A stretch of 64,000 bases of DNA. Origin: an uncultured Bacteroidota bacterium. GTDB lineage: Bacteria > Bacteroidota > Bacteroidia > Flavobacteriales > Flavobacteriaceae. Below the pieces are notes generated by a model. It was not told where the DNA came from. It ran no database searches and saw nothing but the letters and a program-made list of their open reading frames with translations. Location: the NCBI GenBank assembly GCA_902595555.1, contig CACJQM010000002.1:186001-250000 (forward strand), given 5' to 3'. Every line of letters begins with the position of its first letter. The stretch's first letter is position 1. The position numbers were made by a program, and so were the translations under genes. This document shows, in pieces, positions 1 to 64,000 of this stretch.

Positions 1-158
1 GCCCTTGGCAAATTTTACTTATAGTTGTGGTAGTGCTTTTTCTTTTTGGGGGGAAAAGAATATCTGAATTTATGGGTGGTTTTGGAAAAGGAATTAAAGA
101 ATTTAAAAAAGAGTTGAAAGATGACAATGAAGCAGATGAAGAGTCCAACTCAAAATAA
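1..158 (+). CDS. tatA: Sec-independent translocase TatA/E, partial (5' end outside window)
   Basis: Frame from nt 3 reads PWQILLIVVVVLFLFGGKRISEFMGGFGKGIKEFKKELKDDNEADEESNSK*, a TM helix plus the FGxGIKEFKKE amphipathic helix typical of TatA. Confidence 0.85.
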   Translation, partial: PWQILLIVVVVLFLFGGKRISEFMGGFGKGIKEFKKELKDDNEADEESNSK

Positions 159-160
159 GC

Positions 161-1123
161 TTAATTCTTCTCAAATATCTTTAGTGACTTAATTATCGCC
201 TCCAATTCTATAATGTTGTCTCTTTTTCTCTGGGATGGTGAAAAAACAAAACCTTCTAAATATAAAGTCCTATTATTTATACTGTCTTTTATTAAATAGT
301 TTATAAATGGCCCCCCCATAAAATCGCCTTGAACTTCCCAGGTTCCTCTGGTCTCAAAAGATTCAAAACTTTTTATAAAAGTTTTTTTAAAAACCGGAAG
401 ATATGCTTTTTCTGTGATCATATAGGTGTCTTCTATCCGGCCTGGGACAAAAGTTTTTGAAATTGAATCTCTTATTTTAATAACCTGTTCAAGTTCTATG
501 CTGTTGACGGGATTAAGATTCGATATCAAGATGTTTGATGTCCCATACTTTGTAGGTTTTTGAAACCAAATTGCATTTTTGTCTTTTTTAAATATTTGAT
601 ATGCAGAAGGCATTGTTAATTCAATGCCGAAGTCGTTTTTAAGACCCTTTTGAATAAGAGGTGATTGTAAAATCCTTCTTTGGTTTTCTATAATTTCTCC
701 TTTTGCAAAAGCTTTAATCCCTTCGTCTTTAGACGATTTAATCTGATTTATTATTTCGGCTTCATTCAAGCCAGAGATTTCAAGAAAAACCTGTGGTCTA
801 GCATATTTATTTTTTATAACACTATACCCCTGCTTATTTCTTTTGTTTATGTATATAATATTTCTACTTGTACGAGCAAAACCTGAAAAGGTTTCATAAT
901 CTATGTGGCTTAAGGAAAATCTTTCCTCAACTTGTGGAAGCCCCAAGTATTCATCTGCATACACTTTTCTTATTTCGTCTCCAATTTTGGAGTTCCACTC
1001 TTTTGAATCAACTACTACTGATAATGAATGAATTCGTCCTGATGAAAGGGGTTTGTATTTTGATTGAGTATTATTACACGAAAGTGTAATTAAAACTAAA
1101 AATATTATTAATAGTCTTTTCAT
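161..1123 (-). CDS. DUF4837 family lipoprotein
   Basis: 320 aa ORF with lipobox (LITLSCNN) and overall resemblance to the Bacteroidetes DUF4837 family. Confidence 0.7.
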   Translation of the reverse strand: MKRLLIIFLVLITLSCNNTQSKYKPLSSGRIHSLSVVVDSKEWNSKIGDEIRKVYADEYLGLPQVEERFSLSHIDYETFSGFARTSRNIIYINKRNKQGYSVIKNKYARPQVFLEISGLNEAEIINQIKSSKDEGIKAFAKGEIIENQRRILQSPLIQKGLKNDFGIELTMPSAYQIFKKDKNAIWFQKPTKYGTSNILISNLNPVNSIELEQVIKIRDSISKTFVPGRIEDTYMITEKAYLPVFKKTFIKSFESFETRGTWEVQGDFMGGPFINYLIKDSINNRTLYLEGFVFSPSQRKRDNIIELEAIIKSLKIFEKN

Positions 1124-1128
1124 AAATT

Positions 1129-2307
1129 TTATAGCAGGGCGTTTATTCCCGGAAGATCTTTACCCTCTAAGCTTTCTAGCATTGCTCCTCCTCCAGTTGA
1201 AACATAGCTCATTTTATTTTCAATTTTAAACTTTTTAACAGCCGCTACTGAATCGCCGCCGCCAACAAGAGAAAAAGCTCCTTGTTTTGTGCTTTTGGAT
1301 ATAAAATCTCCAAGCATTTTAGTTCCATTAGAAAAATTTGAAAACTCAAACACCCCCAACGGACCGTTCCATAATATTGTCTTTGAATCCATAATAACTT
1401 TTTTGAATAGATCAAGAGACTTTGGGCCTGCATCCATGCCTTGAAAATCATTACCAATCTTTGTTATGTCAAAAAGCTTTTGTTCAGATTCATTGTCAAA
1501 GTCTTTAGAGCAAACGACATCAATAGGCAGATGAATTTTAACATTATTTTTCTCTGCTTTTTCTATTATTTCTTTGGCCGTCTCTAACATAGAATCCTCG
1601 TGAATAGATAGCCCAATTTGCCCTCCCATTGCTTTGATAAATGTAAAGGACATTCCTCCTCCAACAATAATATGATCAGCTATTTTTATTATGTTTTTTA
1701 GAATAGGGATTTTACTTGAAATCTTTGCCCCGCCTAAAATTGCTAGTATTGGTTTTTCACCTGAATTTAAAACTTTTTTAATTGAGCTAACTTCTCGTTC
1801 TAAACATTTTCCAAAGAATTTGTCATTAAAGAAGGTTGATATTGTAGTGGTTGAAGCGTGTGGTCTGTGTGCAGTTCCAAAAGCATCATTTATATAGCAA
1901 TCGGCCAACAAGGAAAGCTTTTTTGCAAAATCTATGTCACCCTTTTTTTCTTCATGATGGAATCTGACATTCTCTAAAAGTAATACTTGGTTTGGCATAA
2001 GGTCAAGCGATTTTTTCTTTGCATCAGGACCTATAACATCTTTAGATAAAACAACATTTCGTTCTAAAACATTTTCAACTTCATTTATAATTTTACTCAT
2101 AGAAAATTCTTTTTGAAAACCATTTGGTCTTCCTAAATGCGAGACCAAAACACATGATCCGCCGTCGTTACAAACCTTGTCTATTGTTTGTTTAGCTGCT
2201 TTAATCCTGCTTGTATCTGTTACTTTGTTGTTGTCAATAGGAACATTAAAATCAACCCTAATTATTGCCTTTTTGTTCTTAAAATTAAACTGATCTATGG
2301 TTCTCAT
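1129..2307 (-). CDS. pgk: Phosphoglycerate kinase
   Basis: MRTIDQFNFKNKKAIIRVDFNVP..., VSHLGRP, GGGD; the ORF-track N-terminal extension to 2469 overlaps holB and is not homologous. Confidence 0.95.
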   Translation of the reverse strand: MRTIDQFNFKNKKAIIRVDFNVPIDNNKVTDTSRIKAAKQTIDKVCNDGGSCVLVSHLGRPNGFQKEFSMSKIINEVENVLERNVVLSKDVIGPDAKKKSLDLMPNQVLLLENVRFHHEEKKGDIDFAKKLSLLADCYINDAFGTAHRPHASTTTISTFFNDKFFGKCLEREVSSIKKVLNSGEKPILAILGGAKISSKIPILKNIIKIADHIIVGGGMSFTFIKAMGGQIGLSIHEDSMLETAKEIIEKAEKNNVKIHLPIDVVCSKDFDNESEQKLFDITKIGNDFQGMDAGPKSLDLFKKVIMDSKTILWNGPLGVFEFSNFSNGTKMLGDFISKSTKQGAFSLVGGGDSVAAVKKFKIENKMSYVSTGGGAMLESLEGKDLPGINALL

Positions 2308-2365
2308 TATTCTCCCAAATATATGGTATTTGTAACTTTTAAATATTACTTTTAAATAATTAAGA

Positions 2366-3346
2366 ATGAATCCAAAAGAAGAGCTAAAATCGATTGTTAA
2401 TTCAGGAAGAATACCAAATTCTCTGTTGTTCCAAGGGCCTGATGGCTCAGGAAAACTACAGGCTGCCATTGAGTTTGCAAGGAATGTTCTAAATATAGGG
2501 GCTCAGAGCACAACGAATATTAATGAAAAAATCTCTCATCCTGACCTCCATATTGTTTTTCCTATTCCCTCTTCTGAAAAGAAAAAAGAAAACTCTTGCG
2601 ATTTATACATTAATGAATGGAGAGATTTTGTTTTACAGAACAAATTTAATGTAACCACAAAAGATTGGGTCGATAAGCTAGAAACAAAGAAGCAACCTCA
2701 AATCAGTATACAAATTGTAAGTGAGCTTTCAAAAAAACTCTCGCTTTCCTCTTTTGCGTCAGGATATAAGGTTGTTTTATTTTGGATGGCTGATAGACTG
2801 AATGAAGAGGCTAGCAATAAGCTATTAAAGCTTGTTGAAGAGCCGGGCAATAAAACTGTCTTTCTTTTTATAATAAACAAGAACAAGTCTCTATTAAAAA
2901 CGCTGGAATCAAGGTGTCAAAAGATATCTTTCAAAAAACCAAACACAAATGAATTTGTTAATAATGATGGTCACGAAAAAATTTTTAGCGAACTGACAAG
3001 AAACGCCTTTCTTGCCAGAACAAACAAAGAGTCGCTGAGCAAGTTGACTGAATGGTCTCAAAACACATCGAAGCTGGAGAGAGAAGAAATTAAAAGTTTT
3101 TTGATGTATAGCAACTCTATTTTTAGACAAGCGTTTATGAAAAATATTGGCTTGAACCAATATGTAACTTTTCAATCAAGCTCAAATTTTAATTTTGAAG
3201 GATTCTCAAAATACATTAATGCCAATAATATTGAAAGCATAAACAATCTAGTTGAAGATTGTCACTATAACATAAAAAGAAATGCGAACAGCAAAATGGT
3301 GATGACAAGCCTCGCTTTTGAACTAACCAAGCTCATACACACATAA
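2366..3346 (+). CDS. holB: DNA polymerase III delta' subunit
   Basis: LLFQGPDGSGKLQAAIEFA Walker A, NEEASNKLLKLVEEPGNKTVFLFI, ESRCQKISF. Confidence 0.85.
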   Translation: MNPKEELKSIVNSGRIPNSLLFQGPDGSGKLQAAIEFARNVLNIGAQSTTNINEKISHPDLHIVFPIPSSEKKKENSCDLYINEWRDFVLQNKFNVTTKDWVDKLETKKQPQISIQIVSELSKKLSLSSFASGYKVVLFWMADRLNEEASNKLLKLVEEPGNKTVFLFIINKNKSLLKTLESRCQKISFKKPNTNEFVNNDGHEKIFSELTRNAFLARTNKESLSKLTEWSQNTSKLEREEIKSFLMYSNSIFRQAFMKNIGLNQYVTFQSSSNFNFEGFSKYINANNIESINNLVEDCHYNIKRNANSKMVMTSLAFELTKLIHT

Positions 3347-3464
3347 TTGTTACAAATACAACAATCTGTTTATTAAAAAACTGCCATATTTAAGCTCTGT
3401 TTCATAAAAAAACAAAAGCAATATAAAATTATTTGAGGGCGACTAAAAAGGTCTTAAAACGCTT

Positions 3465-4292
3465 CTAAATTGATTTTTTAAAAACAAAAACGTTAGAGCT
3501 ATAAGACGAGCTGAAAAGGCCGAGTAAATTTGATATTAACCCAATAATAATTCCCTTAAAAAAAGACAGCTTGCTCTTTTTATATTTTTCTGACATGATT
3601 GAAATATAAAAAGCATCCAACAGCATTGGCTTTGTTTTTAAACATTCAAAGCCGTGCGATTTCATTAATTTTTTAATACCTGTAGCTGAATAGTGAAACC
3701 TATGTCTTGGAACGTCATATGCAGCCCAAAACATGCCATAATGTTTCGCGTCAAAGGATCTGTAGTTTGGCAAAGCAATAACAACGGTAAGGTTATCTTT
3801 TGATTGACTAATTATTTGATCTAACATTTCATTAGGGTTTGAAACATGCTCAAACGAATGCCAAAAAGTAATTATGTCAATATTTTCTTTAAAATCATTA
3901 ATTGATTTATAGGTTTTAAGGTTTTTTTCCAAACACATAGCCCTGGCTTTTTTGTTGCTGTCAACTCCAACAACAGTATGTTTCTTTTTTTTGAGGTATG
4001 ACAAAAAACCACCTTTACCACATCCAAAATCAACAATTATAGATTCTTTGTTTATGTGTTTTGCTAAGACCCTAAACCTAAACCTTAACATAACATAAGC
4101 AGATAGAGAATATAAAAAACCTATAAAACCGTCAATATTATAATGGGAAGAATATTGACTTGAATCGTAATATTTCTTAAGGGTCTTTTCGTCTAAATCA
4201 GGCTGCGTTTTAAGCACCCCCTCACCATGCTCAACTACATTAAAAACTTCATTGCTTAAAAAATGGTCTCTTATTTTTAAATCATGTTTCAT
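3465..4292 (-). CDS. Class I SAM-dependent methyltransferase
   Basis: IVDFGCGKGGFLSYLKKKKHTVVGVD SAM-binding motif, HSFEHVSNP. Confidence 0.85.
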   Translation of the reverse strand: MKHDLKIRDHFLSNEVFNVVEHGEGVLKTQPDLDEKTLKKYYDSSQYSSHYNIDGFIGFLYSLSAYVMLRFRFRVLAKHINKESIIVDFGCGKGGFLSYLKKKKHTVVGVDSNKKARAMCLEKNLKTYKSINDFKENIDIITFWHSFEHVSNPNEMLDQIISQSKDNLTVVIALPNYRSFDAKHYGMFWAAYDVPRHRFHYSATGIKKLMKSHGFECLKTKPMLLDAFYISIMSEKYKKSKLSFFKGIIIGLISNLLGLFSSSYSSNVFVFKKSI

Positions 4293-4297
4293 AAAAA

Positions 4298-4313
4298 TGT
4301 TTCACGTGGAACA
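4298..4313. promoter_or_regulatory. parS centromere-like site (ParB-binding), TGTTTCACGTGGAACA
   Basis: 16-bp near-palindrome whose reverse complement TGTTCCACGTGAAACA is the known bacterial chromosomal parS sequence; lies between mnmG stop and methyltransferase start. Confidence 0.85.
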
Positions 4314-6191
4314 CTACCTCCCCATGTACACCAACATCGAGGATATATCGCTTGGCGAAACACCACTAATCCTTGATGCTTGAGATAAAGTTTTTGGCCT
4401 AACCTCCTCTAGCTTTGATCTTGCTTCAGATGACAAAGATTTTAGTTTAGAATAATTGAATTTAGCAGGAATGGAGATGTTTTCTAAATTTTGCAGTTTT
4501 TCTGCATTAGACTTTTCTTTTTCAATATATCCAGAGTATTTTACCTGAATCTCTACCTGCTCGATTATATCCTTAGAAAGATTGTTTTGTTCGACATACA
4601 ATCGGGGTTTTTCTAAACTCAAAACATCGTCAGATGTAATGTTGGGTCTAGAATATATTTTTTTCAACTTCATTGACTGGCTTATCGGAGCACTGTCTTT
4701 ACCGGTTAGCAGGGGATTTACTTCGTTTGGAGAAACACTAAGCTTAGAGATAAAATCAATAAAAGCTTTTGTTTGTTTGCTCTTTTTGTTCACAAGCGCT
4801 AAACGGTCGTTGCTTGCTAAACCGATGTTGTTTGAAAGCTCTGTTAATCTGAGGTCTGCATTGTCTTGCCTTAAAAGCATTCTGAATTCTGCTCTTGATG
4901 TGAACATTCTGTAAGGCTCTTCAGTGCCCTTAGTAATCAAGTCGTCTATTAAAACACCTATATAAGCCTGGTCTCGTTTGAGGATGAAAGGATCTTTAGA
5001 GCAAACCTTAAGGTGAGCATTAATCCCTGCCATTAAACCTTGCGAGGCGGCTTCCTCATATCCAGTAGTACCATTTATTTGGCCAGCAAAAAATAGATTT
5101 TGGACAAGCTTTGTCTCCAAAGAGTAATTAAGTTGGGTTGGTGGAAAATAATCGTATTCTATGGCGTAACCTGGCCTAAAAAACTTAACATCTTCGAAGC
5201 CTGGAACAGAGCAAAGAGCCTTGTATTGAACATCTTCTGGCAGTGATGTTGAGAAGCCGTTAACATAAACTTCAACCGTGTTCCAACCTTCCGGCTCAAC
5301 AAATATTTGGTGTCGTTCTTTCTCAGGGAACCTGTTAATTTTGTCCTCTACAGACGGGCAATATCTTGGACCAACGCTTTTGATTCTGCCATTAAACATA
5401 GGTGATCGATCAAAACCGTCTTTTAACAATTCGTGGGTTGAATTATTGGTGTATGTAATATAACAACTACGCTGATTTGTAAGAGTCGGTGTTGAGGGCA
5501 AGAAAGAAAACTTTCCTGGGTTTTCGTCACCAGGCTGTTCTTCCATTTTGTTATAATTTAAGGATCTTCCATCAACTCGTGGCGGAGTTCCTGTTTTCAT
5601 TCTTCCAGATTTAAATCCAAGAGAGGAAAGGGTTTCTGTGATTCCAAAAGAAGCTTTTTCTCCAACTCTACCTCCTCCAAAATTCTTTTCTCCAACATGA
5701 ATTAAGCCATTAAGAAATGTGCCGTTAGTTAAAACCACTGTTTTTGAACGAATTGTAAGGCCAAGCTGAGTAACTACTCCGCAGACAGAGTTGTTGTTCA
5801 CAACTAAACCAACAACAGAATCTTGGTAAAAATCCAAATTCGGAGTAGATTCTAGCAGCTCTCTCCATTTAGCTGAAAAAATCATTCTGTCGGACTGGGC
5901 TCTAGGGCTCCAAACAGCAGGTCCCTTTGATCTATTTAACATTTTAAATTGAATAGCAGAGTAGTCAGTAACTATTCCGCTGTATCCGCCGAGGGCATCA
6001 ATTTCCTTAACGATTTGCCCCTTGGCTATACCACCCATAGCGGGGTTACAAGACATCTGAGCAATATTTTGTAGGTTCATTGTTATTAGTAGTGTAGAGC
6101 TACCCATGTTCGCAGCGGCTGCAGCAGCCTCACTACCAGCGTGGCCAGCACCAACTACAATAACATCATATGTGTCTTTAAACATACTCAT
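4314..6191 (-). CDS. mnmG: tRNA uridine-5-carboxymethylaminomethyl(34) synthesis enzyme MnmG (GidA)
   Basis: YDVIVVGAGHAGSEAAAAAANMG, SCNPAMGGIAKG, GTPPRVDGRS, TSRAEFRMLLRQDNAD. Confidence 0.97.
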   Translation of the reverse strand: MSMFKDTYDVIVVGAGHAGSEAAAAAANMGSSTLLITMNLQNIAQMSCNPAMGGIAKGQIVKEIDALGGYSGIVTDYSAIQFKMLNRSKGPAVWSPRAQSDRMIFSAKWRELLESTPNLDFYQDSVVGLVVNNNSVCGVVTQLGLTIRSKTVVLTNGTFLNGLIHVGEKNFGGGRVGEKASFGITETLSSLGFKSGRMKTGTPPRVDGRSLNYNKMEEQPGDENPGKFSFLPSTPTLTNQRSCYITYTNNSTHELLKDGFDRSPMFNGRIKSVGPRYCPSVEDKINRFPEKERHQIFVEPEGWNTVEVYVNGFSTSLPEDVQYKALCSVPGFEDVKFFRPGYAIEYDYFPPTQLNYSLETKLVQNLFFAGQINGTTGYEEAASQGLMAGINAHLKVCSKDPFILKRDQAYIGVLIDDLITKGTEEPYRMFTSRAEFRMLLRQDNADLRLTELSNNIGLASNDRLALVNKKSKQTKAFIDFISKLSVSPNEVNPLLTGKDSAPISQSMKLKKIYSRPNITSDDVLSLEKPRLYVEQNNLSKDIIEQVEIQVKYSGYIEKEKSNAEKLQNLENISIPAKFNYSKLKSLSSEARSKLEEVRPKTLSQASRISGVSPSDISSMLVYMGR

Positions 6192-6610
6192 TGTTTCACG
6201 TGGAACATGCTCAACGCATAATCTTCCTTTTTTCTAATTGTAGTGATTTCGTTCTCATTAGAATCATTATAACCCATAAAATGAAGGACTCCATGGATCA
6301 TGACACGCCTAAGCTCTTCTTCGAATGATACAGAATACTTTGACGCATTATCAGCAACTCTTTCTACTGAAATTGCAATATTGCCATTAAGCGCGTTGTT
6401 TTTGGACTCGTCAAAAGAAATAACATCAGTATAATAGTCGTGAGATAAATGCTTGATGTTCAGCGCTTTAAGGTCTTCGTCGGAAAAAAAAGCAAAAACA
6501 AGCGAATCAACCGAAGTGTTCTCAGTTTGACAAAAAGCAGCTATCCATGAAGATGTTTCTGCTTCATTATCTAGCTTAAAATCAGTATTATATACAAAAT
6601 CAATGTTCAT
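6188..6610 (-). CDS. ybeY: Endoribonuclease YbeY (16S rRNA maturation)
   Basis: VMIHGVLHFMGYNDSNENE (HGxLHxxGYDH variant); start at MNIDFVYN. Confidence 0.9.
   Translation of the reverse strand: MNIDFVYNTDFKLDNEAETSSWIAAFCQTENTSVDSLVFAFFSDEDLKALNIKHLSHDYYTDVISFDESKNNALNGNIAISVERVADNASKYSVSFEEELRRVMIHGVLHFMGYNDSNENEITTIRKKEDYALSMFHVKQ
6192..6207. promoter_or_regulatory. parS centromere-like site, second copy, TGTTTCACGTGGAACA
   Basis: Identical to 4298-4313; overlaps 3' codons of ybeY (F-H-V-K-Q). Confidence 0.85.
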
Positions 6611-6665
6611 ATTTTGATGCAAATATAACTTTAGATAATAAAAACAGAAAAAAAGACAATTTTTA

Positions 6666-6673
6666 TATCTTTG
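6666..6673 (+). promoter_or_regulatory. Bacteroidetes -7 promoter box TATCTTTG
   Basis: Matches TAnnTTTG, 4 nt upstream of ATG at 6678. Confidence 0.5.
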
Positions 6674-6677
6674 AACC

Positions 6678-7718
6678 ATGCGAGATTTAAAATATCTTTT
6701 TGCTTATACTGTTCCGATATCAACGCTGATATCCTTTAATTCTTTTGGTGTAGGAACATATACTGCTGTATTTTACGCGTTTGTAATATTACCAATACTG
6801 GATGTGGTTCTTGGTGAAGACAACACAAACCTAAGCGAAGAAAAGGTAGGTGTAAAGAAGATTAACAAAGTTTTTGATTGGATGCTTTACATAAACCTGC
6901 CAATAGTATACTCGCTCATGGCTTATGGTTTTGTAAAGGTTTCTTCTAATGATTATAATTTGTTTGAAATGGTTGGAATGTGTCTTTCTGCAGGAATACT
7001 ACTTGCTACTAACGGAATAAATGTCGCTCACGAGTTGTGTCATAGGAAAAAATATATTGAAAGAGCAATAGGTAAAGCGCTTTTTTTACCGTGTCTTTAC
7101 ATGCATTTCTATATAGAGCATAATTTTGGCCACCACGTAAATGTTGGCACTCCTGAAGACGGAGCAACTGCTAAATACAAACAAAACGTTTATTCTTTTT
7201 GGATCACATCAGTAACTAAGCAATATATTGATGCGTGGAAAAAGCAAATGCAATTATTAAAGAACAAAAAGAGATCGTTTGTTTCAATTAAAAACGACAT
7301 GCTTTGGTACCATCTTTTACAGCCAGCATATTTGTTATTAATTCTTTTTGTTTTTTCTAAAGAGGTTGTTCTCTTTGCTTTAATAAGCGGAGTAATTTCA
7401 TTTTTGTTTTTAGAGTGTATTAACTATATAGAGCATTATGGGTTAAAAAGGTTTAAAACTTCTACTGGTCGGTATGAGAGGGTACAAGCACATCATTCTT
7501 GGAACTCAAACCACAATATTGGTAGAATTGTTTTGTACGAACTGACCAGACATAGTGACCATCACTTTAAAGCATCAAAAAAATACCAGATTCTTGATTG
7601 TCATGACGAGGCCCCTCAACTTCCATATGGTTATCCAGCATCAATTTTACTTAGCCTAGTTCCTCCTTTATGGTTTTACATTGTTAATCCTTTGGTGCCT
7701 GAAAAGATGAAGGTTTAA
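6678..7718 (+). CDS. Alkane 1-monooxygenase-like integral-membrane di-iron hydroxylase
   Basis: Histidine boxes HELCHRK, EHNFGHH and TRHSDHH in a multi-TM protein, characteristic of the AlkB/XylM family. Confidence 0.85.
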   Translation: MRDLKYLFAYTVPISTLISFNSFGVGTYTAVFYAFVILPILDVVLGEDNTNLSEEKVGVKKINKVFDWMLYINLPIVYSLMAYGFVKVSSNDYNLFEMVGMCLSAGILLATNGINVAHELCHRKKYIERAIGKALFLPCLYMHFYIEHNFGHHVNVGTPEDGATAKYKQNVYSFWITSVTKQYIDAWKKQMQLLKNKKRSFVSIKNDMLWYHLLQPAYLLLILFVFSKEVVLFALISGVISFLFLECINYIEHYGLKRFKTSTGRYERVQAHHSWNSNHNIGRIVLYELTRHSDHHFKASKKYQILDCHDEAPQLPYGYPASILLSLVPPLWFYIVNPLVPEKMKV

Positions 7719-7737
7719 AAGAATAGGGTAGAGAAAA

Positions 7738-9219
7738 ATGACAAAAAAAAACAGGTTACGTTTTGCGCCAAGTCCAACAGGTCCATTACACATAGGTGGT
7801 CTAAGGACAGCTCTCTTTAATTATCTCTTTGCAAAAAAGACAGGTGGTGAACTAGTTCTGAGGGTGGAAGACACTGATCAAGCGCGTAAAGTAGAAAAAA
7901 GTCAAGAGCATATTGAAAACTCATTAGCTTGGATAGGAATAGATTTTGACGAGTCTAGTAAAAAGGGCGGGCAATTTGGTCCTTATAACCAAAGCGAAAG
8001 AAAAGATATTTATAAAAAACATATAAACGTTCTAATTGAAAAGGGTTGGGCATACTATGCTTTTGATAAAAAAGAAAGGCTAGACTTTCACAGGCTAGAC
8101 CATGAAAAAAAGGGAAAGAAATTTATTTATAATGCTCACAACAGGCTGAAGCTAGACAACTCCCTGTCTATGGATAAAAAAGATGTTGAAGAAAGAATAC
8201 AAAAAGAGAATTATGTTGTTCGCTTTAAAACACCTTCGGAGACAAACGTTGTTTTCAATGATATAATTAGGGGAGAAATTCAAGTAGGAACTAGAGATAT
8301 TGATGATAAAATTCTTTTTAAATCAGACGGGATGCCCACATACCATTTAGCAAATGTTGTAGATGATCATTTAATGGAAATCACACATGTTATAAGGGGT
8401 GAGGAGTGGCTTCCATCGCTTGCCCTACACGTGCTGTTGTACAGGGCGTTCGATTGGCAAGAGCCAAAATTTGCACACTTGCCTTTAATATTAAAACCCA
8501 CGGGCAAGGGTAAGCTCTCTAAAAGAGATGGAGACAAGTTTGGGTTTCCTGTATATGCTTTGGACTGGGCTGATGAAAAGATTTACTCTGGGTTTAATGA
8601 ATCAGGCTTTTTAGCCGAAGCGTTAATAAACTATATGGTCTTTTTGGGATGGAGTCCTGGGAGTGAAAAAGAAATCTATTCCCTTGATGAACTTATTAAT
8701 GATTTTGCTTTAGAAAAAATAAACAAGTCTGGGGCTAAGTTTGATCCCCAAAAACTACTTTGGATAAATTCTCAACACATTCAGGGCTTAAACATAGACA
8801 AGCTTTGTGAGGTGTGCGAGCCAAAAAACAAAGACATTGACAAGGGTGTATTGAAAAGCTTTTTAAAGCTTGTTCAACCAAGGCTGGAAACGATCAACAA
8901 CCTAAAAGAAAAGTTTTTATACTTGTTTGAAAGGCCAACAACAAATGAGGGATTAATTAAAAAAACGATCAGCGAAGAGGTTAAACAGGCTGTTTCTGCA
9001 TTTGTTTTAAAGCTTGTGGCAGACAAAAGCTTAGGGGCACAAGAAATAAAAAAACTGCTATATGACTGTGCTGAAGAAAACAACGCTAAATTTGGAAAGG
9101 TTATGGGTTTTTGTAGGGCTTGTATTGTTGGGAAAATGGAAGGGCCGGATGTTGTTGAAATGATGATTTTTATTGGCGTTGAAGAAACCGCGCATCGTTT
9201 AAAAAAGTTCCTCGGTTGA
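7738..9219 (+). CDS. gltX: Glutamate--tRNA ligase
   Basis: RFAPSPTGPLHIGGLRTALFNYLFA; KLSKRDGD (KMSKS-like). Confidence 0.96.
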   Translation: MTKKNRLRFAPSPTGPLHIGGLRTALFNYLFAKKTGGELVLRVEDTDQARKVEKSQEHIENSLAWIGIDFDESSKKGGQFGPYNQSERKDIYKKHINVLIEKGWAYYAFDKKERLDFHRLDHEKKGKKFIYNAHNRLKLDNSLSMDKKDVEERIQKENYVVRFKTPSETNVVFNDIIRGEIQVGTRDIDDKILFKSDGMPTYHLANVVDDHLMEITHVIRGEEWLPSLALHVLLYRAFDWQEPKFAHLPLILKPTGKGKLSKRDGDKFGFPVYALDWADEKIYSGFNESGFLAEALINYMVFLGWSPGSEKEIYSLDELINDFALEKINKSGAKFDPQKLLWINSQHIQGLNIDKLCEVCEPKNKDIDKGVLKSFLKLVQPRLETINNLKEKFLYLFERPTTNEGLIKKTISEEVKQAVSAFVLKLVADKSLGAQEIKKLLYDCAEENNAKFGKVMGFCRACIVGKMEGPDVVEMMIFIGVEETAHRLKKFLG

Positions 9220-9281
9220 TATAATTATTAGCCTCAAGGCAACATTCAATAGTTGTAAATTTCGTATTTTAAAAGGAAAAA

Positions 9282-10229
9282 ATGCTATACTATATTTTCA
9301 TTATCCTATTTATCGTGCTGGTTCTTTTTGGCACAATTTTCATTGTTAAACAACAATCTGCTGCCGTGGTCGAACGCTTTGGTAAGTTTGTAAGTGTTCG
9401 TCATTCGGGTTTACAAATTAAAATACCAATAGTTGATCGTGTTGCTGGAAGGCTTAGCTTAAGAATACAACAACTAGATGTTGTGGTTGAGACAAAAACC
9501 AAAGACGACGTGTTTGTTAAAGTCAAGGTCTCTGTTCAATACAAGGTTATCAAAGACAAGGTTTATGACGCTTTTTACAAACTGGATTTTCCGCAAGACC
9601 AAATTACTTCTTATGTCTTTGATGTTGTAAGGGCTGAGGTTCCTAAAATGATACTTGACGATGTATTTGAAAAAAAAGATGATATAGCAATTGCTGTAAA
9701 GGGTGAGTTAAATGACGCGATGAAAAACTATGGTTTTGATATTATTAAAACACTAGTAACCGATATCGACCCAGATGCTCAGGTTAAAGAGTCTATGAAC
9801 AGAATTAATGCCTCTGAAAGAGAAAAAGTAGCTGCTCAGTTTGAAGGTGATGCTCAGAGAATTCTTATTGTAGAGAGAGCAAAAGCAGAAGCCGAAAGTA
9901 AAAGGCTTCAGGGCCAGGGTATTGCTGATCAAAGAAGAGAGATTGCTAGGGGGCTTGAAGATTCTGTAAAAGTTTTAAACAATGTAGACATTAATTCACA
10001 AGAAGCATCTGCGTTAATTGTTGTAACACAACACTACGACACTCTTCAGTCAGTAGGTTCAGCAAGTAATAGCAACTTAATCCTTATGCCTAATTCTCCA
10101 CAAGCTGGATCAGAAATGCTTAACAACATGGTGGCTTCATTTACGGCCAGCAATCAAATTGGTGAGCAAATGAAAAAGGCGGCAAAAGAAAAAGAGGCTG
10201 AAGAAAATGAAAAAAACACTAATCAATAA
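9282..10229 (+). CDS. SPFH/Band 7 (stomatin-like) membrane protein
   Basis: N-terminal TM, VKQQSAAVVERFGKFVSVRHSGLQIKIPIVDRV, coiled-coil with AEAESKRLQGQGIADQRREIA. Confidence 0.88.
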   Translation: MLYYIFIILFIVLVLFGTIFIVKQQSAAVVERFGKFVSVRHSGLQIKIPIVDRVAGRLSLRIQQLDVVVETKTKDDVFVKVKVSVQYKVIKDKVYDAFYKLDFPQDQITSYVFDVVRAEVPKMILDDVFEKKDDIAIAVKGELNDAMKNYGFDIIKTLVTDIDPDAQVKESMNRINASEREKVAAQFEGDAQRILIVERAKAEAESKRLQGQGIADQRREIARGLEDSVKVLNNVDINSQEASALIVVTQHYDTLQSVGSASNSNLILMPNSPQAGSEMLNNMVASFTASNQIGEQMKKAAKEKEAEENEKNTNQ

Positions 10230-10239
10230 AGGCTAAAAA

Positions 10240-10770
10240 ATGAAAACAAATATTATATGTACTATAGCGATATCAATTCTGTTTTTGGGGTGTGCTGACA
10301 CGAAGCAAAAACTTGGATATGAATCTGAAAACGGGAACGAAGTAGATGTTTACGTTGGAAACGTAGAGTCAACTGAAATAATCCGAAAATGGTTTGATTC
10401 TTATAACGCTAGAGATTTGGAAACCGTATCAAGCATTGAGCATGATGATGTTGTGCTGTATGCCCCAAACGGAATGATAATAAAAGGAAGTGATCAGCAC
10501 ACTGAGCTTGCAAAAGAGTTTCTCTCGGCATTTCCTAATGCTAAATGGGAGGTCTTGTGGTCTATATCCTCTGACATAGCTTTTAATTCAAAACCTTCGG
10601 AAAACTGGGTAACCACATGTGTGACTGTAACATATGGAGAAGGAGAGGAGGCTACTAGGCTTCAAAGAATTATAGATGCGAATATTGTTGATGGAAAAAT
10701 CAAAACAGTTTACGGTTACGAACGGTCTGTGTCTGATGAGGAGGCTGATCAACAAAAGGTTGATGGATAG
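10240..10770 (+). CDS. Nuclear transport factor 2/SnoaL-like domain lipoprotein
   Basis: Lipobox LFLGCADT; WFDSYNARDLETVSSIEHDDVVLYAPNG fold signature. Confidence 0.65.
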   Translation: MKTNIICTIAISILFLGCADTKQKLGYESENGNEVDVYVGNVESTEIIRKWFDSYNARDLETVSSIEHDDVVLYAPNGMIIKGSDQHTELAKEFLSAFPNAKWEVLWSISSDIAFNSKPSENWVTTCVTVTYGEGEEATRLQRIIDANIVDGKIKTVYGYERSVSDEEADQQKVDG

Positions 10771-10773
10771 CTG

Positions 10774-12441
10774 TTAGTTTTTCTTTTTCCAATTATCCCT
10801 AAGAGACACTGTTTTATTAAAAACATGTTTGTTTTTTTTAGAGTCAGTGTCTTTAATGTAATACCCCTTTCTTTGGAATTGGAAAGACTCAGAAATAGAT
10901 GATTTAGAAAGCTCTTTTTCGCCATATCCGTTAAAGACCTTAACAGAATCCTTGTTGATGGCTTGTGCAAGGTCTTCTTCAGAAAAGTCTCCTGGTGATG
11001 GGTGCTCAAACAATCTGTCGTATTCTCTAATTTCAACAGGTGTATTTGAGCTGCAACAAACCCAATGTAAAGTGCCTTTAACTTTTCTTTGACTTTCGGG
11101 GGTTCCTGATCCGCTTTTAGAATTTGGATCATATGAGCAAATGATCTCGCTTATTTTTCCTTTAGCGTTTTTAATTACTTCTTGTGCTTTTATTATATAT
11201 GCGCCCTTTAGTCTAACCTCGTTGCCGGGTGATAATCTAAAGTATTTTTTAGGAGGGTCTTCTAAAAAGTCTGTTTGCTCTATATAAACTTCTTTAGAAA
11301 AAGGAACTAGCCTAGACCCAGAGTCTGGGTTTTCAGGGTTGTTAATTAGCTCAAGCTCTTCGGCTTGTTGGTTAGGATAATTTGAAATAGTAATTTTTAA
11401 GGGGTCTTGCACAACCATGAGCCTATTACACTTTTTGTTAAGATCTTCTCTTGCGCAAAACTCTAATAGAGACATTTCAATTATGTTTTCTCTTTTTGCA
11501 ACACCCGCAGTAGTTACAAACTTTTTTAAAGCTTCAGGGGTATACCCTCTTCTTCTAAGCCCTGAAATTGTTGGCATTCTAGGGTCGTCCCATCCAGAAA
11601 CAAACCCTTTTTCAACCAGTGCAAGCAGCTTTCTTTTAGATGTTATGGTGTGGCTAAGATTAAGTCTTGCAAACTCTCTTTGTTTTGGTCTTATTTTTTT
11701 TGGATCAACAACAAGGTCTAAAAACCAGTCGTATAAGTCTCTATGTGGTTTAAACTCTAGAGTACATAAAGAGTGTGAAACCTGCTCAATATAGTCTGAC
11801 TCTCCGTGGGTCCAATCATACATTGGATATATCTTCCATTTATCTTTAGTTCTTGGGTGATGGCTATCAAGGGCTCTATATATAACAGGGTCTCTCATAA
11901 GCATGTTTGATGAGGTCATGCTAATTTTGGCTCTCAAAACATGCTTTCCTTGTTCGAAGTCCCCGTTTTTCATTTTAGAGAAAATATCCAGACTTTCTTC
12001 AATAGGTCTGTTTCTAAACGGGCTTTCCGTTCCAGGCTCGGTTGGTGTGCCTTTTTGGGCGGCAATCTCGCTGGAGGTTTGTGAATCAATGTATGCTTTA
12101 TCTTTTTTTATAAGGTCAACAGCCCAGTCATGTAGGGTGTCAAAATAATCTGAAGCATAACACTCTTTGTCCCATTTATATCCAAGCCATGAAACATCTT
12201 GTTTTATAGCGTCAATATATATTTGATCCTCATTTTCTGGGTTAGTGTCGTCAAACCGTAGGTTTATTTTTGCTTTATACTTCTTTGCAAGCTCAAAATT
12301 TAGAACAATTGCTTTCACATGACCTATGTGCAAAAAACCATTTGGTTCAGGGGGGAACCTGAACTGAAGCTTAGAGCTGTCAAAGCCCGAGCTTAAGTCT
12401 TCATCAATAATTTGTTCAATAAAGTTTTTGCCCTTATCCAT
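10774..12441 (-). CDS. glnS: Glutamine--tRNA ligase
   Basis: RFPPEPNGFLHIGHVKAIVLNF; LSHTITSKRKL; WDDPRMPTISGLRRRGY. Confidence 0.96.
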   Translation of the reverse strand: MDKGKNFIEQIIDEDLSSGFDSSKLQFRFPPEPNGFLHIGHVKAIVLNFELAKKYKAKINLRFDDTNPENEDQIYIDAIKQDVSWLGYKWDKECYASDYFDTLHDWAVDLIKKDKAYIDSQTSSEIAAQKGTPTEPGTESPFRNRPIEESLDIFSKMKNGDFEQGKHVLRAKISMTSSNMLMRDPVIYRALDSHHPRTKDKWKIYPMYDWTHGESDYIEQVSHSLCTLEFKPHRDLYDWFLDLVVDPKKIRPKQREFARLNLSHTITSKRKLLALVEKGFVSGWDDPRMPTISGLRRRGYTPEALKKFVTTAGVAKRENIIEMSLLEFCAREDLNKKCNRLMVVQDPLKITISNYPNQQAEELELINNPENPDSGSRLVPFSKEVYIEQTDFLEDPPKKYFRLSPGNEVRLKGAYIIKAQEVIKNAKGKISEIICSYDPNSKSGSGTPESQRKVKGTLHWVCCSSNTPVEIREYDRLFEHPSPGDFSEEDLAQAINKDSVKVFNGYGEKELSKSSISESFQFQRKGYYIKDTDSKKNKHVFNKTVSLRDNWKKKN

Positions 12442-12483
12442 AAAAAATCAAAGTTAATTAAATTCTTCTTGGTCATTAACAAT

Positions 12484-12491
12484 TATATTTG
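12484..12491 (+). promoter_or_regulatory. Bacteroidetes -7 promoter box TATATTTG
   Basis: TAnnTTTG, 4 nt upstream of folB GTG. Confidence 0.45.
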
Positions 12492-12495
12492 CTAA

Positions 12496-12852
12496 GTGTA
12501 TAAAATTCATGTTGAAAATATAAGAACCAGGTCTTACCATGGTTGTCTAAATGAGGAGGCTATAATAGGTGGGGATTATAGGACGGATGTTTGGATAATG
12601 CTTAAAGATGAATATTCAATAAAAAAAGACGAGCTTGATCAAACAGTAGACTATGGTGAGGTGTCTGAAATTGTTTACAGCGAAATGAAAAAAAGATCAA
12701 AGCTTATAGAAAGTGTTTGCGAAAGAATTGTAAATAAGGTTTTGTCTATCTCTTCAAATATTCGTTGGGTGGAGGTTCGGGTTTGTAAAATTAACCCACC
12801 TATTGATGTAGATGTTCAAAACGTTAGCGTTGTTATTAAAAAAGAACGTTAG
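12496..12852 (+). CDS. folB: Dihydroneopterin aldolase
   Basis: KIHVENIRTRSYHGCLNEEA; LDQTVDYGEV; SVCERIVNKVL; GTG start. Confidence 0.9.
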   Translation: MYKIHVENIRTRSYHGCLNEEAIIGGDYRTDVWIMLKDEYSIKKDELDQTVDYGEVSEIVYSEMKKRSKLIESVCERIVNKVLSISSNIRWVEVRVCKINPPIDVDVQNVSVVIKKER

Positions 12853-12868
12853 CTTTAGTAAAAAATTA

Positions 12869-12876
12869 TATTTTTG
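12869..12876 (+). promoter_or_regulatory. Bacteroidetes -7 promoter box TATTTTTG upstream of tRNA-Cys
   Basis: TAnnTTTG located 9 nt before the mature tRNA 5' end. Confidence 0.45.
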
Positions 12877-12885
12877 CATCCCAAT

Positions 12886-12956
12886 GGCACTGTGGCCGAG
12901 TGGCTAGGCAGAGCTCTGCAAAAGCTTGTACAGCGGTTCGAATCCGCTCGGTGCCT
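12886..12956 (+). tRNA. tRNA-Cys (anticodon GCA)
   Basis: Acceptor GGCACTG/CGGTGCC, D-arm GCC..GGC, anticodon stem-loop GAGCT-CTGCAAA-AGCTT, T-arm AGCGG-TTCGAAT-CCGCT; CCA not encoded. Confidence 0.95.
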
Positions 12957-12958
12957 CA

Positions 12959-12983
12959 ACCCCTTTTTTAAGGGGTTTTTTTA
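12959..12983 (+). terminator. Rho-independent terminator after tRNA-Cys (possibly bidirectional)
   Basis: AACCCCTTTTTTAAGGGGTTTTTTT hairpin plus T-run; overlaps the stop of the convergent LysE-family gene. Confidence 0.8.
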
Positions 12984-13595
12984 TAGTCCTTTAAAAATAA
13001 GCACTACACCAAAAATTAATATTAAAATGTTTAACCCTTGTCTTATATAAAAAAGAACGCTGTCTGTGAGCTTGGATTTGAGTCTGCTTGAAAGAAGGAA
13101 TTTTAAAATATTTATACCAAAATAGGTGGCAACCGAAACAAAAAAGAAAGTCCATATTTTAACCGGACTCATTTCAACTTTTGGTCCAAACCAAACAATT
13201 ACACCCGCCCAAATAACTAAGTATGATATATTAATAATATTAAGCAAAAACCCTTTAACAACATATTTTAAAAGCTTTGTTTCTTCAACTGCTTTTGCTT
13301 TTTTAACTTTTTTGTTCTTGACAGCGTTATTAATAAAAGATGTTATTGAGAAGGCTGTAAGGATTACGCCTCCGAGCAAAAAAAGTGCTGGCTGATTTTC
13401 TTCCGTTGCTATTTTACTGGCACCAAAATATGCCAAAGAGAAAAAAACAAGATCTGAGGCAATCACACCAAAGTCCATAAAAACGGCCTGTTTTATTCCT
13501 CTTGTAATACTTGTTTCTAGCAGCATGAAAAAAATTGGTCCAAAAGAAAAAGAAAGAAAAAACCCAAATACTACTGCGTCTATGTAATCAACCAT
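12981..13595 (-). CDS. LysE family translocator
   Basis: Multi-TM, FSFGPIFFMLLETSITRGIKQAVFMDFGVIASD N-terminal signature. Confidence 0.8.
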   Translation of the reverse strand: MVDYIDAVVFGFFLSFSFGPIFFMLLETSITRGIKQAVFMDFGVIASDLVFFSLAYFGASKIATEENQPALFLLGGVILTAFSITSFINNAVKNKKVKKAKAVEETKLLKYVVKGFLLNIINISYLVIWAGVIVWFGPKVEMSPVKIWTFFFVSVATYFGINILKFLLSSRLKSKLTDSVLFYIRQGLNILILIFGVVLIFKGL

Positions 13596-13613
13596 TGCTT
13601 ATAAAATTAACTT

Positions 13614-15710
13614 TTATTCCTTTCTTTCTAAAATTTTAAAATCTATATGTTTTTTATCAAGGTCTGTTCCAACAACTTTGATAAGGACCTCATCACCTAA
13701 ACAATATTCTTCGTGGGTGTTTTGACCGACTACACAAAGGTTTTTATGATCATAAATAAAATAGTCATTAGGAATGTCTTTCATTCGAACTAGACCCTCG
13801 CATTTACTTGATTTTATCTCAACAAAAAGCCCTCTTTCATTAACGCCAGAAACTACGGCTTCAAACTTTTCGTTGATTCTTTTAGACATATACTTTACCT
13901 GCATAAATTTAGTGGAGGCTCTTTCTGCTTTGGTTGCTAGCTCCTCCATTTTACTACAATGCAAGCAAGTGCTTTCAAGATCTTCTTTTTTGGGTGGTTT
14001 TTCCAACAATACTTTCTCAAGCAGGCGATGGACTATAACATCGGGGTATCTTCTAATCGGTGAAGTAAAATGTGTATAGTCGTTAAAGCCTAAACCAAAA
14101 TGCCCAATATTGTTTATACTGTATTTTGCTTTACTCATAGACCTTATCACCATCATGTCTACGACGTTTTTTTCAGGCTTATTTTCAACTGCATTTAAAA
14201 GTGCGTTTAAGGCTGTGTTAATATCTTTAACATTAGAAAGTCTAACATTATATCCTAGGTTTCTAACGAATCTTTCTAATTCTAATATTTTTTCTTCGTC
14301 TGGATAATCATGTATTCTAAAAACGGCTGTTCTGTTTTTTTCTTTTATTTTTTTTGCAACAAGAACATTAGCAAGCAACATAAATTCTTCAATAAGATGA
14401 TTGGCTTCTTTTTGAACTTTAATACTGTAGTCTATCGGCTCTCCTTTTTTATCAACTACAAACCTTACCTCTTCTTTATTAAAAAAAACTGACCCTTTCT
14501 TTTTTCTTTTTTGCTTAAGACTTATTGCAATAGAATTAAGGGTAAGTAGTGCTTCACATATTTCTTTACTTACTTTTTTGCTTTTTCCAGTAATAGTAAC
14601 CTCTGGAGGAAGCTTATCTTTGTTGTTTTTTAATACAAACTGTGCTTCTTCATACGACATTCTTTCATCTGATTTTATTAAACTCTTGGTAAACTCAGTA
14701 CTGATAATGTTGCTTTTTGAATCAATTTCTACAAGAACTGAAAAAACGTTTTTATCTTCATTGGGGTTTAAAGAACAAAGGTCGTTTGATAAAGTTTCTG
14801 GAAGCATCGGCACAACCCTGTCAGAAAGATAAACGCTTGTTGCTCTACTTTTTGCTTCTTTATCAAGCAGTGTGTTTTCTTTTACATAATGTGTAACGTC
14901 AGCAATATGTATCCCTATTTCAAAGTTGTTGTTTTTTAATTTTTTAAAAGACAATGCATCATCAAAATCTTTTGCGTCAGCAGGGTCAATAGTAAAGGTT
15001 AGTGTATCTCTAAGATCTTTTCTGTTTTTTTCTTTTACTATTTCTTTTGAAATTTTACTTGCCTCTTTTTCTATGTTTTTTGAAAAGTAATAAGGCAAAT
15101 TATACTCTTCCAGTATTGCGTGTATTTGAGTGTTAGTGTCTTGTTTGTTGCCTATAATTTTTAATATTTTACCTTCCGGAAGACTATATTTCCAGTCGGT
15201 TATATGTGCACACACCATGTCGTTTTCCTCACATTTTCCTCTTACTAAAATATCTGTGTCTAGCGACGTATTTTTTAAAAGCGTTAGCCCATTTTCTTTT
15301 TTTACAACACCAACATATTTTGTTAGCTCTCTGTGTTTTAAGCTTGCTATTCTTATTTTACTTTTCTTATCAATCCAGTAATACACAATATCATCTTGTA
15401 ACAAGCCTGCCTTTTCTTTTTTTGATATTTTAAATTCAGTAGAGGTGTCTATATCAATTAAATGTTTTAATCTTCTATTAATTTTACCAACCAGATATTT
15501 TTTGTTTTTATTGTATGTGTATTTTCCTCTGCCTCCATCAACTATATATCCTTTTCTTGCAATTGAAAAAAGAATTTTAAAAAACTCTTGATCGTTAATT
15601 TTTGCGCCAATAAAATATTTAATTTGTTTAACATTAAACGTTCTTTTAGGGTTTTCGAAAAACAAAAACGTTATCTTTCTTTCTAATATTTCTGAATTTA
15701 TTTTTTGCAT
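13614..15710 (-). CDS. rnr: Ribonuclease R
   Basis: TIDPADAKDFDDALS, HFTSPIRRYPDVIVHR, C-terminal S1 domain. Confidence 0.95.
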   Translation of the reverse strand: MQKINSEILERKITFLFFENPKRTFNVKQIKYFIGAKINDQEFFKILFSIARKGYIVDGGRGKYTYNKNKKYLVGKINRRLKHLIDIDTSTEFKISKKEKAGLLQDDIVYYWIDKKSKIRIASLKHRELTKYVGVVKKENGLTLLKNTSLDTDILVRGKCEENDMVCAHITDWKYSLPEGKILKIIGNKQDTNTQIHAILEEYNLPYYFSKNIEKEASKISKEIVKEKNRKDLRDTLTFTIDPADAKDFDDALSFKKLKNNNFEIGIHIADVTHYVKENTLLDKEAKSRATSVYLSDRVVPMLPETLSNDLCSLNPNEDKNVFSVLVEIDSKSNIISTEFTKSLIKSDERMSYEEAQFVLKNNKDKLPPEVTITGKSKKVSKEICEALLTLNSIAISLKQKRKKKGSVFFNKEEVRFVVDKKGEPIDYSIKVQKEANHLIEEFMLLANVLVAKKIKEKNRTAVFRIHDYPDEEKILELERFVRNLGYNVRLSNVKDINTALNALLNAVENKPEKNVVDMMVIRSMSKAKYSINNIGHFGLGFNDYTHFTSPIRRYPDVIVHRLLEKVLLEKPPKKEDLESTCLHCSKMEELATKAERASTKFMQVKYMSKRINEKFEAVVSGVNERGLFVEIKSSKCEGLVRMKDIPNDYFIYDHKNLCVVGQNTHEEYCLGDEVLIKVVGTDLDKKHIDFKILERKE

Positions 15711-16074
15711 AAATCTTTGGTAAATGTAATTCTATATTTATTCCCAAACGCTTATTAACAAAAACTTTTATTCATCATTATAATAATATTTTAATTTAAA
15801 AATTAATATAATAATGATTGCTTGTTAATATCTACAATAAGTAAATTGAAATATAAAAAAACCAAGTACTTAACAGTTTTTAAACACATTAATGTTTATA
15901 ATATATAATTGATAATTAGTATTTTATGTTTGTTATTAATAGCAGTTAATAAGTGAAGCTTTTAATAACTTACACAAACTTTTATGTCAATAATTAGTTT
16001 AATTTTGTTTATAATATCTAACAACAATTTAGTTTTAGAAATAGTTCAGAAATATTAACAATTAAAAGTGAGAT
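15711..16074. other. Long, very AT-rich intergenic region with nested inverted repeats
   Basis: 364 bp with no supported ORF, between divergent rnr and rpiB; ATTAACAA(15754-15761)/TTGTTAAT(15822-15829) and ATCATTAT(15774-15781)/ATAATGAT(15811-15818). Confidence 0.8.
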
Positions 16075-16503
16075 ATGAACATACTATTGTCAAATGATCA
16101 TGCTGGAACAGAATTAAAAAAAGAGGTAAAAGAATTTTTACAAAGCAAGGGATATAATGTAAACAATCTTGGTGAAGATTTAGGGGAGAGTGTAGATTAT
16201 CCAGATTTTATTCACCCTCTAGCAAGAGAAATTTCAAATAAAAATGAAGAAAAAGGAATTATTATTTGTGGATCGGGAAATGGAGTTAGTATGGTTGCTA
16301 ATAAATATGAAGGAGTTAGAGCTGCATTATGTTGGAACAAGGAAATAGCTTCTTTATCTCGACAACACAACAACGCTAATGTACTAAGCTTGCCAGCAAG
16401 ATTTATAACAACAGAAGAAGCAATTGAAATTGTAAAAACTTTTCTAGAAACTGATTTTGAAGGAGGAAGACATGAAAGAAGGGTTAATAAAATAAACAAA
16501 TAA
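16075..16503 (+). CDS. rpiB: Ribose-5-phosphate isomerase B
   Basis: LLSNDHAGTELKKEV, DYPDFIHPLA, GIIICGSGNGVSMVANKY. Confidence 0.93.
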   Translation: MNILLSNDHAGTELKKEVKEFLQSKGYNVNNLGEDLGESVDYPDFIHPLAREISNKNEEKGIIICGSGNGVSMVANKYEGVRAALCWNKEIASLSRQHNNANVLSLPARFITTEEAIEIVKTFLETDFEGGRHERRVNKINK

Positions 16504-16511
16504 CAAGGCTA

Positions 16512-16952
16512 ATGAAACTTGAAGTAAAGCCTTGGAACGAACTCTCACGAAAAGAAATTAACGATATATTTAGCTTAAGATCGGAGGTCTTTATTGTTGA
16601 GCAAGAATGCGCGTATCAAGACGTTGATGGAAAAGACAAACAGGCAGACCACATTATGCTTCATGTTGACAATGAGCTCGTGGGATATACAAGAGTGTTT
16701 ATTGAAAACACTTATTTTAAAGAAGCTTCTTTTGGAAGAGCAGTTGTTAAAAAAAATCATCGAGGAGAGGGGTATGGACACTTGTTAGTTGACAAATCAT
16801 TAGAACATTTAAAATCCAAAAAACAAACACCAATAAAAATCTCTGCACAATCTTATTTAAAAAAATTTTATGCTTCACATGGTTTTATAGCTAAAGGCGA
16901 CGAGTATATGGAAGATGGAATTCCACACACAGCAATGTATCTAGACTTATAA
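16512..16952 (+). CDS. GNAT family N-acetyltransferase (ElaA-like)
   Basis: LRSEVFIVEQECAYQDVDGKDKQADHI; GRAVVKKNHRGEGYGHLL. Confidence 0.85.
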   Translation: MKLEVKPWNELSRKEINDIFSLRSEVFIVEQECAYQDVDGKDKQADHIMLHVDNELVGYTRVFIENTYFKEASFGRAVVKKNHRGEGYGHLLVDKSLEHLKSKKQTPIKISAQSYLKKFYASHGFIAKGDEYMEDGIPHTAMYLDL

Positions 16953-16959
16953 GATAAGC

Positions 16960-18897
16960 TTATTCAAAACCTCCAAAACCACAATCAAAACAATAAGAAA
17001 CTACATATCTGTCTTTTTTAGAAAGGAACATTCTATTTAAGCCACTAAATTCTTTTAAAACGCTTTGTATTTCTACTGGAAGCAGGTCTTCAAGCGATCT
17101 TAAATAATCATCAAACTCTACCTCATTGTTGTAAGAAATAATCTTGTAGTCTTCAAGCTCAAGCTTAGAAACCATAGAATCAACAGCATCATCTAAAGAA
17201 CCTAGTTTGTCGACCAAACCTAATTCAAGAGCAGTGTCACCCCTCCATATTCTACCGCCAGCAAAACTAAGGACCTCAGAAAAGTCCAAGCCTCTATTAT
17301 TGGCAACCTTAGTTACAAAATTTTTATAGATGTTTTCTGTGTTTTCTCTGTACTGCTTATTGAGATCTTTATTCATACCCCTGCTTAAATCAAAAATATC
17401 ACCACCTTTTGTCATGCTAACACCATCATTATTAAATCCTGCCCATTTTTCTAATGGAGAAATATCTTGAACAATGCTGTATACACCAATTGAACCCGTT
17501 AGTGTGGTTTCTTCTGCCCAAATTTCTTCGGACGTGGTGGTCACCCAAACCCCGCCAGACGCAGCTATGTCTCCCATTGAGGTTATTACAGGTCTTCCCG
17601 TAGACTGAAATTCCTCCAAAGCATTTGTAATCATCGAAGAAGCGTAGACATCCCCTCCAGGACTATTAACTCTTAACACAATACCCTTTACGTTTTTATC
17701 ATCTCTAGCTTTATTGATGTTTTTAACAATACCATCAGAACCAGCAGTGTTGAAACCTATGTTGCCAGTTACAATTGCACCCTCAACATGAATAACCGCA
17801 ATTTTATTTTTCAGTTGAGCCTTCCTTTTCTTAGTGTCAATATCTTCTGCCTTTAAAGTGGACAAATATTCTCTTCCAGAAACTCCCTCTGGACGCTCAT
17901 ACTCCTTTTCTTTTTCTTCTGCCTCATCCCCTTCTTCTTCGCCACTCTCTTCTTCTTTCTCTTCTTCGTCTTCTTCGTCTTCCTCGTCTTCCTCGTCTTC
18001 CTCATTTCCATATTTTTCAATCAGATAGTTTCTGATTTCTTGCTTTGTCATTAGTTTGTCAACAAGACCAATTGCAAGAGCTGTTTCATTATCGTTCCCA
18101 CCATTTTCACTAACCAACAAATGATAGTTGTCTCCGATGTGCTGAATTTTTCCTGCTTCAAAACCTCTTCCAGCCTCCATCAAGCTTTTATATTTTTCCC
18201 AAACCGGTGTTACAAACTCCAACCAAGCCAGCTTGTCTGTTTCAGACATATCGTTTCTTGTATACCCTTCAGGCCCTGATTTAAAGTCGCCAGCCGCATA
18301 TACATTAACATTAATTTTTATGTTTTTATAAAAATCTTTTTGATATTGCCTTATTCTGCTAAACCCAAATGGCCTAATGGAGCCATAGGAATCTCTTTCT
18401 AAAATCACTTCGTTTGCCTGAGATGCAAGCAGATATCCAGTTGTTCCGAGCCCACTTGTATAGGCAATAATCTCTTTGCCATTTTCTCTTGCCTTCTGCA
18501 AGGCATCTGCTATTTTTAACGCAGAAGTGTAATAAGCCCTTAAACCATCAACATCAAGATAAATAGCCTTAAGGTTGTCGTCTACTCCCGCACTATCAAT
18601 AATTTTTAAAATATCATCTAACTCAATCTGGCTTGTAGAGCTTCCAAAAAGTTCAAAGTCTTCAAAAGGATCATCTCTGGTTATTGCTTTGTCTACAATC
18701 ACACCTTTTGGCTCCAAGTACAATATTTTATCTTTCGTTTCAATATCATCAGATTCAAACAATGAGAATATGCTAGAAAAAACACCAATTGTTATCAGCA
18801 ATAAAAAGAAAGCAGTTATGCTGTTTACAAAAATCTTTCTAAATCTGCTAAGCAGATTATCCATAAATGACATTATGTTTTTAATTTTTTTTATCAT
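16960..18897 (-). CDS. sppA: Signal peptide peptidase SppA, 67K type, with acidic low-complexity insert
   Basis: Two peptidase S49 domains, VLRVNSPGGDVYASSMI, SMGDIAASGGVWV, LTGSIGV. Confidence 0.92.
   Translation of the reverse strand: MIKKIKNIMSFMDNLLSRFRKIFVNSITAFFLLLITIGVFSSIFSLFESDDIETKDKILYLEPKGVIVDKAITRDDPFEDFELFGSSTSQIELDDILKIIDSAGVDDNLKAIYLDVDGLRAYYTSALKIADALQKARENGKEIIAYTSGLGTTGYLLASQANEVILERDSYGSIRPFGFSRIRQYQKDFYKNIKINVNVYAAGDFKSGPEGYTRNDMSETDKLAWLEFVTPVWEKYKSLMEAGRGFEAGKIQHIGDNYHLLVSENGGNDNETALAIGLVDKLMTKQEIRNYLIEKYGNEEDEEDEEDEEDEEEKEEESGEEEGDEAEEKEKEYERPEGVSGREYLSTLKAEDIDTKKRKAQLKNKIAVIHVEGAIVTGNIGFNTAGSDGIVKNINKARDDKNVKGIVLRVNSPGGDVYASSMITNALEEFQSTGRPVITSMGDIAASGGVWVTTTSEEIWAEETTLTGSIGVYSIVQDISPLEKWAGFNNDGVSMTKGGDIFDLSRGMNKDLNKQYRENTENIYKNFVTKVANNRGLDFSEVLSFAGGRIWRGDTALELGLVDKLGSLDDAVDSMVSKLELEDYKIISYNNEVEFDDYLRSLEDLLPVEIQSVLKEFSGLNRMFLSKKDRYVVSYCFDCGFGGFE
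17961..18005 (-). repeat. 9-bp in-frame tandem repeat encoding (E/D)-rich tract in SppA
   Basis: cttcttcgt x2, cttcctcgt x2, cttcctcat, encoding EDEEDEEDEEDE. Confidence 0.85.
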
Positions 18898-18913
18898 GTT
18901 TTCTGTTTTAATA

Positions 18914-19813
18914 TTAATCTAATTTAAATTCGGCCATTACTGGATAATGGTCTGACAACACGCCTGTTTCTTCACCATTATACACTGTAGAGTTTACGCA
19001 TTTTTTTGCTAATTCACGACTCACCATTATAAAATCAATCCTTCGTTGGTTCTTTTCAAAATCTTGAAGAGAACTATAGTTTCCCAAATGTACCTTTGCC
19101 GGATAAGTAAACCTGTCTTGTGTTTTAACGAAACGCTGCGTAACGTCAATTAAAGGATAAGCTATAAAAGAAGCCATTACGCTATAATCAAACTCTTCGT
19201 CAAGCAAGTTGTTATAATCTTTGCTTTTTAAATCACTTGTTCTCACATTTTTTAATAAATCTGGGTTGTCCAATCCTGGGCTTCCGTCAAAAGGAGAATG
19301 GGAATTGAAATCTCCCAACACCACATAAGACTTGTTGTTTATTGAATTAATTTTTGAAAGAACTATTTCGCTCTCTTTCATTCTAAAATCACGGTCTCTA
19401 GGGCTAAAGTGTACAACAAAAAAATCAACACCAAAAGTTTCGCAATGTAACATACCGTGCCAAAGCCCCTCAATTAACTTTTCTTTTACAACAATTGGGT
19501 TAACAGATGTTAAACCTACTGAATGGCAGTTGTCTTTAAGAATAACCGCATGCTTGTGGCCCCATTTTTTTGCATCCTCAAGCAATGTTTCTTTATTATA
19601 ACCACAGAGTTCTTGTAGCGCAACAACATCTGGTTTTTGATCAACAAACCAGTCAATCACATTGTTTTTACGCTCCACATCTTTTCTAAAGTCAAAACCA
19701 TTCCAAATATTATACGATATCACTTTTAAAGGCTTTTTTTCATCTTGGGCGTTCAAGCCTAAGACCACAAAGCAAAGGGCGAGTATCGAAAAAAACACTG
19801 AATTGATTTTCAT
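18914..19813 (-). CDS. Endonuclease/exonuclease/phosphatase family protein, secreted
   Basis: Signal peptide; VISYNIWNG, VALQELCG, VVLGDFNSHS, LSDHYPVMAEF. Confidence 0.88.
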   Translation of the reverse strand: MKINSVFFSILALCFVVLGLNAQDEKKPLKVISYNIWNGFDFRKDVERKNNVIDWFVDQKPDVVALQELCGYNKETLLEDAKKWGHKHAVILKDNCHSVGLTSVNPIVVKEKLIEGLWHGMLHCETFGVDFFVVHFSPRDRDFRMKESEIVLSKINSINNKSYVVLGDFNSHSPFDGSPGLDNPDLLKNVRTSDLKSKDYNNLLDEEFDYSVMASFIAYPLIDVTQRFVKTQDRFTYPAKVHLGNYSSLQDFEKNQRRIDFIMVSRELAKKCVNSTVYNGEETGVLSDHYPVMAEFKLD

Positions 19814-19883
19814 TTTAAAACCACATTGAATTTAATGAAAATAAGATGAATGAAAAAGTTTCAAACTTTTATTAGATTTAAGT

Positions 19884-22295
19884 ATGAAAAATTTTTACGC
19901 TCTTGCAATTTTTTTAATTGCATTCTCAATAAACGCACAAGAAAACATAAAATATCAAAAACCATCTAAGGAAATCTTAGATTTAGTTGAGTTTGAAAGA
20001 CCCCCATCTGTCCAATATGATGATGATAAAAACTATATGGTCTTCCTATATAGAGACAACTATAAGTCTATTTCAGATTTGTCTGAAAAAGAGTTAAGAT
20101 TAGGGGGGTTAAGAATTAATCCAAAAACAAATATTGGAAGTAGGGTTACATTTTATAATAATGTAAAAATTAAAAAACTAAAGAAAAAAAATGGGGCGGT
20201 TGAACAAGTATCAGGTCTTCCAGACAACCCAAAACTAACGAACTTTGCATGGTCACCAGACGAAACCAAAATTGCATTAACCAACACAACAGAAAAAGGA
20301 GTAGAGCTTTGGGTTTTAGATCTTGAAACAGCAAGTGTGGTTAAATTGACAGACGCAATATTAAACGCAAACATAGGCGGGGTGATTACTTGGCAAGCTG
20401 ACAGTCAGTCAATGCTGGTTAAAATGCTTTCAAAAAACAGAAAACCTTTAATTGACACCAGCTCCATAGTTCCTGACGGACCAACAATTTCAAACAATTA
20501 TGGAGCAAAAGCGCAAAACAGAACTTACCAAGACCTTTTGAAAAACAAATCAGACGAGCATAATTTTGAACAGCTTGCAACATCTTCCATATACAAAGTG
20601 TCACTAAATGGCAGCAAAGAAAAATGGCTTGATGACGCAATGTATAGAACAATTTCTTTCTCACCAGACGGAAATTATGTAATGGTTTCACAAATAAAAA
20701 AACCATTTTCATACTTAGTAACATATGGAAGATTTCCTTCGCAGACAGACATATTTGACAAGCAAGGAAAGCTAATTACAGACCTTTTGGATACACCTTT
20801 AATTGAAGAGCTGCCAAAAGGAAGAATGTCAACAAGGACAGGAAAAAGAAGTTATAGTTGGAGAGCGGACAAGCCCTCAACCTTAATTTATGTCAAAGCT
20901 TTAGACGGTGGTGATCCTGCGTTTGAAGCTAACTACCGAGACGAAGTTTTTGAGGTCGAAGCACCTTTTAGTGGAGCAGGAAAAAGTTTGGTAAAAACCA
21001 CAAACAGATTTAGCGGGATTGACTGGGGAACAGAAAACACAGCGATCGTCTATGATTATTGGTGGGACACAAGAAACAGAAAAGCATATGTTTTTAACCC
21101 CTCAAGCCCAAGCTCAAAACCCAAAATTCTTTATGACAGAAACTACCAAGATATATATAGCGACCCGGGGAGTTTTTTAAAATCCAGAAACGCATTTAAC
21201 AAAAGTGTTTTGATGCTTCACAAAGGAAACGCATATTTGAGAGGAGCAGGGTTCAGCAAAGAAGGGCAGTTCCCTTTTATTGATAGATTAAACATTACAA
21301 CCCTTAATAAATCAAGGGTTTATCAGTCAAAATACACCGACAAAGTAGAGGCTATTCAAGGCTTTAATCCATCTACCAACGAACTAATAGTGAGAATAGA
21401 GTCGCCAACGGAATACCCAAATTATTACTCTAAAAAAACAAGCGGCAAAAAAATATCCAAAATAACACACTTTGAAAACCCTTTTGAAGAATTACAAAAC
21501 GTTAAAAAAGATGTAATAACCTACAAAAGAGATGATGGATTGGAGCTTTCAGGAATTCTTTATTTGCCTGTAAATTATGATGAAGAAAAAAAAGAAAAAG
21601 CACCAATGATTTTGTGGGCTTACCCAAGAGAATTTAAAGACCGGAATAGCGCCTCGCAAAACAACAAAAACCCAAACAGATTTACATCACCCTACTATGG
21701 CTCAATGGTTTATTGGGTAACAAAAGGATATGTGGTTTTAGACGACGCCTCCTTTCCTATTATTGGTGAAGGAGAGGAAGAGCCTAATGACAGTTTTAGA
21801 AAACAGCTAGTTGCAAATGGCAAAGCGGCTATTGACGCCGTTGATAAAATGGGCTACATAGATAGAACAAAAGTTGCAGTAGGTGGCCATAGCTACGGAG
21901 CTTTTATGGTTGCAAACCTTTTATCTCATAGTAATTTGTATGCGGCTGGAATTGCTAGAAGCGGAGCATACAACAGAACTTTAACACCTTTTGGTTTTCA
22001 AAGCGAGCAAAGAAGCTATTGGGAGGCCCCAAATGTTTATTATACAATGTCTCCTTTTATGCATGCTGAGAAAATGAAAACCCCGCTATTATTGATTCAT
22101 GGCGAAGACGATAATAATTCAGGAACATACCCTATGCAGAGCGAAAGATACTTTAACGCACTAAAAGGCTTAGGGGCAACAGTCAGACTGGTTATGCTAC
22201 CAAAAGAAAGCCACGGATACGCTTCAAAGGAAAGCATTTATCATGTTCTTTGGGAGCAAGACCAATGGCTTGAAAAGTATGTAAAAAACAAATAA
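19884..22295 (+). CDS. S9 family prolyl-oligopeptidase-like serine peptidase
   Basis: Signal peptide, beta-propeller N-region, VAVGGHSYGAFMVANLLSHS nucleophile elbow, LLLIHGEDDNN, KESHGY. Confidence 0.9.
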   Translation: MKNFYALAIFLIAFSINAQENIKYQKPSKEILDLVEFERPPSVQYDDDKNYMVFLYRDNYKSISDLSEKELRLGGLRINPKTNIGSRVTFYNNVKIKKLKKKNGAVEQVSGLPDNPKLTNFAWSPDETKIALTNTTEKGVELWVLDLETASVVKLTDAILNANIGGVITWQADSQSMLVKMLSKNRKPLIDTSSIVPDGPTISNNYGAKAQNRTYQDLLKNKSDEHNFEQLATSSIYKVSLNGSKEKWLDDAMYRTISFSPDGNYVMVSQIKKPFSYLVTYGRFPSQTDIFDKQGKLITDLLDTPLIEELPKGRMSTRTGKRSYSWRADKPSTLIYVKALDGGDPAFEANYRDEVFEVEAPFSGAGKSLVKTTNRFSGIDWGTENTAIVYDYWWDTRNRKAYVFNPSSPSSKPKILYDRNYQDIYSDPGSFLKSRNAFNKSVLMLHKGNAYLRGAGFSKEGQFPFIDRLNITTLNKSRVYQSKYTDKVEAIQGFNPSTNELIVRIESPTEYPNYYSKKTSGKKISKITHFENPFEELQNVKKDVITYKRDDGLELSGILYLPVNYDEEKKEKAPMILWAYPREFKDRNSASQNNKNPNRFTSPYYGSMVYWVTKGYVVLDDASFPIIGEGEEEPNDSFRKQLVANGKAAIDAVDKMGYIDRTKVAVGGHSYGAFMVANLLSHSNLYAAGIARSGAYNRTLTPFGFQSEQRSYWEAPNVYYTMSPFMHAEKMKTPLLLIHGEDDNNSGTYPMQSERYFNALKGLGATVRLVMLPKESHGYASKESIYHVLWEQDQWLEKYVKNK

Positions 22296-22322
22296 AACAA
22301 CAACTAATGCAGTGGTAAAATT

Positions 22323-22742
22323 TTATTGAAGCTTAAAAATAATAGGCAAAGAAAAAGGTACTTCAACAACTTTTCCATCAATTCTTCCAGGCGTAATTCT
22401 AGGAATCAATGAAATAATTCTCTTTGCCTCAGCCTCAAGCATTGGGTCGGGGCCTCGAGTCTTAATTTGTTCGACATATCCGCCAACTCCAATTATAAAA
22501 GAAACAAAAACCTTTCCTTGAATACCCTTTTTTTGAGCCAATTCTGGATACCTAAAATTTCTAGCAACATGTCTGTAGATTTTTTCTTGAAAGCACATTT
22601 TTCTGTTTTCTTCTTTTTCAGGAAAACAGCCAGGGTACACAGGGACTTTGTCAAGTATTTGAAAATCTTCAACACCAGCACTGTCTTGAGAAAAGCTTAA
22701 AAAGCTAAACAGAAAAAAGAAAACAAAAAGTAAACTTTTCAT
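22323..22742 (-). CDS. Energy transducer TonB C-terminal domain protein
   Basis: FRYPELAQKKGIQGKVFVSFIIGVGGYVEQIKTRGPDPMLEAEAKRIISLIPRITPGRIDGKVVEVPFSLPI. Confidence 0.9.
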   Translation of the reverse strand: MKSLLFVFFFLFSFLSFSQDSAGVEDFQILDKVPVYPGCFPEKEENRKMCFQEKIYRHVARNFRYPELAQKKGIQGKVFVSFIIGVGGYVEQIKTRGPDPMLEAEAKRIISLIPRITPGRIDGKVVEVPFSLPIIFKLQ

Positions 22743-22774
22743 AATTATAATATGTTGGTTAAAATAAGGAATTA

Positions 22775-23098
22775 TTATAGATTTTGAGTTAGCCCTTCAA
22801 CACGTTTTTTTATTTCTTTTGATGATAGAATTTCTTTGGATGTATATATTATAAAAAAGGAAAGACCTTTTGAAACAGAGCCAATAAAACCCAAGCTTTT
22901 AACCTGCTCTCTAATTCTTCTTTTGATAAGGTTTCTTTTTACTGCAGAGGGGTAAAGTTTTTTCGACACACTTACACCAAACTCTACAAGGCCATCTTCA
23001 AAATCATAGGCCTTTAATAAAAGCCCCCGCCCTTTTATTGTAGAGCCTTTTTCGAAAATAAGATCAATTTTGTTCTTGTTTTTAAGGTATTGGGCCAT
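22775..23098 (-). CDS. rnpA: Ribonuclease P protein component
   Basis: SVSKKLYPSAVKRNLIKRRIREQVK motif. Confidence 0.9.
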   Translation of the reverse strand: MAQYLKNKNKIDLIFEKGSTIKGRGLLLKAYDFEDGLVEFGVSVSKKLYPSAVKRNLIKRRIREQVKSLGFIGSVSKGLSFFIIYTSKEILSSKEIKKRVEGLTQNL

Positions 23099-24894
23099 TA
23101 GTTTATTTCAACAGAATTATCCATTTGATTTATATCAGCAATTCTTTTTGAAGGATCAATTTCAACTTTACTTACCTTTTTGTTTCCCTGAACTTCAAAC
23201 TCATATTCTGTTGAAGCCCAATTCCAAGGCTCCATTAAATAAACTTCATTTTTAAAGGTTTTATAACCGTGTAATAAATCATTTGGAATGTAGTACATGT
23301 CAGACGAGCCGTCTTCAAAAGAAACAACAACCTCAATCGGCATAGGAATTCTTGCTTTTCTTTTAAGGGTTATCACGCGCTCATCTTCTAATGATGAGAT
23401 ATCTATTCCATAATCTATTTTGTGGGGTGTTCTTGTCCATTCATTTAAATACCATTCAAGCTCAAGATCAGAAACCTTCTCTGCTATTCTTTTAAAATCA
23501 TTTGGAGTTGGGTGTTTAAACTTAAACTCTTGATAGTACCTTCTTAGTGTTTTGTTTAAGTTTTCTTTACCAATTATATAGCCAAGTTGTGAAAGAAAAA
23601 CAGACCCTTTGCTATATGCTGATGCGCCATAGGCAAAGTTGTAGTCATACCTGTCCGAATGAATGGTCTGCGCTTGTTCAAAACCAGATTTAGCCAAAAG
23701 ATAATACCTGTCATAGCTGCTTTTGTGAGGGAACTCAGGGCTTTCGTTGTTTACATAATTTTCAGAAAGAGAAGTTATGTATTCAGTAAACCCTTCATCC
23801 ATCCAGGCGTGTTTAGCCTCGTTTGTAGCTAACAGATGTTGGAACCAGGCATGTGCCATTTCGTGAGCAGTAACCCCAAGCAGACTAGGATAAGATCTTT
23901 CACCAGTAATCATCGTGCACATAGCATACTCCATTCCTCCGTCTCCCCCTTGAATAATTGAATATTGTTTCCAAGGATATGGGCCAATAGCTTCTTCAAA
24001 ATATTTCATAAGTAAAACAGAATCGTCTTGAAGTTTTTTCCAATCCTCAATATTTACAGTTGGTTTGTAAAAAAAGTGAAGATCTACACCAGACTCAGAT
24101 TTTTTAATGTCGTGTATGTAATCAGGATCTGCTGCCCAAGCAAAATCATGTACGTTTGGAGCGTAAAACTTCCAAGTGTTCGTTTTAGAGTCATTTTCTT
24201 TAGGGTTTTTTTCTGTATATCCATGGCCTATTTCGTTTGCATTTTGCAAATAGCCAGTTCCGCCAACCACATAGTCTTTGTCAATTGTTATATTGACCGA
24301 GTAGTTTCCCCAAACACCATGAAATTCTCTTCCAATATAAGGGTTGGGGTGCCAGCCCTCAGAATCATACTCAGCAAGTTTTGGGAACCATTGAGTCATC
24401 GTCATATCAACACCCTCTTTATTTAATTTTCCAGATCTTCTAATTTGAAGAGGAACTTGTGCTGTAAAAACCATACTAAGCTTCGTCTTTTTTCCTGGCA
24501 ATAGAGGTTTGTTTAGCCTAGCCAACAAAACAGTTTCATTTACTTCATAATAAACATCTTTGCCGTCTTGCTTTAAAGCAGAAACACTAATGTCTCCGTA
24601 GTCTTTTTCTTCCAAAGCAACAATTCTGCTTCCTACTCTTCTGTCGGGATCTCTAATTGTCCTTGAGCGAATATCCATTTGGCTGTTTGGTTTAAATGCA
24701 TTGAAAAATAAGTGATAATAAACCTTTTTAATGGTGTCATTCGAGTTGTTGGTATAAATAATTGATTGATCTCCGTCATAAGTAAAGTCGGACACATCTA
24801 CAACTATGTCCATTTCATATTCAACATGTTGTTGCCAATAGTTTTGAGAAAAAGAAAGCTGGAATGCAAGTAAAATAAATATTGTTCTAATCAT
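23098..24894 (-). CDS. M1 family metallopeptidase
   Basis: GGMEYAMCTM, TAHEMAHAWFQHLLATNEAKHAWMDEGFTEY (HExxH...E). Confidence 0.93.
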   Translation of the reverse strand: MIRTIFILLAFQLSFSQNYWQQHVEYEMDIVVDVSDFTYDGDQSIIYTNNSNDTIKKVYYHLFFNAFKPNSQMDIRSRTIRDPDRRVGSRIVALEEKDYGDISVSALKQDGKDVYYEVNETVLLARLNKPLLPGKKTKLSMVFTAQVPLQIRRSGKLNKEGVDMTMTQWFPKLAEYDSEGWHPNPYIGREFHGVWGNYSVNITIDKDYVVGGTGYLQNANEIGHGYTEKNPKENDSKTNTWKFYAPNVHDFAWAADPDYIHDIKKSESGVDLHFFYKPTVNIEDWKKLQDDSVLLMKYFEEAIGPYPWKQYSIIQGGDGGMEYAMCTMITGERSYPSLLGVTAHEMAHAWFQHLLATNEAKHAWMDEGFTEYITSLSENYVNNESPEFPHKSSYDRYYLLAKSGFEQAQTIHSDRYDYNFAYGASAYSKGSVFLSQLGYIIGKENLNKTLRRYYQEFKFKHPTPNDFKRIAEKVSDLELEWYLNEWTRTPHKIDYGIDISSLEDERVITLKRKARIPMPIEVVVSFEDGSSDMYYIPNDLLHGYKTFKNEVYLMEPWNWASTEYEFEVQGNKKVSKVEIDPSKRIADINQMDNSVEIN

Positions 24895-24896
24895 AA

Positions 24897-25751
24897 TTAT
24901 AGTTCTTCTAGTAAAAAAGACTTGTCAAATCTTATGCCTTTTTCTGTTTTTTTAAGTGAAACTATCTCGTTGTTGGGATCATGCTCCATAAACAAAAGAC
25001 AATCTTTTTCAAAAGCATCCTCCAAGAAAAGAGATTTTTCTTTCATAGTTAATAAAGGCCTAACATCATAACCCATTATATACGGAACCGGAATATGCCC
25101 TGCAGTTGGAATAAGGTCTGCACAATAAATTAAGTCTTTGCCTTTGAAGTTAACCTTTGGAATCATTTGTTTTTCAGTATGCCCGTCTACACACAAAACC
25201 TCTATTCCAAGCTCTTCGCTAAATACAAATTCATTAGAGGTGTTTTTTAGAAAACTCAAACGACCAGACTCTTTAATTGGCAGGAGGTTTTCATCTAAAA
25301 AAGAAGCTTTTTCTCTGGGATTAGGCTTGGTAGCCCAATTCCAGTGATTCTCATTGGACCAATAGTTAGCGTTCTTAAACTGAACATCATACCGCTTTTT
25401 AGCATTATCCCAAAAAACAGCACCACCACAATGATCGAAATGAAGGTGAGTTAACAATACATCTGTTATTTCTTCAACCCCAAAACCAGCGGCATTTATT
25501 GATTTTACAAGGTCAAAATTACCCCATCTTTTATAGTGGCTAAAAAACTTTTCTGACTGTTTATTACCCATTCCTGTATCAACCAGAATTAATTTGCCAC
25601 CGTCTTCAATAAGCATACACCTTGCGGACATATCAATCATGTTGTCAGAGTCTGCAGGGTTAGTTTTTTCCCATAGTGATTTTGGCACAACACCAAACAT
25701 TGCACCTCCGTCGAGCTTAAAGTTCCCAGCCTGGATAGAGTATAGATTCAT
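24897..25751 (-). CDS. MBL-fold metallo-hydrolase
   Basis: LLTHLHFDHCGGAV, DTGMGNK, VDGHTEKQMIP. Confidence 0.9.
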   Translation of the reverse strand: MNLYSIQAGNFKLDGGAMFGVVPKSLWEKTNPADSDNMIDMSARCMLIEDGGKLILVDTGMGNKQSEKFFSHYKRWGNFDLVKSINAAGFGVEEITDVLLTHLHFDHCGGAVFWDNAKKRYDVQFKNANYWSNENHWNWATKPNPREKASFLDENLLPIKESGRLSFLKNTSNEFVFSEELGIEVLCVDGHTEKQMIPKVNFKGKDLIYCADLIPTAGHIPVPYIMGYDVRPLLTMKEKSLFLEDAFEKDCLLFMEHDPNNEIVSLKKTEKGIRFDKSFLLEEL

Positions 25752-25769
25752 TGTTGTAAATGTAAAGAA

Positions 25770-27944
25770 TTATCTAATAGTTAGCCTCAGAACCGAACAC
25801 GCAGCCATCTTTACAAAGCGGTCCTCACCAGCCCCAAAAAGAACGCTAATCCAATTGTCTTTCTCCGGGGTTCCTAAAATCAAAAGGTCATAACTAGCAG
25901 ACTCTTCAGAAATTGTTTCTACAGGATTACTGCTTTTAACAATTTTTAGTTCTGATTTTGATTTTGTTGATGAAATAACCTCCTCTGAAGTCTTTTGAAG
26001 AGCGGCGGTTTTTCTTTCGTTTTCAGAAATAATATTTAGAAGTGTTAAAGAAGCGCCAAAGTGTTGACATATTTCATCAGCCACATCAATAAAAGCCTGA
26101 TTCCTTCTTCCGGGCCTGAGGGCTATCAGCACTTTTGAAAACCTTCTAACTCCATTGTCCTTGAACAGAGCAAGATTTGAGTTTACTTTTCTTAATAACC
26201 AACCGATTGGATTTCCAACAAATATTCCAGCACTTTCTCTTCCGTCCCATTCCATAACCAACCACTTACACTTGCTTTGCCCAGTTATGTTGTCAATTGA
26301 GCTTGCTACATCATGAGTAGCAATGGTCTCATAAGATATTTTTAAGTTTTTATATTTTTTGAGCTTTTCTAATCTTCTTTTTTTGGACTCTGAGACTGGA
26401 GTATTTAGGTCAATTGCCTCCAAAAAAGTTTGATTAGGAACCTCCAATAAATTTATTGTGTTGATCTTAGACTTATCATTTATTGATGATGCCATCTCAA
26501 CCAACATTTCGGTTGATGTTTCATTGCCTAATAAAGGAACAACTATTTCTGCATTTACATTACTTATGTCCTCACTCTGACTTGATGGAGAGCTCAAATC
26601 TGTAACATCTTTTCCAGGTGTTTTTCCTTTAAACAAAAAAGATAAAAAACCATAATTAGAAATAACACCACTTCTTTCAGTTTTGCTTCCATAAATAATA
26701 AAAATTACAACCCCAAGCACAAAAACACCAAGTACAGACAACAAAGGCATTATGCCTAAATATGATAACAACACGATTCCGCTTAAAATCCCAAAAATTT
26801 GAACATATGGGTAAAAGGGGGATCTAAAAGATGGTTTATACCACTGTGCATTTGTTTCTCTAAGCACAATAACAGAAAGCTCATTAAAAATAAACATCAA
26901 CACTTTAAAAGCACTTGCCAGTTTGGCAATTTTCACGACATCCAGAAAAATAATAGCCAAACCAATAATTGTTGATGTTGTTAAAATAGCAGGCACAGGT
27001 GTTAAAAACTTTGAGCTTATTTTTCCTAGATAACTTGGCATCAGCTTATCTTTTGACATAGCAAAAGGAAATCTTGAAGATGCTAAGACCCCAGAATTTG
27101 CCATTGACATTAACGTAATAACCCCCACGACACCAGCAGCATAGCCAAAATAGTTGCCACCAATACTCTGGAAAAGAGTATGTATTGGCTTGATGTCTGT
27201 TGCTAGAACACTAGCCTCAACATTTCCAACTAAAACAAGGGCTACTAAAACATAAATAGATGTTATCAAAAACAAGGAAATAATCATTGTTCTTGGGAGG
27301 TTTTTTTCAGGGTTTTTTATTTCACCGGCTATAGCAGCAATTTTTGTAACACCAGCGTATGAAATATATAAAAATGCAACACCAGTTATAAACCCATCAC
27401 TACCATCCAAAAAAATTGGCTCCATTAGTTTAGAATCGTAGCTGTTGAAGCCCAAAAAGACTATAAATATTAATGCAATTAAGCTAATCGAAACAATTAT
27501 AAGCTGAGTCTTTTCAACTTTTTTAACACCAAAAACATTAAGCAAAAGAATAACAAGCAGGGCTAAAAGGGCAATAGATTTTGTCAACCCAGAATCCACT
27601 TCAATTAAAACGTATAAATATGCACTAAGCCCAACAAGAGAAAAAGCACTCTTAAGCAAAAGGGAAAGCCAAAGGCCTATGCCTGCAATTGTGCCAAATA
27701 AAGGACCAAAAGCTCTTTCAATATAAACATATGTTCCTCCAGACTTAGGCATTGCGGTTGCAAGCTCAGATTTTGACAAGACGGCAGGCAGAATACAAAA
27801 AGCAGCCACTAAAAAAGCTAGCCATACAGATGAACCAGTAATACCAACAGCCAAGCCGGGCAGTACAAAAATCCCACTTAACATGCCCCCTATACTAACG
27901 GCTATGGCTCCAGGCAACGACAGAGTTCTTTGAAGTTTTTTCAC
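25770..27944 (-). CDS. APC-superfamily amino acid permease with C-terminal universal-stress-like domain
   Basis: 12-TM-like N-region (GGMLSGIFVLPG, PKSGGTYVYIERAFGP), soluble C-region with VLIALRPGRRNQAFIDVADEI and LLILGTPEKDNW. Confidence 0.88.
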   Translation of the reverse strand: MKKLQRTLSLPGAIAVSIGGMLSGIFVLPGLAVGITGSSVWLAFLVAAFCILPAVLSKSELATAMPKSGGTYVYIERAFGPLFGTIAGIGLWLSLLLKSAFSLVGLSAYLYVLIEVDSGLTKSIALLALLVILLLNVFGVKKVEKTQLIIVSISLIALIFIVFLGFNSYDSKLMEPIFLDGSDGFITGVAFLYISYAGVTKIAAIAGEIKNPEKNLPRTMIISLFLITSIYVLVALVLVGNVEASVLATDIKPIHTLFQSIGGNYFGYAAGVVGVITLMSMANSGVLASSRFPFAMSKDKLMPSYLGKISSKFLTPVPAILTTSTIIGLAIIFLDVVKIAKLASAFKVLMFIFNELSVIVLRETNAQWYKPSFRSPFYPYVQIFGILSGIVLLSYLGIMPLLSVLGVFVLGVVIFIIYGSKTERSGVISNYGFLSFLFKGKTPGKDVTDLSSPSSQSEDISNVNAEIVVPLLGNETSTEMLVEMASSINDKSKINTINLLEVPNQTFLEAIDLNTPVSESKKRRLEKLKKYKNLKISYETIATHDVASSIDNITGQSKCKWLVMEWDGRESAGIFVGNPIGWLLRKVNSNLALFKDNGVRRFSKVLIALRPGRRNQAFIDVADEICQHFGASLTLLNIISENERKTAALQKTSEEVISSTKSKSELKIVKSSNPVETISEESASYDLLILGTPEKDNWISVLFGAGEDRFVKMAACSVLRLTIR

Positions 27945-27963
27945 TTATCCTAAAATAAAGAAA

Positions 27964-28596
27964 TTATTTATTTAAAAGGAGAATGTCTTCAATTAACTGT
28001 TCCATTTCTAAACCCAAGGTGCCGTTATAAATTCCTCTAATCCTTAAACCCTTGTCAACTAAAAGAAAATGTTCAGTATGTAAAAAATCTGTACTATCTT
28101 TTGTAAAACCAATTTCTTCCTCAGCAAAATAAGATTTTCTAGCTAGAGAATAAATCTTGTTTTTGTCCCCCGTTAGGAAATGCCAGTTTTCAGAATTGAG
28201 AGTGAACTCTTTTTTATATCTATTCAAAACTTCAGGACTGTCGAGCCATGGTGTTACTGTAAATGAAACCAAATTTACATTTGGGTTGTTTTGAAACTTC
28301 TTTTCAACCTCTACCATGTTTGTTGTCATTTTTGGACAAATATGTGTGCAAGAAGTAAATATAAAGTTTGCAACATGAATTTTACCTCTTAAATCTTTGG
28401 AGCCAAAACTATTTCCGTTGTTATCAGTAAAAGCAAAATCTTCAATTTTATGAGTAATAGTTTTTTCTAATTGAGCGCTGTTTTTTATAAAAACAGGATT
28501 AAAATCAGGTGAATTGTAATATGGAAGTTGATTGGTAGGGCCATTACAAGACAGTATAAAAAGAAGGCTACATATCAAAAACCTCTTCAGAAACAT
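27964..28596 (-). CDS. SCO1/SenC family copper chaperone-like lipoprotein
   Basis: FIFTSCTHICPKMTTNM (CxxxC), LTGDKNKIYSLARKSYF, HTEHFLLVDKGLRIRGIYNGT; start moved to MFLKRFLICS. Confidence 0.88.
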   Translation of the reverse strand: MFLKRFLICSLLFILSCNGPTNQLPYYNSPDFNPVFIKNSAQLEKTITHKIEDFAFTDNNGNSFGSKDLRGKIHVANFIFTSCTHICPKMTTNMVEVEKKFQNNPNVNLVSFTVTPWLDSPEVLNRYKKEFTLNSENWHFLTGDKNKIYSLARKSYFAEEEIGFTKDSTDFLHTEHFLLVDKGLRIRGIYNGTLGLEMEQLIEDILLLNK

Positions 28597-29140
28597 TTGT
28601 ACAGTTTTTTGTGCCAAGCAATCCATAGCGCCGATTATTTTTAATTATATAATTAGACTTTATTTTTCCATCAAGGTACCAAACTTTTTGAGACCCAAAT
28701 TCACGCCCCATTTTATAATTAAACTCTTCAATTAATTGTCCATCTTTTGTCCATAAGCTGTTGGTCCCATTATATTCACCGTTTTTAAACATAAAAACAA
28801 AGTTTTTTGCTCCATCATTATAGAAACCTTCGTACAAACCAACCTTAAGCCCCCTTTTATAAAACCTTCTTTCTTTAAGAGAGCCGTTAGGGTAAAAGGT
28901 TTTCCAAACCCCATGTTTAAAGCCGTTTTTATATTCTCCAATTAATATTGTGTCTTTATCTTCATTTGTGTTAAAAACAATTCCTGAAAAAATCTCTCCG
29001 TTATAGGTTGTTTGCGTGCTAAAACCATCAAAACCCTTAGATTCTTCATGAACGACCAGCTGATTATTGGGATTACACCCAATAAAAAAAACTATAACAA
29101 CGTATAGAAGTTTATTGGCTAACTGTACCGGGAGTTCCAT
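28568..29140 (-). CDS. MORN-repeat lipoprotein
   Basis: GEYKNGFKHGVWKTFYPNGSLKERRFYKRGLKVGLYEGFYNDG repeats; lipobox VFFIGCNPN; both ends overlap neighbours. Confidence 0.8.
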   Translation of the reverse strand: MELPVQLANKLLYVVIVFFIGCNPNNQLVVHEESKGFDGFSTQTTYNGEIFSGIVFNTNEDKDTILIGEYKNGFKHGVWKTFYPNGSLKERRFYKRGLKVGLYEGFYNDGAKNFVFMFKNGEYNGTNSLWTKDGQLIEEFNYKMGREFGSQKVWYLDGKIKSNYIIKNNRRYGLLGTKNCTNVSEEVFDM

Positions 29141-29903
29141 AATAACCACTGCCATTTAAATAAGGATCGTCGGCAGTCAAATGATAGTGGTATATACCAC
29201 TTGGAAAATCTGAAGTGCTGTGTGAGTGACCGTGATAATTATCAAGGTCAGAGCTTTTAATAATATTTCCGTTTTCCTCTGGACCATAAACAGGGAACCC
29301 GTCTAATAGAAAACCAATAATCACATTTCTGCCTTTTGCTTTTGTTGTCAATATTGGCTCCATATGATAATGATATCTACCATCAACACCATTTTCTTGC
29401 CCAGGTGCAATAGGAGCAGGATGACCATTGCCTTGATCAAAAGAATTAATTTCTCTTGTTAAAGGTTGGTTCATTCCAGCATATTGATTATAAAAAGGAA
29501 CACCGTTTAAAGACACTCCAATTGGCCCCATTGATGTAGGTGTTGAAGATGAAGCTTTTTTAGGCCTAATAGGAATTTTAAACCTTAAATTAAGAGTAGT
29601 AATACCATTTGGGTTTTTTTTCCAGTTGTTTACAAAAGGATTCGAACCATCATATGCCTCATATAAAACATGGTCTAAAGGGAAGTACGGGCTTTTATGG
29701 TCAGGGACTCCATTCGTGTTTATATAAACATAATTTCCTTGAATATAAATTTGAGAAGTTACACCATAAACCTTTTCATAAACCGAAAGCGGGATAGCAA
29801 CATTGTCATCAACTGGCTCATTTGGACAACAATCATTTTCATCGCCACAAGAAATCAACACAGACAAAGAAAACAGAATTAAATAAAACTTTCTCATATT
29901 CAT
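29112..29903 (-). CDS. YHYH domain lipoprotein
   Basis: GRYHYHMEP, GFLLDGFPVYGPEENG, YHGHSHSTSDFPSGIYHYHLTADDPYLNG. Confidence 0.9.
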   Translation of the reverse strand: MNMRKFYLILFSLSVLISCGDENDCCPNEPVDDNVAIPLSVYEKVYGVTSQIYIQGNYVYINTNGVPDHKSPYFPLDHVLYEAYDGSNPFVNNWKKNPNGITTLNLRFKIPIRPKKASSSTPTSMGPIGVSLNGVPFYNQYAGMNQPLTREINSFDQGNGHPAPIAPGQENGVDGRYHYHMEPILTTKAKGRNVIIGFLLDGFPVYGPEENGNIIKSSDLDNYHGHSHSTSDFPSGIYHYHLTADDPYLNGSGYYGTPGTVSQ

Positions 29904-29928
29904 AAATTCTCAATAATTATTCCAAAAA

Positions 29929-31725
29929 TTAATCATTCAATTTTAAAACAGCCATAAAAGCTTGTTGAGGAATTTCAACATTTCCAATTTGCCTCATTTT
30001 CTTTTTCCCTTTCTTTTGGTTTTCTAAAAGCTTCCTTTTTCTGGTAATATCACCACCATAACATTTAGCAGTAACATCTTTTCTTACGGCTTTAATGGTT
30101 TCTCTGGCTATAATTTTTGAACCAATTGCTGCCTGAACAGGTATGTCAAACTGTTGTCGAGGGATTAATTCTTTAAGTTTTTCACAAATCTTTTTCCCCA
30201 TCCTGTACGCATTGTCAAAATGAATTAAAGCTGATAAAGCATCAACAGGATTGCCGTTTAAAAGGAGATCGAGTCTTATTAGTTTGGATTGTTTAAAACC
30301 TAAAGGACTATAATCAAAAGAAGCATAGCCTTTTGATATAGATTTAAGACGGTCATAAAAGTCAAAAACAATTTCTGCTAAAGGCATATCAAAAGAAAGC
30401 TCTACCCTCTCAGTTGTAAGGTATGTTTGGTTTGTTATCTCACCTCTTTTTTCAATACAAAGATTCATAACGGGGCCAACAAAATCAGATTTTGTAATTA
30501 TTGAAGCCTTTATGTAAGGCTCTTCAACTCTATCTAAAAAAGAAGGTTCTGGCAAGTCTGAAGGGGTATTAACAATAATTTTTTCATCAGACTGTTTTTT
30601 TGTATAAGCATGATAAGAAACATTTGGAACAGTTGTTATAACAGCCATATTAAACTCCCTATCAAGCCTCTCTTGAATTATTTCTAAATGAAGCATTCCA
30701 AGAAAACCACACCTAAAGCCGAATCCCAAAGCGGATGAGCTTTCTGGTGAAAAAACTAAAGAAGCATCATTGAGCTGAAGCTTTTCCATAGACGATCTTA
30801 AATCTTCATAATCATCGCTGTCAACAGGGTAAATTCCTGCAAAAACCATAGGTTTTACCTCTTCAAACCCGGAAATAGCATCAGTACCAACATAATTGCC
30901 ATCTACAATTGTATCACCAACCTTTATTTCTTTTGCATTTTTAATTCCTGTAATCAGATACCCAACATCTCCTGTTCCAATACTTTGTTTAGGCTGCTGT
31001 TTTAAATTAAGCGTCCCTACTTCATCAGCAAAATATTTTCTACCCGTTGCACAAAACTTTATTTGTTGCCCTTTGGATATTTTTCCAGAGAAAACCCTAA
31101 AATATATTTCAATCCCCCTAAAAGGATTATAAACAGAGTCAAAAATTAATGCTTTTAAATCATTGCTGTTGCTAGTTTTAGGAGGTGGAACCCTTTCAAT
31201 TATAGCCTCTAGAATCTCCCCAATTCCTTCACCTGTTTTTGCGGAAGCTTTAATTATATCGTTTTCACTACACCCCAACAAATCAACAATATCATCAGAC
31301 ACTTCCTCCGGTTTTGCAGATGGCAAATCAATTTTATTTAAGACAGGGATTATCTCTAAATCATTTTCTAAAGCCAAGTATAAATTTGATATTGTCTGAG
31401 CTTGCACACTCTGTGCAGCATCAACAATTAATAAAGCACCTTCACACGCTGCTATAGACCTAGAAACTTCGTATGAAAAATCTACGTGACCGGGTGTATC
31501 TATTAAATTTAAAACATATTTTTCACCATTAAATGAGTACTCCATTTGAATTGCATGGGACTTAATTGTAATTCCTCTTTCTCTTTCAAGATCCATGTCA
31601 TCAAGCAATTGATCTTGTTTCTCTCTGTCTGTTACAGCTCCAGTTTTATCAAGCAACCTATCTGCTAGTGTGCTTTTACCATGGTCAATGTGGGCTATTA
31701 TGCAAAAATTTCGAATTTTACTCAT
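29929..31725 (-). CDS. lepA: Elongation factor 4
   Basis: [68 protein letters not shown]. Confidence 0.97.
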
Positions 31726-31765
31726 ATGAAATCATTCACAAATATAAATTAATTAATCCCTTTTT

Positions 31766-31793
31766 TTGAGTAAAAGATAATAGATTAAATTTG
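31766..31793 (+). promoter_or_regulatory. Flavobacterial promoter: -33 TTG, 17 nt, -7 TAAATTTG
   Basis: TTG 31766-31768 and TAAATTTG 31786-31793 fit the TTG-N17-TAnnTTTG arrangement. Confidence 0.6.
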
Positions 31794-31813
31794 TGTCACT
31801 TAAAACCAAGCGT

Positions 31814-32809
31814 GTGGCTAAAATTGGAAACATAGATTTAGGAGAGTTCCCATTACTATTGGCGCCAATGGAGGATGTAAGCGACCCTCCATTCAGAGCT
31901 CTGTGTAAAGAAAACGGGGCAGATGTTGTGTATACAGAGTTTATTTCTAGCGAGGGTTTGATAAGGAATGCAGCTAAAAGCACCATGAAGTTAGATATAT
32001 ACGAAAAAGAAAGACCAGTTGGTATTCAGATTTTTGGCGCAAACCTTGACTCAATGCTTCAGTCAGTTGACATAGTTGAAAGAACTAAACCGGATATTAT
32101 TGACATTAATTTTGGCTGTCCTGTTAAAAAAGTTGTATGTAAAGGCGCTGGAGCAGGAATATTAAAAGATATTGATAAAATGGAAATGCTTACAAGAGAA
32201 ATGGCTAAACGCACAAATCTTCCATTAACAGTTAAGACTAGGCTTGGCTGGGATGAAAAAAGCATTAAGATTGTTGAAGTTGCTGAAAGAATTCAAGATG
32301 CGGGAGCACAAGCTATAACAATCCACGGAAGGACCAGAGCCCAAATGTATAAAGGTTATGCAGATTGGAGGTTAATTTCAGACGTAAAAAACAACCCAAG
32401 AATGAAAATTCCAGTATTTGGAAATGGAGACGTGAATAGCCCTGAAAAAGCTCTTGAAATGAGAGATAAATTTGGATTAGATGGCGCTATGATAGGCAGA
32501 GCGTCAATTGGAAATCCATGGTTTTTTAATCAGGTAAAACACTTTTTTAAAACCGGAGAACACCTACCTCAACCAACGATGAACGAAAGGATTAATATGG
32601 CAGAGACTCACCTTAAGATGTCCATCAAGTGGAAAGGAGAAAAACTAGGCGTATTAGAGACCAGAAGACACTACTCTAATTATTTTAAAGGAATACCTGA
32701 TTTTAAAAAATATAGGACAATAATGGTCACGTCTGATTTTTCAAAAGATATATTTAATCTTTTTGCCGAATTAAAAGAAAGGTTTGGGACTCATAAATTA
32801 GCTGTTTAG
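31814..32809 (+). CDS. dusB: tRNA-dihydrouridine synthase (DusB-like); ORF track starts at 31793, GTG at 31814 preferred
   Basis: KIGNIDLGEFPLLLAPMEDVSDPPFRALC, INFGCPVKKVVCKGAGAGIL, TVKTRLGWD, IHGRTRAQMYKG. Confidence 0.93.
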   Translation: MAKIGNIDLGEFPLLLAPMEDVSDPPFRALCKENGADVVYTEFISSEGLIRNAAKSTMKLDIYEKERPVGIQIFGANLDSMLQSVDIVERTKPDIIDINFGCPVKKVVCKGAGAGILKDIDKMEMLTREMAKRTNLPLTVKTRLGWDEKSIKIVEVAERIQDAGAQAITIHGRTRAQMYKGYADWRLISDVKNNPRMKIPVFGNGDVNSPEKALEMRDKFGLDGAMIGRASIGNPWFFNQVKHFFKTGEHLPQPTMNERINMAETHLKMSIKWKGEKLGVLETRRHYSNYFKGIPDFKKYRTIMVTSDFSKDIFNLFAELKERFGTHKLAV

Positions 32810-33982
32810 CTTTTTCACAACCAGAGAAGATAAAAACCCAGAAAATAATCCCGCAAAAACTAACGTAACAAACACCAACAACACATTATTTAGTTGCAAG
32901 GCAACTGGGTATGCCGTGTCTAGCCCAGGAATCTTAAAAATAGAATAATAACCTTGTAAATAAACCAAAAGAATACTTAAAGAAACACCCACTGTGCCCC
33001 CAATTATATTGATTAGTAAATTGTGTTTAAAAAATAAGCGTTTAAGATTGTGTTTTGACATCCCAAGAGTTTTCAAAGCTTTTATATCTTTTTCTTTTTC
33101 AACAATTAACATTACAGTTGAGGCAACAACATTGAAAGTCGATATAAAAACAATAAGAATCATTATTAATGAAACAATTATTTTTTCAGAGTTCATTATT
33201 TTAAAAAGAGTTTCATTCAGTTCTCTGTGAGATCTAGCTTTAAGTGAGCTAAAATCATTTTTTAAAGAACTTAATAAATACTGGGCATCATTGCTTTTAA
33301 TTAATATCTCAGAAAATTCATTGGAGTCTAATCCATATAGATCTTGTACAGTCTTGGCGCTAGTGATGATTATGTTTTTATTTAAATCACCTCTGCTTTT
33401 AAAAACCCCAGACGATATTAAGGGTATTGTGTTTTTTATGGGATTAAAAGAGGCCTCTGGATAATTTGGGCTTAATGATAAAACATCAAAAATGCCAGCA
33501 GCATTATATAAAATTAAATCAAGACTAGTTGCAAGCTCATAGCTGGTTAAAGCCTCATTTGTTTCCAACAATGGGAATCTTCCAACAGTGATGATCGTAT
33601 CGATTCCAATAATCTTTTGAAACATTTCATCGACACCTAATATTTGAGCATATTCAACTCTGTTGTCATATTTCACAACAACATTACCCTTTACAGTTTT
33701 TCCAAAAGATGACACACTATTGTTGTTAGATAAAACCGAGTCTATTTTCGAGCTGTAAGAAAAATATAAACCATTATTTGCCTCAATTTTAACATCAGGA
33801 TCAAAAGATTTTGAAAAACCTAAACTATATTCTTCAAGACCAGAAAAAACAGATAAAATTGTAAGAAAAGAAAAGTAAGCAATTGATAAAACTAGAATAG
33901 AAAACTTTGAAATTATAGAAACTATATTGTAGTTCGTCTTTGAAAAAAGATATCTGTAAGAAAGAAAGTTTTCAGCACTCAT
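32798..33982 (-). CDS. FtsX/LolC-type ABC transporter permease
   Basis: N-terminal TM, large extracytoplasmic domain, C-terminal TMs with VEKEKDIKALKTLGMSKHNLKRLFFKHNLLINIIGG. Confidence 0.88.
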   Translation of the reverse strand: MSAENFLSYRYLFSKTNYNIVSIISKFSILVLSIAYFSFLTILSVFSGLEEYSLGFSKSFDPDVKIEANNGLYFSYSSKIDSVLSNNNSVSSFGKTVKGNVVVKYDNRVEYAQILGVDEMFQKIIGIDTIITVGRFPLLETNEALTSYELATSLDLILYNAAGIFDVLSLSPNYPEASFNPIKNTIPLISSGVFKSRGDLNKNIIITSAKTVQDLYGLDSNEFSEILIKSNDAQYLLSSLKNDFSSLKARSHRELNETLFKIMNSEKIIVSLIMILIVFISTFNVVASTVMLIVEKEKDIKALKTLGMSKHNLKRLFFKHNLLINIIGGTVGVSLSILLVYLQGYYSIFKIPGLDTAYPVALQLNNVLLVFVTLVFAGLFSGFLSSLVVKKLNS

Positions 33983-33983
33983 A

Positions 33984-34346
33984 TTATTTTATTGGGTTTT
34001 CACCACCGCCCTTTAGAGCTTCGTCTATTTTGTCTATATAGTCTAACGAATCATCTGCAAAAAAAATCATATCAGGAACAACTCTTAGTTGATGCTTTAT
34101 TAGCCTTGAAAGCTTATTTTTTATTTCAGATTTTTTTTTGTTTAAAACTTCTAGAACTTTTCCAAAGTTAACGGAAGGATATACGCTTAAATATATTTTG
34201 GAAATGGAAAGATCTGGACTAACAGTAACTTTTGTCACACTAACAAGTAAATTGGCGCCAACTCTTTCTCTAAAAAACCCTTGAATAATTTTAGCAACGT
34301 CTTTTTGAATTAAAGCGGAAATTTTTTTTTGCCTTTGTGATTCCAT
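33984..34346 (-). CDS. rbfA: Ribosome-binding factor A
   Basis: MESQRQKKISALIQKDVAKIIQ..., VTVSPDLSISKIYLSVYP, LRVVPDMIFFADDSLDY. Confidence 0.92.
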   Translation of the reverse strand: MESQRQKKISALIQKDVAKIIQGFFRERVGANLLVSVTKVTVSPDLSISKIYLSVYPSVNFGKVLEVLNKKKSEIKNKLSRLIKHQLRVVPDMIFFADDSLDYIDKIDEALKGGGENPIK

Positions 34347-34357
34347 TTTACAGAATC

Positions 34358-35782
34358 TTAAAGTTTGGAGATTCTTAGTGTGTTTACCTGCCCTTTGTCT
34401 TTAATTGGCATTGAAGCCAAGTTTACAACTACATCGCCTTTTCTCACATATCTGTTTTTTATTGCAAGAGCATTAACATCTTCAACTGTTTTGTCAGTGC
34501 TTTGAAGCTTATTGTAGTAGATACATTTAACCCCCCAAAGTAAGTTTAATTGAGAAAGAATTCGCTTATTTGACGTAAAAACCAGCACTAAACAGTTAGG
34601 TCTCCATGACGAAATTTGCCATCCAGTGTATCCGCTGTGAGTTAAGGTGCAAACAGCTGAGGCTTTTATCTCATTTGCAATTAAAGCAGCATGACGGCAA
34701 ACGGTTTTAGTGATTAGCCTATTGGATTTTAACTTTGGCAACGTAAACTTATTTTTAACAGGTTGAGAGTCCTCAACACCAGCTATAATAGTGCCAACTT
34801 TTTTTACAACTTCACAAGGGTGTTTACCTATCGATGTTTCTCCTGAAAGCATGATGCAATCAGCACCATCCATAACTGAGTTGGCAACGTCGTTCACCTC
34901 TGCTCGGGATGGAGTTAGGTTGTCAATCATTGATTCCATCATTTGAGTTGCTATGATAATAGGTTTTCTTGCCTCATTAGCCTTTTTAACTAGAATCTTT
35001 TGATATAAAGGAACTTCTTCAGCGGGAATTTCTATTCCTAAATCACCCCTTGCCACCATTAATCCATTGGACACTTTAAGTATTTGATCCATTTTATTTA
35101 TTGCCTGAGGCTTTTCAATTTTTGATATAATAGGGATAAGCTCTTTTGATGATTTATCAAGAATTTCTCTAAGCTGTAGTACATCATTTTTTGACCTTAC
35201 AAAGGATAGCGCAACCCAATCAAGCCCAAGTTTTGCGGCAAATTTGGCGTCTTTTACATCCTTTGGGGTTAAAGCTGGCAAAGATATTTTAGTGCTAGGC
35301 AGGTTAACTCCTTTATTTGAGCTTAGTAACCCACCTTGAATAACAATAAGATTAACGCTTGTGTCTCTATCGGTTTTTTCAACTTGTAAAATAATTTTCC
35401 CATCATCAACAAGCACAGTTTCTCCTTTTTTTACATCTTTAGGGAATGAAGTATAATTAATTGTTACCCTATTAGAGTCCCCATTTTTAATCTTCTTTGT
35501 AGAAAAAAGGATGCTATCGCCCTTTTTTAAAAATGTTTCTGGGACAACATTTCCTAGTCTTATTTTTGGCCCTTGAAGATCCCCTAAAACAGAAACATGC
35601 TTGTTATGCTTTATTCTTAGCGCTTTTATATCACTTACAATTCTTTCAACATCTTTGTGGTCTGCATGTGAAAAATTGACCCTGAATACATCCACCCCCG
35701 ACACAATTAGCTTGCTAAGCATCGTTTTGGATGAACTAGCGGGGCCCAACGTAGCAATAATCTTGGTTTTATTGAGTTTCAT
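34358..35782 (-). CDS. pyk: Pyruvate kinase
   Basis: KIIATLGPASSS, VARGDLGIEIPAEEVP, MSGETSIGKHPCEVV-like region. Confidence 0.97.
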   Translation of the reverse strand: MKLNKTKIIATLGPASSSKTMLSKLIVSGVDVFRVNFSHADHKDVERIVSDIKALRIKHNKHVSVLGDLQGPKIRLGNVVPETFLKKGDSILFSTKKIKNGDSNRVTINYTSFPKDVKKGETVLVDDGKIILQVEKTDRDTSVNLIVIQGGLLSSNKGVNLPSTKISLPALTPKDVKDAKFAAKLGLDWVALSFVRSKNDVLQLREILDKSSKELIPIISKIEKPQAINKMDQILKVSNGLMVARGDLGIEIPAEEVPLYQKILVKKANEARKPIIIATQMMESMIDNLTPSRAEVNDVANSVMDGADCIMLSGETSIGKHPCEVVKKVGTIIAGVEDSQPVKNKFTLPKLKSNRLITKTVCRHAALIANEIKASAVCTLTHSGYTGWQISSWRPNCLVLVFTSNKRILSQLNLLWGVKCIYYNKLQSTDKTVEDVNALAIKNRYVRKGDVVVNLASMPIKDKGQVNTLRISKL

Positions 35783-36240
35783 TACTCAAAAATAAGGTTA
35801 TATTTTGATTTGTTGTTGTTAATTTTTGCTGAGTAACAAGAAACTATTAAGTCTATTTCGTTTAATTTTTTAATAAGGCTCTCAATTTTAAATCCCCCGC
35901 CCTCAATTTTAATTAAATATTCAGCTTTTTTAAGTTCTGGGATAAGATATTTTGAAACAGATAAATTATCAAATAAAGAAGGAGAGTCAACTTTTGTATC
36001 ATCATAAGATTTATTTGAAATTAAATAAAGTATCGTGTTATATGTTTCCGACACATGTTTATATAATTCAAAAATAGAATTGTTCCCTTCAAAAGTTATA
36101 TCAATAGGAAACTTTTCTAGATTTGTTTTTAGTTTAAGATTGATTTCAAAAGCAAGCTTATAAGCCTCAGCGTTAGAATGAATAGCTATTAGCGTATAGT
36201 CATTTTCTAAGTCAGACGAGTTTATTTTATGAATAGTCAT
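35782..36240 (-). CDS. IPExxxVDY family protein
   Basis: LIPELKKAEYLIKI signature and position directly upstream of pyk. Confidence 0.8.
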   Translation of the reverse strand: MTIHKINSSDLENDYTLIAIHSNAEAYKLAFEINLKLKTNLEKFPIDITFEGNNSIFELYKHVSETYNTILYLISNKSYDDTKVDSPSLFDNLSVSKYLIPELKKAEYLIKIEGGGFKIESLIKKLNEIDLIVSCYSAKINNNKSKYNLIFE

Positions 36241-36250
36241 TAGCCTTTGG

Positions 36251-37504
36251 CTAATCTACAAATTCTTTTAAGAGAACACAGGCATTATGCCCCCCGAAAC
36301 CAAAAGTGTTGCTCATGGCAACCGTAACCTCTCTTTTTTGAGAACTATTGAAAGTGAAATTTAGTTGATTATCAATTTCTGGATCATCATTAAAGTGATT
36401 TATGGTAGGAGGCACTATGTTGTTGTTAATTGCAAGAATACATGAAATTGCTTCAACCGCACCAGCCGCCCCCAAAAGATGTCCAGTCATTGATTTGGTG
36501 GAGTTAATATTAAGATTATAAGCATGATCCTTAAAAACAGCCTTAACTGCTTTTGCTTCTGCTTTGTCACCTAAAGGAGTTGATGTGCCATGCATGTTAA
36601 TCAAATCAACATCTTTATAGCTTAATCCAGAATCAGCAATACAATTATTCATAACATTTATTGCGCCCTCGCCCTCTGGGTGAGGAGCCGTCATATGATA
36701 TGCATCAGCTGATAGGCCAGCACCAGAAACCTCAGCATATATTTTAGCGCCTCTTGACTTGGCATGCTCAAGCTCTTCAAGAATTATACACCCACCTCCT
36801 TCACCAAGAACAAAACCATCTCTGTCTAGATCAAACGGTCTTGATGCTGTTTTTGGATCATCATTTCTTTTTGATAGAGCCTGCACTGCATTAAACCCAC
36901 CTATTCCTGATTTTATAATTCCCGCTTCAGAGCCACCAGAAACTATTATATCTGAATAACCTAGTCTTATATAGTTTAAAGCATCAATAAGAGCATTCGC
37001 TGATGATGCACACGCAGAAACAGTAGCAAAATTAGGCCCCTTGAATCCGTGTCTGATTGAAATAACACCGGGGGCGATATCAGGAATCATTTTAGGGATA
37101 AAAAAAGGATTATACCTTGGAGTACCATCACCCTCTGCATAATTTGTTGCCTCTATTTGAAAAGTTTCTAAACCACCAATACCTGAACCCCAGATAACTC
37201 CAACACGATTTTTATCAATTGAGCTATTTTCAAGGCCAGCATCTTTTATAGCTTCATCTGAACAAACTATAGCATATTGAGCGAATTTATCCAGTTTTCG
37301 AGCTTCTTTTCTGTCAAAATGATTAAGCGGATCATAGTCTTTTAATTCACAAGCAAATTGAGTTTTAAACTTTGATGTGTCAAAATATGTAATATGGCCT
37401 GCACCGCTTGTTCCAGAAACTAACCCATCCCAATAAGACTCAATGTCATTACCAATTGGCGTTAATGCACCTAATCCGGTAACAACTACTCGTCTTAATG
37501 CCAT
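36251..37504 (-). CDS. fabF: Beta-ketoacyl-ACP synthase II
   Basis: RRVVVTGLGALTPIG, VSACASSANALIDA, NMHGTSTPLGDKAEA, NSTKSMTGHLLGAAGAVEA. Confidence 0.97.
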   Translation of the reverse strand: MALRRVVVTGLGALTPIGNDIESYWDGLVSGTSGAGHITYFDTSKFKTQFACELKDYDPLNHFDRKEARKLDKFAQYAIVCSDEAIKDAGLENSSIDKNRVGVIWGSGIGGLETFQIEATNYAEGDGTPRYNPFFIPKMIPDIAPGVISIRHGFKGPNFATVSACASSANALIDALNYIRLGYSDIIVSGGSEAGIIKSGIGGFNAVQALSKRNDDPKTASRPFDLDRDGFVLGEGGGCIILEELEHAKSRGAKIYAEVSGAGLSADAYHMTAPHPEGEGAINVMNNCIADSGLSYKDVDLINMHGTSTPLGDKAEAKAVKAVFKDHAYNLNINSTKSMTGHLLGAAGAVEAISCILAINNNIVPPTINHFNDDPEIDNQLNFTFNSSQKREVTVAMSNTFGFGGHNACVLLKEFVD

Positions 37505-37509
37505 AAAAA

Positions 37510-37743
37510 TTATTTAGTGCTTTCTATATATTTGATTGCTTGACCAACCGTCTCTATTTTTTCAGCTTGGTCATCTGGTATTTGAATATCGAATTCTCTT
37601 TCAAATTCCATAATTAACTCAACTGTGTCTAGAGAGTCAGCTCCTAAATCATTAGTAAAGCTAGCCGTTGCGACAACTTCATTTTCGTCAACACCTAACT
37701 TGTCAACAATTATTGCAGTAACTCTTGAAGAAATATCTGACAT
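37510..37743 (-). CDS. acpP: Acyl carrier protein
   Basis: [16 protein letters not shown] phosphopantetheine site; start at MSDISSRV. Confidence 0.96.
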
Positions 37744-37853
37744 AATAATTTGATTTATTGTTGTGGACAAAAATAAAAAACTTATCATTATAAACTTATA
37801 ATTTTAACTTAAATTTAATTTACAGATATAGAATTAAAAAAACAGCTACAAAA

Positions 37854-38420
37854 TTGTCTTTAAAAAAGATTGTCATATTTGCCTCAGGTAGCGGATCCAG
37901 CGTAGAAAATATAATACTTTCATTTAGTAAAACCCCAGAGATTCAGGTGAGTAAAGTTTATTGTAACAACCCAGACGCATTTGTTTTACAGCGGATAAAA
38001 AAACATAATGTGGACAGTTTGGTATTCAATTTAAATGAGCTTAATAATGATATAGTTTTAAAAGATTTAAATAATGTTTCACCAGACTTAATTGTCTTAG
38101 CAGGTTTTTTAAAAAAAATACCTCAAAATATTATCAATTCATTTAAAAATAAAATTATAAACATACACCCTTCTCTTTTGCCAAAATATGGGGGTAAAGG
38201 AATGTTTGGACTGAATGTTCACAAAAGCGTAATCAAAAATAATGAGAGAGAGACCGGATTAACAATACACCACGTAAATACTGAATATGATAAAGGAAGT
38301 ATAATTTTTCAAAAAATAATTAAAGTTGGCACTGATGACGCTAATGCTCTAGCTAAAAAAGTTTTAATTGAAGAACATAAACATTATCCTGAAATAATTA
38401 AAAAAGTTCTTTATGACTAA
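37854..38420 (+). CDS. purN: Phosphoribosylglycinamide formyltransferase
   Basis: IVIFASGSGSSVENII, IVLAGFLKKIP, INIHPSLLPKYGGKGMFG, TGLTIHHV; TTG start. Confidence 0.94.
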   Translation: MSLKKIVIFASGSGSSVENIILSFSKTPEIQVSKVYCNNPDAFVLQRIKKHNVDSLVFNLNELNNDIVLKDLNNVSPDLIVLAGFLKKIPQNIINSFKNKIINIHPSLLPKYGGKGMFGLNVHKSVIKNNERETGLTIHHVNTEYDKGSIIFQKIIKVGTDDANALAKKVLIEEHKHYPEIIKKVLYD

Positions 38421-38880
38421 TCCAGAGGTAATTATATATACTGATGGTTCATCAAGAGGAAATCCCGGACCAGGTGGGTATGGAATAGTTATGCAAAAAC
38501 ACGGCACAAATTACATTAAAGAGTTTTCTGAGGGTTACAGAAAAACCACTAACAACCGTATGGAGTTGCTTGCAGTAATCGTTGCATTAGAAAAACTAAA
38601 AAAGTTAAACCAGAAAGTTCACATTTATACGGATTCTAAATATGTAAGCGAATCAGTAGAAAAAAAATGGGTTAATAATTGGGAAAAAAAAGGATTTAAA
38701 AACAAAAAAAACCCTGATCTTTGGGTTCGTTTTTTAAAAATATTTAGGAAACATGAGGTTCGTTTTTTTTGGATCAAGGGACACAATAATAATCCAACAA
38801 ACGAAAGGTGTGACGAGCTTGCTTATAATGCAAGTTTAAAACAGAAGCTTTTAATTGATGTTGAATATGAATCACAATAA
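38413..38880 (+). CDS. rnhA: Ribonuclease HI
   Basis: IYTDGSSRGNPGPGGYG, NRMELLAVIVALE, YTDSKYV, WIKGHNNNPTNERCDELA. Confidence 0.96.
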   Translation: MTNPEVIIYTDGSSRGNPGPGGYGIVMQKHGTNYIKEFSEGYRKTTNNRMELLAVIVALEKLKKLNQKVHIYTDSKYVSESVEKKWVNNWEKKGFKNKKNPDLWVRFLKIFRKHEVRFFWIKGHNNNPTNERCDELAYNASLKQKLLIDVEYESQ

Positions 38881-39787
38881 CAAACATGTTTTAATTACAG
38901 GAACGGTTGCCTTCGATGATATAGAAACCCCTAATGGTTCATCTGGAAAGATAATTGGTGGAGCTGGAACATATATTGCTTTGGCTGCTAGTATTTTTAG
39001 CAAAAGAATTAGTCTAATTTCAGTGATAGGAGATGATTTTTTAGAAGAGGATATTGAAATGCTTCAATCAAAAAGCATTAATACAGATATGATTGAAAGA
39101 ATCCCAGGCGAAAAATCTTTTTATTGGAAAGGAAGATACCATTCCAATTTCAAAAATAGAGACACCTTAATTACGGAACTTAATGCATTGGAAAAATTTA
39201 ATCCTATTGTAAATGACTCTAGTAGAAATGCAGAAATTGTAGTGTTAGGCAATCTTCACCCTTCAGTTCAGTTAAGTGTTTTGGACCAAATTGATGAGAC
39301 TAAAAGTTTTGTTATACTCGACACTATGAATTTTTGGATGGACACAGCAATAGATGAATTAAAAAAAGCAATATCTAAAACGGATTTAATCGTCATTAAT
39401 GATGAAGAAGCCGAACAATTAACTAATGAAAAAAATTTAGATGCTGCAGCAAATAAGATATTTGAAATGGGCCCCAAAACAGTTATAATTAAAAAAGGAG
39501 ACCAAGGATCAGAAATTTTTAATAGTAAGGAAAGTTTTTATGTTCCAGCATATCCAGTGAAGTCTGTTGTAGACCCAACTGGAGCAGGAGATTGTTTTGC
39601 AGGAGGTCTTGCGGGGTATTTGTCAACTCAAGAACAAATTGATTTTGATTCGTTAAAAAAATCAATGGTTTTTGGTACTGTAGCAGCATCATATTGCGTT
39701 GAGAATTTCGGAGTAAAAGGAGTACAGGGTATAAACTTTAATCAAATTGAAAAAAGACTAGAAATATTCAAACCCTATTTACTTTAA
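38867..39787 (+). CDS. PfkB family carbohydrate kinase
   Basis: GGAGTYIALAASIF, VVDPTGAGDCFAGGLAGYL. Confidence 0.92.
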   Translation: MNHNNKHVLITGTVAFDDIETPNGSSGKIIGGAGTYIALAASIFSKRISLISVIGDDFLEEDIEMLQSKSINTDMIERIPGEKSFYWKGRYHSNFKNRDTLITELNALEKFNPIVNDSSRNAEIVVLGNLHPSVQLSVLDQIDETKSFVILDTMNFWMDTAIDELKKAISKTDLIVINDEEAEQLTNEKNLDAAANKIFEMGPKTVIIKKGDQGSEIFNSKESFYVPAYPVKSVVDPTGAGDCFAGGLAGYLSTQEQIDFDSLKKSMVFGTVAASYCVENFGVKGVQGINFNQIEKRLEIFKPYLL

Positions 39788-39803
39788 TTAAACAAGATTA
39801 TCA

Positions 39804-39811
39804 TATTTTTG
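39804..39811 (+). promoter_or_regulatory. Bacteroidetes -7 promoter box TATTTTTG upstream of purF
   Basis: TAnnTTTG, 15 nt before the start codon. Confidence 0.4.
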
Positions 39812-39826
39812 TGACAACTAAATACA

Positions 39827-41719
39827 ATGAGTGATCAAATAAACCACGAATGTGGCTTAGCTCTTATTAGATTATTAAAACCTCTTGATTTTTATAAAAA
39901 AAAATACGGGTCGTCTACTTACGGCCTGAACAAACTTTATCTAATGCTTGAAAAACAGCATAATCGTGGTCAAGATGGGGCAGGTTTTGCAAGTGTAAAA
40001 TTGGATGTTAAGCCTGGTAACCGATTTATGCATAGAGAGAGGTCAGCCAGCCAAAATCCAATTCAAGAGATTTTTAAAAATTCTAACACTAGAATCACAG
40101 CCCACAAGGATAAAAATCCAAAATGGACAATGGATTCTCTCAAAAAAAATACAGCACATGTTTCTGAGTTGTTTTTGGGCCATGTTAGATATGGTACATT
40201 TGGTCAAAACAGCGTTGAAGCAGTACACCCATTTTTAAGACAAAACAATTGGATGCACAGGAATTTAATCGTTGCAGGTAACTTTAACATGACCAACAAT
40301 AAAGAGCTTTTTAATGATCTGGTCAATTTAGGACAACACCCCAAGGAAATGTCGGACACGGTTACTGTAATGGAAAGGATTGGACATTTTTTAGATGATG
40401 CTGTTGCAAAAATTTATAGAAAAGTTAAAAAAGAAGGAGTCTCAAAAATTGAAGCTTCATCAATAATAGGCGAGCAATTAGATCTAATCAAAATTCTAAA
40501 AAAAGCATCTAAAGACTGGGACGGTGGCTTTGTAATTGGAGGATTAGTTGGGCATGGCGACGCATTTGTAATCAGAGATCCCGCTGGAATTAGACCTGCA
40601 TATTATTATAAAGATGATGAGGTCCTTGTTGTTGCATCGGAAAGACCAGTGATAAAAACTGTTTTTAATACACCAGAAGACTCTATTAAAGTTCTGGGAC
40701 CTGGAAATGGACTGGTTATAAAGAAGTCTGGAAAATTAATAGTTAAAAATATAATTAAGCCTGTAGAAAAAAAATCATGTTCATTTGAAAGAATATATTT
40801 CTCAAGAGGGAGCGATATCAAAATTTATAACGAAAGAAAGAAACTTGGCAGATTGGTTTTCCCTCAAATATTAAATGCGGTTAATAATGATTTAAAAAAC
40901 ACAGTTTTCTCATACATACCCAACACAGCCGAGGTTTCTTTTTTTGGCTTAGTTCATGAAGCGCAGGATTATATGAATGAAATAGCCGAGAAAAAAATAA
41001 TTGATGAGGGAAAAAATATTTCCAGAGAAAAACTAAAAAAGCTTTTATCATACAGACCTAGAATAGAAAAAGTAGCAATTAAAGATGCTAAACTTAGGAC
41101 TTTTATAACAGACGATTCAAGTAGAGATGAATTAGTTAAACACGTTTATGATGTTACGTATGGATCAATTAAAAAAACAGATAACCTTGTAATAATAGAT
41201 GATAGCATAGTAAGAGGAACAACCCTCCAAAAAAGTATTATTAAAATGCTTGACAGATTGTCTCCAAAAAACATAATAATAGTTTCTAGCGCTCCTCAAA
41301 TCAGATACCCTGATTGTTACGGTATAGATATGGCCAGGATGGGTGATTTGATTGCCTTTAGAGCAGCAATACAGCTTATCAAGGATTCAAAACAAGAGTC
41401 TATTATTGAAAAAGTATATAAAAAATGCTTGGTAGAAAATAAAAAAGAAGTCGAGAAGATTAAAAATGTTGTAAAAGAAATTTATGACCCGTTTAACGAC
41501 GAACAAATTAGCTTACAAATATCAAGCATGTTAAAAGAAAAAGACATTAAAGCTGGAGTTCAAGTAATTTATCAATCAATTGATAATCTTCACATCGCCT
41601 GTCCGGATGACCTTGGAGATTGGTATTTTTCTGGCAACTATCCAACACCAGGGGGAAATAAAGTTGTAAACCAAGCTTTTATTAACTACTTTGAAGGATC
41701 TAATAAAAGAGCATACTAG
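39827..41719 (+). CDS. purF: Amidophosphoribosyltransferase (long Bacteroidetes-type)
   Basis: [52 protein letters not shown] motif. Confidence 0.9.
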
Positions 41720-42327
41720 TCAATAGCAGACTGGTACTTATTAGAAACTGCATCCCAATTTATTACATTAAAAAAAGCATTAACATAATCTGGCCTTCTG
41801 TTTTGATAGTTTAAATAATACGCATGTTCCCAAACATCAAGACCTAAAATAGGGGTTCCCCCGCAACCTATACCAGGCATAAGCGGATTATCCTGATTTG
41901 CAGATGAACAAACTTCTAAATCTCCATTCGAATGCGCACAAAGCCATGCCCAACCAGAACCAAATCTCGTTCCAGCTGCTGATGAGAATTTGGATTTAAA
42001 TTCATCAAAAGAACCAAAGCTTTTTTCAATTGCACCAGCCAGATTTCCTGAGGGAGATCCACCTCCATTGGGCGACATAATTTCCCAAAAAAGACAATGA
42101 TTATAATACCCTCCACCATTATTTCTAACGGCAGAATTATTCATATCCAGGTTTTTTAAGATATCATCAATAGACTTATTTGATAGTTCTGTGCCCTCGA
42201 TCGCAGCATTTAGTTTGTTAGTATATCCAGCATGATGCTTGCCATGGTGAATTTGCATTGTTCTGGAATCAATATGCGGCTCAAGCGCATCATGATTATA
42301 GCTTAGGTCAGGTAATTGGAAACTCAT
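41716..42327 (-). CDS. Superoxide dismutase (Fe/Mn)
   Basis: [66 protein letters not shown]. Confidence 0.96.
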
Positions 42328-42384
42328 AGTAATTGTTATAAATTAATAGCTCTAAATTAAGTAATTCAGCAAAAACTAAAAAAA

Positions 42385-45300
42385 TTGACCGATAAATTTG
42401 AAATTATTGATGCTAGCGCAGGATCTGGTAAAACATTTTCACTTGCAAGCAATGTGATTATCAAGATATTAAGCGGTGATGAGGATTCATATAAAAAAGT
42501 ACTGGCATTAACGTTTACCAACAATTCTGCCAATGAAATGAAAAAGAGAATTTTAGATGAGCTGAAGCAAATATCGATTGAACCAAGGAAATCTCTAGTT
42601 TTTCAAACTTCAGGTTTGAGTAAACTTTTTAGCTTAATTTCAATTAAAAGAAAAGCCAAAAGGATTTTAAATAAAATTTTACATAATTTTTCATTCTTTC
42701 AGGTAAGCACCATTGATAAATTTAATCACAGACTTATTCGATCATTTTCTGGGGACTTAGCCCTCTCATATGATTTTGATTTAGTCATTGAAAGAGATGA
42801 ATTCTCAGATCAATTAATAGACAAATTCTTTAATGATCTAGAAAAAGAGTCTTTTTTATCAGATTTAATTATAAAATATGCTAATGATAAACACCATAAC
42901 AACAAATCTTGGGATGTAGGCTTTGATTTAAAAAAATTACTTGATATAATTTGGGATGAGAATAATTACAACTTTGTGTCAAAGAAAAAAATGGATAAAG
43001 AATCATTTAATGACATGAAAAAAGTATTGCAATCAACGCTAAGTAAAAATTTAAAAACAATACAAAAAATCTCGCTAAATATCGAGGATAAAATATCAAG
43101 CATTGACCAATCTTCATTCTCATTTAATGCCCTTCCTAAACTATTAAAACAAATTCAATCATTTGATTTAAAAAATGTCAACACTGATCAGGTTTTAAAA
43201 AGATTGGACAACAATACGCTCATAAAAAAAGCCAAATCGAATTCAGAAACAGCTCAGCTAATATCTGAAATTACACCCGATATAATTGAAATAAACTCAA
43301 TGATTCAAATGCAAAAAACATACTCTAATCTTTATCAAAATTTAACCTTGAATTATTTGATTTATAATATTGTGAATTATTCAAGAAAATTTCAAGATGA
43401 GAATAATTTATTGTTGATCTCAGATTTTAACTCACTCATAACAGAAAACATTTCAGATCAACCAGCACCGTTTATTTATGAGAAAATAGGAACTAAGTAT
43501 AACAATTATTTTGTCGATGAGTTTCAAGACACGTCTGAATTGCAATGGAAAAATTTAATTCCGTTGACCTCTCACGCCTTAACAAACGAAGAAATAAATG
43601 ATGATGGAGGCAACCTTTTTTTAGTTGGAGACCCAAAACAGTCAATATACAGGTGGAGGGGTGCTAAACCTGAAACTTTCACAAACTTAAAAACTGTCAA
43701 CCCTTTTTACATAAAACCTAAAACAAACAAACTTGGAACTAACTATAGAAGTTTCAGCAACATTGTTGATTTTAACAATCAGTTTTTTACATATAATTCG
43801 AAATTGTTAAATATCGAAGAAATTGATAGTATTTATGGAAAGCTTGATCAAAACTTTTTAAAAAAGAAAACAGGGGGGCACATTTCCATTAATTTTATCA
43901 ACCCAGAAAACAAAGATTACAATGAAAGATCTGCAGAAAAGGTATTAGAAATTATTAAGCAGAAGGAAAAACAAGGCTTTAATTTGAGTGATATAGCCAT
44001 TTTATGTAGAACGAATAAAGAATGTAATTTAATATCTGCCTCATTGATCGATAACAATATCAAAGTTAACTCTGAGGAGTTGTTGGCCTTGTCTGAGTCA
44101 AAAGAAGTTCTTTTTTTAATTGATGTTATAAGGCTAATTCTAAATAAGAATGATTTAAATGCAAAGAAAAATATACTAAAGTTTATTAGTGTAAAACAGG
44201 GAAAAAACAACAAATATGAGTTTATTAAAAAAGAAATGCAACTCCCTGTCTCAAAGATCTTTGAGAAACTATTAAATATTAATTATCAAAGACTATCTAG
44301 TTTAGACCTTTACTCAGCTTGTGAAAAAACAATATCATCTGTAAGTTTTTTAGAGGATGCTAAAATGCAAGTCTCTTTTTTATTGGATGAAATCTATAAT
44401 TTCTCTTTTAGTAAAAATTCATTCTTACAATCATTTGTAGACTATTGGGATATAAAAAAAGAGAAATTAAAAGTCAACTTAATAGAGGAAACTAATGCTG
44501 TAAAGGTTTTAACTATCCACAAATCAAAAGGACTGGAATTTCCAATTGTTATTTTACCCTATTTTGATTTTAAGTTAAAAAAACCAGATGAAAATATTTG
44601 GGTCAATTTCTCAGAAAAAGAAATAAACGGGAACTTCCTAGTTAAATACAATGAAAGTTTGAGGTTTTTCAGCGATAGTATGAATCAAAGAATGAAACTA
44701 TATGATCATCAAATGAAACTAGATAATTTAAACGTTATGTACGTTTCATTAACTCGAAGCATCCTAGAAAACCACATAATATGTGAGGAAAAAGAATTAA
44801 ACGAAGATAGCTCAGGCGGATTATTAAAATCATACGTTACTAAAAGTTTTTCTCAAGAAAAAACATTTTACAAAATTGGAAAATCTGTATATAAACCAGA
44901 GATATCATCTAAGAAATTAAAAAAACTCAAATTAATAGACCTAAAAAGTGATAAAAATCATAATAGTTTAAACAAATACTATAATTCGGATAAAAGGTTA
45001 AGCTCAAATTTTGGCAACATATTTCACAATATAATGTCAGAAATAGAGTACAAACACCATTCAGATTATGTAATAAACGATTATTTCAACAGAGGAATAA
45101 TTAACAAAAAAGAAAAAAACCAAATAAAAAATAGCGTGGATTTAATTACTAACCACGTCTGTTTACAAAGGTTTTTTTCAAAGAAAAACATTGTATATAA
45201 TGAAAGAGAAGTTTTTATTCCCCCGGACAAGGTAATTGTTCCGGATAAAGCTGTTTTTACATCAAAAAAAGACATTTTTATTTTAGATTATAAAACAGGG

Positions 45301-45432
45301 AAAAGAAGCAAAGCTCATCAAAATCAGATTAAAACCTATATTGATGCATTAAATAATGCAAGCTACAGAGTAAAAGGAGCGTTTTTGGTTTATGTATCAA
45401 ACAAAATAGATGTGTTAGAAATTAGTATTTAG
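42385..45432 (+). CDS. UvrD/AddA-like helicase-nuclease
   Basis: DASAGSGKTFSLA, VDEFQDTSELQW, VGDPKQSIYRWRGA, VLTIHKSKGLEFPIVILP, C-terminal PDKAVFTSKKDIFILDYKTG nuclease motif; TTG start. Confidence 0.9.
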   Translation: MTDKFEIIDASAGSGKTFSLASNVIIKILSGDEDSYKKVLALTFTNNSANEMKKRILDELKQISIEPRKSLVFQTSGLSKLFSLISIKRKAKRILNKILHNFSFFQVSTIDKFNHRLIRSFSGDLALSYDFDLVIERDEFSDQLIDKFFNDLEKESFLSDLIIKYANDKHHNNKSWDVGFDLKKLLDIIWDENNYNFVSKKKMDKESFNDMKKVLQSTLSKNLKTIQKISLNIEDKISSIDQSSFSFNALPKLLKQIQSFDLKNVNTDQVLKRLDNNTLIKKAKSNSETAQLISEITPDIIEINSMIQMQKTYSNLYQNLTLNYLIYNIVNYSRKFQDENNLLLISDFNSLITENISDQPAPFIYEKIGTKYNNYFVDEFQDTSELQWKNLIPLTSHALTNEEINDDGGNLFLVGDPKQSIYRWRGAKPETFTNLKTVNPFYIKPKTNKLGTNYRSFSNIVDFNNQFFTYNSKLLNIEEIDSIYGKLDQNFLKKKTGGHISINFINPENKDYNERSAEKVLEIIKQKEKQGFNLSDIAILCRTNKECNLISASLIDNNIKVNSEELLALSESKEVLFLIDVIRLILNKNDLNAKKNILKFISVKQGKNNKYEFIKKEMQLPVSKIFEKLLNINYQRLSSLDLYSACEKTISSVSFLEDAKMQVSFLLDEIYNFSFSKNSFLQSFVDYWDIKKEKLKVNLIEETNAVKVLTIHKSKGLEFPIVILPYFDFKLKKPDENIWVNFSEKEINGNFLVKYNESLRFFSDSMNQRMKLYDHQMKLDNLNVMYVSLTRSILENHIICEEKELNEDSSGGLLKSYVTKSFSQEKTFYKIGKSVYKPEISSKKLKKLKLIDLKSDKNHNSLNKYYNSDKRLSSNFGNIFHNIMSEIEYKHHSDYVINDYFNRGIINKKEKNQIKNSVDLITNHVCLQRFFSKKNIVYNEREVFIPPDKVIVPDKAVFTSKKDIFILDYKTGKRSKAHQNQIKTYIDALNNASYRVKGAFLVYVSNKIDVLEISI

Positions 45433-45494
45433 TCTGTATTTTAAACACTTACAGAACCCCACTACATCTGTATAAAAACAAAATAAATAGAGAT

Positions 45495-45508
45495 ATTTTC
45501 ATGAAAAT
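45495..45508. repeat. 14-bp perfect palindrome ATTTTCATGAAAAT upstream of OmpA gene
   Basis: Self-complementary 14-mer 41 bp upstream of ATG 45550. Confidence 0.7.
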
Positions 45509-45549
45509 CATTAAGTTTGTGCTTAGATCAAACAATAATTTATACTAAC

Positions 45550-46944
45550 ATGAAAAACTTTGTGAAAATATTTTTTGTTTTTGCTCTTGTATTCTTAACT
45601 ACCCAAAGTTGGGCTCAAGACAAAGACAACCCATGGCAATTTAGCTTTGGTGTTAGTGCATTGAATTTTAACGGAACGAATTACCCAAGTGACAAACCTA
45701 ACCTAGATTTAGGGTCTGATTTGTTCAACGAGTATTTCAATGTAACTGACCATTGGAACGTACAGTCCTCACTAAGTACAGTAACATTAACTAGATATGC
45801 TGAAAACGGATATTCTTTTGGATTAAGAGCCTCAATAAACAAGTTTTCAAAGCTTGGGGATAGTCCTAGAATTACACCTAAAACAATGATTAGCGCTGAT
45901 CTAATGATTACAAAATCATTGAGCGGCCTCACGTTTTGTAATATAGAGCCCTATTTAGAAGTAGGTGCTGGTCAATCTTTTGTGGGTAATAATAAAGATT
46001 ATCACTTAAACGCTGGTGCTGGTTTATCATATTCAGTAAGTAAAAAAGTGCACTTGAAATTTAATACGATTTATCGTCATAATTACAAAAACAATGGATT
46101 TGTAAGTTATGCCCCAAACATTATCCCTCACTTTCAACACAATCTTTCCGTTGCTGTAAACTTCGGAGGAAAAGATACTGATAGGGATGGGGTTTATGAT
46201 AGACATGATGATTGCCCATCAGTTGCAGGGTTACCTGAATTTAATGGTTGTCCTGATGATGATGGCGATGGAATTGAAAACAGTAAAGATGCTTGTCCTA
46301 ATGCTGCTGGATTATTAGAATTTAATGGTTGTCCAGATTCAGACGGCGACGGTGTTGCTGATCCGAACGATGCTTGTCCTGATGTTGCAGGTTTAGCTAA
46401 ATTTAAAGGATGCCCTGACTCTGACGGCGATGGCATTGAAGACGGCAAAGATGCTTGTCCTAATGCTGCTGGGCCTAGAAAGTTCAACGGTTGCCCAGAC
46501 TCTGATGGCGATGGAATAGCAGATCCACAAGATAAGTGTCCAAACGAAGCTGGACCAGCTGACAATGCTGGATGTCCAAACCCAACTGCTGAAGCAATTG
46601 AAAAGCTTAATGAATTAGGAGCTGTAGTTCAGTTTGAATTTAATAAATCTGACCTTAGAGATGACGCTGTTGAGTTGCTACTAAGTGTTTATGAAATTAT
46701 GTCTAAATATGGAAATACAAACTTCTCTATTGAAGGCCATACAGACACTTCTGGACCTAAAGCATTTAACAAGAAGCTATCTTTAGAGAGAGCTGAAAAA
46801 GTAAAATCTCATTTAGTTAGTAAGGGAGTAGATGGAGATAGATTATCTACTGAAGGTTATGGAGAAGAGAACCCTAAAGAGTCTAACGCTACAAGAAAAG
46901 GTAGAATAGCTAATAGAAGAGTTGAATTTAAGGTAGTTGAGTAA
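45550..46944 (+). CDS. OmpA family outer-membrane protein with thrombospondin type 3 repeats
   Basis: Signal peptide, beta-barrel-like N-region, DxDGDGIxDxxDxCPxxAG repeats, FSIEGHTDTSGPKAFNKKLSLERAEKVKSHL...NRRVEF. Confidence 0.94.
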   Translation: MKNFVKIFFVFALVFLTTQSWAQDKDNPWQFSFGVSALNFNGTNYPSDKPNLDLGSDLFNEYFNVTDHWNVQSSLSTVTLTRYAENGYSFGLRASINKFSKLGDSPRITPKTMISADLMITKSLSGLTFCNIEPYLEVGAGQSFVGNNKDYHLNAGAGLSYSVSKKVHLKFNTIYRHNYKNNGFVSYAPNIIPHFQHNLSVAVNFGGKDTDRDGVYDRHDDCPSVAGLPEFNGCPDDDGDGIENSKDACPNAAGLLEFNGCPDSDGDGVADPNDACPDVAGLAKFKGCPDSDGDGIEDGKDACPNAAGPRKFNGCPDSDGDGIADPQDKCPNEAGPADNAGCPNPTAEAIEKLNELGAVVQFEFNKSDLRDDAVELLLSVYEIMSKYGNTNFSIEGHTDTSGPKAFNKKLSLERAEKVKSHLVSKGVDGDRLSTEGYGEENPKESNATRKGRIANRRVEFKVVE

Positions 46945-46970
46945 GCCCTTAAATTAATTTTAAATGAATA

Positions 46971-46999
46971 AAGCGCCTAATAACTTAGGCGCTTTTTTT
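46971..46999 (+). terminator. Rho-independent terminator after OmpA gene
   Basis: AAGCGCCTAA-TAAC-TTAGGCGCTT followed by T-run. Confidence 0.92.
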
Positions 47000-47011
47000 A
47001 TTTTTAATAGG

Positions 47012-49687
47012 ATGAAAATTTTTTTCGAAACTGTTCTTGATGAAGTATATAAAAATTTAGATTTAGAAAAAACCTATTTCGTAATACCTAACCAAAGGTC
47101 AAAAATATTCTTAAAAAAAGAGATTTTAAAAAAAATTTCATCACCTTCAATATCTCCCCAGATTTTTAGTATTGATGATTTTATCGAGAAAATTGCGGAC
47201 ATAAAAGAGTCTCCACGAACCAATCAACTTTTTTATTTGTATGAAAGCTATATGATGGTTTCTAGTAAAAAAGACTTTGAATCATATACATTATTTAGAA
47301 ATTGGGCAAATACCTTATTAAACGACATAAATGATGTTGACATGGGAATGGCAGATGATACAAGTGTTTATAAAGACCTATATGAAATTCACAAACTAGA
47401 AGCTATTACTAATCAAGAAACTGAAAAAAAACTTGCTTTTTGGGGCATGATTCCAAAAATTGTAGAAAATTTCAAATCAAGATTAATTGAAAACAATTTA
47501 GCATCTAAAGGTTTGTGTCATGTTTATGCTAAAGAAAACATTGAAATATTTTCAGATGCAAACAAAGAATATTCATTTATATTTCTGGGTTTAAATTCAT
47601 TATCAAACACCGAACAGTATATTATAAATCATGTTTTAGAAAATAATAAAGCTGAAATATTCTGGGACTGCGATGATTCATTTATAGAAAATCCCGAACA
47701 TGAAGCGGGGTATTTTTTTAGAAAATATATATCCGACTGGGATTATTTTAAAACAAAGAAGTTTAAATGGTCAAAAAAACTTATATCAAGCAGAAAGAAT
47801 ATTTCTATTTATGAAACAACAAAACAAATTGCTCAAATAAAAACTGCAGCAAACTTAATTCATGAAATTTCCAAGAAAAAATCAAAAGACAAAACTGCAA
47901 TAATTTTACCTAATCAGGAGTTGTTAATACCGCTTACTAGTTCACTACCAGAATCAATTGAAAAAGTAAGCATCTCGATTTCAAATTCTGTAATTAACAT
48001 GCAGCTTTCAAAATTTGCAACAAATTTTTTTGAAATGTATTCAAGAAAACAAAGCAATAGCTTTTATTACAAAGACATCTTAAATACTTTGTCAAACACT
48101 TATTTGCTTAGATCAAACCCCGCTAAAACGCATCTATATGAGTCCATTAAATCCAATATTATAAATAAAAATATGGTTTACGTGAGCTCAAAATATTTAC
48201 TAGAAGTGTTGAATAATGATATGTCTAAAAAACTTTTTAATTGTACAGAGCTTACCATCCTAGACACTTTATATGATTATATTGATATTTTTGAGTCTAA
48301 CATTGATGAAAGTGTTTTTATAGAGCAGACAACTAAAATTAAAAACACTCTTCAAATTATTAAGAATTTCAATTCAAAGTATAAGTTTACGATAAGCTTT
48401 AATTCACTTAAAGATTTTTTTAACGACATAATTAAGAATCAAAGCATTAGTTTTTATGGTGATCCAACTCATAGCTTTCATGTTATGGGCCTATTAGAGT
48501 CTAGAGGCATGGACTTTCATAACGTTATTATATGTTCAGCAAACGAAGGAGTTTTACCCTCGAATAATTTTCATGGTTCACTGATCCCTTTTGACCTCAG
48601 AAAGAAATATAATCTTACAACTATAATTGAAGATGATGCAAGGACTAGCTATGATTTTTATCATCTACTACTAAGAGCATCTAATATTCATTTAATTTAT
48701 AATTCAGTTTCAGAAGGCATAGATACTGGCGAAAAAAGTAGATATATTCAACAATTAGAGCTTTTAGAAAACCAAAATCATAATATAAAACAAATCATTT
48801 CTCACTACCCATTTAGCTCAACTCAAAGCATTCCGGAAGTTTTTGAAAAAACAGAGGCTTTAATTTCTAGATTAAAAGAAATTGCTGAAATTGGATTTTC
48901 ACCATCTTCATTAAATAGATATATCGACAATCCAATCAGCTTTTTTGATGAATATGTAATAGGGGTTAAGTCTAATGAAGAGGTTAATGAGTTTCCTGAA
49001 GCAAGAGGAATAGGGATTATTTTTCACAACACCATGGAAGCCATTTATAAACCATTTACAGGTATGGAGGTTGATGTAAAAAAACTAAAAATTAGCTTAA
49101 ATAAAGTCGATAAATTATTGGATTATGAATTTATTCAAGAGTATGGTAAAAATTATGACAGAGGAAAAAATATGATTATTTATAAAGTACTTAAGAATAC
49201 AATTAAAAAATTAATCCAAACAGATATTGATAAAATCAATAATGGGATTAAACTAAAAATAATAGACATAGAGTCTAAGCTTGAAGTAAACCTGGTAACA
49301 GAAAAAACAAAAATTAAGTATAAACTTAAAGGCACAGTTGACAGAATACAGAGTGAAAATGGGGACATAAAAATTATTGATTACAAGACAGGCTCATTCG
49401 AACCATACAAATTATCATTTGGCAGTTATCAAGATTTAATTGATAAAAAAAAGAAAGAGGCATTTCAACTTTTATGTTATTGCTTGATGTATAGTCTTAA
49501 CAATAAAAAATCAAAAAATTTAAACGCCGGTATAATTTCTTTTAAAAACCTTAACTCAGGTTTGATCAGTTTGAAAAAATCAAAAACTGAAAATTATAAC
49601 AAAGATGAGCTAGATGAATTTAAGATGGTTTTGGATAATGTTGTTGAGGAAATTTTTGACACCAATCTGAGTTTTTCTGAAAATTAA
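47012..49687 (+). CDS. AddB-like PD-(D/E)XK nuclease family protein
   Basis: FSPSSLNRYIDNPISFFDEYVIGV, GIIFHNTMEAIY, IKIIDYKTGSFEP; start moved from 46964 (inside terminator) to 47012. Confidence 0.85.
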   Translation: MKIFFETVLDEVYKNLDLEKTYFVIPNQRSKIFLKKEILKKISSPSISPQIFSIDDFIEKIADIKESPRTNQLFYLYESYMMVSSKKDFESYTLFRNWANTLLNDINDVDMGMADDTSVYKDLYEIHKLEAITNQETEKKLAFWGMIPKIVENFKSRLIENNLASKGLCHVYAKENIEIFSDANKEYSFIFLGLNSLSNTEQYIINHVLENNKAEIFWDCDDSFIENPEHEAGYFFRKYISDWDYFKTKKFKWSKKLISSRKNISIYETTKQIAQIKTAANLIHEISKKKSKDKTAIILPNQELLIPLTSSLPESIEKVSISISNSVINMQLSKFATNFFEMYSRKQSNSFYYKDILNTLSNTYLLRSNPAKTHLYESIKSNIINKNMVYVSSKYLLEVLNNDMSKKLFNCTELTILDTLYDYIDIFESNIDESVFIEQTTKIKNTLQIIKNFNSKYKFTISFNSLKDFFNDIIKNQSISFYGDPTHSFHVMGLLESRGMDFHNVIICSANEGVLPSNNFHGSLIPFDLRKKYNLTTIIEDDARTSYDFYHLLLRASNIHLIYNSVSEGIDTGEKSRYIQQLELLENQNHNIKQIISHYPFSSTQSIPEVFEKTEALISRLKEIAEIGFSPSSLNRYIDNPISFFDEYVIGVKSNEEVNEFPEARGIGIIFHNTMEAIYKPFTGMEVDVKKLKISLNKVDKLLDYEFIQEYGKNYDRGKNMIIYKVLKNTIKKLIQTDIDKINNGIKLKIIDIESKLEVNLVTEKTKIKYKLKGTVDRIQSENGDIKIIDYKTGSFEPYKLSFGSYQDLIDKKKKEAFQLLCYCLMYSLNNKKSKNLNAGIISFKNLNSGLISLKKSKTENYNKDELDEFKMVLDNVVEEIFDTNLSFSEN

Positions 49688-49727
49688 GCTAAAACATTAA
49701 TTTACTTCATAATTTCCTTAATAATGT

Positions 49728-49735
49728 TAAATTTG
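49728..49735 (+). promoter_or_regulatory. Bacteroidetes -7 promoter box TAAATTTG upstream of CAU tRNA
   Basis: TAnnTTTG, 24 nt before the mature tRNA 5' end. Confidence 0.4.
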
Positions 49736-49759
49736 CGATGATTTCTTTTTAAGAATCAC

Positions 49760-49833
49760 GGTCCTATAGCTCAGTTGGTTAGAGTAGATGACTCATAATC
49801 ATTTGGTCCCTGGTTCGAGCCCAGGTGGGACCA
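49760..49833 (+). tRNA. tRNA with CAT anticodon (tRNA-Met elongator, or tRNA-Ile2)
   Basis: GGTCCTA/TGGGACC acceptor, GATGA-CTCATAA-TCATT anticodon arm, CTGG-TTCGAGC-CCAG T-arm. Confidence 0.92.
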
Positions 49834-49838
49834 CCCTT

Positions 49839-49875
49839 AAACCCTTTAAGTCTTTGATTTAGAGGGTTTTTGTTT
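49839..49875 (+). terminator. Probable terminator after tRNA
   Basis: AAACCCT...AGGGTTTTTG inverted repeat with T-run. Confidence 0.6.
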
Positions 49876-49888
49876 TTTAGACCAGTTA

Positions 49889-49910
49889 TTCCGAACCTAT
49901 TTCCGAACCT
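49889..49910. repeat. Two direct TTCCGAACCT motifs
   Basis: TTCCGAACCT at 49889-49898 and 49901-49910; inverted copies at 51336 and 51358. Confidence 0.85.
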
Positions 49911-49934
49911 AAAACAGGGTTGTGGTTAAAAAAC

Positions 49935-51245
49935 TTAATTCCTTAAAGATTTAGTGTTCAGATTAACCTTATACATTTGATATGTTTGAATAACTGAAAC
50001 AAGATTGTTAAACCTAATTAAAGATTGAACACTATTTAATTCTCTAGTTATTGATGAGTTTAATTTTTTAAAAGATTTTTGAGTAACATAAGTTAAATTA
50101 GAAATTTGACTTACAATATTTTTTTCCATCTTTTCTATTGAATATATTAAATTATGTATTCCATCTCCAATATCTTGGAGTTTATCAGACACTTCATTTT
50201 CCCAATTTGAATTGAATATGTTTAATTTATCAAAACATTCATATATTTCATAGAATGTGATATAGTCATCCTCAACCAAAGAGGTTACCATACTTAGTGA
50301 GTGTAGTAAAAACAATTCATATACATGAATTTGGTCTTTTAATAACTCTGAATATTCCTCTAATTGAGATATTTCTGAAACATCATTAAAAGAATTGAAA
50401 ATTTTTTGAATGTTTTCTCTCTTAGTATTTAAATAATTAGAAAGTTTTACAAACTCTTGAATATGTTTTTTGTCCTCCTTGATGATTTTTTTCTGGTGTT
50501 TTTTAACAATTTTCATAAAGTCATCACCACCATCTAAAACATCAACTATTCCATTACTATCTTTATCAAAATATTTCAGTAATGGAACTCTTTTATTATC
50601 AATAGTTTTTTCCTTAAAATTTTTCAAATCATTAAAGAGTTCAGTTAATAATTTTAACTCATAATCTTTTAAAACTATATCTAATCTAGAATCAGAATTT
50701 TTTTGTTGAATTACTAATCTATTTTTTTCAGTTCCCTTAACTAAATAAATTTTGTCATTAGTAAAATAAAAATGTCTTCCACCTACATTACTGAATGTAT
50801 AGTTTTCGTTATATTTTTTTTCATATTCTTCTTGAGTATTAATTATTTCAGTATTATCAATAAAGTATTGTATATCTCTTAATTTCCATCCATATTTGTT
50901 AGTAACACCGTCTTCTTCAAATGTTACTTCTCTCAACGTCCTACTCCCCCCTCTTATATCTTTAAACAATTCTTTATAATAAGAATCATCAATAAAAATA
51001 ATTTCTATTTTGTCTGGAAACACACAGAATACAATACCACATTCTAATCCAAACCGATAAGTACATTTCTCCCAATAATTTCCACCTAAATATCCATCAT
51101 TATAAAATATTGATATTCTAAACTTCTTATTTGTCTGAAACCAACCACTAACTTTCTTTAGAATATCTTTTTCATTTAGAATCCAACTTTCATTTTTATA
51201 TTTATTGTAAATGTTTTCTAAGATTTTTAAATGGTTTTTTAACAT
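49935..51245 (-). CDS. Uncharacterised 436-aa protein with EF-hand-like loop and helical/coiled-coil C-terminal half
   Basis: Long intact ORF; FDKDSNGIVDVLD Ca-binding-like loop; no recognised enzymatic motif. Confidence 0.75.
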   Translation of the reverse strand: MLKNHLKILENIYNKYKNESWILNEKDILKKVSGWFQTNKKFRISIFYNDGYLGGNYWEKCTYRFGLECGIVFCVFPDKIEIIFIDDSYYKELFKDIRGGSRTLREVTFEEDGVTNKYGWKLRDIQYFIDNTEIINTQEEYEKKYNENYTFSNVGGRHFYFTNDKIYLVKGTEKNRLVIQQKNSDSRLDIVLKDYELKLLTELFNDLKNFKEKTIDNKRVPLLKYFDKDSNGIVDVLDGGDDFMKIVKKHQKKIIKEDKKHIQEFVKLSNYLNTKRENIQKIFNSFNDVSEISQLEEYSELLKDQIHVYELFLLHSLSMVTSLVEDDYITFYEIYECFDKLNIFNSNWENEVSDKLQDIGDGIHNLIYSIEKMEKNIVSQISNLTYVTQKSFKKLNSSITRELNSVQSLIRFNNLVSVIQTYQMYKVNLNTKSLRN

Positions 51246-51376
51246 ATTACTAAAGTAATATTTTTTAATAGAATTTATTTTGGTCCCTAAGGTACTTGAA
51301 CCATGGTTTAGGTTTAAAAACCTAATATTTTAACTAGGTTCGGAACACTAACCAAAAAGGTTCGGAATGCGAACCT
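51244..51376. repeat. Cluster of three palindromes plus inverted AGGTTCGGAA copies
   Basis: ATATTACT-aa-AGTAATAT (51244-51261), TTAGGTTT-aa-AAACCTAA (51308-51325), AGGTTCG-gaatg-CGAACCT (51358-51376); AGGTTCGGAA at 51336-51345 and 51358-51367. Confidence 0.85.
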
Positions 51377-51384
51377 AATACTAT

Positions 51385-51642
51385 TTAATAAACCGTAATA
51401 CCACCTCTATGATAAAGTTCTAGTGACTCACTTTCTTTAGGTTCAGTTCTAATTTCTTCGTATTTAATTTCACCTGTAACCTTGTTAAATATTAAACCCC
51501 TTGTATCATCTAGGTCATAGAATTCGTAAATAGGTGTAGTGTTTGTGTTTTCTCTAGTTGTGGTCCCAGTTAGTACAAATAGTAGTAAAACACCACATAT
51601 TCCAGTAAGAATCCCTGTTGTAAAGTTTTTTTGGATTTTCAT
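51385..51642 (-). CDS. Small single-TM/secreted hypothetical protein
   Basis: 85 aa, N-terminal hydrophobic segment GILTGICGVLLLFVLTG. Confidence 0.55.
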   Translation of the reverse strand: MKIQKNFTTGILTGICGVLLLFVLTGTTTRENTNTTPIYEFYDLDDTRGLIFNKVTGEIKYEEIRTEPKESESLELYHRGGITVY

Positions 51643-51706
51643 TTTTTTAAATTTTAAAGTTGATTAATTGTAATTTACAAAATTAGTATGAATGGTAGTT
51701 TTTTCA

Positions 51707-52024
51707 TCACATACAGGTATTTAAATCTTTGACATTTTTTAAACCGTTAAGTCCAGCATTTCTGATTTTTTTTAAACTCTCAGTGTCGGTCGATATATTC
51801 TTGTCAGATTCTTTGGGGTCTGGGTAAAGTTCTATTGTTTTTTCTAATGCAAAAATACAGTAGCATCTAGCTTGCTGGTTAGTTGCCTTGTTACCTGTTT
51901 TTTCTGAAGCTTCTAGATAATTTATCATACAAGACCTCATAAAATTAACCTTGTTTTCAGGTGTCCATTTTTGTGAACAAGAAACAAGTGGAATAAATAG
52001 TAATAGTAGAATGAGTTTTTTCAT
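51707..52024 (-). CDS. Small lipoprotein, hypothetical
   Basis: 105 aa, lipobox LVSCSQ. Confidence 0.6.
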   Translation of the reverse strand: MKKLILLLLFIPLVSCSQKWTPENKVNFMRSCMINYLEASEKTGNKATNQQARCYCIFALEKTIELYPDPKESDKNISTDTESLKKIRNAGLNGLKNVKDLNTCM

Positions 52025-52062
52025 TTATATAAATATAATTGAAAAAAGATAGAGTATTCAAT

Positions 52063-52596
52063 TTACATTATCGGCTCGAGTTTAATTTCAATTCTGTCGC
52101 CATCATTGGTTTCAATGCGTATTAAAAAAACATCTCCTTCAGAGCGCTGATAACTGAGACTGCGATGAGCGCCATCACTAACTCCTTTGAAGGCTAAATA
52201 TCTATCTCCCACTTCAGTTAGTTCAAATTTATGAATTCGAGAATAAGTTGCGCTTATATTTTCTGGTTCTAGCGAATTGTTAAAGATTTGTAGATTTAAT
52301 TCTAGACTGCCATTAATTTCCCTTATATGAATGATTTCAACAAATCTTGTATCTGATTCTTTTGTAGAGCGAACTAAAGCAGTAATAGTCCCAGAGCGAG
52401 GAGGTAACCATGTTTGTTCTAAGATTCCTCCATCATGCGAACCCTCTCTTTGACCTGTTAACCAATCCAGTTGATATACTGATGTAGTAGAACTTTCCTC
52501 TCCACTAACGGTACTGTTTTCTTCAATTCTTGATGCAGAGTAGTCACATGAAAAAACAAATGCCATAATAAATAAGAGTATTGATAATTTTTTCAT
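52063..52596 (-). CDS. DUF6265-like lipoprotein
   Basis: Lipobox VFSCDY; LDWLTGQREGSHDGGILEQTWLPPRSGTITALVR pattern. Confidence 0.65.
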   Translation of the reverse strand: MKKLSILLFIMAFVFSCDYSASRIEENSTVSGEESSTTSVYQLDWLTGQREGSHDGGILEQTWLPPRSGTITALVRSTKESDTRFVEIIHIREINGSLELNLQIFNNSLEPENISATYSRIHKFELTEVGDRYLAFKGVSDGAHRSLSYQRSEGDVFLIRIETNDGDRIEIKLEPIM

Positions 52597-52640
52597 ATAC
52601 TGTAAATTTATACATATTGATTAACTAAATAAACTTTCAA

Positions 52641-54017
52641 TTAGCAATCACAAATAGATGTCTTTTTGTAAAAGGGATAAATTTTAAAACCTAGCATGAA
52701 CTCAATATGATTTAGTTCATCTTTTTTAAATAACATATTGGATATATTATCAATTGAAAAATATACAGGCCCAACCCTTGATGATATCCCAAGCATGAGT
52801 TTTTTGTATTCATACAGGGTTGAGCTTAAAATCAAAGAATACGCTTTCTTTTCAACCCTCAAGCTGGAGTTCAATAAATTTGGCCTTAACAGCGCATTAT
52901 CTGCAATCTTTACTCTGTTGATTAAAGTTGTATTAAAATAAAATGAGCCCCAAAAGTTATAATCAAATTGAATGCTCATAGCTAGAGGCGTATATAGTGT
53001 GAATGAATTTTTCTTAAAAGATTTATTTCTATCACCATACACCCTTTCAGACATGCCTTTATAATTTGTTACATCACCAATATCTAGCTCTCTAGGACCT
53101 ATTATATCGTAAACATGCACTTCACTTAATTTGTTAAAACTCAAAAAACCTAAGTCTAAAACAGAAACACCTAACTTATACAAATAGGAGTGATTGTCTT
53201 TCACATCGCCTTTTTTCTTGTAAATACTATAACCCAAATCCAATCCAAATCCAACCCCTCTTTTTATAAAAGGATTGTCAGCATTGCCAACAAAATACCT
53301 TGACTCCGATCTAAAGTCATTAAAAAACAACATCGTTTCTACATCCTTATAAATCATTTTTGTTGGGCTTTCTTGTTGAAAGTGAGTAGAATTATAAGAG
53401 ATATTAGTTTTGAAATTTAACCCGAACGACTCTTTAAAAGAGTTGCTGTTTTCAGTTGTAAAAGAATAATTTAATTTGATTTCAGTCCAATTTGCTGCAT
53501 TAAGTATTGAATTAGTTTGATCAAATAAAATTTCATTTCCAAAATTTTCTTTTCTAAAATTATCGTAGTTATATCCAGAATTAAGTGCCAAACTAGAAAT
53601 GTGTAATCTTTGGCTAATACCTAATCCATATGTAAATATTTTTGAGGGTTTATAAACTTTAAAAATATATGAAGGACCATTAAATTGAACAGATGATAAA
53701 ATTGAATATGGCTTATTGCTTTTATTTAGATTAATTGTTAAATCATCTACAGCTTCATCTTTAAACGGGTTAGTAACTTTTATATCTGAAAAAACATCTT
53801 CCAAATCTAAATAAGATGAATTTTTTATAAAACCATAGTCAGTTTCGAATTGAAGGTCAATACCAAAAAGATTTATTTCTTGATCAATTGGGGAGTTTAA
53901 AAAAGATGTAGGGTTAATGCTTATACCATTAAAGCCCGAATACCTTTCAGAAACAATTCCAATATGCGACTGAGAATAACATGAAAAGGCAATAAAAAGG
54001 ATTAAAACTCTTAACAT
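52641..54017 (-). CDS. DUF5723 family outer-membrane-like protein
   Basis: Signal peptide, GFNGISINPTSFLNSPIDQEINLFGID, beta-rich. Confidence 0.7.
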   Translation of the reverse strand: MLRVLILFIAFSCYSQSHIGIVSERYSGFNGISINPTSFLNSPIDQEINLFGIDLQFETDYGFIKNSSYLDLEDVFSDIKVTNPFKDEAVDDLTINLNKSNKPYSILSSVQFNGPSYIFKVYKPSKIFTYGLGISQRLHISSLALNSGYNYDNFRKENFGNEILFDQTNSILNAANWTEIKLNYSFTTENSNSFKESFGLNFKTNISYNSTHFQQESPTKMIYKDVETMLFFNDFRSESRYFVGNADNPFIKRGVGFGLDLGYSIYKKKGDVKDNHSYLYKLGVSVLDLGFLSFNKLSEVHVYDIIGPRELDIGDVTNYKGMSERVYGDRNKSFKKNSFTLYTPLAMSIQFDYNFWGSFYFNTTLINRVKIADNALLRPNLLNSSLRVEKKAYSLILSSTLYEYKKLMLGISSRVGPVYFSIDNISNMLFKKDELNHIEFMLGFKIYPFYKKTSICDC

Positions 54018-54076
54018 GTATTAATTTAAAATATTATTCAATAAATTATAACTTTACGCAAATAAAGGAATAAACT

Positions 54077-56227
54077 ATGAAAAAACTTATATTAATTTCA
54101 GGATTAATTCTAATGATTTCCTGTCAAGAAAAATCTAAATTAGACCCTAATGTCAATCCTTTTTTCCAGGATTGGACTACGCCCTATGAAGTTCCCCCAT
54201 TTATGGATATTAAGAACGAGGATTATATGCCCGCTTTTAAAAAGGGGATGGAAGAAAATCTTGCAGAGATAGAAGTTATCATAAAAAATGCTGAAGCCCC
54301 AACTTTTGCTAATACAATTGAAGAGCTAGAAAGAACTGGTAAATTATTAAGCAAGGTTCAACGTGTATTTTCAAATTTAGCTAGCTCTAATACCAACCCT
54401 AAATTACAAGAGTTGCAAAGGGAGTTAAGCCCAATGCTTTCTGCTCATTATGATAAAATTGTACTTAACGAAGACTTGTTCAACAGAGTTGAAGAAATAT
54501 GGAATAATAGAGAAAATACAGATTTAACCAAAGAACAGCAAAAGCTTTTGAAAGACACTAGAAAACAGTTTGTCAGAAGTGGAGCCTTATTAAATGATTC
54601 ACAGAAAAAGCAAATTACTGAGATAAATTCAAAGCTTTCTGAGCTATCAACTGAGTTTGGACAAAATCTACTTGCTGAAACAAATGGATTTGAATTAATT
54701 TTAAACAAATCAGATTTAGATGGTTTATCAGATGCTGTGGTCTCCGCAGCTTCAGAAGCAGCATCACAAAAAATGGATCAAGCTGAATCTGAAGAGGAAA
54801 AAGAAAAATACAAAGATAAATATGTGTTCACACCTCATCGTACAAGCATGTACCCTTTTTTGACAGAGTCAACAAGAAGAGATTTAAGAGAGGAACTGTA
54901 CAACTCTTATGTAATGAGAGGTGATAATGGCAATGAAACTGACAATAATGATATTGCTGCTCAAATGGCTAAACTAAGAGCTGAAAGAGCAAATATTATG
55001 GGGCATAAAACTCATGCAGACTTTATTTTAGAGGAGAATATGCTTAAGACACCGGATGAAGTTTATGATTTATTAATTCAGCTTTGGAAACCTGCTTTAA
55101 AAAGAGCTAAGGTTGAGGTTGCTGATATGCAGGCTGTTGCTGATTTAGAAGGCAAGGATTTTAAAATAGCTGCTTGGGATTGGTGGCACTATTCTGAAAA
55201 AGTTAGAAAGGAAAAGTATGATTTAGATGAAGCAGCTATAAGGCCATACTTGTCTTTAGACAATGTAATTCAAGGTGTTTTTAACACTACCAATAAATTA
55301 TGGGGCTTAAACTTTAGAGAGATTTTTGATATTGATTCATATCATCCTGACGCTCGTATATGGGAAGTGACAGATAAAGATGGCAGCCACTTAGCCATTT
55401 TTATTGGAGATTATTTTACTAGATCGAACAAACGAGGTGGAGCATGGATGAGCAGCTTTAAAGGTCAATCAAATTTGGATGGAAGACAACGACCAATAGT
55501 TGTAAATGTGTGTAATTTCCCAGCTCCTGTTGGTGATAATCCATCGCTATTAAGTTTTGAAAATGCTATTACTTTATTTCATGAATTTGGCCATGCGATG
55601 CATGGTATTTTAACAGATGTCACTTATGGAAGCATGGCAGGTACATCCGGCCCAAGAGATTTTATTGAACTACCATCACAATTGTTAGAGCATTGGGTGA
55701 GTGAACCTGAAGTTTTAAAATCATTTGCCACACATTATGAAACAGGTGAAACAATCCCTGATGAACTAATTGAGAAGCTATTAAAAGCTGGTAAGTTTAA
55801 CCAAGGATTTATCAATACAGAGTACCTGGCGGCATCGTTACTAGATATGGATTGGCACACTATGTCCGAAGTTGATGCTCAAAAAATTTCAAATAATTTT
55901 GAAAAAAATTCTATGAATAAAATAGGCTTAATTGATGAAATAGCCCCTAGATACAGAAGCACATATTTTGCTCACATTTTTTCTGGTGGATACTCATCTG
56001 GATATTATAGCTATGTTCATGCAGCTGTTCTTGATTCCGATGCTTTTGAAGCATTTAAGGAAGTTGGGAATGTTTTTGACCCTGAACTCTCATCAAAACT
56101 TAGAAAAGAAATTTATGAAAAAGGATCAACGGAGGAAGCTATGGATCTATATGTAAACTTTAGAGGTCGTAAGCCAATTATAGAACCCTTATTGAAAATT
56201 AGAGGTTTGGACGGCTCGTCTGATTAG
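54077..56227 (+). CDS. M3 family metallopeptidase (dipeptidyl carboxypeptidase-like), lipoprotein
   Basis: LFHEFGHAMHGILTD (HExGH), lipobox MISCQE, NPFFQDWTTPYEVPPF. Confidence 0.94.
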   Translation: MKKLILISGLILMISCQEKSKLDPNVNPFFQDWTTPYEVPPFMDIKNEDYMPAFKKGMEENLAEIEVIIKNAEAPTFANTIEELERTGKLLSKVQRVFSNLASSNTNPKLQELQRELSPMLSAHYDKIVLNEDLFNRVEEIWNNRENTDLTKEQQKLLKDTRKQFVRSGALLNDSQKKQITEINSKLSELSTEFGQNLLAETNGFELILNKSDLDGLSDAVVSAASEAASQKMDQAESEEEKEKYKDKYVFTPHRTSMYPFLTESTRRDLREELYNSYVMRGDNGNETDNNDIAAQMAKLRAERANIMGHKTHADFILEENMLKTPDEVYDLLIQLWKPALKRAKVEVADMQAVADLEGKDFKIAAWDWWHYSEKVRKEKYDLDEAAIRPYLSLDNVIQGVFNTTNKLWGLNFREIFDIDSYHPDARIWEVTDKDGSHLAIFIGDYFTRSNKRGGAWMSSFKGQSNLDGRQRPIVVNVCNFPAPVGDNPSLLSFENAITLFHEFGHAMHGILTDVTYGSMAGTSGPRDFIELPSQLLEHWVSEPEVLKSFATHYETGETIPDELIEKLLKAGKFNQGFINTEYLAASLLDMDWHTMSEVDAQKISNNFEKNSMNKIGLIDEIAPRYRSTYFAHIFSGGYSSGYYSYVHAAVLDSDAFEAFKEVGNVFDPELSSKLRKEIYEKGSTEEAMDLYVNFRGRKPIIEPLLKIRGLDGSSD

Positions 56228-56238
56228 CAATAGTATTT

Positions 56239-56985
56239 ATGGGTTTAGCCAAGAAAATCCTCTTTTTTGGGTTGTTTTTTATAAGCTTTTCATCATATTC
56301 TCACAACCCTGAAAAACTTGTTATTTCTGAGATTGAGCGTGGACAACTGAATTTCGAAAATGAGACGATAGCCGCTGAATATGGAGCAGCACTTAAAAGA
56401 CAAAGAATTCGAAGACTTTCTGCGATGTCTTGGTCTAAGAAGATGTATATTTTTATAAAAGCTGGTTTTGAGCATATTATACCTGAAGGCATTGATCACA
56501 TACTTTTTGTATTGGGACTGTTTTTTTCTACTCTAAAACTCCGATCTTTAATATTACAAGTAACCGCATTTACTTTTGCTCATAGTATTACATTAGCTCT
56601 AGCCGCTCTAGGTTTTGTCAAACTACAATTATCCGTTGTAGAACCATTGATATTTTTATCAATTGTTTGGGTTGCAGTCGAAAATACACTCTTTGAGAAA
56701 ACTACTAAATGGAGACCATTTGTTGTTTTTAGTTTTGGACTTCTTCATGGTCTTGGATTTGCGACTTTACTAACTCAGTATGGATTACCAAAAGACAATT
56801 TTATTTCTTTGCTGCTAGCATTTAATGTTGGAGTTGAATTTGGTCAATTATCAGTTTTATTAATGGCCTTTATTTTAGTTCGTATCATTTTTATGAAAAC
56901 TAAATATAAAAACCAATTGAAAATTCCAGCTTCAGTTTTAATTGGTTTAACTGGCCTCTATTGGTTTATTGAAAGTCTTATTTGA
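56239..56985 (+). CDS. HupE/UreJ family membrane protein
   Basis: IIPEGIDHILFVLGLFF, TAFTFAHSITLALAALGF, FGLLHGLGFA. Confidence 0.88.
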   Translation: MGLAKKILFFGLFFISFSSYSHNPEKLVISEIERGQLNFENETIAAEYGAALKRQRIRRLSAMSWSKKMYIFIKAGFEHIIPEGIDHILFVLGLFFSTLKLRSLILQVTAFTFAHSITLALAALGFVKLQLSVVEPLIFLSIVWVAVENTLFEKTTKWRPFVVFSFGLLHGLGFATLLTQYGLPKDNFISLLLAFNVGVEFGQLSVLLMAFILVRIIFMKTKYKNQLKIPASVLIGLTGLYWFIESLI

Positions 56986-57054
56986 TACTGTAAAAATTAT
57001 TCATTAATACATTCTTTTTTCTTTTGGCACCTTATTTGTAAATGTTAGAGAACT

Positions 57055-58014
57055 ATGAAAAATTTAAAAATAATATTTACCCTAAGTCTTTTAGTATTCA
57101 TGTATGCATGTTCACCAAGTGACGAGGAAATTGATAATTCACCTATTACAATATATGATCGTATTGAAGCGAGTCCAAACTATAGTATTTTAAATTATGC
57201 TTTACAAAAAACCGGGCTCTCAGGTGTTCTTGACGGAACAGATGTGTACACATTATTTGCCCCATCTGATATGGTAATGTCTAGTTTTCTAAATGAAAAT
57301 GGATTTTCATCAGTTGATGATGTGCCTGTTGAAGTTTTAAAAAATATTTTATTAAATCATGTTGTAGCTGAACAGCTAAGATACAGCAGGTTTAAAACTG
57401 GATATAAAAATACTGCAGCTGTGAGTGAGGCAAATGGCAAGCCATTATCTATTCATATTGAACAAATAAATATGAGAGTAACTATAAACGGTGAGTCTAG
57501 GATTACTAGAGGGAATATTATGGCATCAAATGGTATAATTCATGTAATAAACAAAGTAATTCCTTTACCATCTCTTGTAACATTTGTAAAAGCGGATCAA
57601 AACTTAGGAGGTTTATTTCAGGCATTAACAAGAAGCGATTTAACAACTGATTTTGTGTCAATTTTAAGCACAGCGCCAAGTAAATCACCAGCTCCATTCA
57701 CTGTTTTTGCACCTACATCGCAAGCTTTTACCGACCTTCTTGCTGAGCTAGGCATCCAAAGGTTAACATCTATTGACGAGCCAACTTTAAGCTCAACTTT
57801 AACATATCACGTAATAGCTGAAACTAATGCTCTCTCAACAGATCTTTCAGATAATTTACAGTTAAACACTTTGGGAGGCCCAGTTACTGCTAATGTTACT
57901 GGAGGAGCAACAATTACAGATGGTAATAATAGAGTAAGTAAAATAGTTCAAGTTGATATTCAAGCAAATAATGGAGTAATTCATCTAATTGATAAAGTTA
58001 TTTTACCCAATTAA
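57055..58014 (+). CDS. Fasciclin domain lipoprotein (two FAS1 domains)
   Basis: YTLFAPSDMVMSSFL, LLNHVV, NGIIHVINKVIPLP and FTVFAPTSQAFTDLL, TYHVI, NGVIHLIDKVILPN. Confidence 0.93.
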   Translation: MKNLKIIFTLSLLVFMYACSPSDEEIDNSPITIYDRIEASPNYSILNYALQKTGLSGVLDGTDVYTLFAPSDMVMSSFLNENGFSSVDDVPVEVLKNILLNHVVAEQLRYSRFKTGYKNTAAVSEANGKPLSIHIEQINMRVTINGESRITRGNIMASNGIIHVINKVIPLPSLVTFVKADQNLGGLFQALTRSDLTTDFVSILSTAPSKSPAPFTVFAPTSQAFTDLLAELGIQRLTSIDEPTLSSTLTYHVIAETNALSTDLSDNLQLNTLGGPVTANVTGGATITDGNNRVSKIVQVDIQANNGVIHLIDKVILPN

Positions 58015-58038
58015 AATTTTAATTATTTAGTTAACAAC

Positions 58039-58074
58039 AAAAAAGGGAATGGTATTTTAACCATTCCCTTTTTT
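58039..58074 (+). terminator. Rho-independent terminator
   Basis: AAAAAAGGGAATGGT-attttA-ACCATTCCCTTTTTT. Confidence 0.92.
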
Positions 58075-58108
58075 CGTTAAATTTAATATTAAATCCAAAA
58101 CTTGAAAA

Positions 58109-59347
58109 ATGAAAAAAATTACCATAATTCTTTCTTTATTTTTAATAATAAGCTGTCAAGACCAACCTGAAAACAAAAATCCAATAGCAAAATTTCAACA
58201 AAATTTAGTTGATCAGGGTATAACGGGTTCAAATGTAACTCAGGTATTTCAAGACGGAAAAGTAATCTATAGCAATATTGTTAATTCTGGAGCTTTAGGA
58301 GATAAAGACATAAATGATAACACAATATTTCCAATATGGTCCATGTCTAAAACAGTGACAACTGTTGCAATGATGATTCTGCTAGACGAGGGAAAGTATG
58401 ATTTAAATGATAATGTAGCAGATTACTTGCCAGAATACGAAAATATTAATTGTAAAGGTCCTGATGGAGTATATCCATGTGAAAAAAAATTAAAAATAAT
58501 TCATTTACTAACACACAGATCAGGTTATACATACTATGCCAATAGTGGAGCAAACTGGGTATCAACTCTTCATACGGATTTGTATCCTGCTTATACCAAT
58601 ACAGTCAGATTTGATAATCTGGATGATTATTCAAAAGCAGTGGCAAAAATACCTTTAGATTTTGAGCCAGGGCTTATGTATACTTATGGACTTAATCAGG
58701 CTATTTTGGGTCGATTAATTGAGGTCATCAGCGATCAAAGTTTTTATTCTTTTTTAAAAGATAAAATCTTTGATAAATTAGGAATGGACGACACAAAATT
58801 TCATTTAACAACAAATGATAGAGAAAGATTTCAACCTCTAAGGGTTAATATAAAAGCTAATACAGCTTTTAATAATTCCGATTTTCATTTGGAAGGATAC
58901 ACAGCCGCTTTGGATGGATACACTTACAATGAGAACAACAAGGCTCATTTTGGTGGTGAAGGCCTAGTCTCAACTATGTCAGATTTTGCAAAATTCTGTG
59001 AAATGCTTGTTAACAACGGAGTTTACAAAGATCAACGTATTATTTCTAAGGATGGTATTGAGATAATGACTGCTAAATACTCAAATGGATATCCTGATCC
59101 TAGTGAACCAAATGTTTTCCCATTGGAAGGCTATGCGTATGGATTTACATTTAATGTCTTAGAAGACAGTGACGCATGGGGGTCAGGAGCACCAAGCGGA
59201 ATATATGGCTGGTCTGGCTATCACAACACTTGGTTTTGGATTGACCCTACTAATAAATTGTATGCATTATTTATGTCAAATTCAATTGAGCCAGATTTTA
59301 GTATTTTGAAAAATTTTCAAACAGCAACTTATAATTTTATAAAATGA
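58109..59347 (+). CDS. Serine hydrolase (class C beta-lactamase-like), lipoprotein
   Basis: WSMSKTVTTVAMMIL (SxxK), YTYGLNQAILGRLIE (YxN-like), FGGEGLVSTMSDFAKF. Confidence 0.9.
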   Translation: MKKITIILSLFLIISCQDQPENKNPIAKFQQNLVDQGITGSNVTQVFQDGKVIYSNIVNSGALGDKDINDNTIFPIWSMSKTVTTVAMMILLDEGKYDLNDNVADYLPEYENINCKGPDGVYPCEKKLKIIHLLTHRSGYTYYANSGANWVSTLHTDLYPAYTNTVRFDNLDDYSKAVAKIPLDFEPGLMYTYGLNQAILGRLIEVISDQSFYSFLKDKIFDKLGMDDTKFHLTTNDRERFQPLRVNIKANTAFNNSDFHLEGYTAALDGYTYNENNKAHFGGEGLVSTMSDFAKFCEMLVNNGVYKDQRIISKDGIEIMTAKYSNGYPDPSEPNVFPLEGYAYGFTFNVLEDSDAWGSGAPSGIYGWSGYHNTWFWIDPTNKLYALFMSNSIEPDFSILKNFQTATYNFIK

Positions 59348-60531
59348 AAAAACCATTACTTATAATAATATTATTTTTTATAATCTCTTGTCAAAATAAT
59401 TTTGAAAAGGATGTTTTAAACATAGTTAAATCCACTGAAATACCAGCTGTTGTTATGGGCAAAATTAATAAGGATGGTAGTATGGATTTCTTTTCAAATG
59501 GCCCATCAAGGTGGGATAGAAATGACACGATTAAAGAGAAAAATATTTTTAGTATTGCATCCATGACTAAAGCATTAGGATCAGTTGCTGCGCTCCAGCT
59601 TGTTGAGCAAGGAAAAATAACCCTTGATGAGCCTCTTGATGAATATTTGCCAAATATGTCATCAATAAAAATATTAACACAAGACAATAAAATTATAGAC
59701 CCCATAAATAGTATTACACTTAGACATCTTTTGACTCATACTGCTGGCTTTGGATATTGGTTTACTAGTAAACAACTTTCAGATTGGGGTAACTTAAAAA
59801 AGGAAATAGGATGGACTGAAAATTACGAACCTAGGTTATTTGAGTCGGGAACATCTTATATGTATGGGACTAATATCGACTGGGTTGGAAGATTAGTAGA
59901 GAAAATTTCTGGAATGAATTTGGAGGATTATTTGAGAAAATATGTCACAGGGCCATTAGAAATGAACAGCACCTGGTTTAATGTTCCGGAAAACCTTGAG
60001 GATCTGATTGTTACCTCATCCTACAGAGATAAAAATACAGGGAAGTTGGTTAAGAATAAATATCAAAAAAGAAATAAACGAACAAGCTTTAATGCTGGAG
60101 GTGGTATTTTAAGTTCACCAGAAGATTACGGGAAATTTTTAGTCTGTATGCTTAATAAAGGTAAATATAAAGGGATAAGAATTTTAAAAGATGAGACGTT
60201 TGAATTAATGAATTCACCTCAGTTGGACGAATTTAAAACAACCCACAGGCATGTCCCTGTAAGTAATGTTGACACTAAAGCTAGGGGTGACAAGGATAAT
60301 TTTTTTGACAGCCATGATAATTGGACTTTAGCTTGGGCATATGAAGAAAATTCTATTTCTAGACCCTATGGAACAGCATATTGGGCGGGATTTTTTAACA
60401 CATACTTTACTATTGATTTTAAAAATGAATTTGCATTAGTTTACATGACACAAATTTTACCATTTAATGATATTGAGTCATACAACCTTTTCACATCATT
60501 CGAAAGATTAGTCTATGAAAATTTAGATTAA
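59344..60531 (+). CDS. Serine hydrolase (class C beta-lactamase-like), lipoprotein, tandem paralogue
   Basis: IASMTKALGSVAALQL (SxxK), YMYGTNIDWVGRLVEK, NAGGGILSSPEDYGKFL. Confidence 0.9.
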   Translation: MKKPLLIIILFFIISCQNNFEKDVLNIVKSTEIPAVVMGKINKDGSMDFFSNGPSRWDRNDTIKEKNIFSIASMTKALGSVAALQLVEQGKITLDEPLDEYLPNMSSIKILTQDNKIIDPINSITLRHLLTHTAGFGYWFTSKQLSDWGNLKKEIGWTENYEPRLFESGTSYMYGTNIDWVGRLVEKISGMNLEDYLRKYVTGPLEMNSTWFNVPENLEDLIVTSSYRDKNTGKLVKNKYQKRNKRTSFNAGGGILSSPEDYGKFLVCMLNKGKYKGIRILKDETFELMNSPQLDEFKTTHRHVPVSNVDTKARGDKDNFFDSHDNWTLAWAYEENSISRPYGTAYWAGFFNTYFTIDFKNEFALVYMTQILPFNDIESYNLFTSFERLVYENLD

Positions 60532-61160
60532 ATATTTTTTTTTCGATAAAAATAAATTGACAAGCAATATACAATAGGCGTCATTATCACCCAGCTAGAT
60601 TGTGACTGAAGTGTTATTGGATTACCAGCTATATTAAAAAGAACTGGATTATACCAAGATCCTAATGGCTGTAGAGGAGCCCATGATAAATCACCATTAG
60701 ACCCTAACTGAAGATGATAAAAGAAGGCTTCTACATATATATTTTGAGCTATAAACCAAATAAATAAAATAAAAAAAGCTCCCCATTTCCAAGTTAAAAA
60801 TGGTGAAGGTTTATTTATATAAAATCTTTTAACTAAAAATATTCCAATCCATATAATTAGAACATCTGCTAATGAATTTAATAGCCAGTTCAAATTTTGA
60901 GGTATTGCACAAGAAAGTGCAACACTTCTTCTTTCATCTACTGGCAACCCGCCAGCTATGCCATACGTTAACCAAATTTCCCAACCAATAGCAACTATAA
61001 TAAACGAATAGATTAATACTCTTGATGTTGAGTATGAAACTTTATTGTTTAATATATAGTATGTTGCTAAAATTAGTGGAATTGATGCAGCTAGATATAG
61101 CCGAATAATAAGCCAGAACTCAAAAGCGTTTAAGTTACAGAAGCTGTAAGAGTCTGACAT
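60528..61160 (-). CDS. Multi-pass membrane protein, uncharacterised
   Basis: 210 aa, about 6 hydrophobic segments. Confidence 0.65.
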   Translation of the reverse strand: MSDSYSFCNLNAFEFWLIIRLYLAASIPLILATYYILNNKVSYSTSRVLIYSFIIVAIGWEIWLTYGIAGGLPVDERRSVALSCAIPQNLNWLLNSLADVLIIWIGIFLVKRFYINKPSPFLTWKWGAFFILFIWFIAQNIYVEAFFYHLQLGSNGDLSWAPLQPLGSWYNPVLFNIAGNPITLQSQSSWVIMTPIVYCLSIYFYRKKNI

Positions 61161-61202
61161 AATTGAGTTTAATTTACTAATATAATTTCATAACTTAAAA
61201 GA

Positions 61203-63524
61203 GTGAAAAAAATTTCAAGATCAGACTTTCTTAAAATTTCAGGGCTCTCATTTGGGGGTATACTTATGCTTCCTCACCACTCATGTTCCGGTATTTCTAA
61301 TAAAAAACTTACAATAAATGGTACTAATAATTATCAAATTGTAATACCAGCTAATGCCAGTAAAATAGAGGAGGAGGCCTCCCTTCAGCTTAAAAAACAT
61401 CTATTGCTACTATCGAAACAAGCTCCTAATGTTGTCAAGGAAAATGAATATAATGGGAAAAATGGGATTTTTATCGGGCAGACTAACCATGCAAAAAAGA
61501 ATAATGTTTCTGCTGATGCTTTGGAAGAGGACGGATATGTTTTCAAAAATATTGGAGATGATTTTTTAATTCAGGGAGGTTCAGAAAAGGGATTGATTTT
61601 TGGAATCTACTCACTTTTAGAATCCTTTGGATTTAGAAAATATGCTGCAGATGATCCATTAGATATTCCAAGTACAATCAATTTTGAATTACCAAATGAT
61701 ATTACAAAAATTCCTAAAATAAATTATAGAACTACTAACTATTATGAAGGAAGAGATTCAGAGTATGCGGATTGGAACAAACTTTCATCAAGAGATTCTT
61801 GGGGTTTATTTGTTCACACTTTCGAAGTTCTTGTTCCGCCAGAAAAATATGGTAAAAGCAATCCGGAGTATTATTCATTAATAGACGGAGAAAGGAATGT
61901 AGTCACACAGCTTTGTCTCACAAACCCCGACATGTTTGATGTTTTAGTTAATGATTTACGAAAAAGAATAAATGAAAATCCAAAAGCAAAGTACTGGTCT
62001 GTTAGCCAGAATGATAATGATAAGTATTGTCAATGTGGACCTTGTACAAAGCTTAATAAAAAATACGGTAATGTACCAAGCGGTTCTATAGTCTGGTTTA
62101 CTAATAAAGTTGCAAGAGAATTTCCTGATAAAATTATTTCCACACTAGCATATTGGTATACTAGAGTTGCTCCTAAAAATATCGAGATTGAACCCAACGT
62201 AAATATCATGCTTTGTAACATTGAAAGCACAAGAGAAAAACCTGTTTTTGATACAGATCCTGCTTTTACAAAAGATTTACAAGACTGGGGAAAAATGAGC
62301 AAAGACATTTTAATTTGGGACTATAATATTCAGTTTGCAAACCCAATAAGTCCATTTCCTAATCTGCATACAATAGGCCCGAATATTAAGTTTTACAGAG
62401 AAAATAATGTTAATGCTCTTTTCATGCAAGCGACTGGTAATAAAGCAGAACTTGGTCAACTAAGGTCATATCTTATTTCAAAGTTGATGTGGAATCCGGA
62501 TGCAGATGATAATGAAATCATAGATGAATTTCTTGGTGGATATTACGGACCAGCAGCAGAGTATATGAGAGAGTACATCGACAGAATGAGAGAGGCTTTA
62601 ACTGAAACACCATTTAGGCTATTTATTTTTGGAGATCCAAGAGATGCAATAAACAACTATTTATCTGCTGAAAAAATAAGTTTGTATCATTCAATTTTTG
62701 ATAAAGCTGAAAAATCAGTTGCTGATAATTCACAGTTACTAAAAAGAGTGCAAGACGCGAGGTTGCCTTTACTTATTGCAACAATTCAAATTGCAGGTCA
62801 AATTAAGCCTGGCGACGATGGAAGTTTTTATGAGATTGATAACTCAGGCTTTGTAATACCAAAACCAGAAATGGAAAATCTAGTTACAGAGTTTGTAGAT
62901 AGAGCAAGAAAAGCAGGTATTGCAAGAATAGGAGAAAGAGCAATAACCTTGGATGATTATAACTACAATTTTGAAAGGATTTTCTCAAAAATGAAAGATA
63001 ATCCAAAGTCAAAATCATATAAATCTAATGTTAGCTCTGTTGGTATTCCAGAGGGTGGATTGGAAAACATTAAGCGTTTAACTAATGGAATTTTTGGCGC
63101 TTTTGAATCTTGGAGATTTCCTTTTAAAGATAAAAATTGGGTTGCGTTCAAAGGTGAACATATGGATCTTGTTTTAGATCTTGGTGAAATACAAAACATA
63201 AAATCTATTGAAATGGAATTTTTAAATGTTCAAGCTCAAGCAAACTGGCATCAGCTTATTCTTCCAAAACATGTTACTTATTCAATTTCAAAAGATGGAT
63301 TAACTTATGAAAAGCCTATTAAGGTTAATAATCCCCACAATCCAAATCCAGCTGAAAATCCAGATATAACAAAGGTTCCTTTTCACCCTTTCAACATTGA
63401 GCTTGAAAATAAAGAATGTCGTTATATAAAAATTCATGCGGAAAGCCATATCAAGATGCCAGCTTGGCATATTAATGCTGGACGTCCCGCATTCATTTAT
63501 GTCGATGAAATAGTTGTAAAATGA
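61203..63524 (+). CDS. DUF4838 domain secreted protein, possible glycoside-hydrolase-associated
   Basis: SVSQNDNDKYCQCGPCTKLN, TLAYWYTRVAP signatures; C-terminal discoidin-like region; GTG start. Confidence 0.8.
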   Translation: MKKISRSDFLKISGLSFGGILMLPHHSCSGISNKKLTINGTNNYQIVIPANASKIEEEASLQLKKHLLLLSKQAPNVVKENEYNGKNGIFIGQTNHAKKNNVSADALEEDGYVFKNIGDDFLIQGGSEKGLIFGIYSLLESFGFRKYAADDPLDIPSTINFELPNDITKIPKINYRTTNYYEGRDSEYADWNKLSSRDSWGLFVHTFEVLVPPEKYGKSNPEYYSLIDGERNVVTQLCLTNPDMFDVLVNDLRKRINENPKAKYWSVSQNDNDKYCQCGPCTKLNKKYGNVPSGSIVWFTNKVAREFPDKIISTLAYWYTRVAPKNIEIEPNVNIMLCNIESTREKPVFDTDPAFTKDLQDWGKMSKDILIWDYNIQFANPISPFPNLHTIGPNIKFYRENNVNALFMQATGNKAELGQLRSYLISKLMWNPDADDNEIIDEFLGGYYGPAAEYMREYIDRMREALTETPFRLFIFGDPRDAINNYLSAEKISLYHSIFDKAEKSVADNSQLLKRVQDARLPLLIATIQIAGQIKPGDDGSFYEIDNSGFVIPKPEMENLVTEFVDRARKAGIARIGERAITLDDYNYNFERIFSKMKDNPKSKSYKSNVSSVGIPEGGLENIKRLTNGIFGAFESWRFPFKDKNWVAFKGEHMDLVLDLGEIQNIKSIEMEFLNVQAQANWHQLILPKHVTYSISKDGLTYEKPIKVNNPHNPNPAENPDITKVPFHPFNIELENKECRYIKIHAESHIKMPAWHINAGRPAFIYVDEIVVK

Positions 63525-63529
63525 TTTAG

Positions 63530-63961
63530 TTAGTTATCTGAACTGTGCAGTTCAAAATATTTTACATCAGCAGTTTTACCAAGCACGTCAACATCCCACA
63601 TAACAAAGTTCATTGCCCCATTATTTATAGCATCGGTGAAATAAAATTTCATTGACTTCCCATTTCTTTTCCATGTGCCCTTAAGTGGTGTTGAAATTAA
63701 TGTACCATCTTCTAAAATGGTTCTTCCTTGACCATCTAAAGTTCCGCTAGTTTTAGATGTATTGATAGAAGCAACTTTGAACTTTACAAATACAGACCCA
63801 TATCCACTAATTTGACCTTCAAAGTTCATGACAGAGTATCCTTCACCTGGACTAATTAAAACTATATCAAGTACTCCACCTCCTTTTGCTTGAGATAAAT
63901 CTTGAGAGTAAGAAAAAGCAGTTACACAAAGGGCTAATAAAATTGTTTTTAAGTATTTCAT
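63530..63961 (-). CDS. Secreted hypothetical protein
   Basis: 143 aa, signal peptide LLALCVTAFSYSQ. Confidence 0.55.
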   Translation of the reverse strand: MKYLKTILLALCVTAFSYSQDLSQAKGGGVLDIVLISPGEGYSVMNFEGQISGYGSVFVKFKVASINTSKTSGTLDGQGRTILEDGTLISTPLKGTWKRNGKSMKFYFTDAINNGAMNFVMWDVDVLGKTADVKYFELHSSDN

Positions 63962-64000
63962 AATTGTGATTTTTTAATTAGTATTTACGTTCTTACTAAA

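Follow-up and report, generated by a model that had tools for sequence, protein, structure and literature searches.

A busy tRNA-Met integration slot in small-genome Flavobacteriaceae and a gene for an undescribed 436-residue protein, probable cargo of a truncated, integrase-less cassette

How bacteria with genomes of ~1.4 Mb go on exchanging defence genes is a question on which a block of genes beside a tRNA gene in an uncultured member of the Flavobacteriaceae may bear. The window analyzed here, a stretch of 64,000 nucleotides, lies on a 327-kb contig of a metagenome-assembled genome (MAG) of 1.4 Mb, which is 83% complete and consists of 15 contigs. ARAGORN placed a tRNA-Met(CAU) gene at positions 49760-49835 on the plus strand, and conservation among relatives ends just past its 3' end. 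On the conserved side of this slot lies an AddB-like gene (46964-49687, plus strand), which is present in 31 of 40 relatives. On the other side are four genes, all on the minus strand, i.e., a gene for a 436-aa protein, here called orf436 (49935-51245), an 85-aa open reading frame (ORF) with a hydrophobic N-terminal segment (51385-51642), a gene for a 105-aa predicted lipoprotein with lipobox LVSC (51707-52024), and one for a 177-aa lipoprotein with lipobox VFSC (52063-52596), which matched Pfam family DUF6265 (6.5e-18). A first-pass annotation had described this arrangement of an unknown gene and three small genes for secreted proteins or lipoproteins 3' of the tRNA, and the ORF and ARAGORN coordinates agree with it. 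It had also judged the whole block low in GC. This is true for orf436, whose GC content of 23.9% is the lowest among the window's 39 large ORFs (mean 33.8%, SD 3.4), but not for the three small genes, whose 32-36% is ordinary for the window. The block is followed by a minus-strand gene (52641-54017) that is 90-91% identical in two relatives, G017 and G020; it is called DUF5723-like after the initial reading of the sequence, and Pfam gave no match.

For comparison, 22 other genomes of the host genus were searched; most of the genomes are incomplete MAGs. In G020, the slot is near-empty, with about 32-35 bp between the tRNA-Met gene and the DUF5723-like ORF. The corresponding interval in G017 is about 5 kb and contains, in this order, a C5-methylase fusion that also weakly matches a restriction enzyme, a repeat of the tRNA 3' end (att copy), a 133-aa gene, and another att copy, after which the sequence equals the empty site of G020. 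G016 carries a type III methylase with a restriction subunit, att, a 133-aa gene, and att, while in G021 the 133-aa gene stands alone between att copies, thus forming a complete one-gene cassette of ~650 bp without an integrase. Two elements, each closed by an att copy, are present in G013: element A contains a helix-turn-helix (HTH) pair, ParB/methylase, and an integrase, and element B, which has no integrase, contains the same HTH pair and a 711-aa ORF reading like a TonB-dependent receptor. A C5-methylase and a UvrD-like helicase fill the slot in G008, where no clear distal att was seen, and no distal att was found in G019, which carries a C5-methylase and a HaeIII-like nuclease, or in G015, which carries a DUF6265 gene. 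The nearest relative by AddB (G002, 90%) has other genes in the slot, and orf436 was absent from the tRNA-Met slot in every sister genome examined. Restriction or methylase genes, of types II and III, recur as slot contents, so that the slot appears to be a place where cargo genes, those for defence among them, are exchanged. Because the slot is near-empty in G020 and differently occupied in other relatives, the block is not vertically inherited, and synteny with vertical inheritance across the family, which had been named as the finding that would refute an accessory locus, is thereby dismissed. The block is a composite insertion, gained horizontally, in a tRNA-Met slot that is much used.

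The tRNA 3' flank had been proposed as the integration target, and this proposal gains support from the ends of the inserts, since the left end of the orf436 cassette is common to a cassette in G019 and relatives' inserts contain att copies. The att core, CAGGTGGGACCACCCTTAAA, consists of the tRNA 3' end plus 6 bp (49822-49841, plus strand). The 14-bp att core is exactly repeated at the distal end of the inserts in G013, G016, G017, and G021, and has a single occurrence within positions 48001-60000 of the window. The left end of the cassette (49836-49913, plus strand), which includes a terminator-like hairpin (49842-49878), is 93.6% identical over 78 bp to the restriction cassette of G019 and 83% identical to the 133-aa cassettes of G017 and G021, and shows an identity of 0.71 over 75 bp to G002. 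It also contains an arm-like pair of direct repeats, TTCCGAACCTATTTCCGAACCTA (49889-49911, plus strand), which we infer to be integrase arm sites. On the other side of orf436, the dense repeats that had been reported to separate it from the small genes were confirmed as two subterminal palindromes (51337-51375), GGTTCGGAACACTAACC at 51337-51353 and GGTTCGGAATGCGAACC at 51359-51375. Compared with the right ends of the 133-aa cassettes of G017 and G021, they are 85% identical over 41 bp. In the latter cassettes, an att copy comes after the palindromes, whereas it is missing in the window.

Most inserts have two copies of an 11-12-bp motif downstream of the tRNA, with the same motif inverted or palindromic near the right end. 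Grouped by eye, these motifs form several classes: TTCCGAACC in the window, G019, G021, and the second cassette of G017; TCGAACCA in G010 and the second cassette of G016; a GGGTA-like motif in G013, with its integrase, and in the restriction elements of G016 and G017; GGATAC in a tRNA-Pro element of G016; and CGGCACTA in G015. The TTCCGAACC pattern alone was checked by a search across 60 genomes. In its 23-nt TTCCGAACCTATTTCCGAACCTA form with at most one mismatch, it was present in 4 of the 60 relatives, always immediately 3' of tRNA-Met or of a tandemly repeated tRNA-Met 3' end. Ends and cargo are not strictly coupled: the 133-aa cargo pairs with two motif classes, and TTCCGAACC ends pair with three cargos. 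The left end of an intact element contains the 3' end of the tRNA, a hairpin resembling a terminator, and two direct repeats of about 11 bp. Its cargo is one gene or a few, usually with no integrase among them, and at the right end an inverted or palindromic array of the same motif precedes a further copy of the tRNA 3' end.

As this distal repeat is absent from the window and present in G013, G016, G017, and G021, the window holds a truncated relative of such elements and not an intact one. A search for a right att copy in the window yielded a best match that was equalled by 63 of 200 shuffles, and TTGGTCCCT at 51280 was rejected as a candidate, being at chance level. None of 25 tRNA genes scanned in the host genome was another convincing att-flanked site. 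The explanation that we favor, and consider probable, is that orf436 is cargo of a small tRNA-Met element without an integrase, which is now truncated on the right and was probably mobilized in trans. In this explanation, the 3' end of tRNA-Met(CAU) is where site-specific elements integrate in this small-genome genus of the Flavobacteriaceae, either singly or in tandem, and a tyrosine integrase supplied in trans would bind the repeats as arm sites and recombine the tRNA core. The orf436 cassette has lost its right att copy and, therefore, is probably fixed now.

The observation that the block lacks an integrase of its own proved correct. No tyrosine recombinase, which is a criterion for the tycheposons discussed below, was found among the ORFs of the insert, and the only PF00589 matches in the 83%-complete host genome are two ORFs of 290 and 310 aa, i.e., of XerC/XerD length. 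The helper of the TTCCGAACC class is unseen, as no integrase with repeats of this type was found in any genome searched. In G013, element A with its integrase and element B without one lie in tandem at tRNA-Met and share the HTH pair (90%) and the right end (87%). On these sequence comparisons, trans-mobilization of the G013 element pair appears well supported, and the window cassette may have been mobilized in the same way. The tandem pair (L051, reverse-strand coordinates 1310-10092) has the appearance of a helper next to its satellite.

A genus-wide protein that matches the N-terminus of the G013 integrase was considered as the missing helper and rejected, as it is SdhA, the succinate dehydrogenase flavoprotein, to which an arm domain is fused. 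This SdhA (about 767 aa) has an extra N-terminal stretch with a match, barely above the cut-off (E 1.2e-4), to PF17293, the arm-binding domain of integrases. The fusion of this domain to a core metabolic enzyme is seen in G020 (L139:2713-5016) and, cut by a contig end, in the host genome (G000:C2:327124-327279). Similar open frames are present in most genus members and in G026, G101, and G113, and the fusion extends to some related small-genome genera. Another family of tyrosine recombinases (346 aa) was observed at the 3' end of tRNA-Asn in two members of the genus, G016 (L147:5637-6818, contig C7) and G003 (L148:6341-7575, contig C13); by eye, a 348-aa protein encoded near the orf436 homolog of G370 is a relative of it.

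Alternatively, orf436 could have come on a larger, autonomous island, whose own integrase was deleted together with the right att; the repeats would then be relics, and no trans-mobilized cassette would have existed. The missing right att copy fits such decay, and so does locus L059, where a relative of orf436 lies inside a tRNA-Pro element that contains a truncated integrase domain; a partial tRNA-Pro is on one side of this relative and a repeat of the tRNA-Pro 3' end on the other. However, both repeat sets in the window close around orf436 and are spaced as in intact integrase-less cassettes. Because they bracket the gene so tightly, there is no room inside for a deleted integrase. Furthermore, intact integrase-less cassettes with the same ends are found in G017 and G021, and we therefore regard decay of a larger island as unlikely and arrival as a small cassette without an integrase as the better explanation.

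The block had also been put forward as the best candidate in the window for an uncharacterized system. Whereas orf436 is indeed unknown and the block accessory, it is not one four-gene system. Over its 493 bp, the DUF6265 region (52061-52553) shows 94% DNA identity to G015, in which this gene is likewise found 3' of tRNA-Met; the AddB tail of G015 is just 39% identical to that of the window. As judged from the sequence, this region is a second, separate acquisition at the same slot, which would have arrived independently of its neighbor, and the block is a composite of at least two acquisitions, i.e., the orf436 cassette, from 49836 to about 51384, and the DUF6265 region. Full-length relatives of the 85- and 105-aa genes were found in none of the loci compared. 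Signal-peptide DNA that is nearly identical (MKKLILLLLF...; 88-96% over 47-87 bp) stands before unrelated mature proteins in the window (51977-52065), L044, L147, and L149, and the DUF6265 gene of G015 bears the leader found on the 105-aa gene of the window.

That the DUF6265 region is common to G015, where att copies are not detectable, could also be explained by a flexible island that is swapped by homologous recombination between conserved flanks, with the tRNA as a mere conserved anchor. The exact att duplications, the tandem arrays, and the restored empty-site sequence need site-specific recombination, however, which makes such exchange very improbable as the explanation of the locus. An artefact of assembly or binning, to which the 83% completeness of the MAG and a second orf436-family copy at a contig end might point, is hardly credible, as the contig measures 327 kb, both flanks match relatives, and the same kind of arrays is found in independent MAGs.

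Searches with orf436 against Pfam, PADLOC, PHROGs, NCBIfam, and PDB gave nothing above the cut-off, and the matches below it look like coiled-coil noise. PADLOC had no match for its neighbors or for 12 family members either, and no relatives were found in phages, plasmids, or viral contigs. The best PDB profile matches, which are weak (E 0.11-0.15), are EF-hand proteins. Residues 227-238 (50532-50567, minus strand) form an EF-hand-like loop, DKDSNGIVDVLD, which by eye fits a 12-residue loop with acidic residues or N at positions 1, 3, 5, and 12 and G at position 6, but gave no Pfam EF-hand match. The loop is kept in most family members and is missing from L086, L087, and L092. A helical C-terminus is common to the members, and the N-terminus is variable, by eye with a hydrophobic segment in some of them. 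AlphaFold2 models of the whole protein and of its C-terminal part, each from four sequences, had mean pLDDT values of 39.6 and 43.3, respectively, too poor for a fold search. Profile matches were obtained in 6 of 400 genomes of the taxonomic family, 8 of 395 of the class, and 2 of 396 of the phylum, counts that each include the host genome and contain two probably false matches. The latter (G074, E 8e-4; G692, E 3e-4) resemble unrelated proteins with coiled coils and were excluded from the relatives. orf436 belongs to an undescribed protein family with patchy distribution across Bacteroidota. Conceivably, orf436 is an accessory protein, either calcium-binding or a structural coiled coil, and might act in phage defence; the latter role is a guess prompted by the restriction or methyltransferase genes in several occupied slots.

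Relatives of orf436 are located directly 3' of tRNA-Pro in G016, tRNA-Ser in G019, tRNA-Ala in G370, and tRNA-Val in G822; with the L059 locus described above, these positions speak for the cassette explanation. Among 14 hand-counted loci, from which the window and the duplicate contig-end copy were left out, 5 adjoin a tRNA, with a binomial chance of about 6e-6 to 4e-5 if 2-3% of genes lie next to a tRNA, a rough figure from 28 tRNA genes in 1.4 Mb. At the tRNA-Pro locus of G016, the distal tRNA-end-like copy was equalled by 1 of 200 shuffles; no convincing distal att copy was found to the right of the tRNAs in G019 (tRNA-Ser), G370, and G822. The orf436 relatives of G008, G117, G345, G593, and G709, in contrast, have no tRNA close by, which speaks against it. 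The second family copy in the host genome (L055:11248-12199, G000:C5), which is cut by the contig end, shares a stretch of 953 bp at 95% DNA identity with the tRNA-Pro element of G016, the tRNA-end-like sequence included. A glmS gene is found near the relative in G088, G492, and G722. In L088, a small uncharacterized gene (5548-5922) overlaps the end of the orf436 relative; in L087, the gene directly after the relative (7697-8014) has 35% identity to this partner gene, and the relative in G492 is overlapped by a gene whose match to GIY-YIG (E 0.014) lies below the threshold.

In the widest reading, which we offer tentatively, small-genome Flavobacteriaceae might keep a system of cassette exchange at tRNA genes, in which integrase-less cassettes down to one gene belong to separate end-motif classes. 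Cargo would be interchangeable between the classes, and each of them would depend on a tyrosine integrase of its own, acting in trans. Such a system would be a tRNA-based counterpart of integron cassettes, and orf436 would found a new, probably defensive, EF-hand/coiled-coil cargo family that is spread in this way. One-gene cassettes that borrow both integrase and tRNA site would be a cheap route of exchange. The end motifs offer a direct handle for finding cassettes and helpers, and the orf436 family, a candidate for function tests, could mark such mobile slots across Bacteroidota. We found no description of such cassettes in Flavobacteria in the open-licence literature.

Several known systems are similar in part. 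Defence islands and hotspots, e.g., in E. coli, also combine a single slot with variable content and frequent restriction-modification (PMC10121019), but the units described here are individual att-bounded cassettes, and orf436 matches no known defence family. Tycheposons, known from Prochlorococcus and reported for small-genome Methylophilaceae, are elements of 4-200 kb with a xerD-like recombinase and metabolic cargo (PMC10872708). They share with the present elements the integration at tRNA genes of small-genome aquatic bacteria, with tRNA-Met among the sites, variable cargo, and a tyrosine recombinase, whereas the slot units here measure about 0.65-6 kb, often lack a recombinase, and often carry restriction genes. 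Cis-mobilizable elements (CIME) are att-bounded DNA segments without an integrase that need a helper. Likewise, att-flanked non-autonomous islands and "hitcher" elements are integrase-less and helper-dependent (PMC11389934, PMC5704250). The elements described here resemble both types in being att-bounded without an integrase, but they go down to one gene, form tandem arrays, and have separate repeat-motif classes with cargo common to several of them. Finally, integron cassettes and CALIN arrays are tandem integrase-less cargo cassettes that depend on an integrase from elsewhere (PMC11389934). The tandem cargo cassettes of the tRNA-Met slot are alike in this respect, but their site is the 3' end of a tRNA gene, with subterminal repeats.
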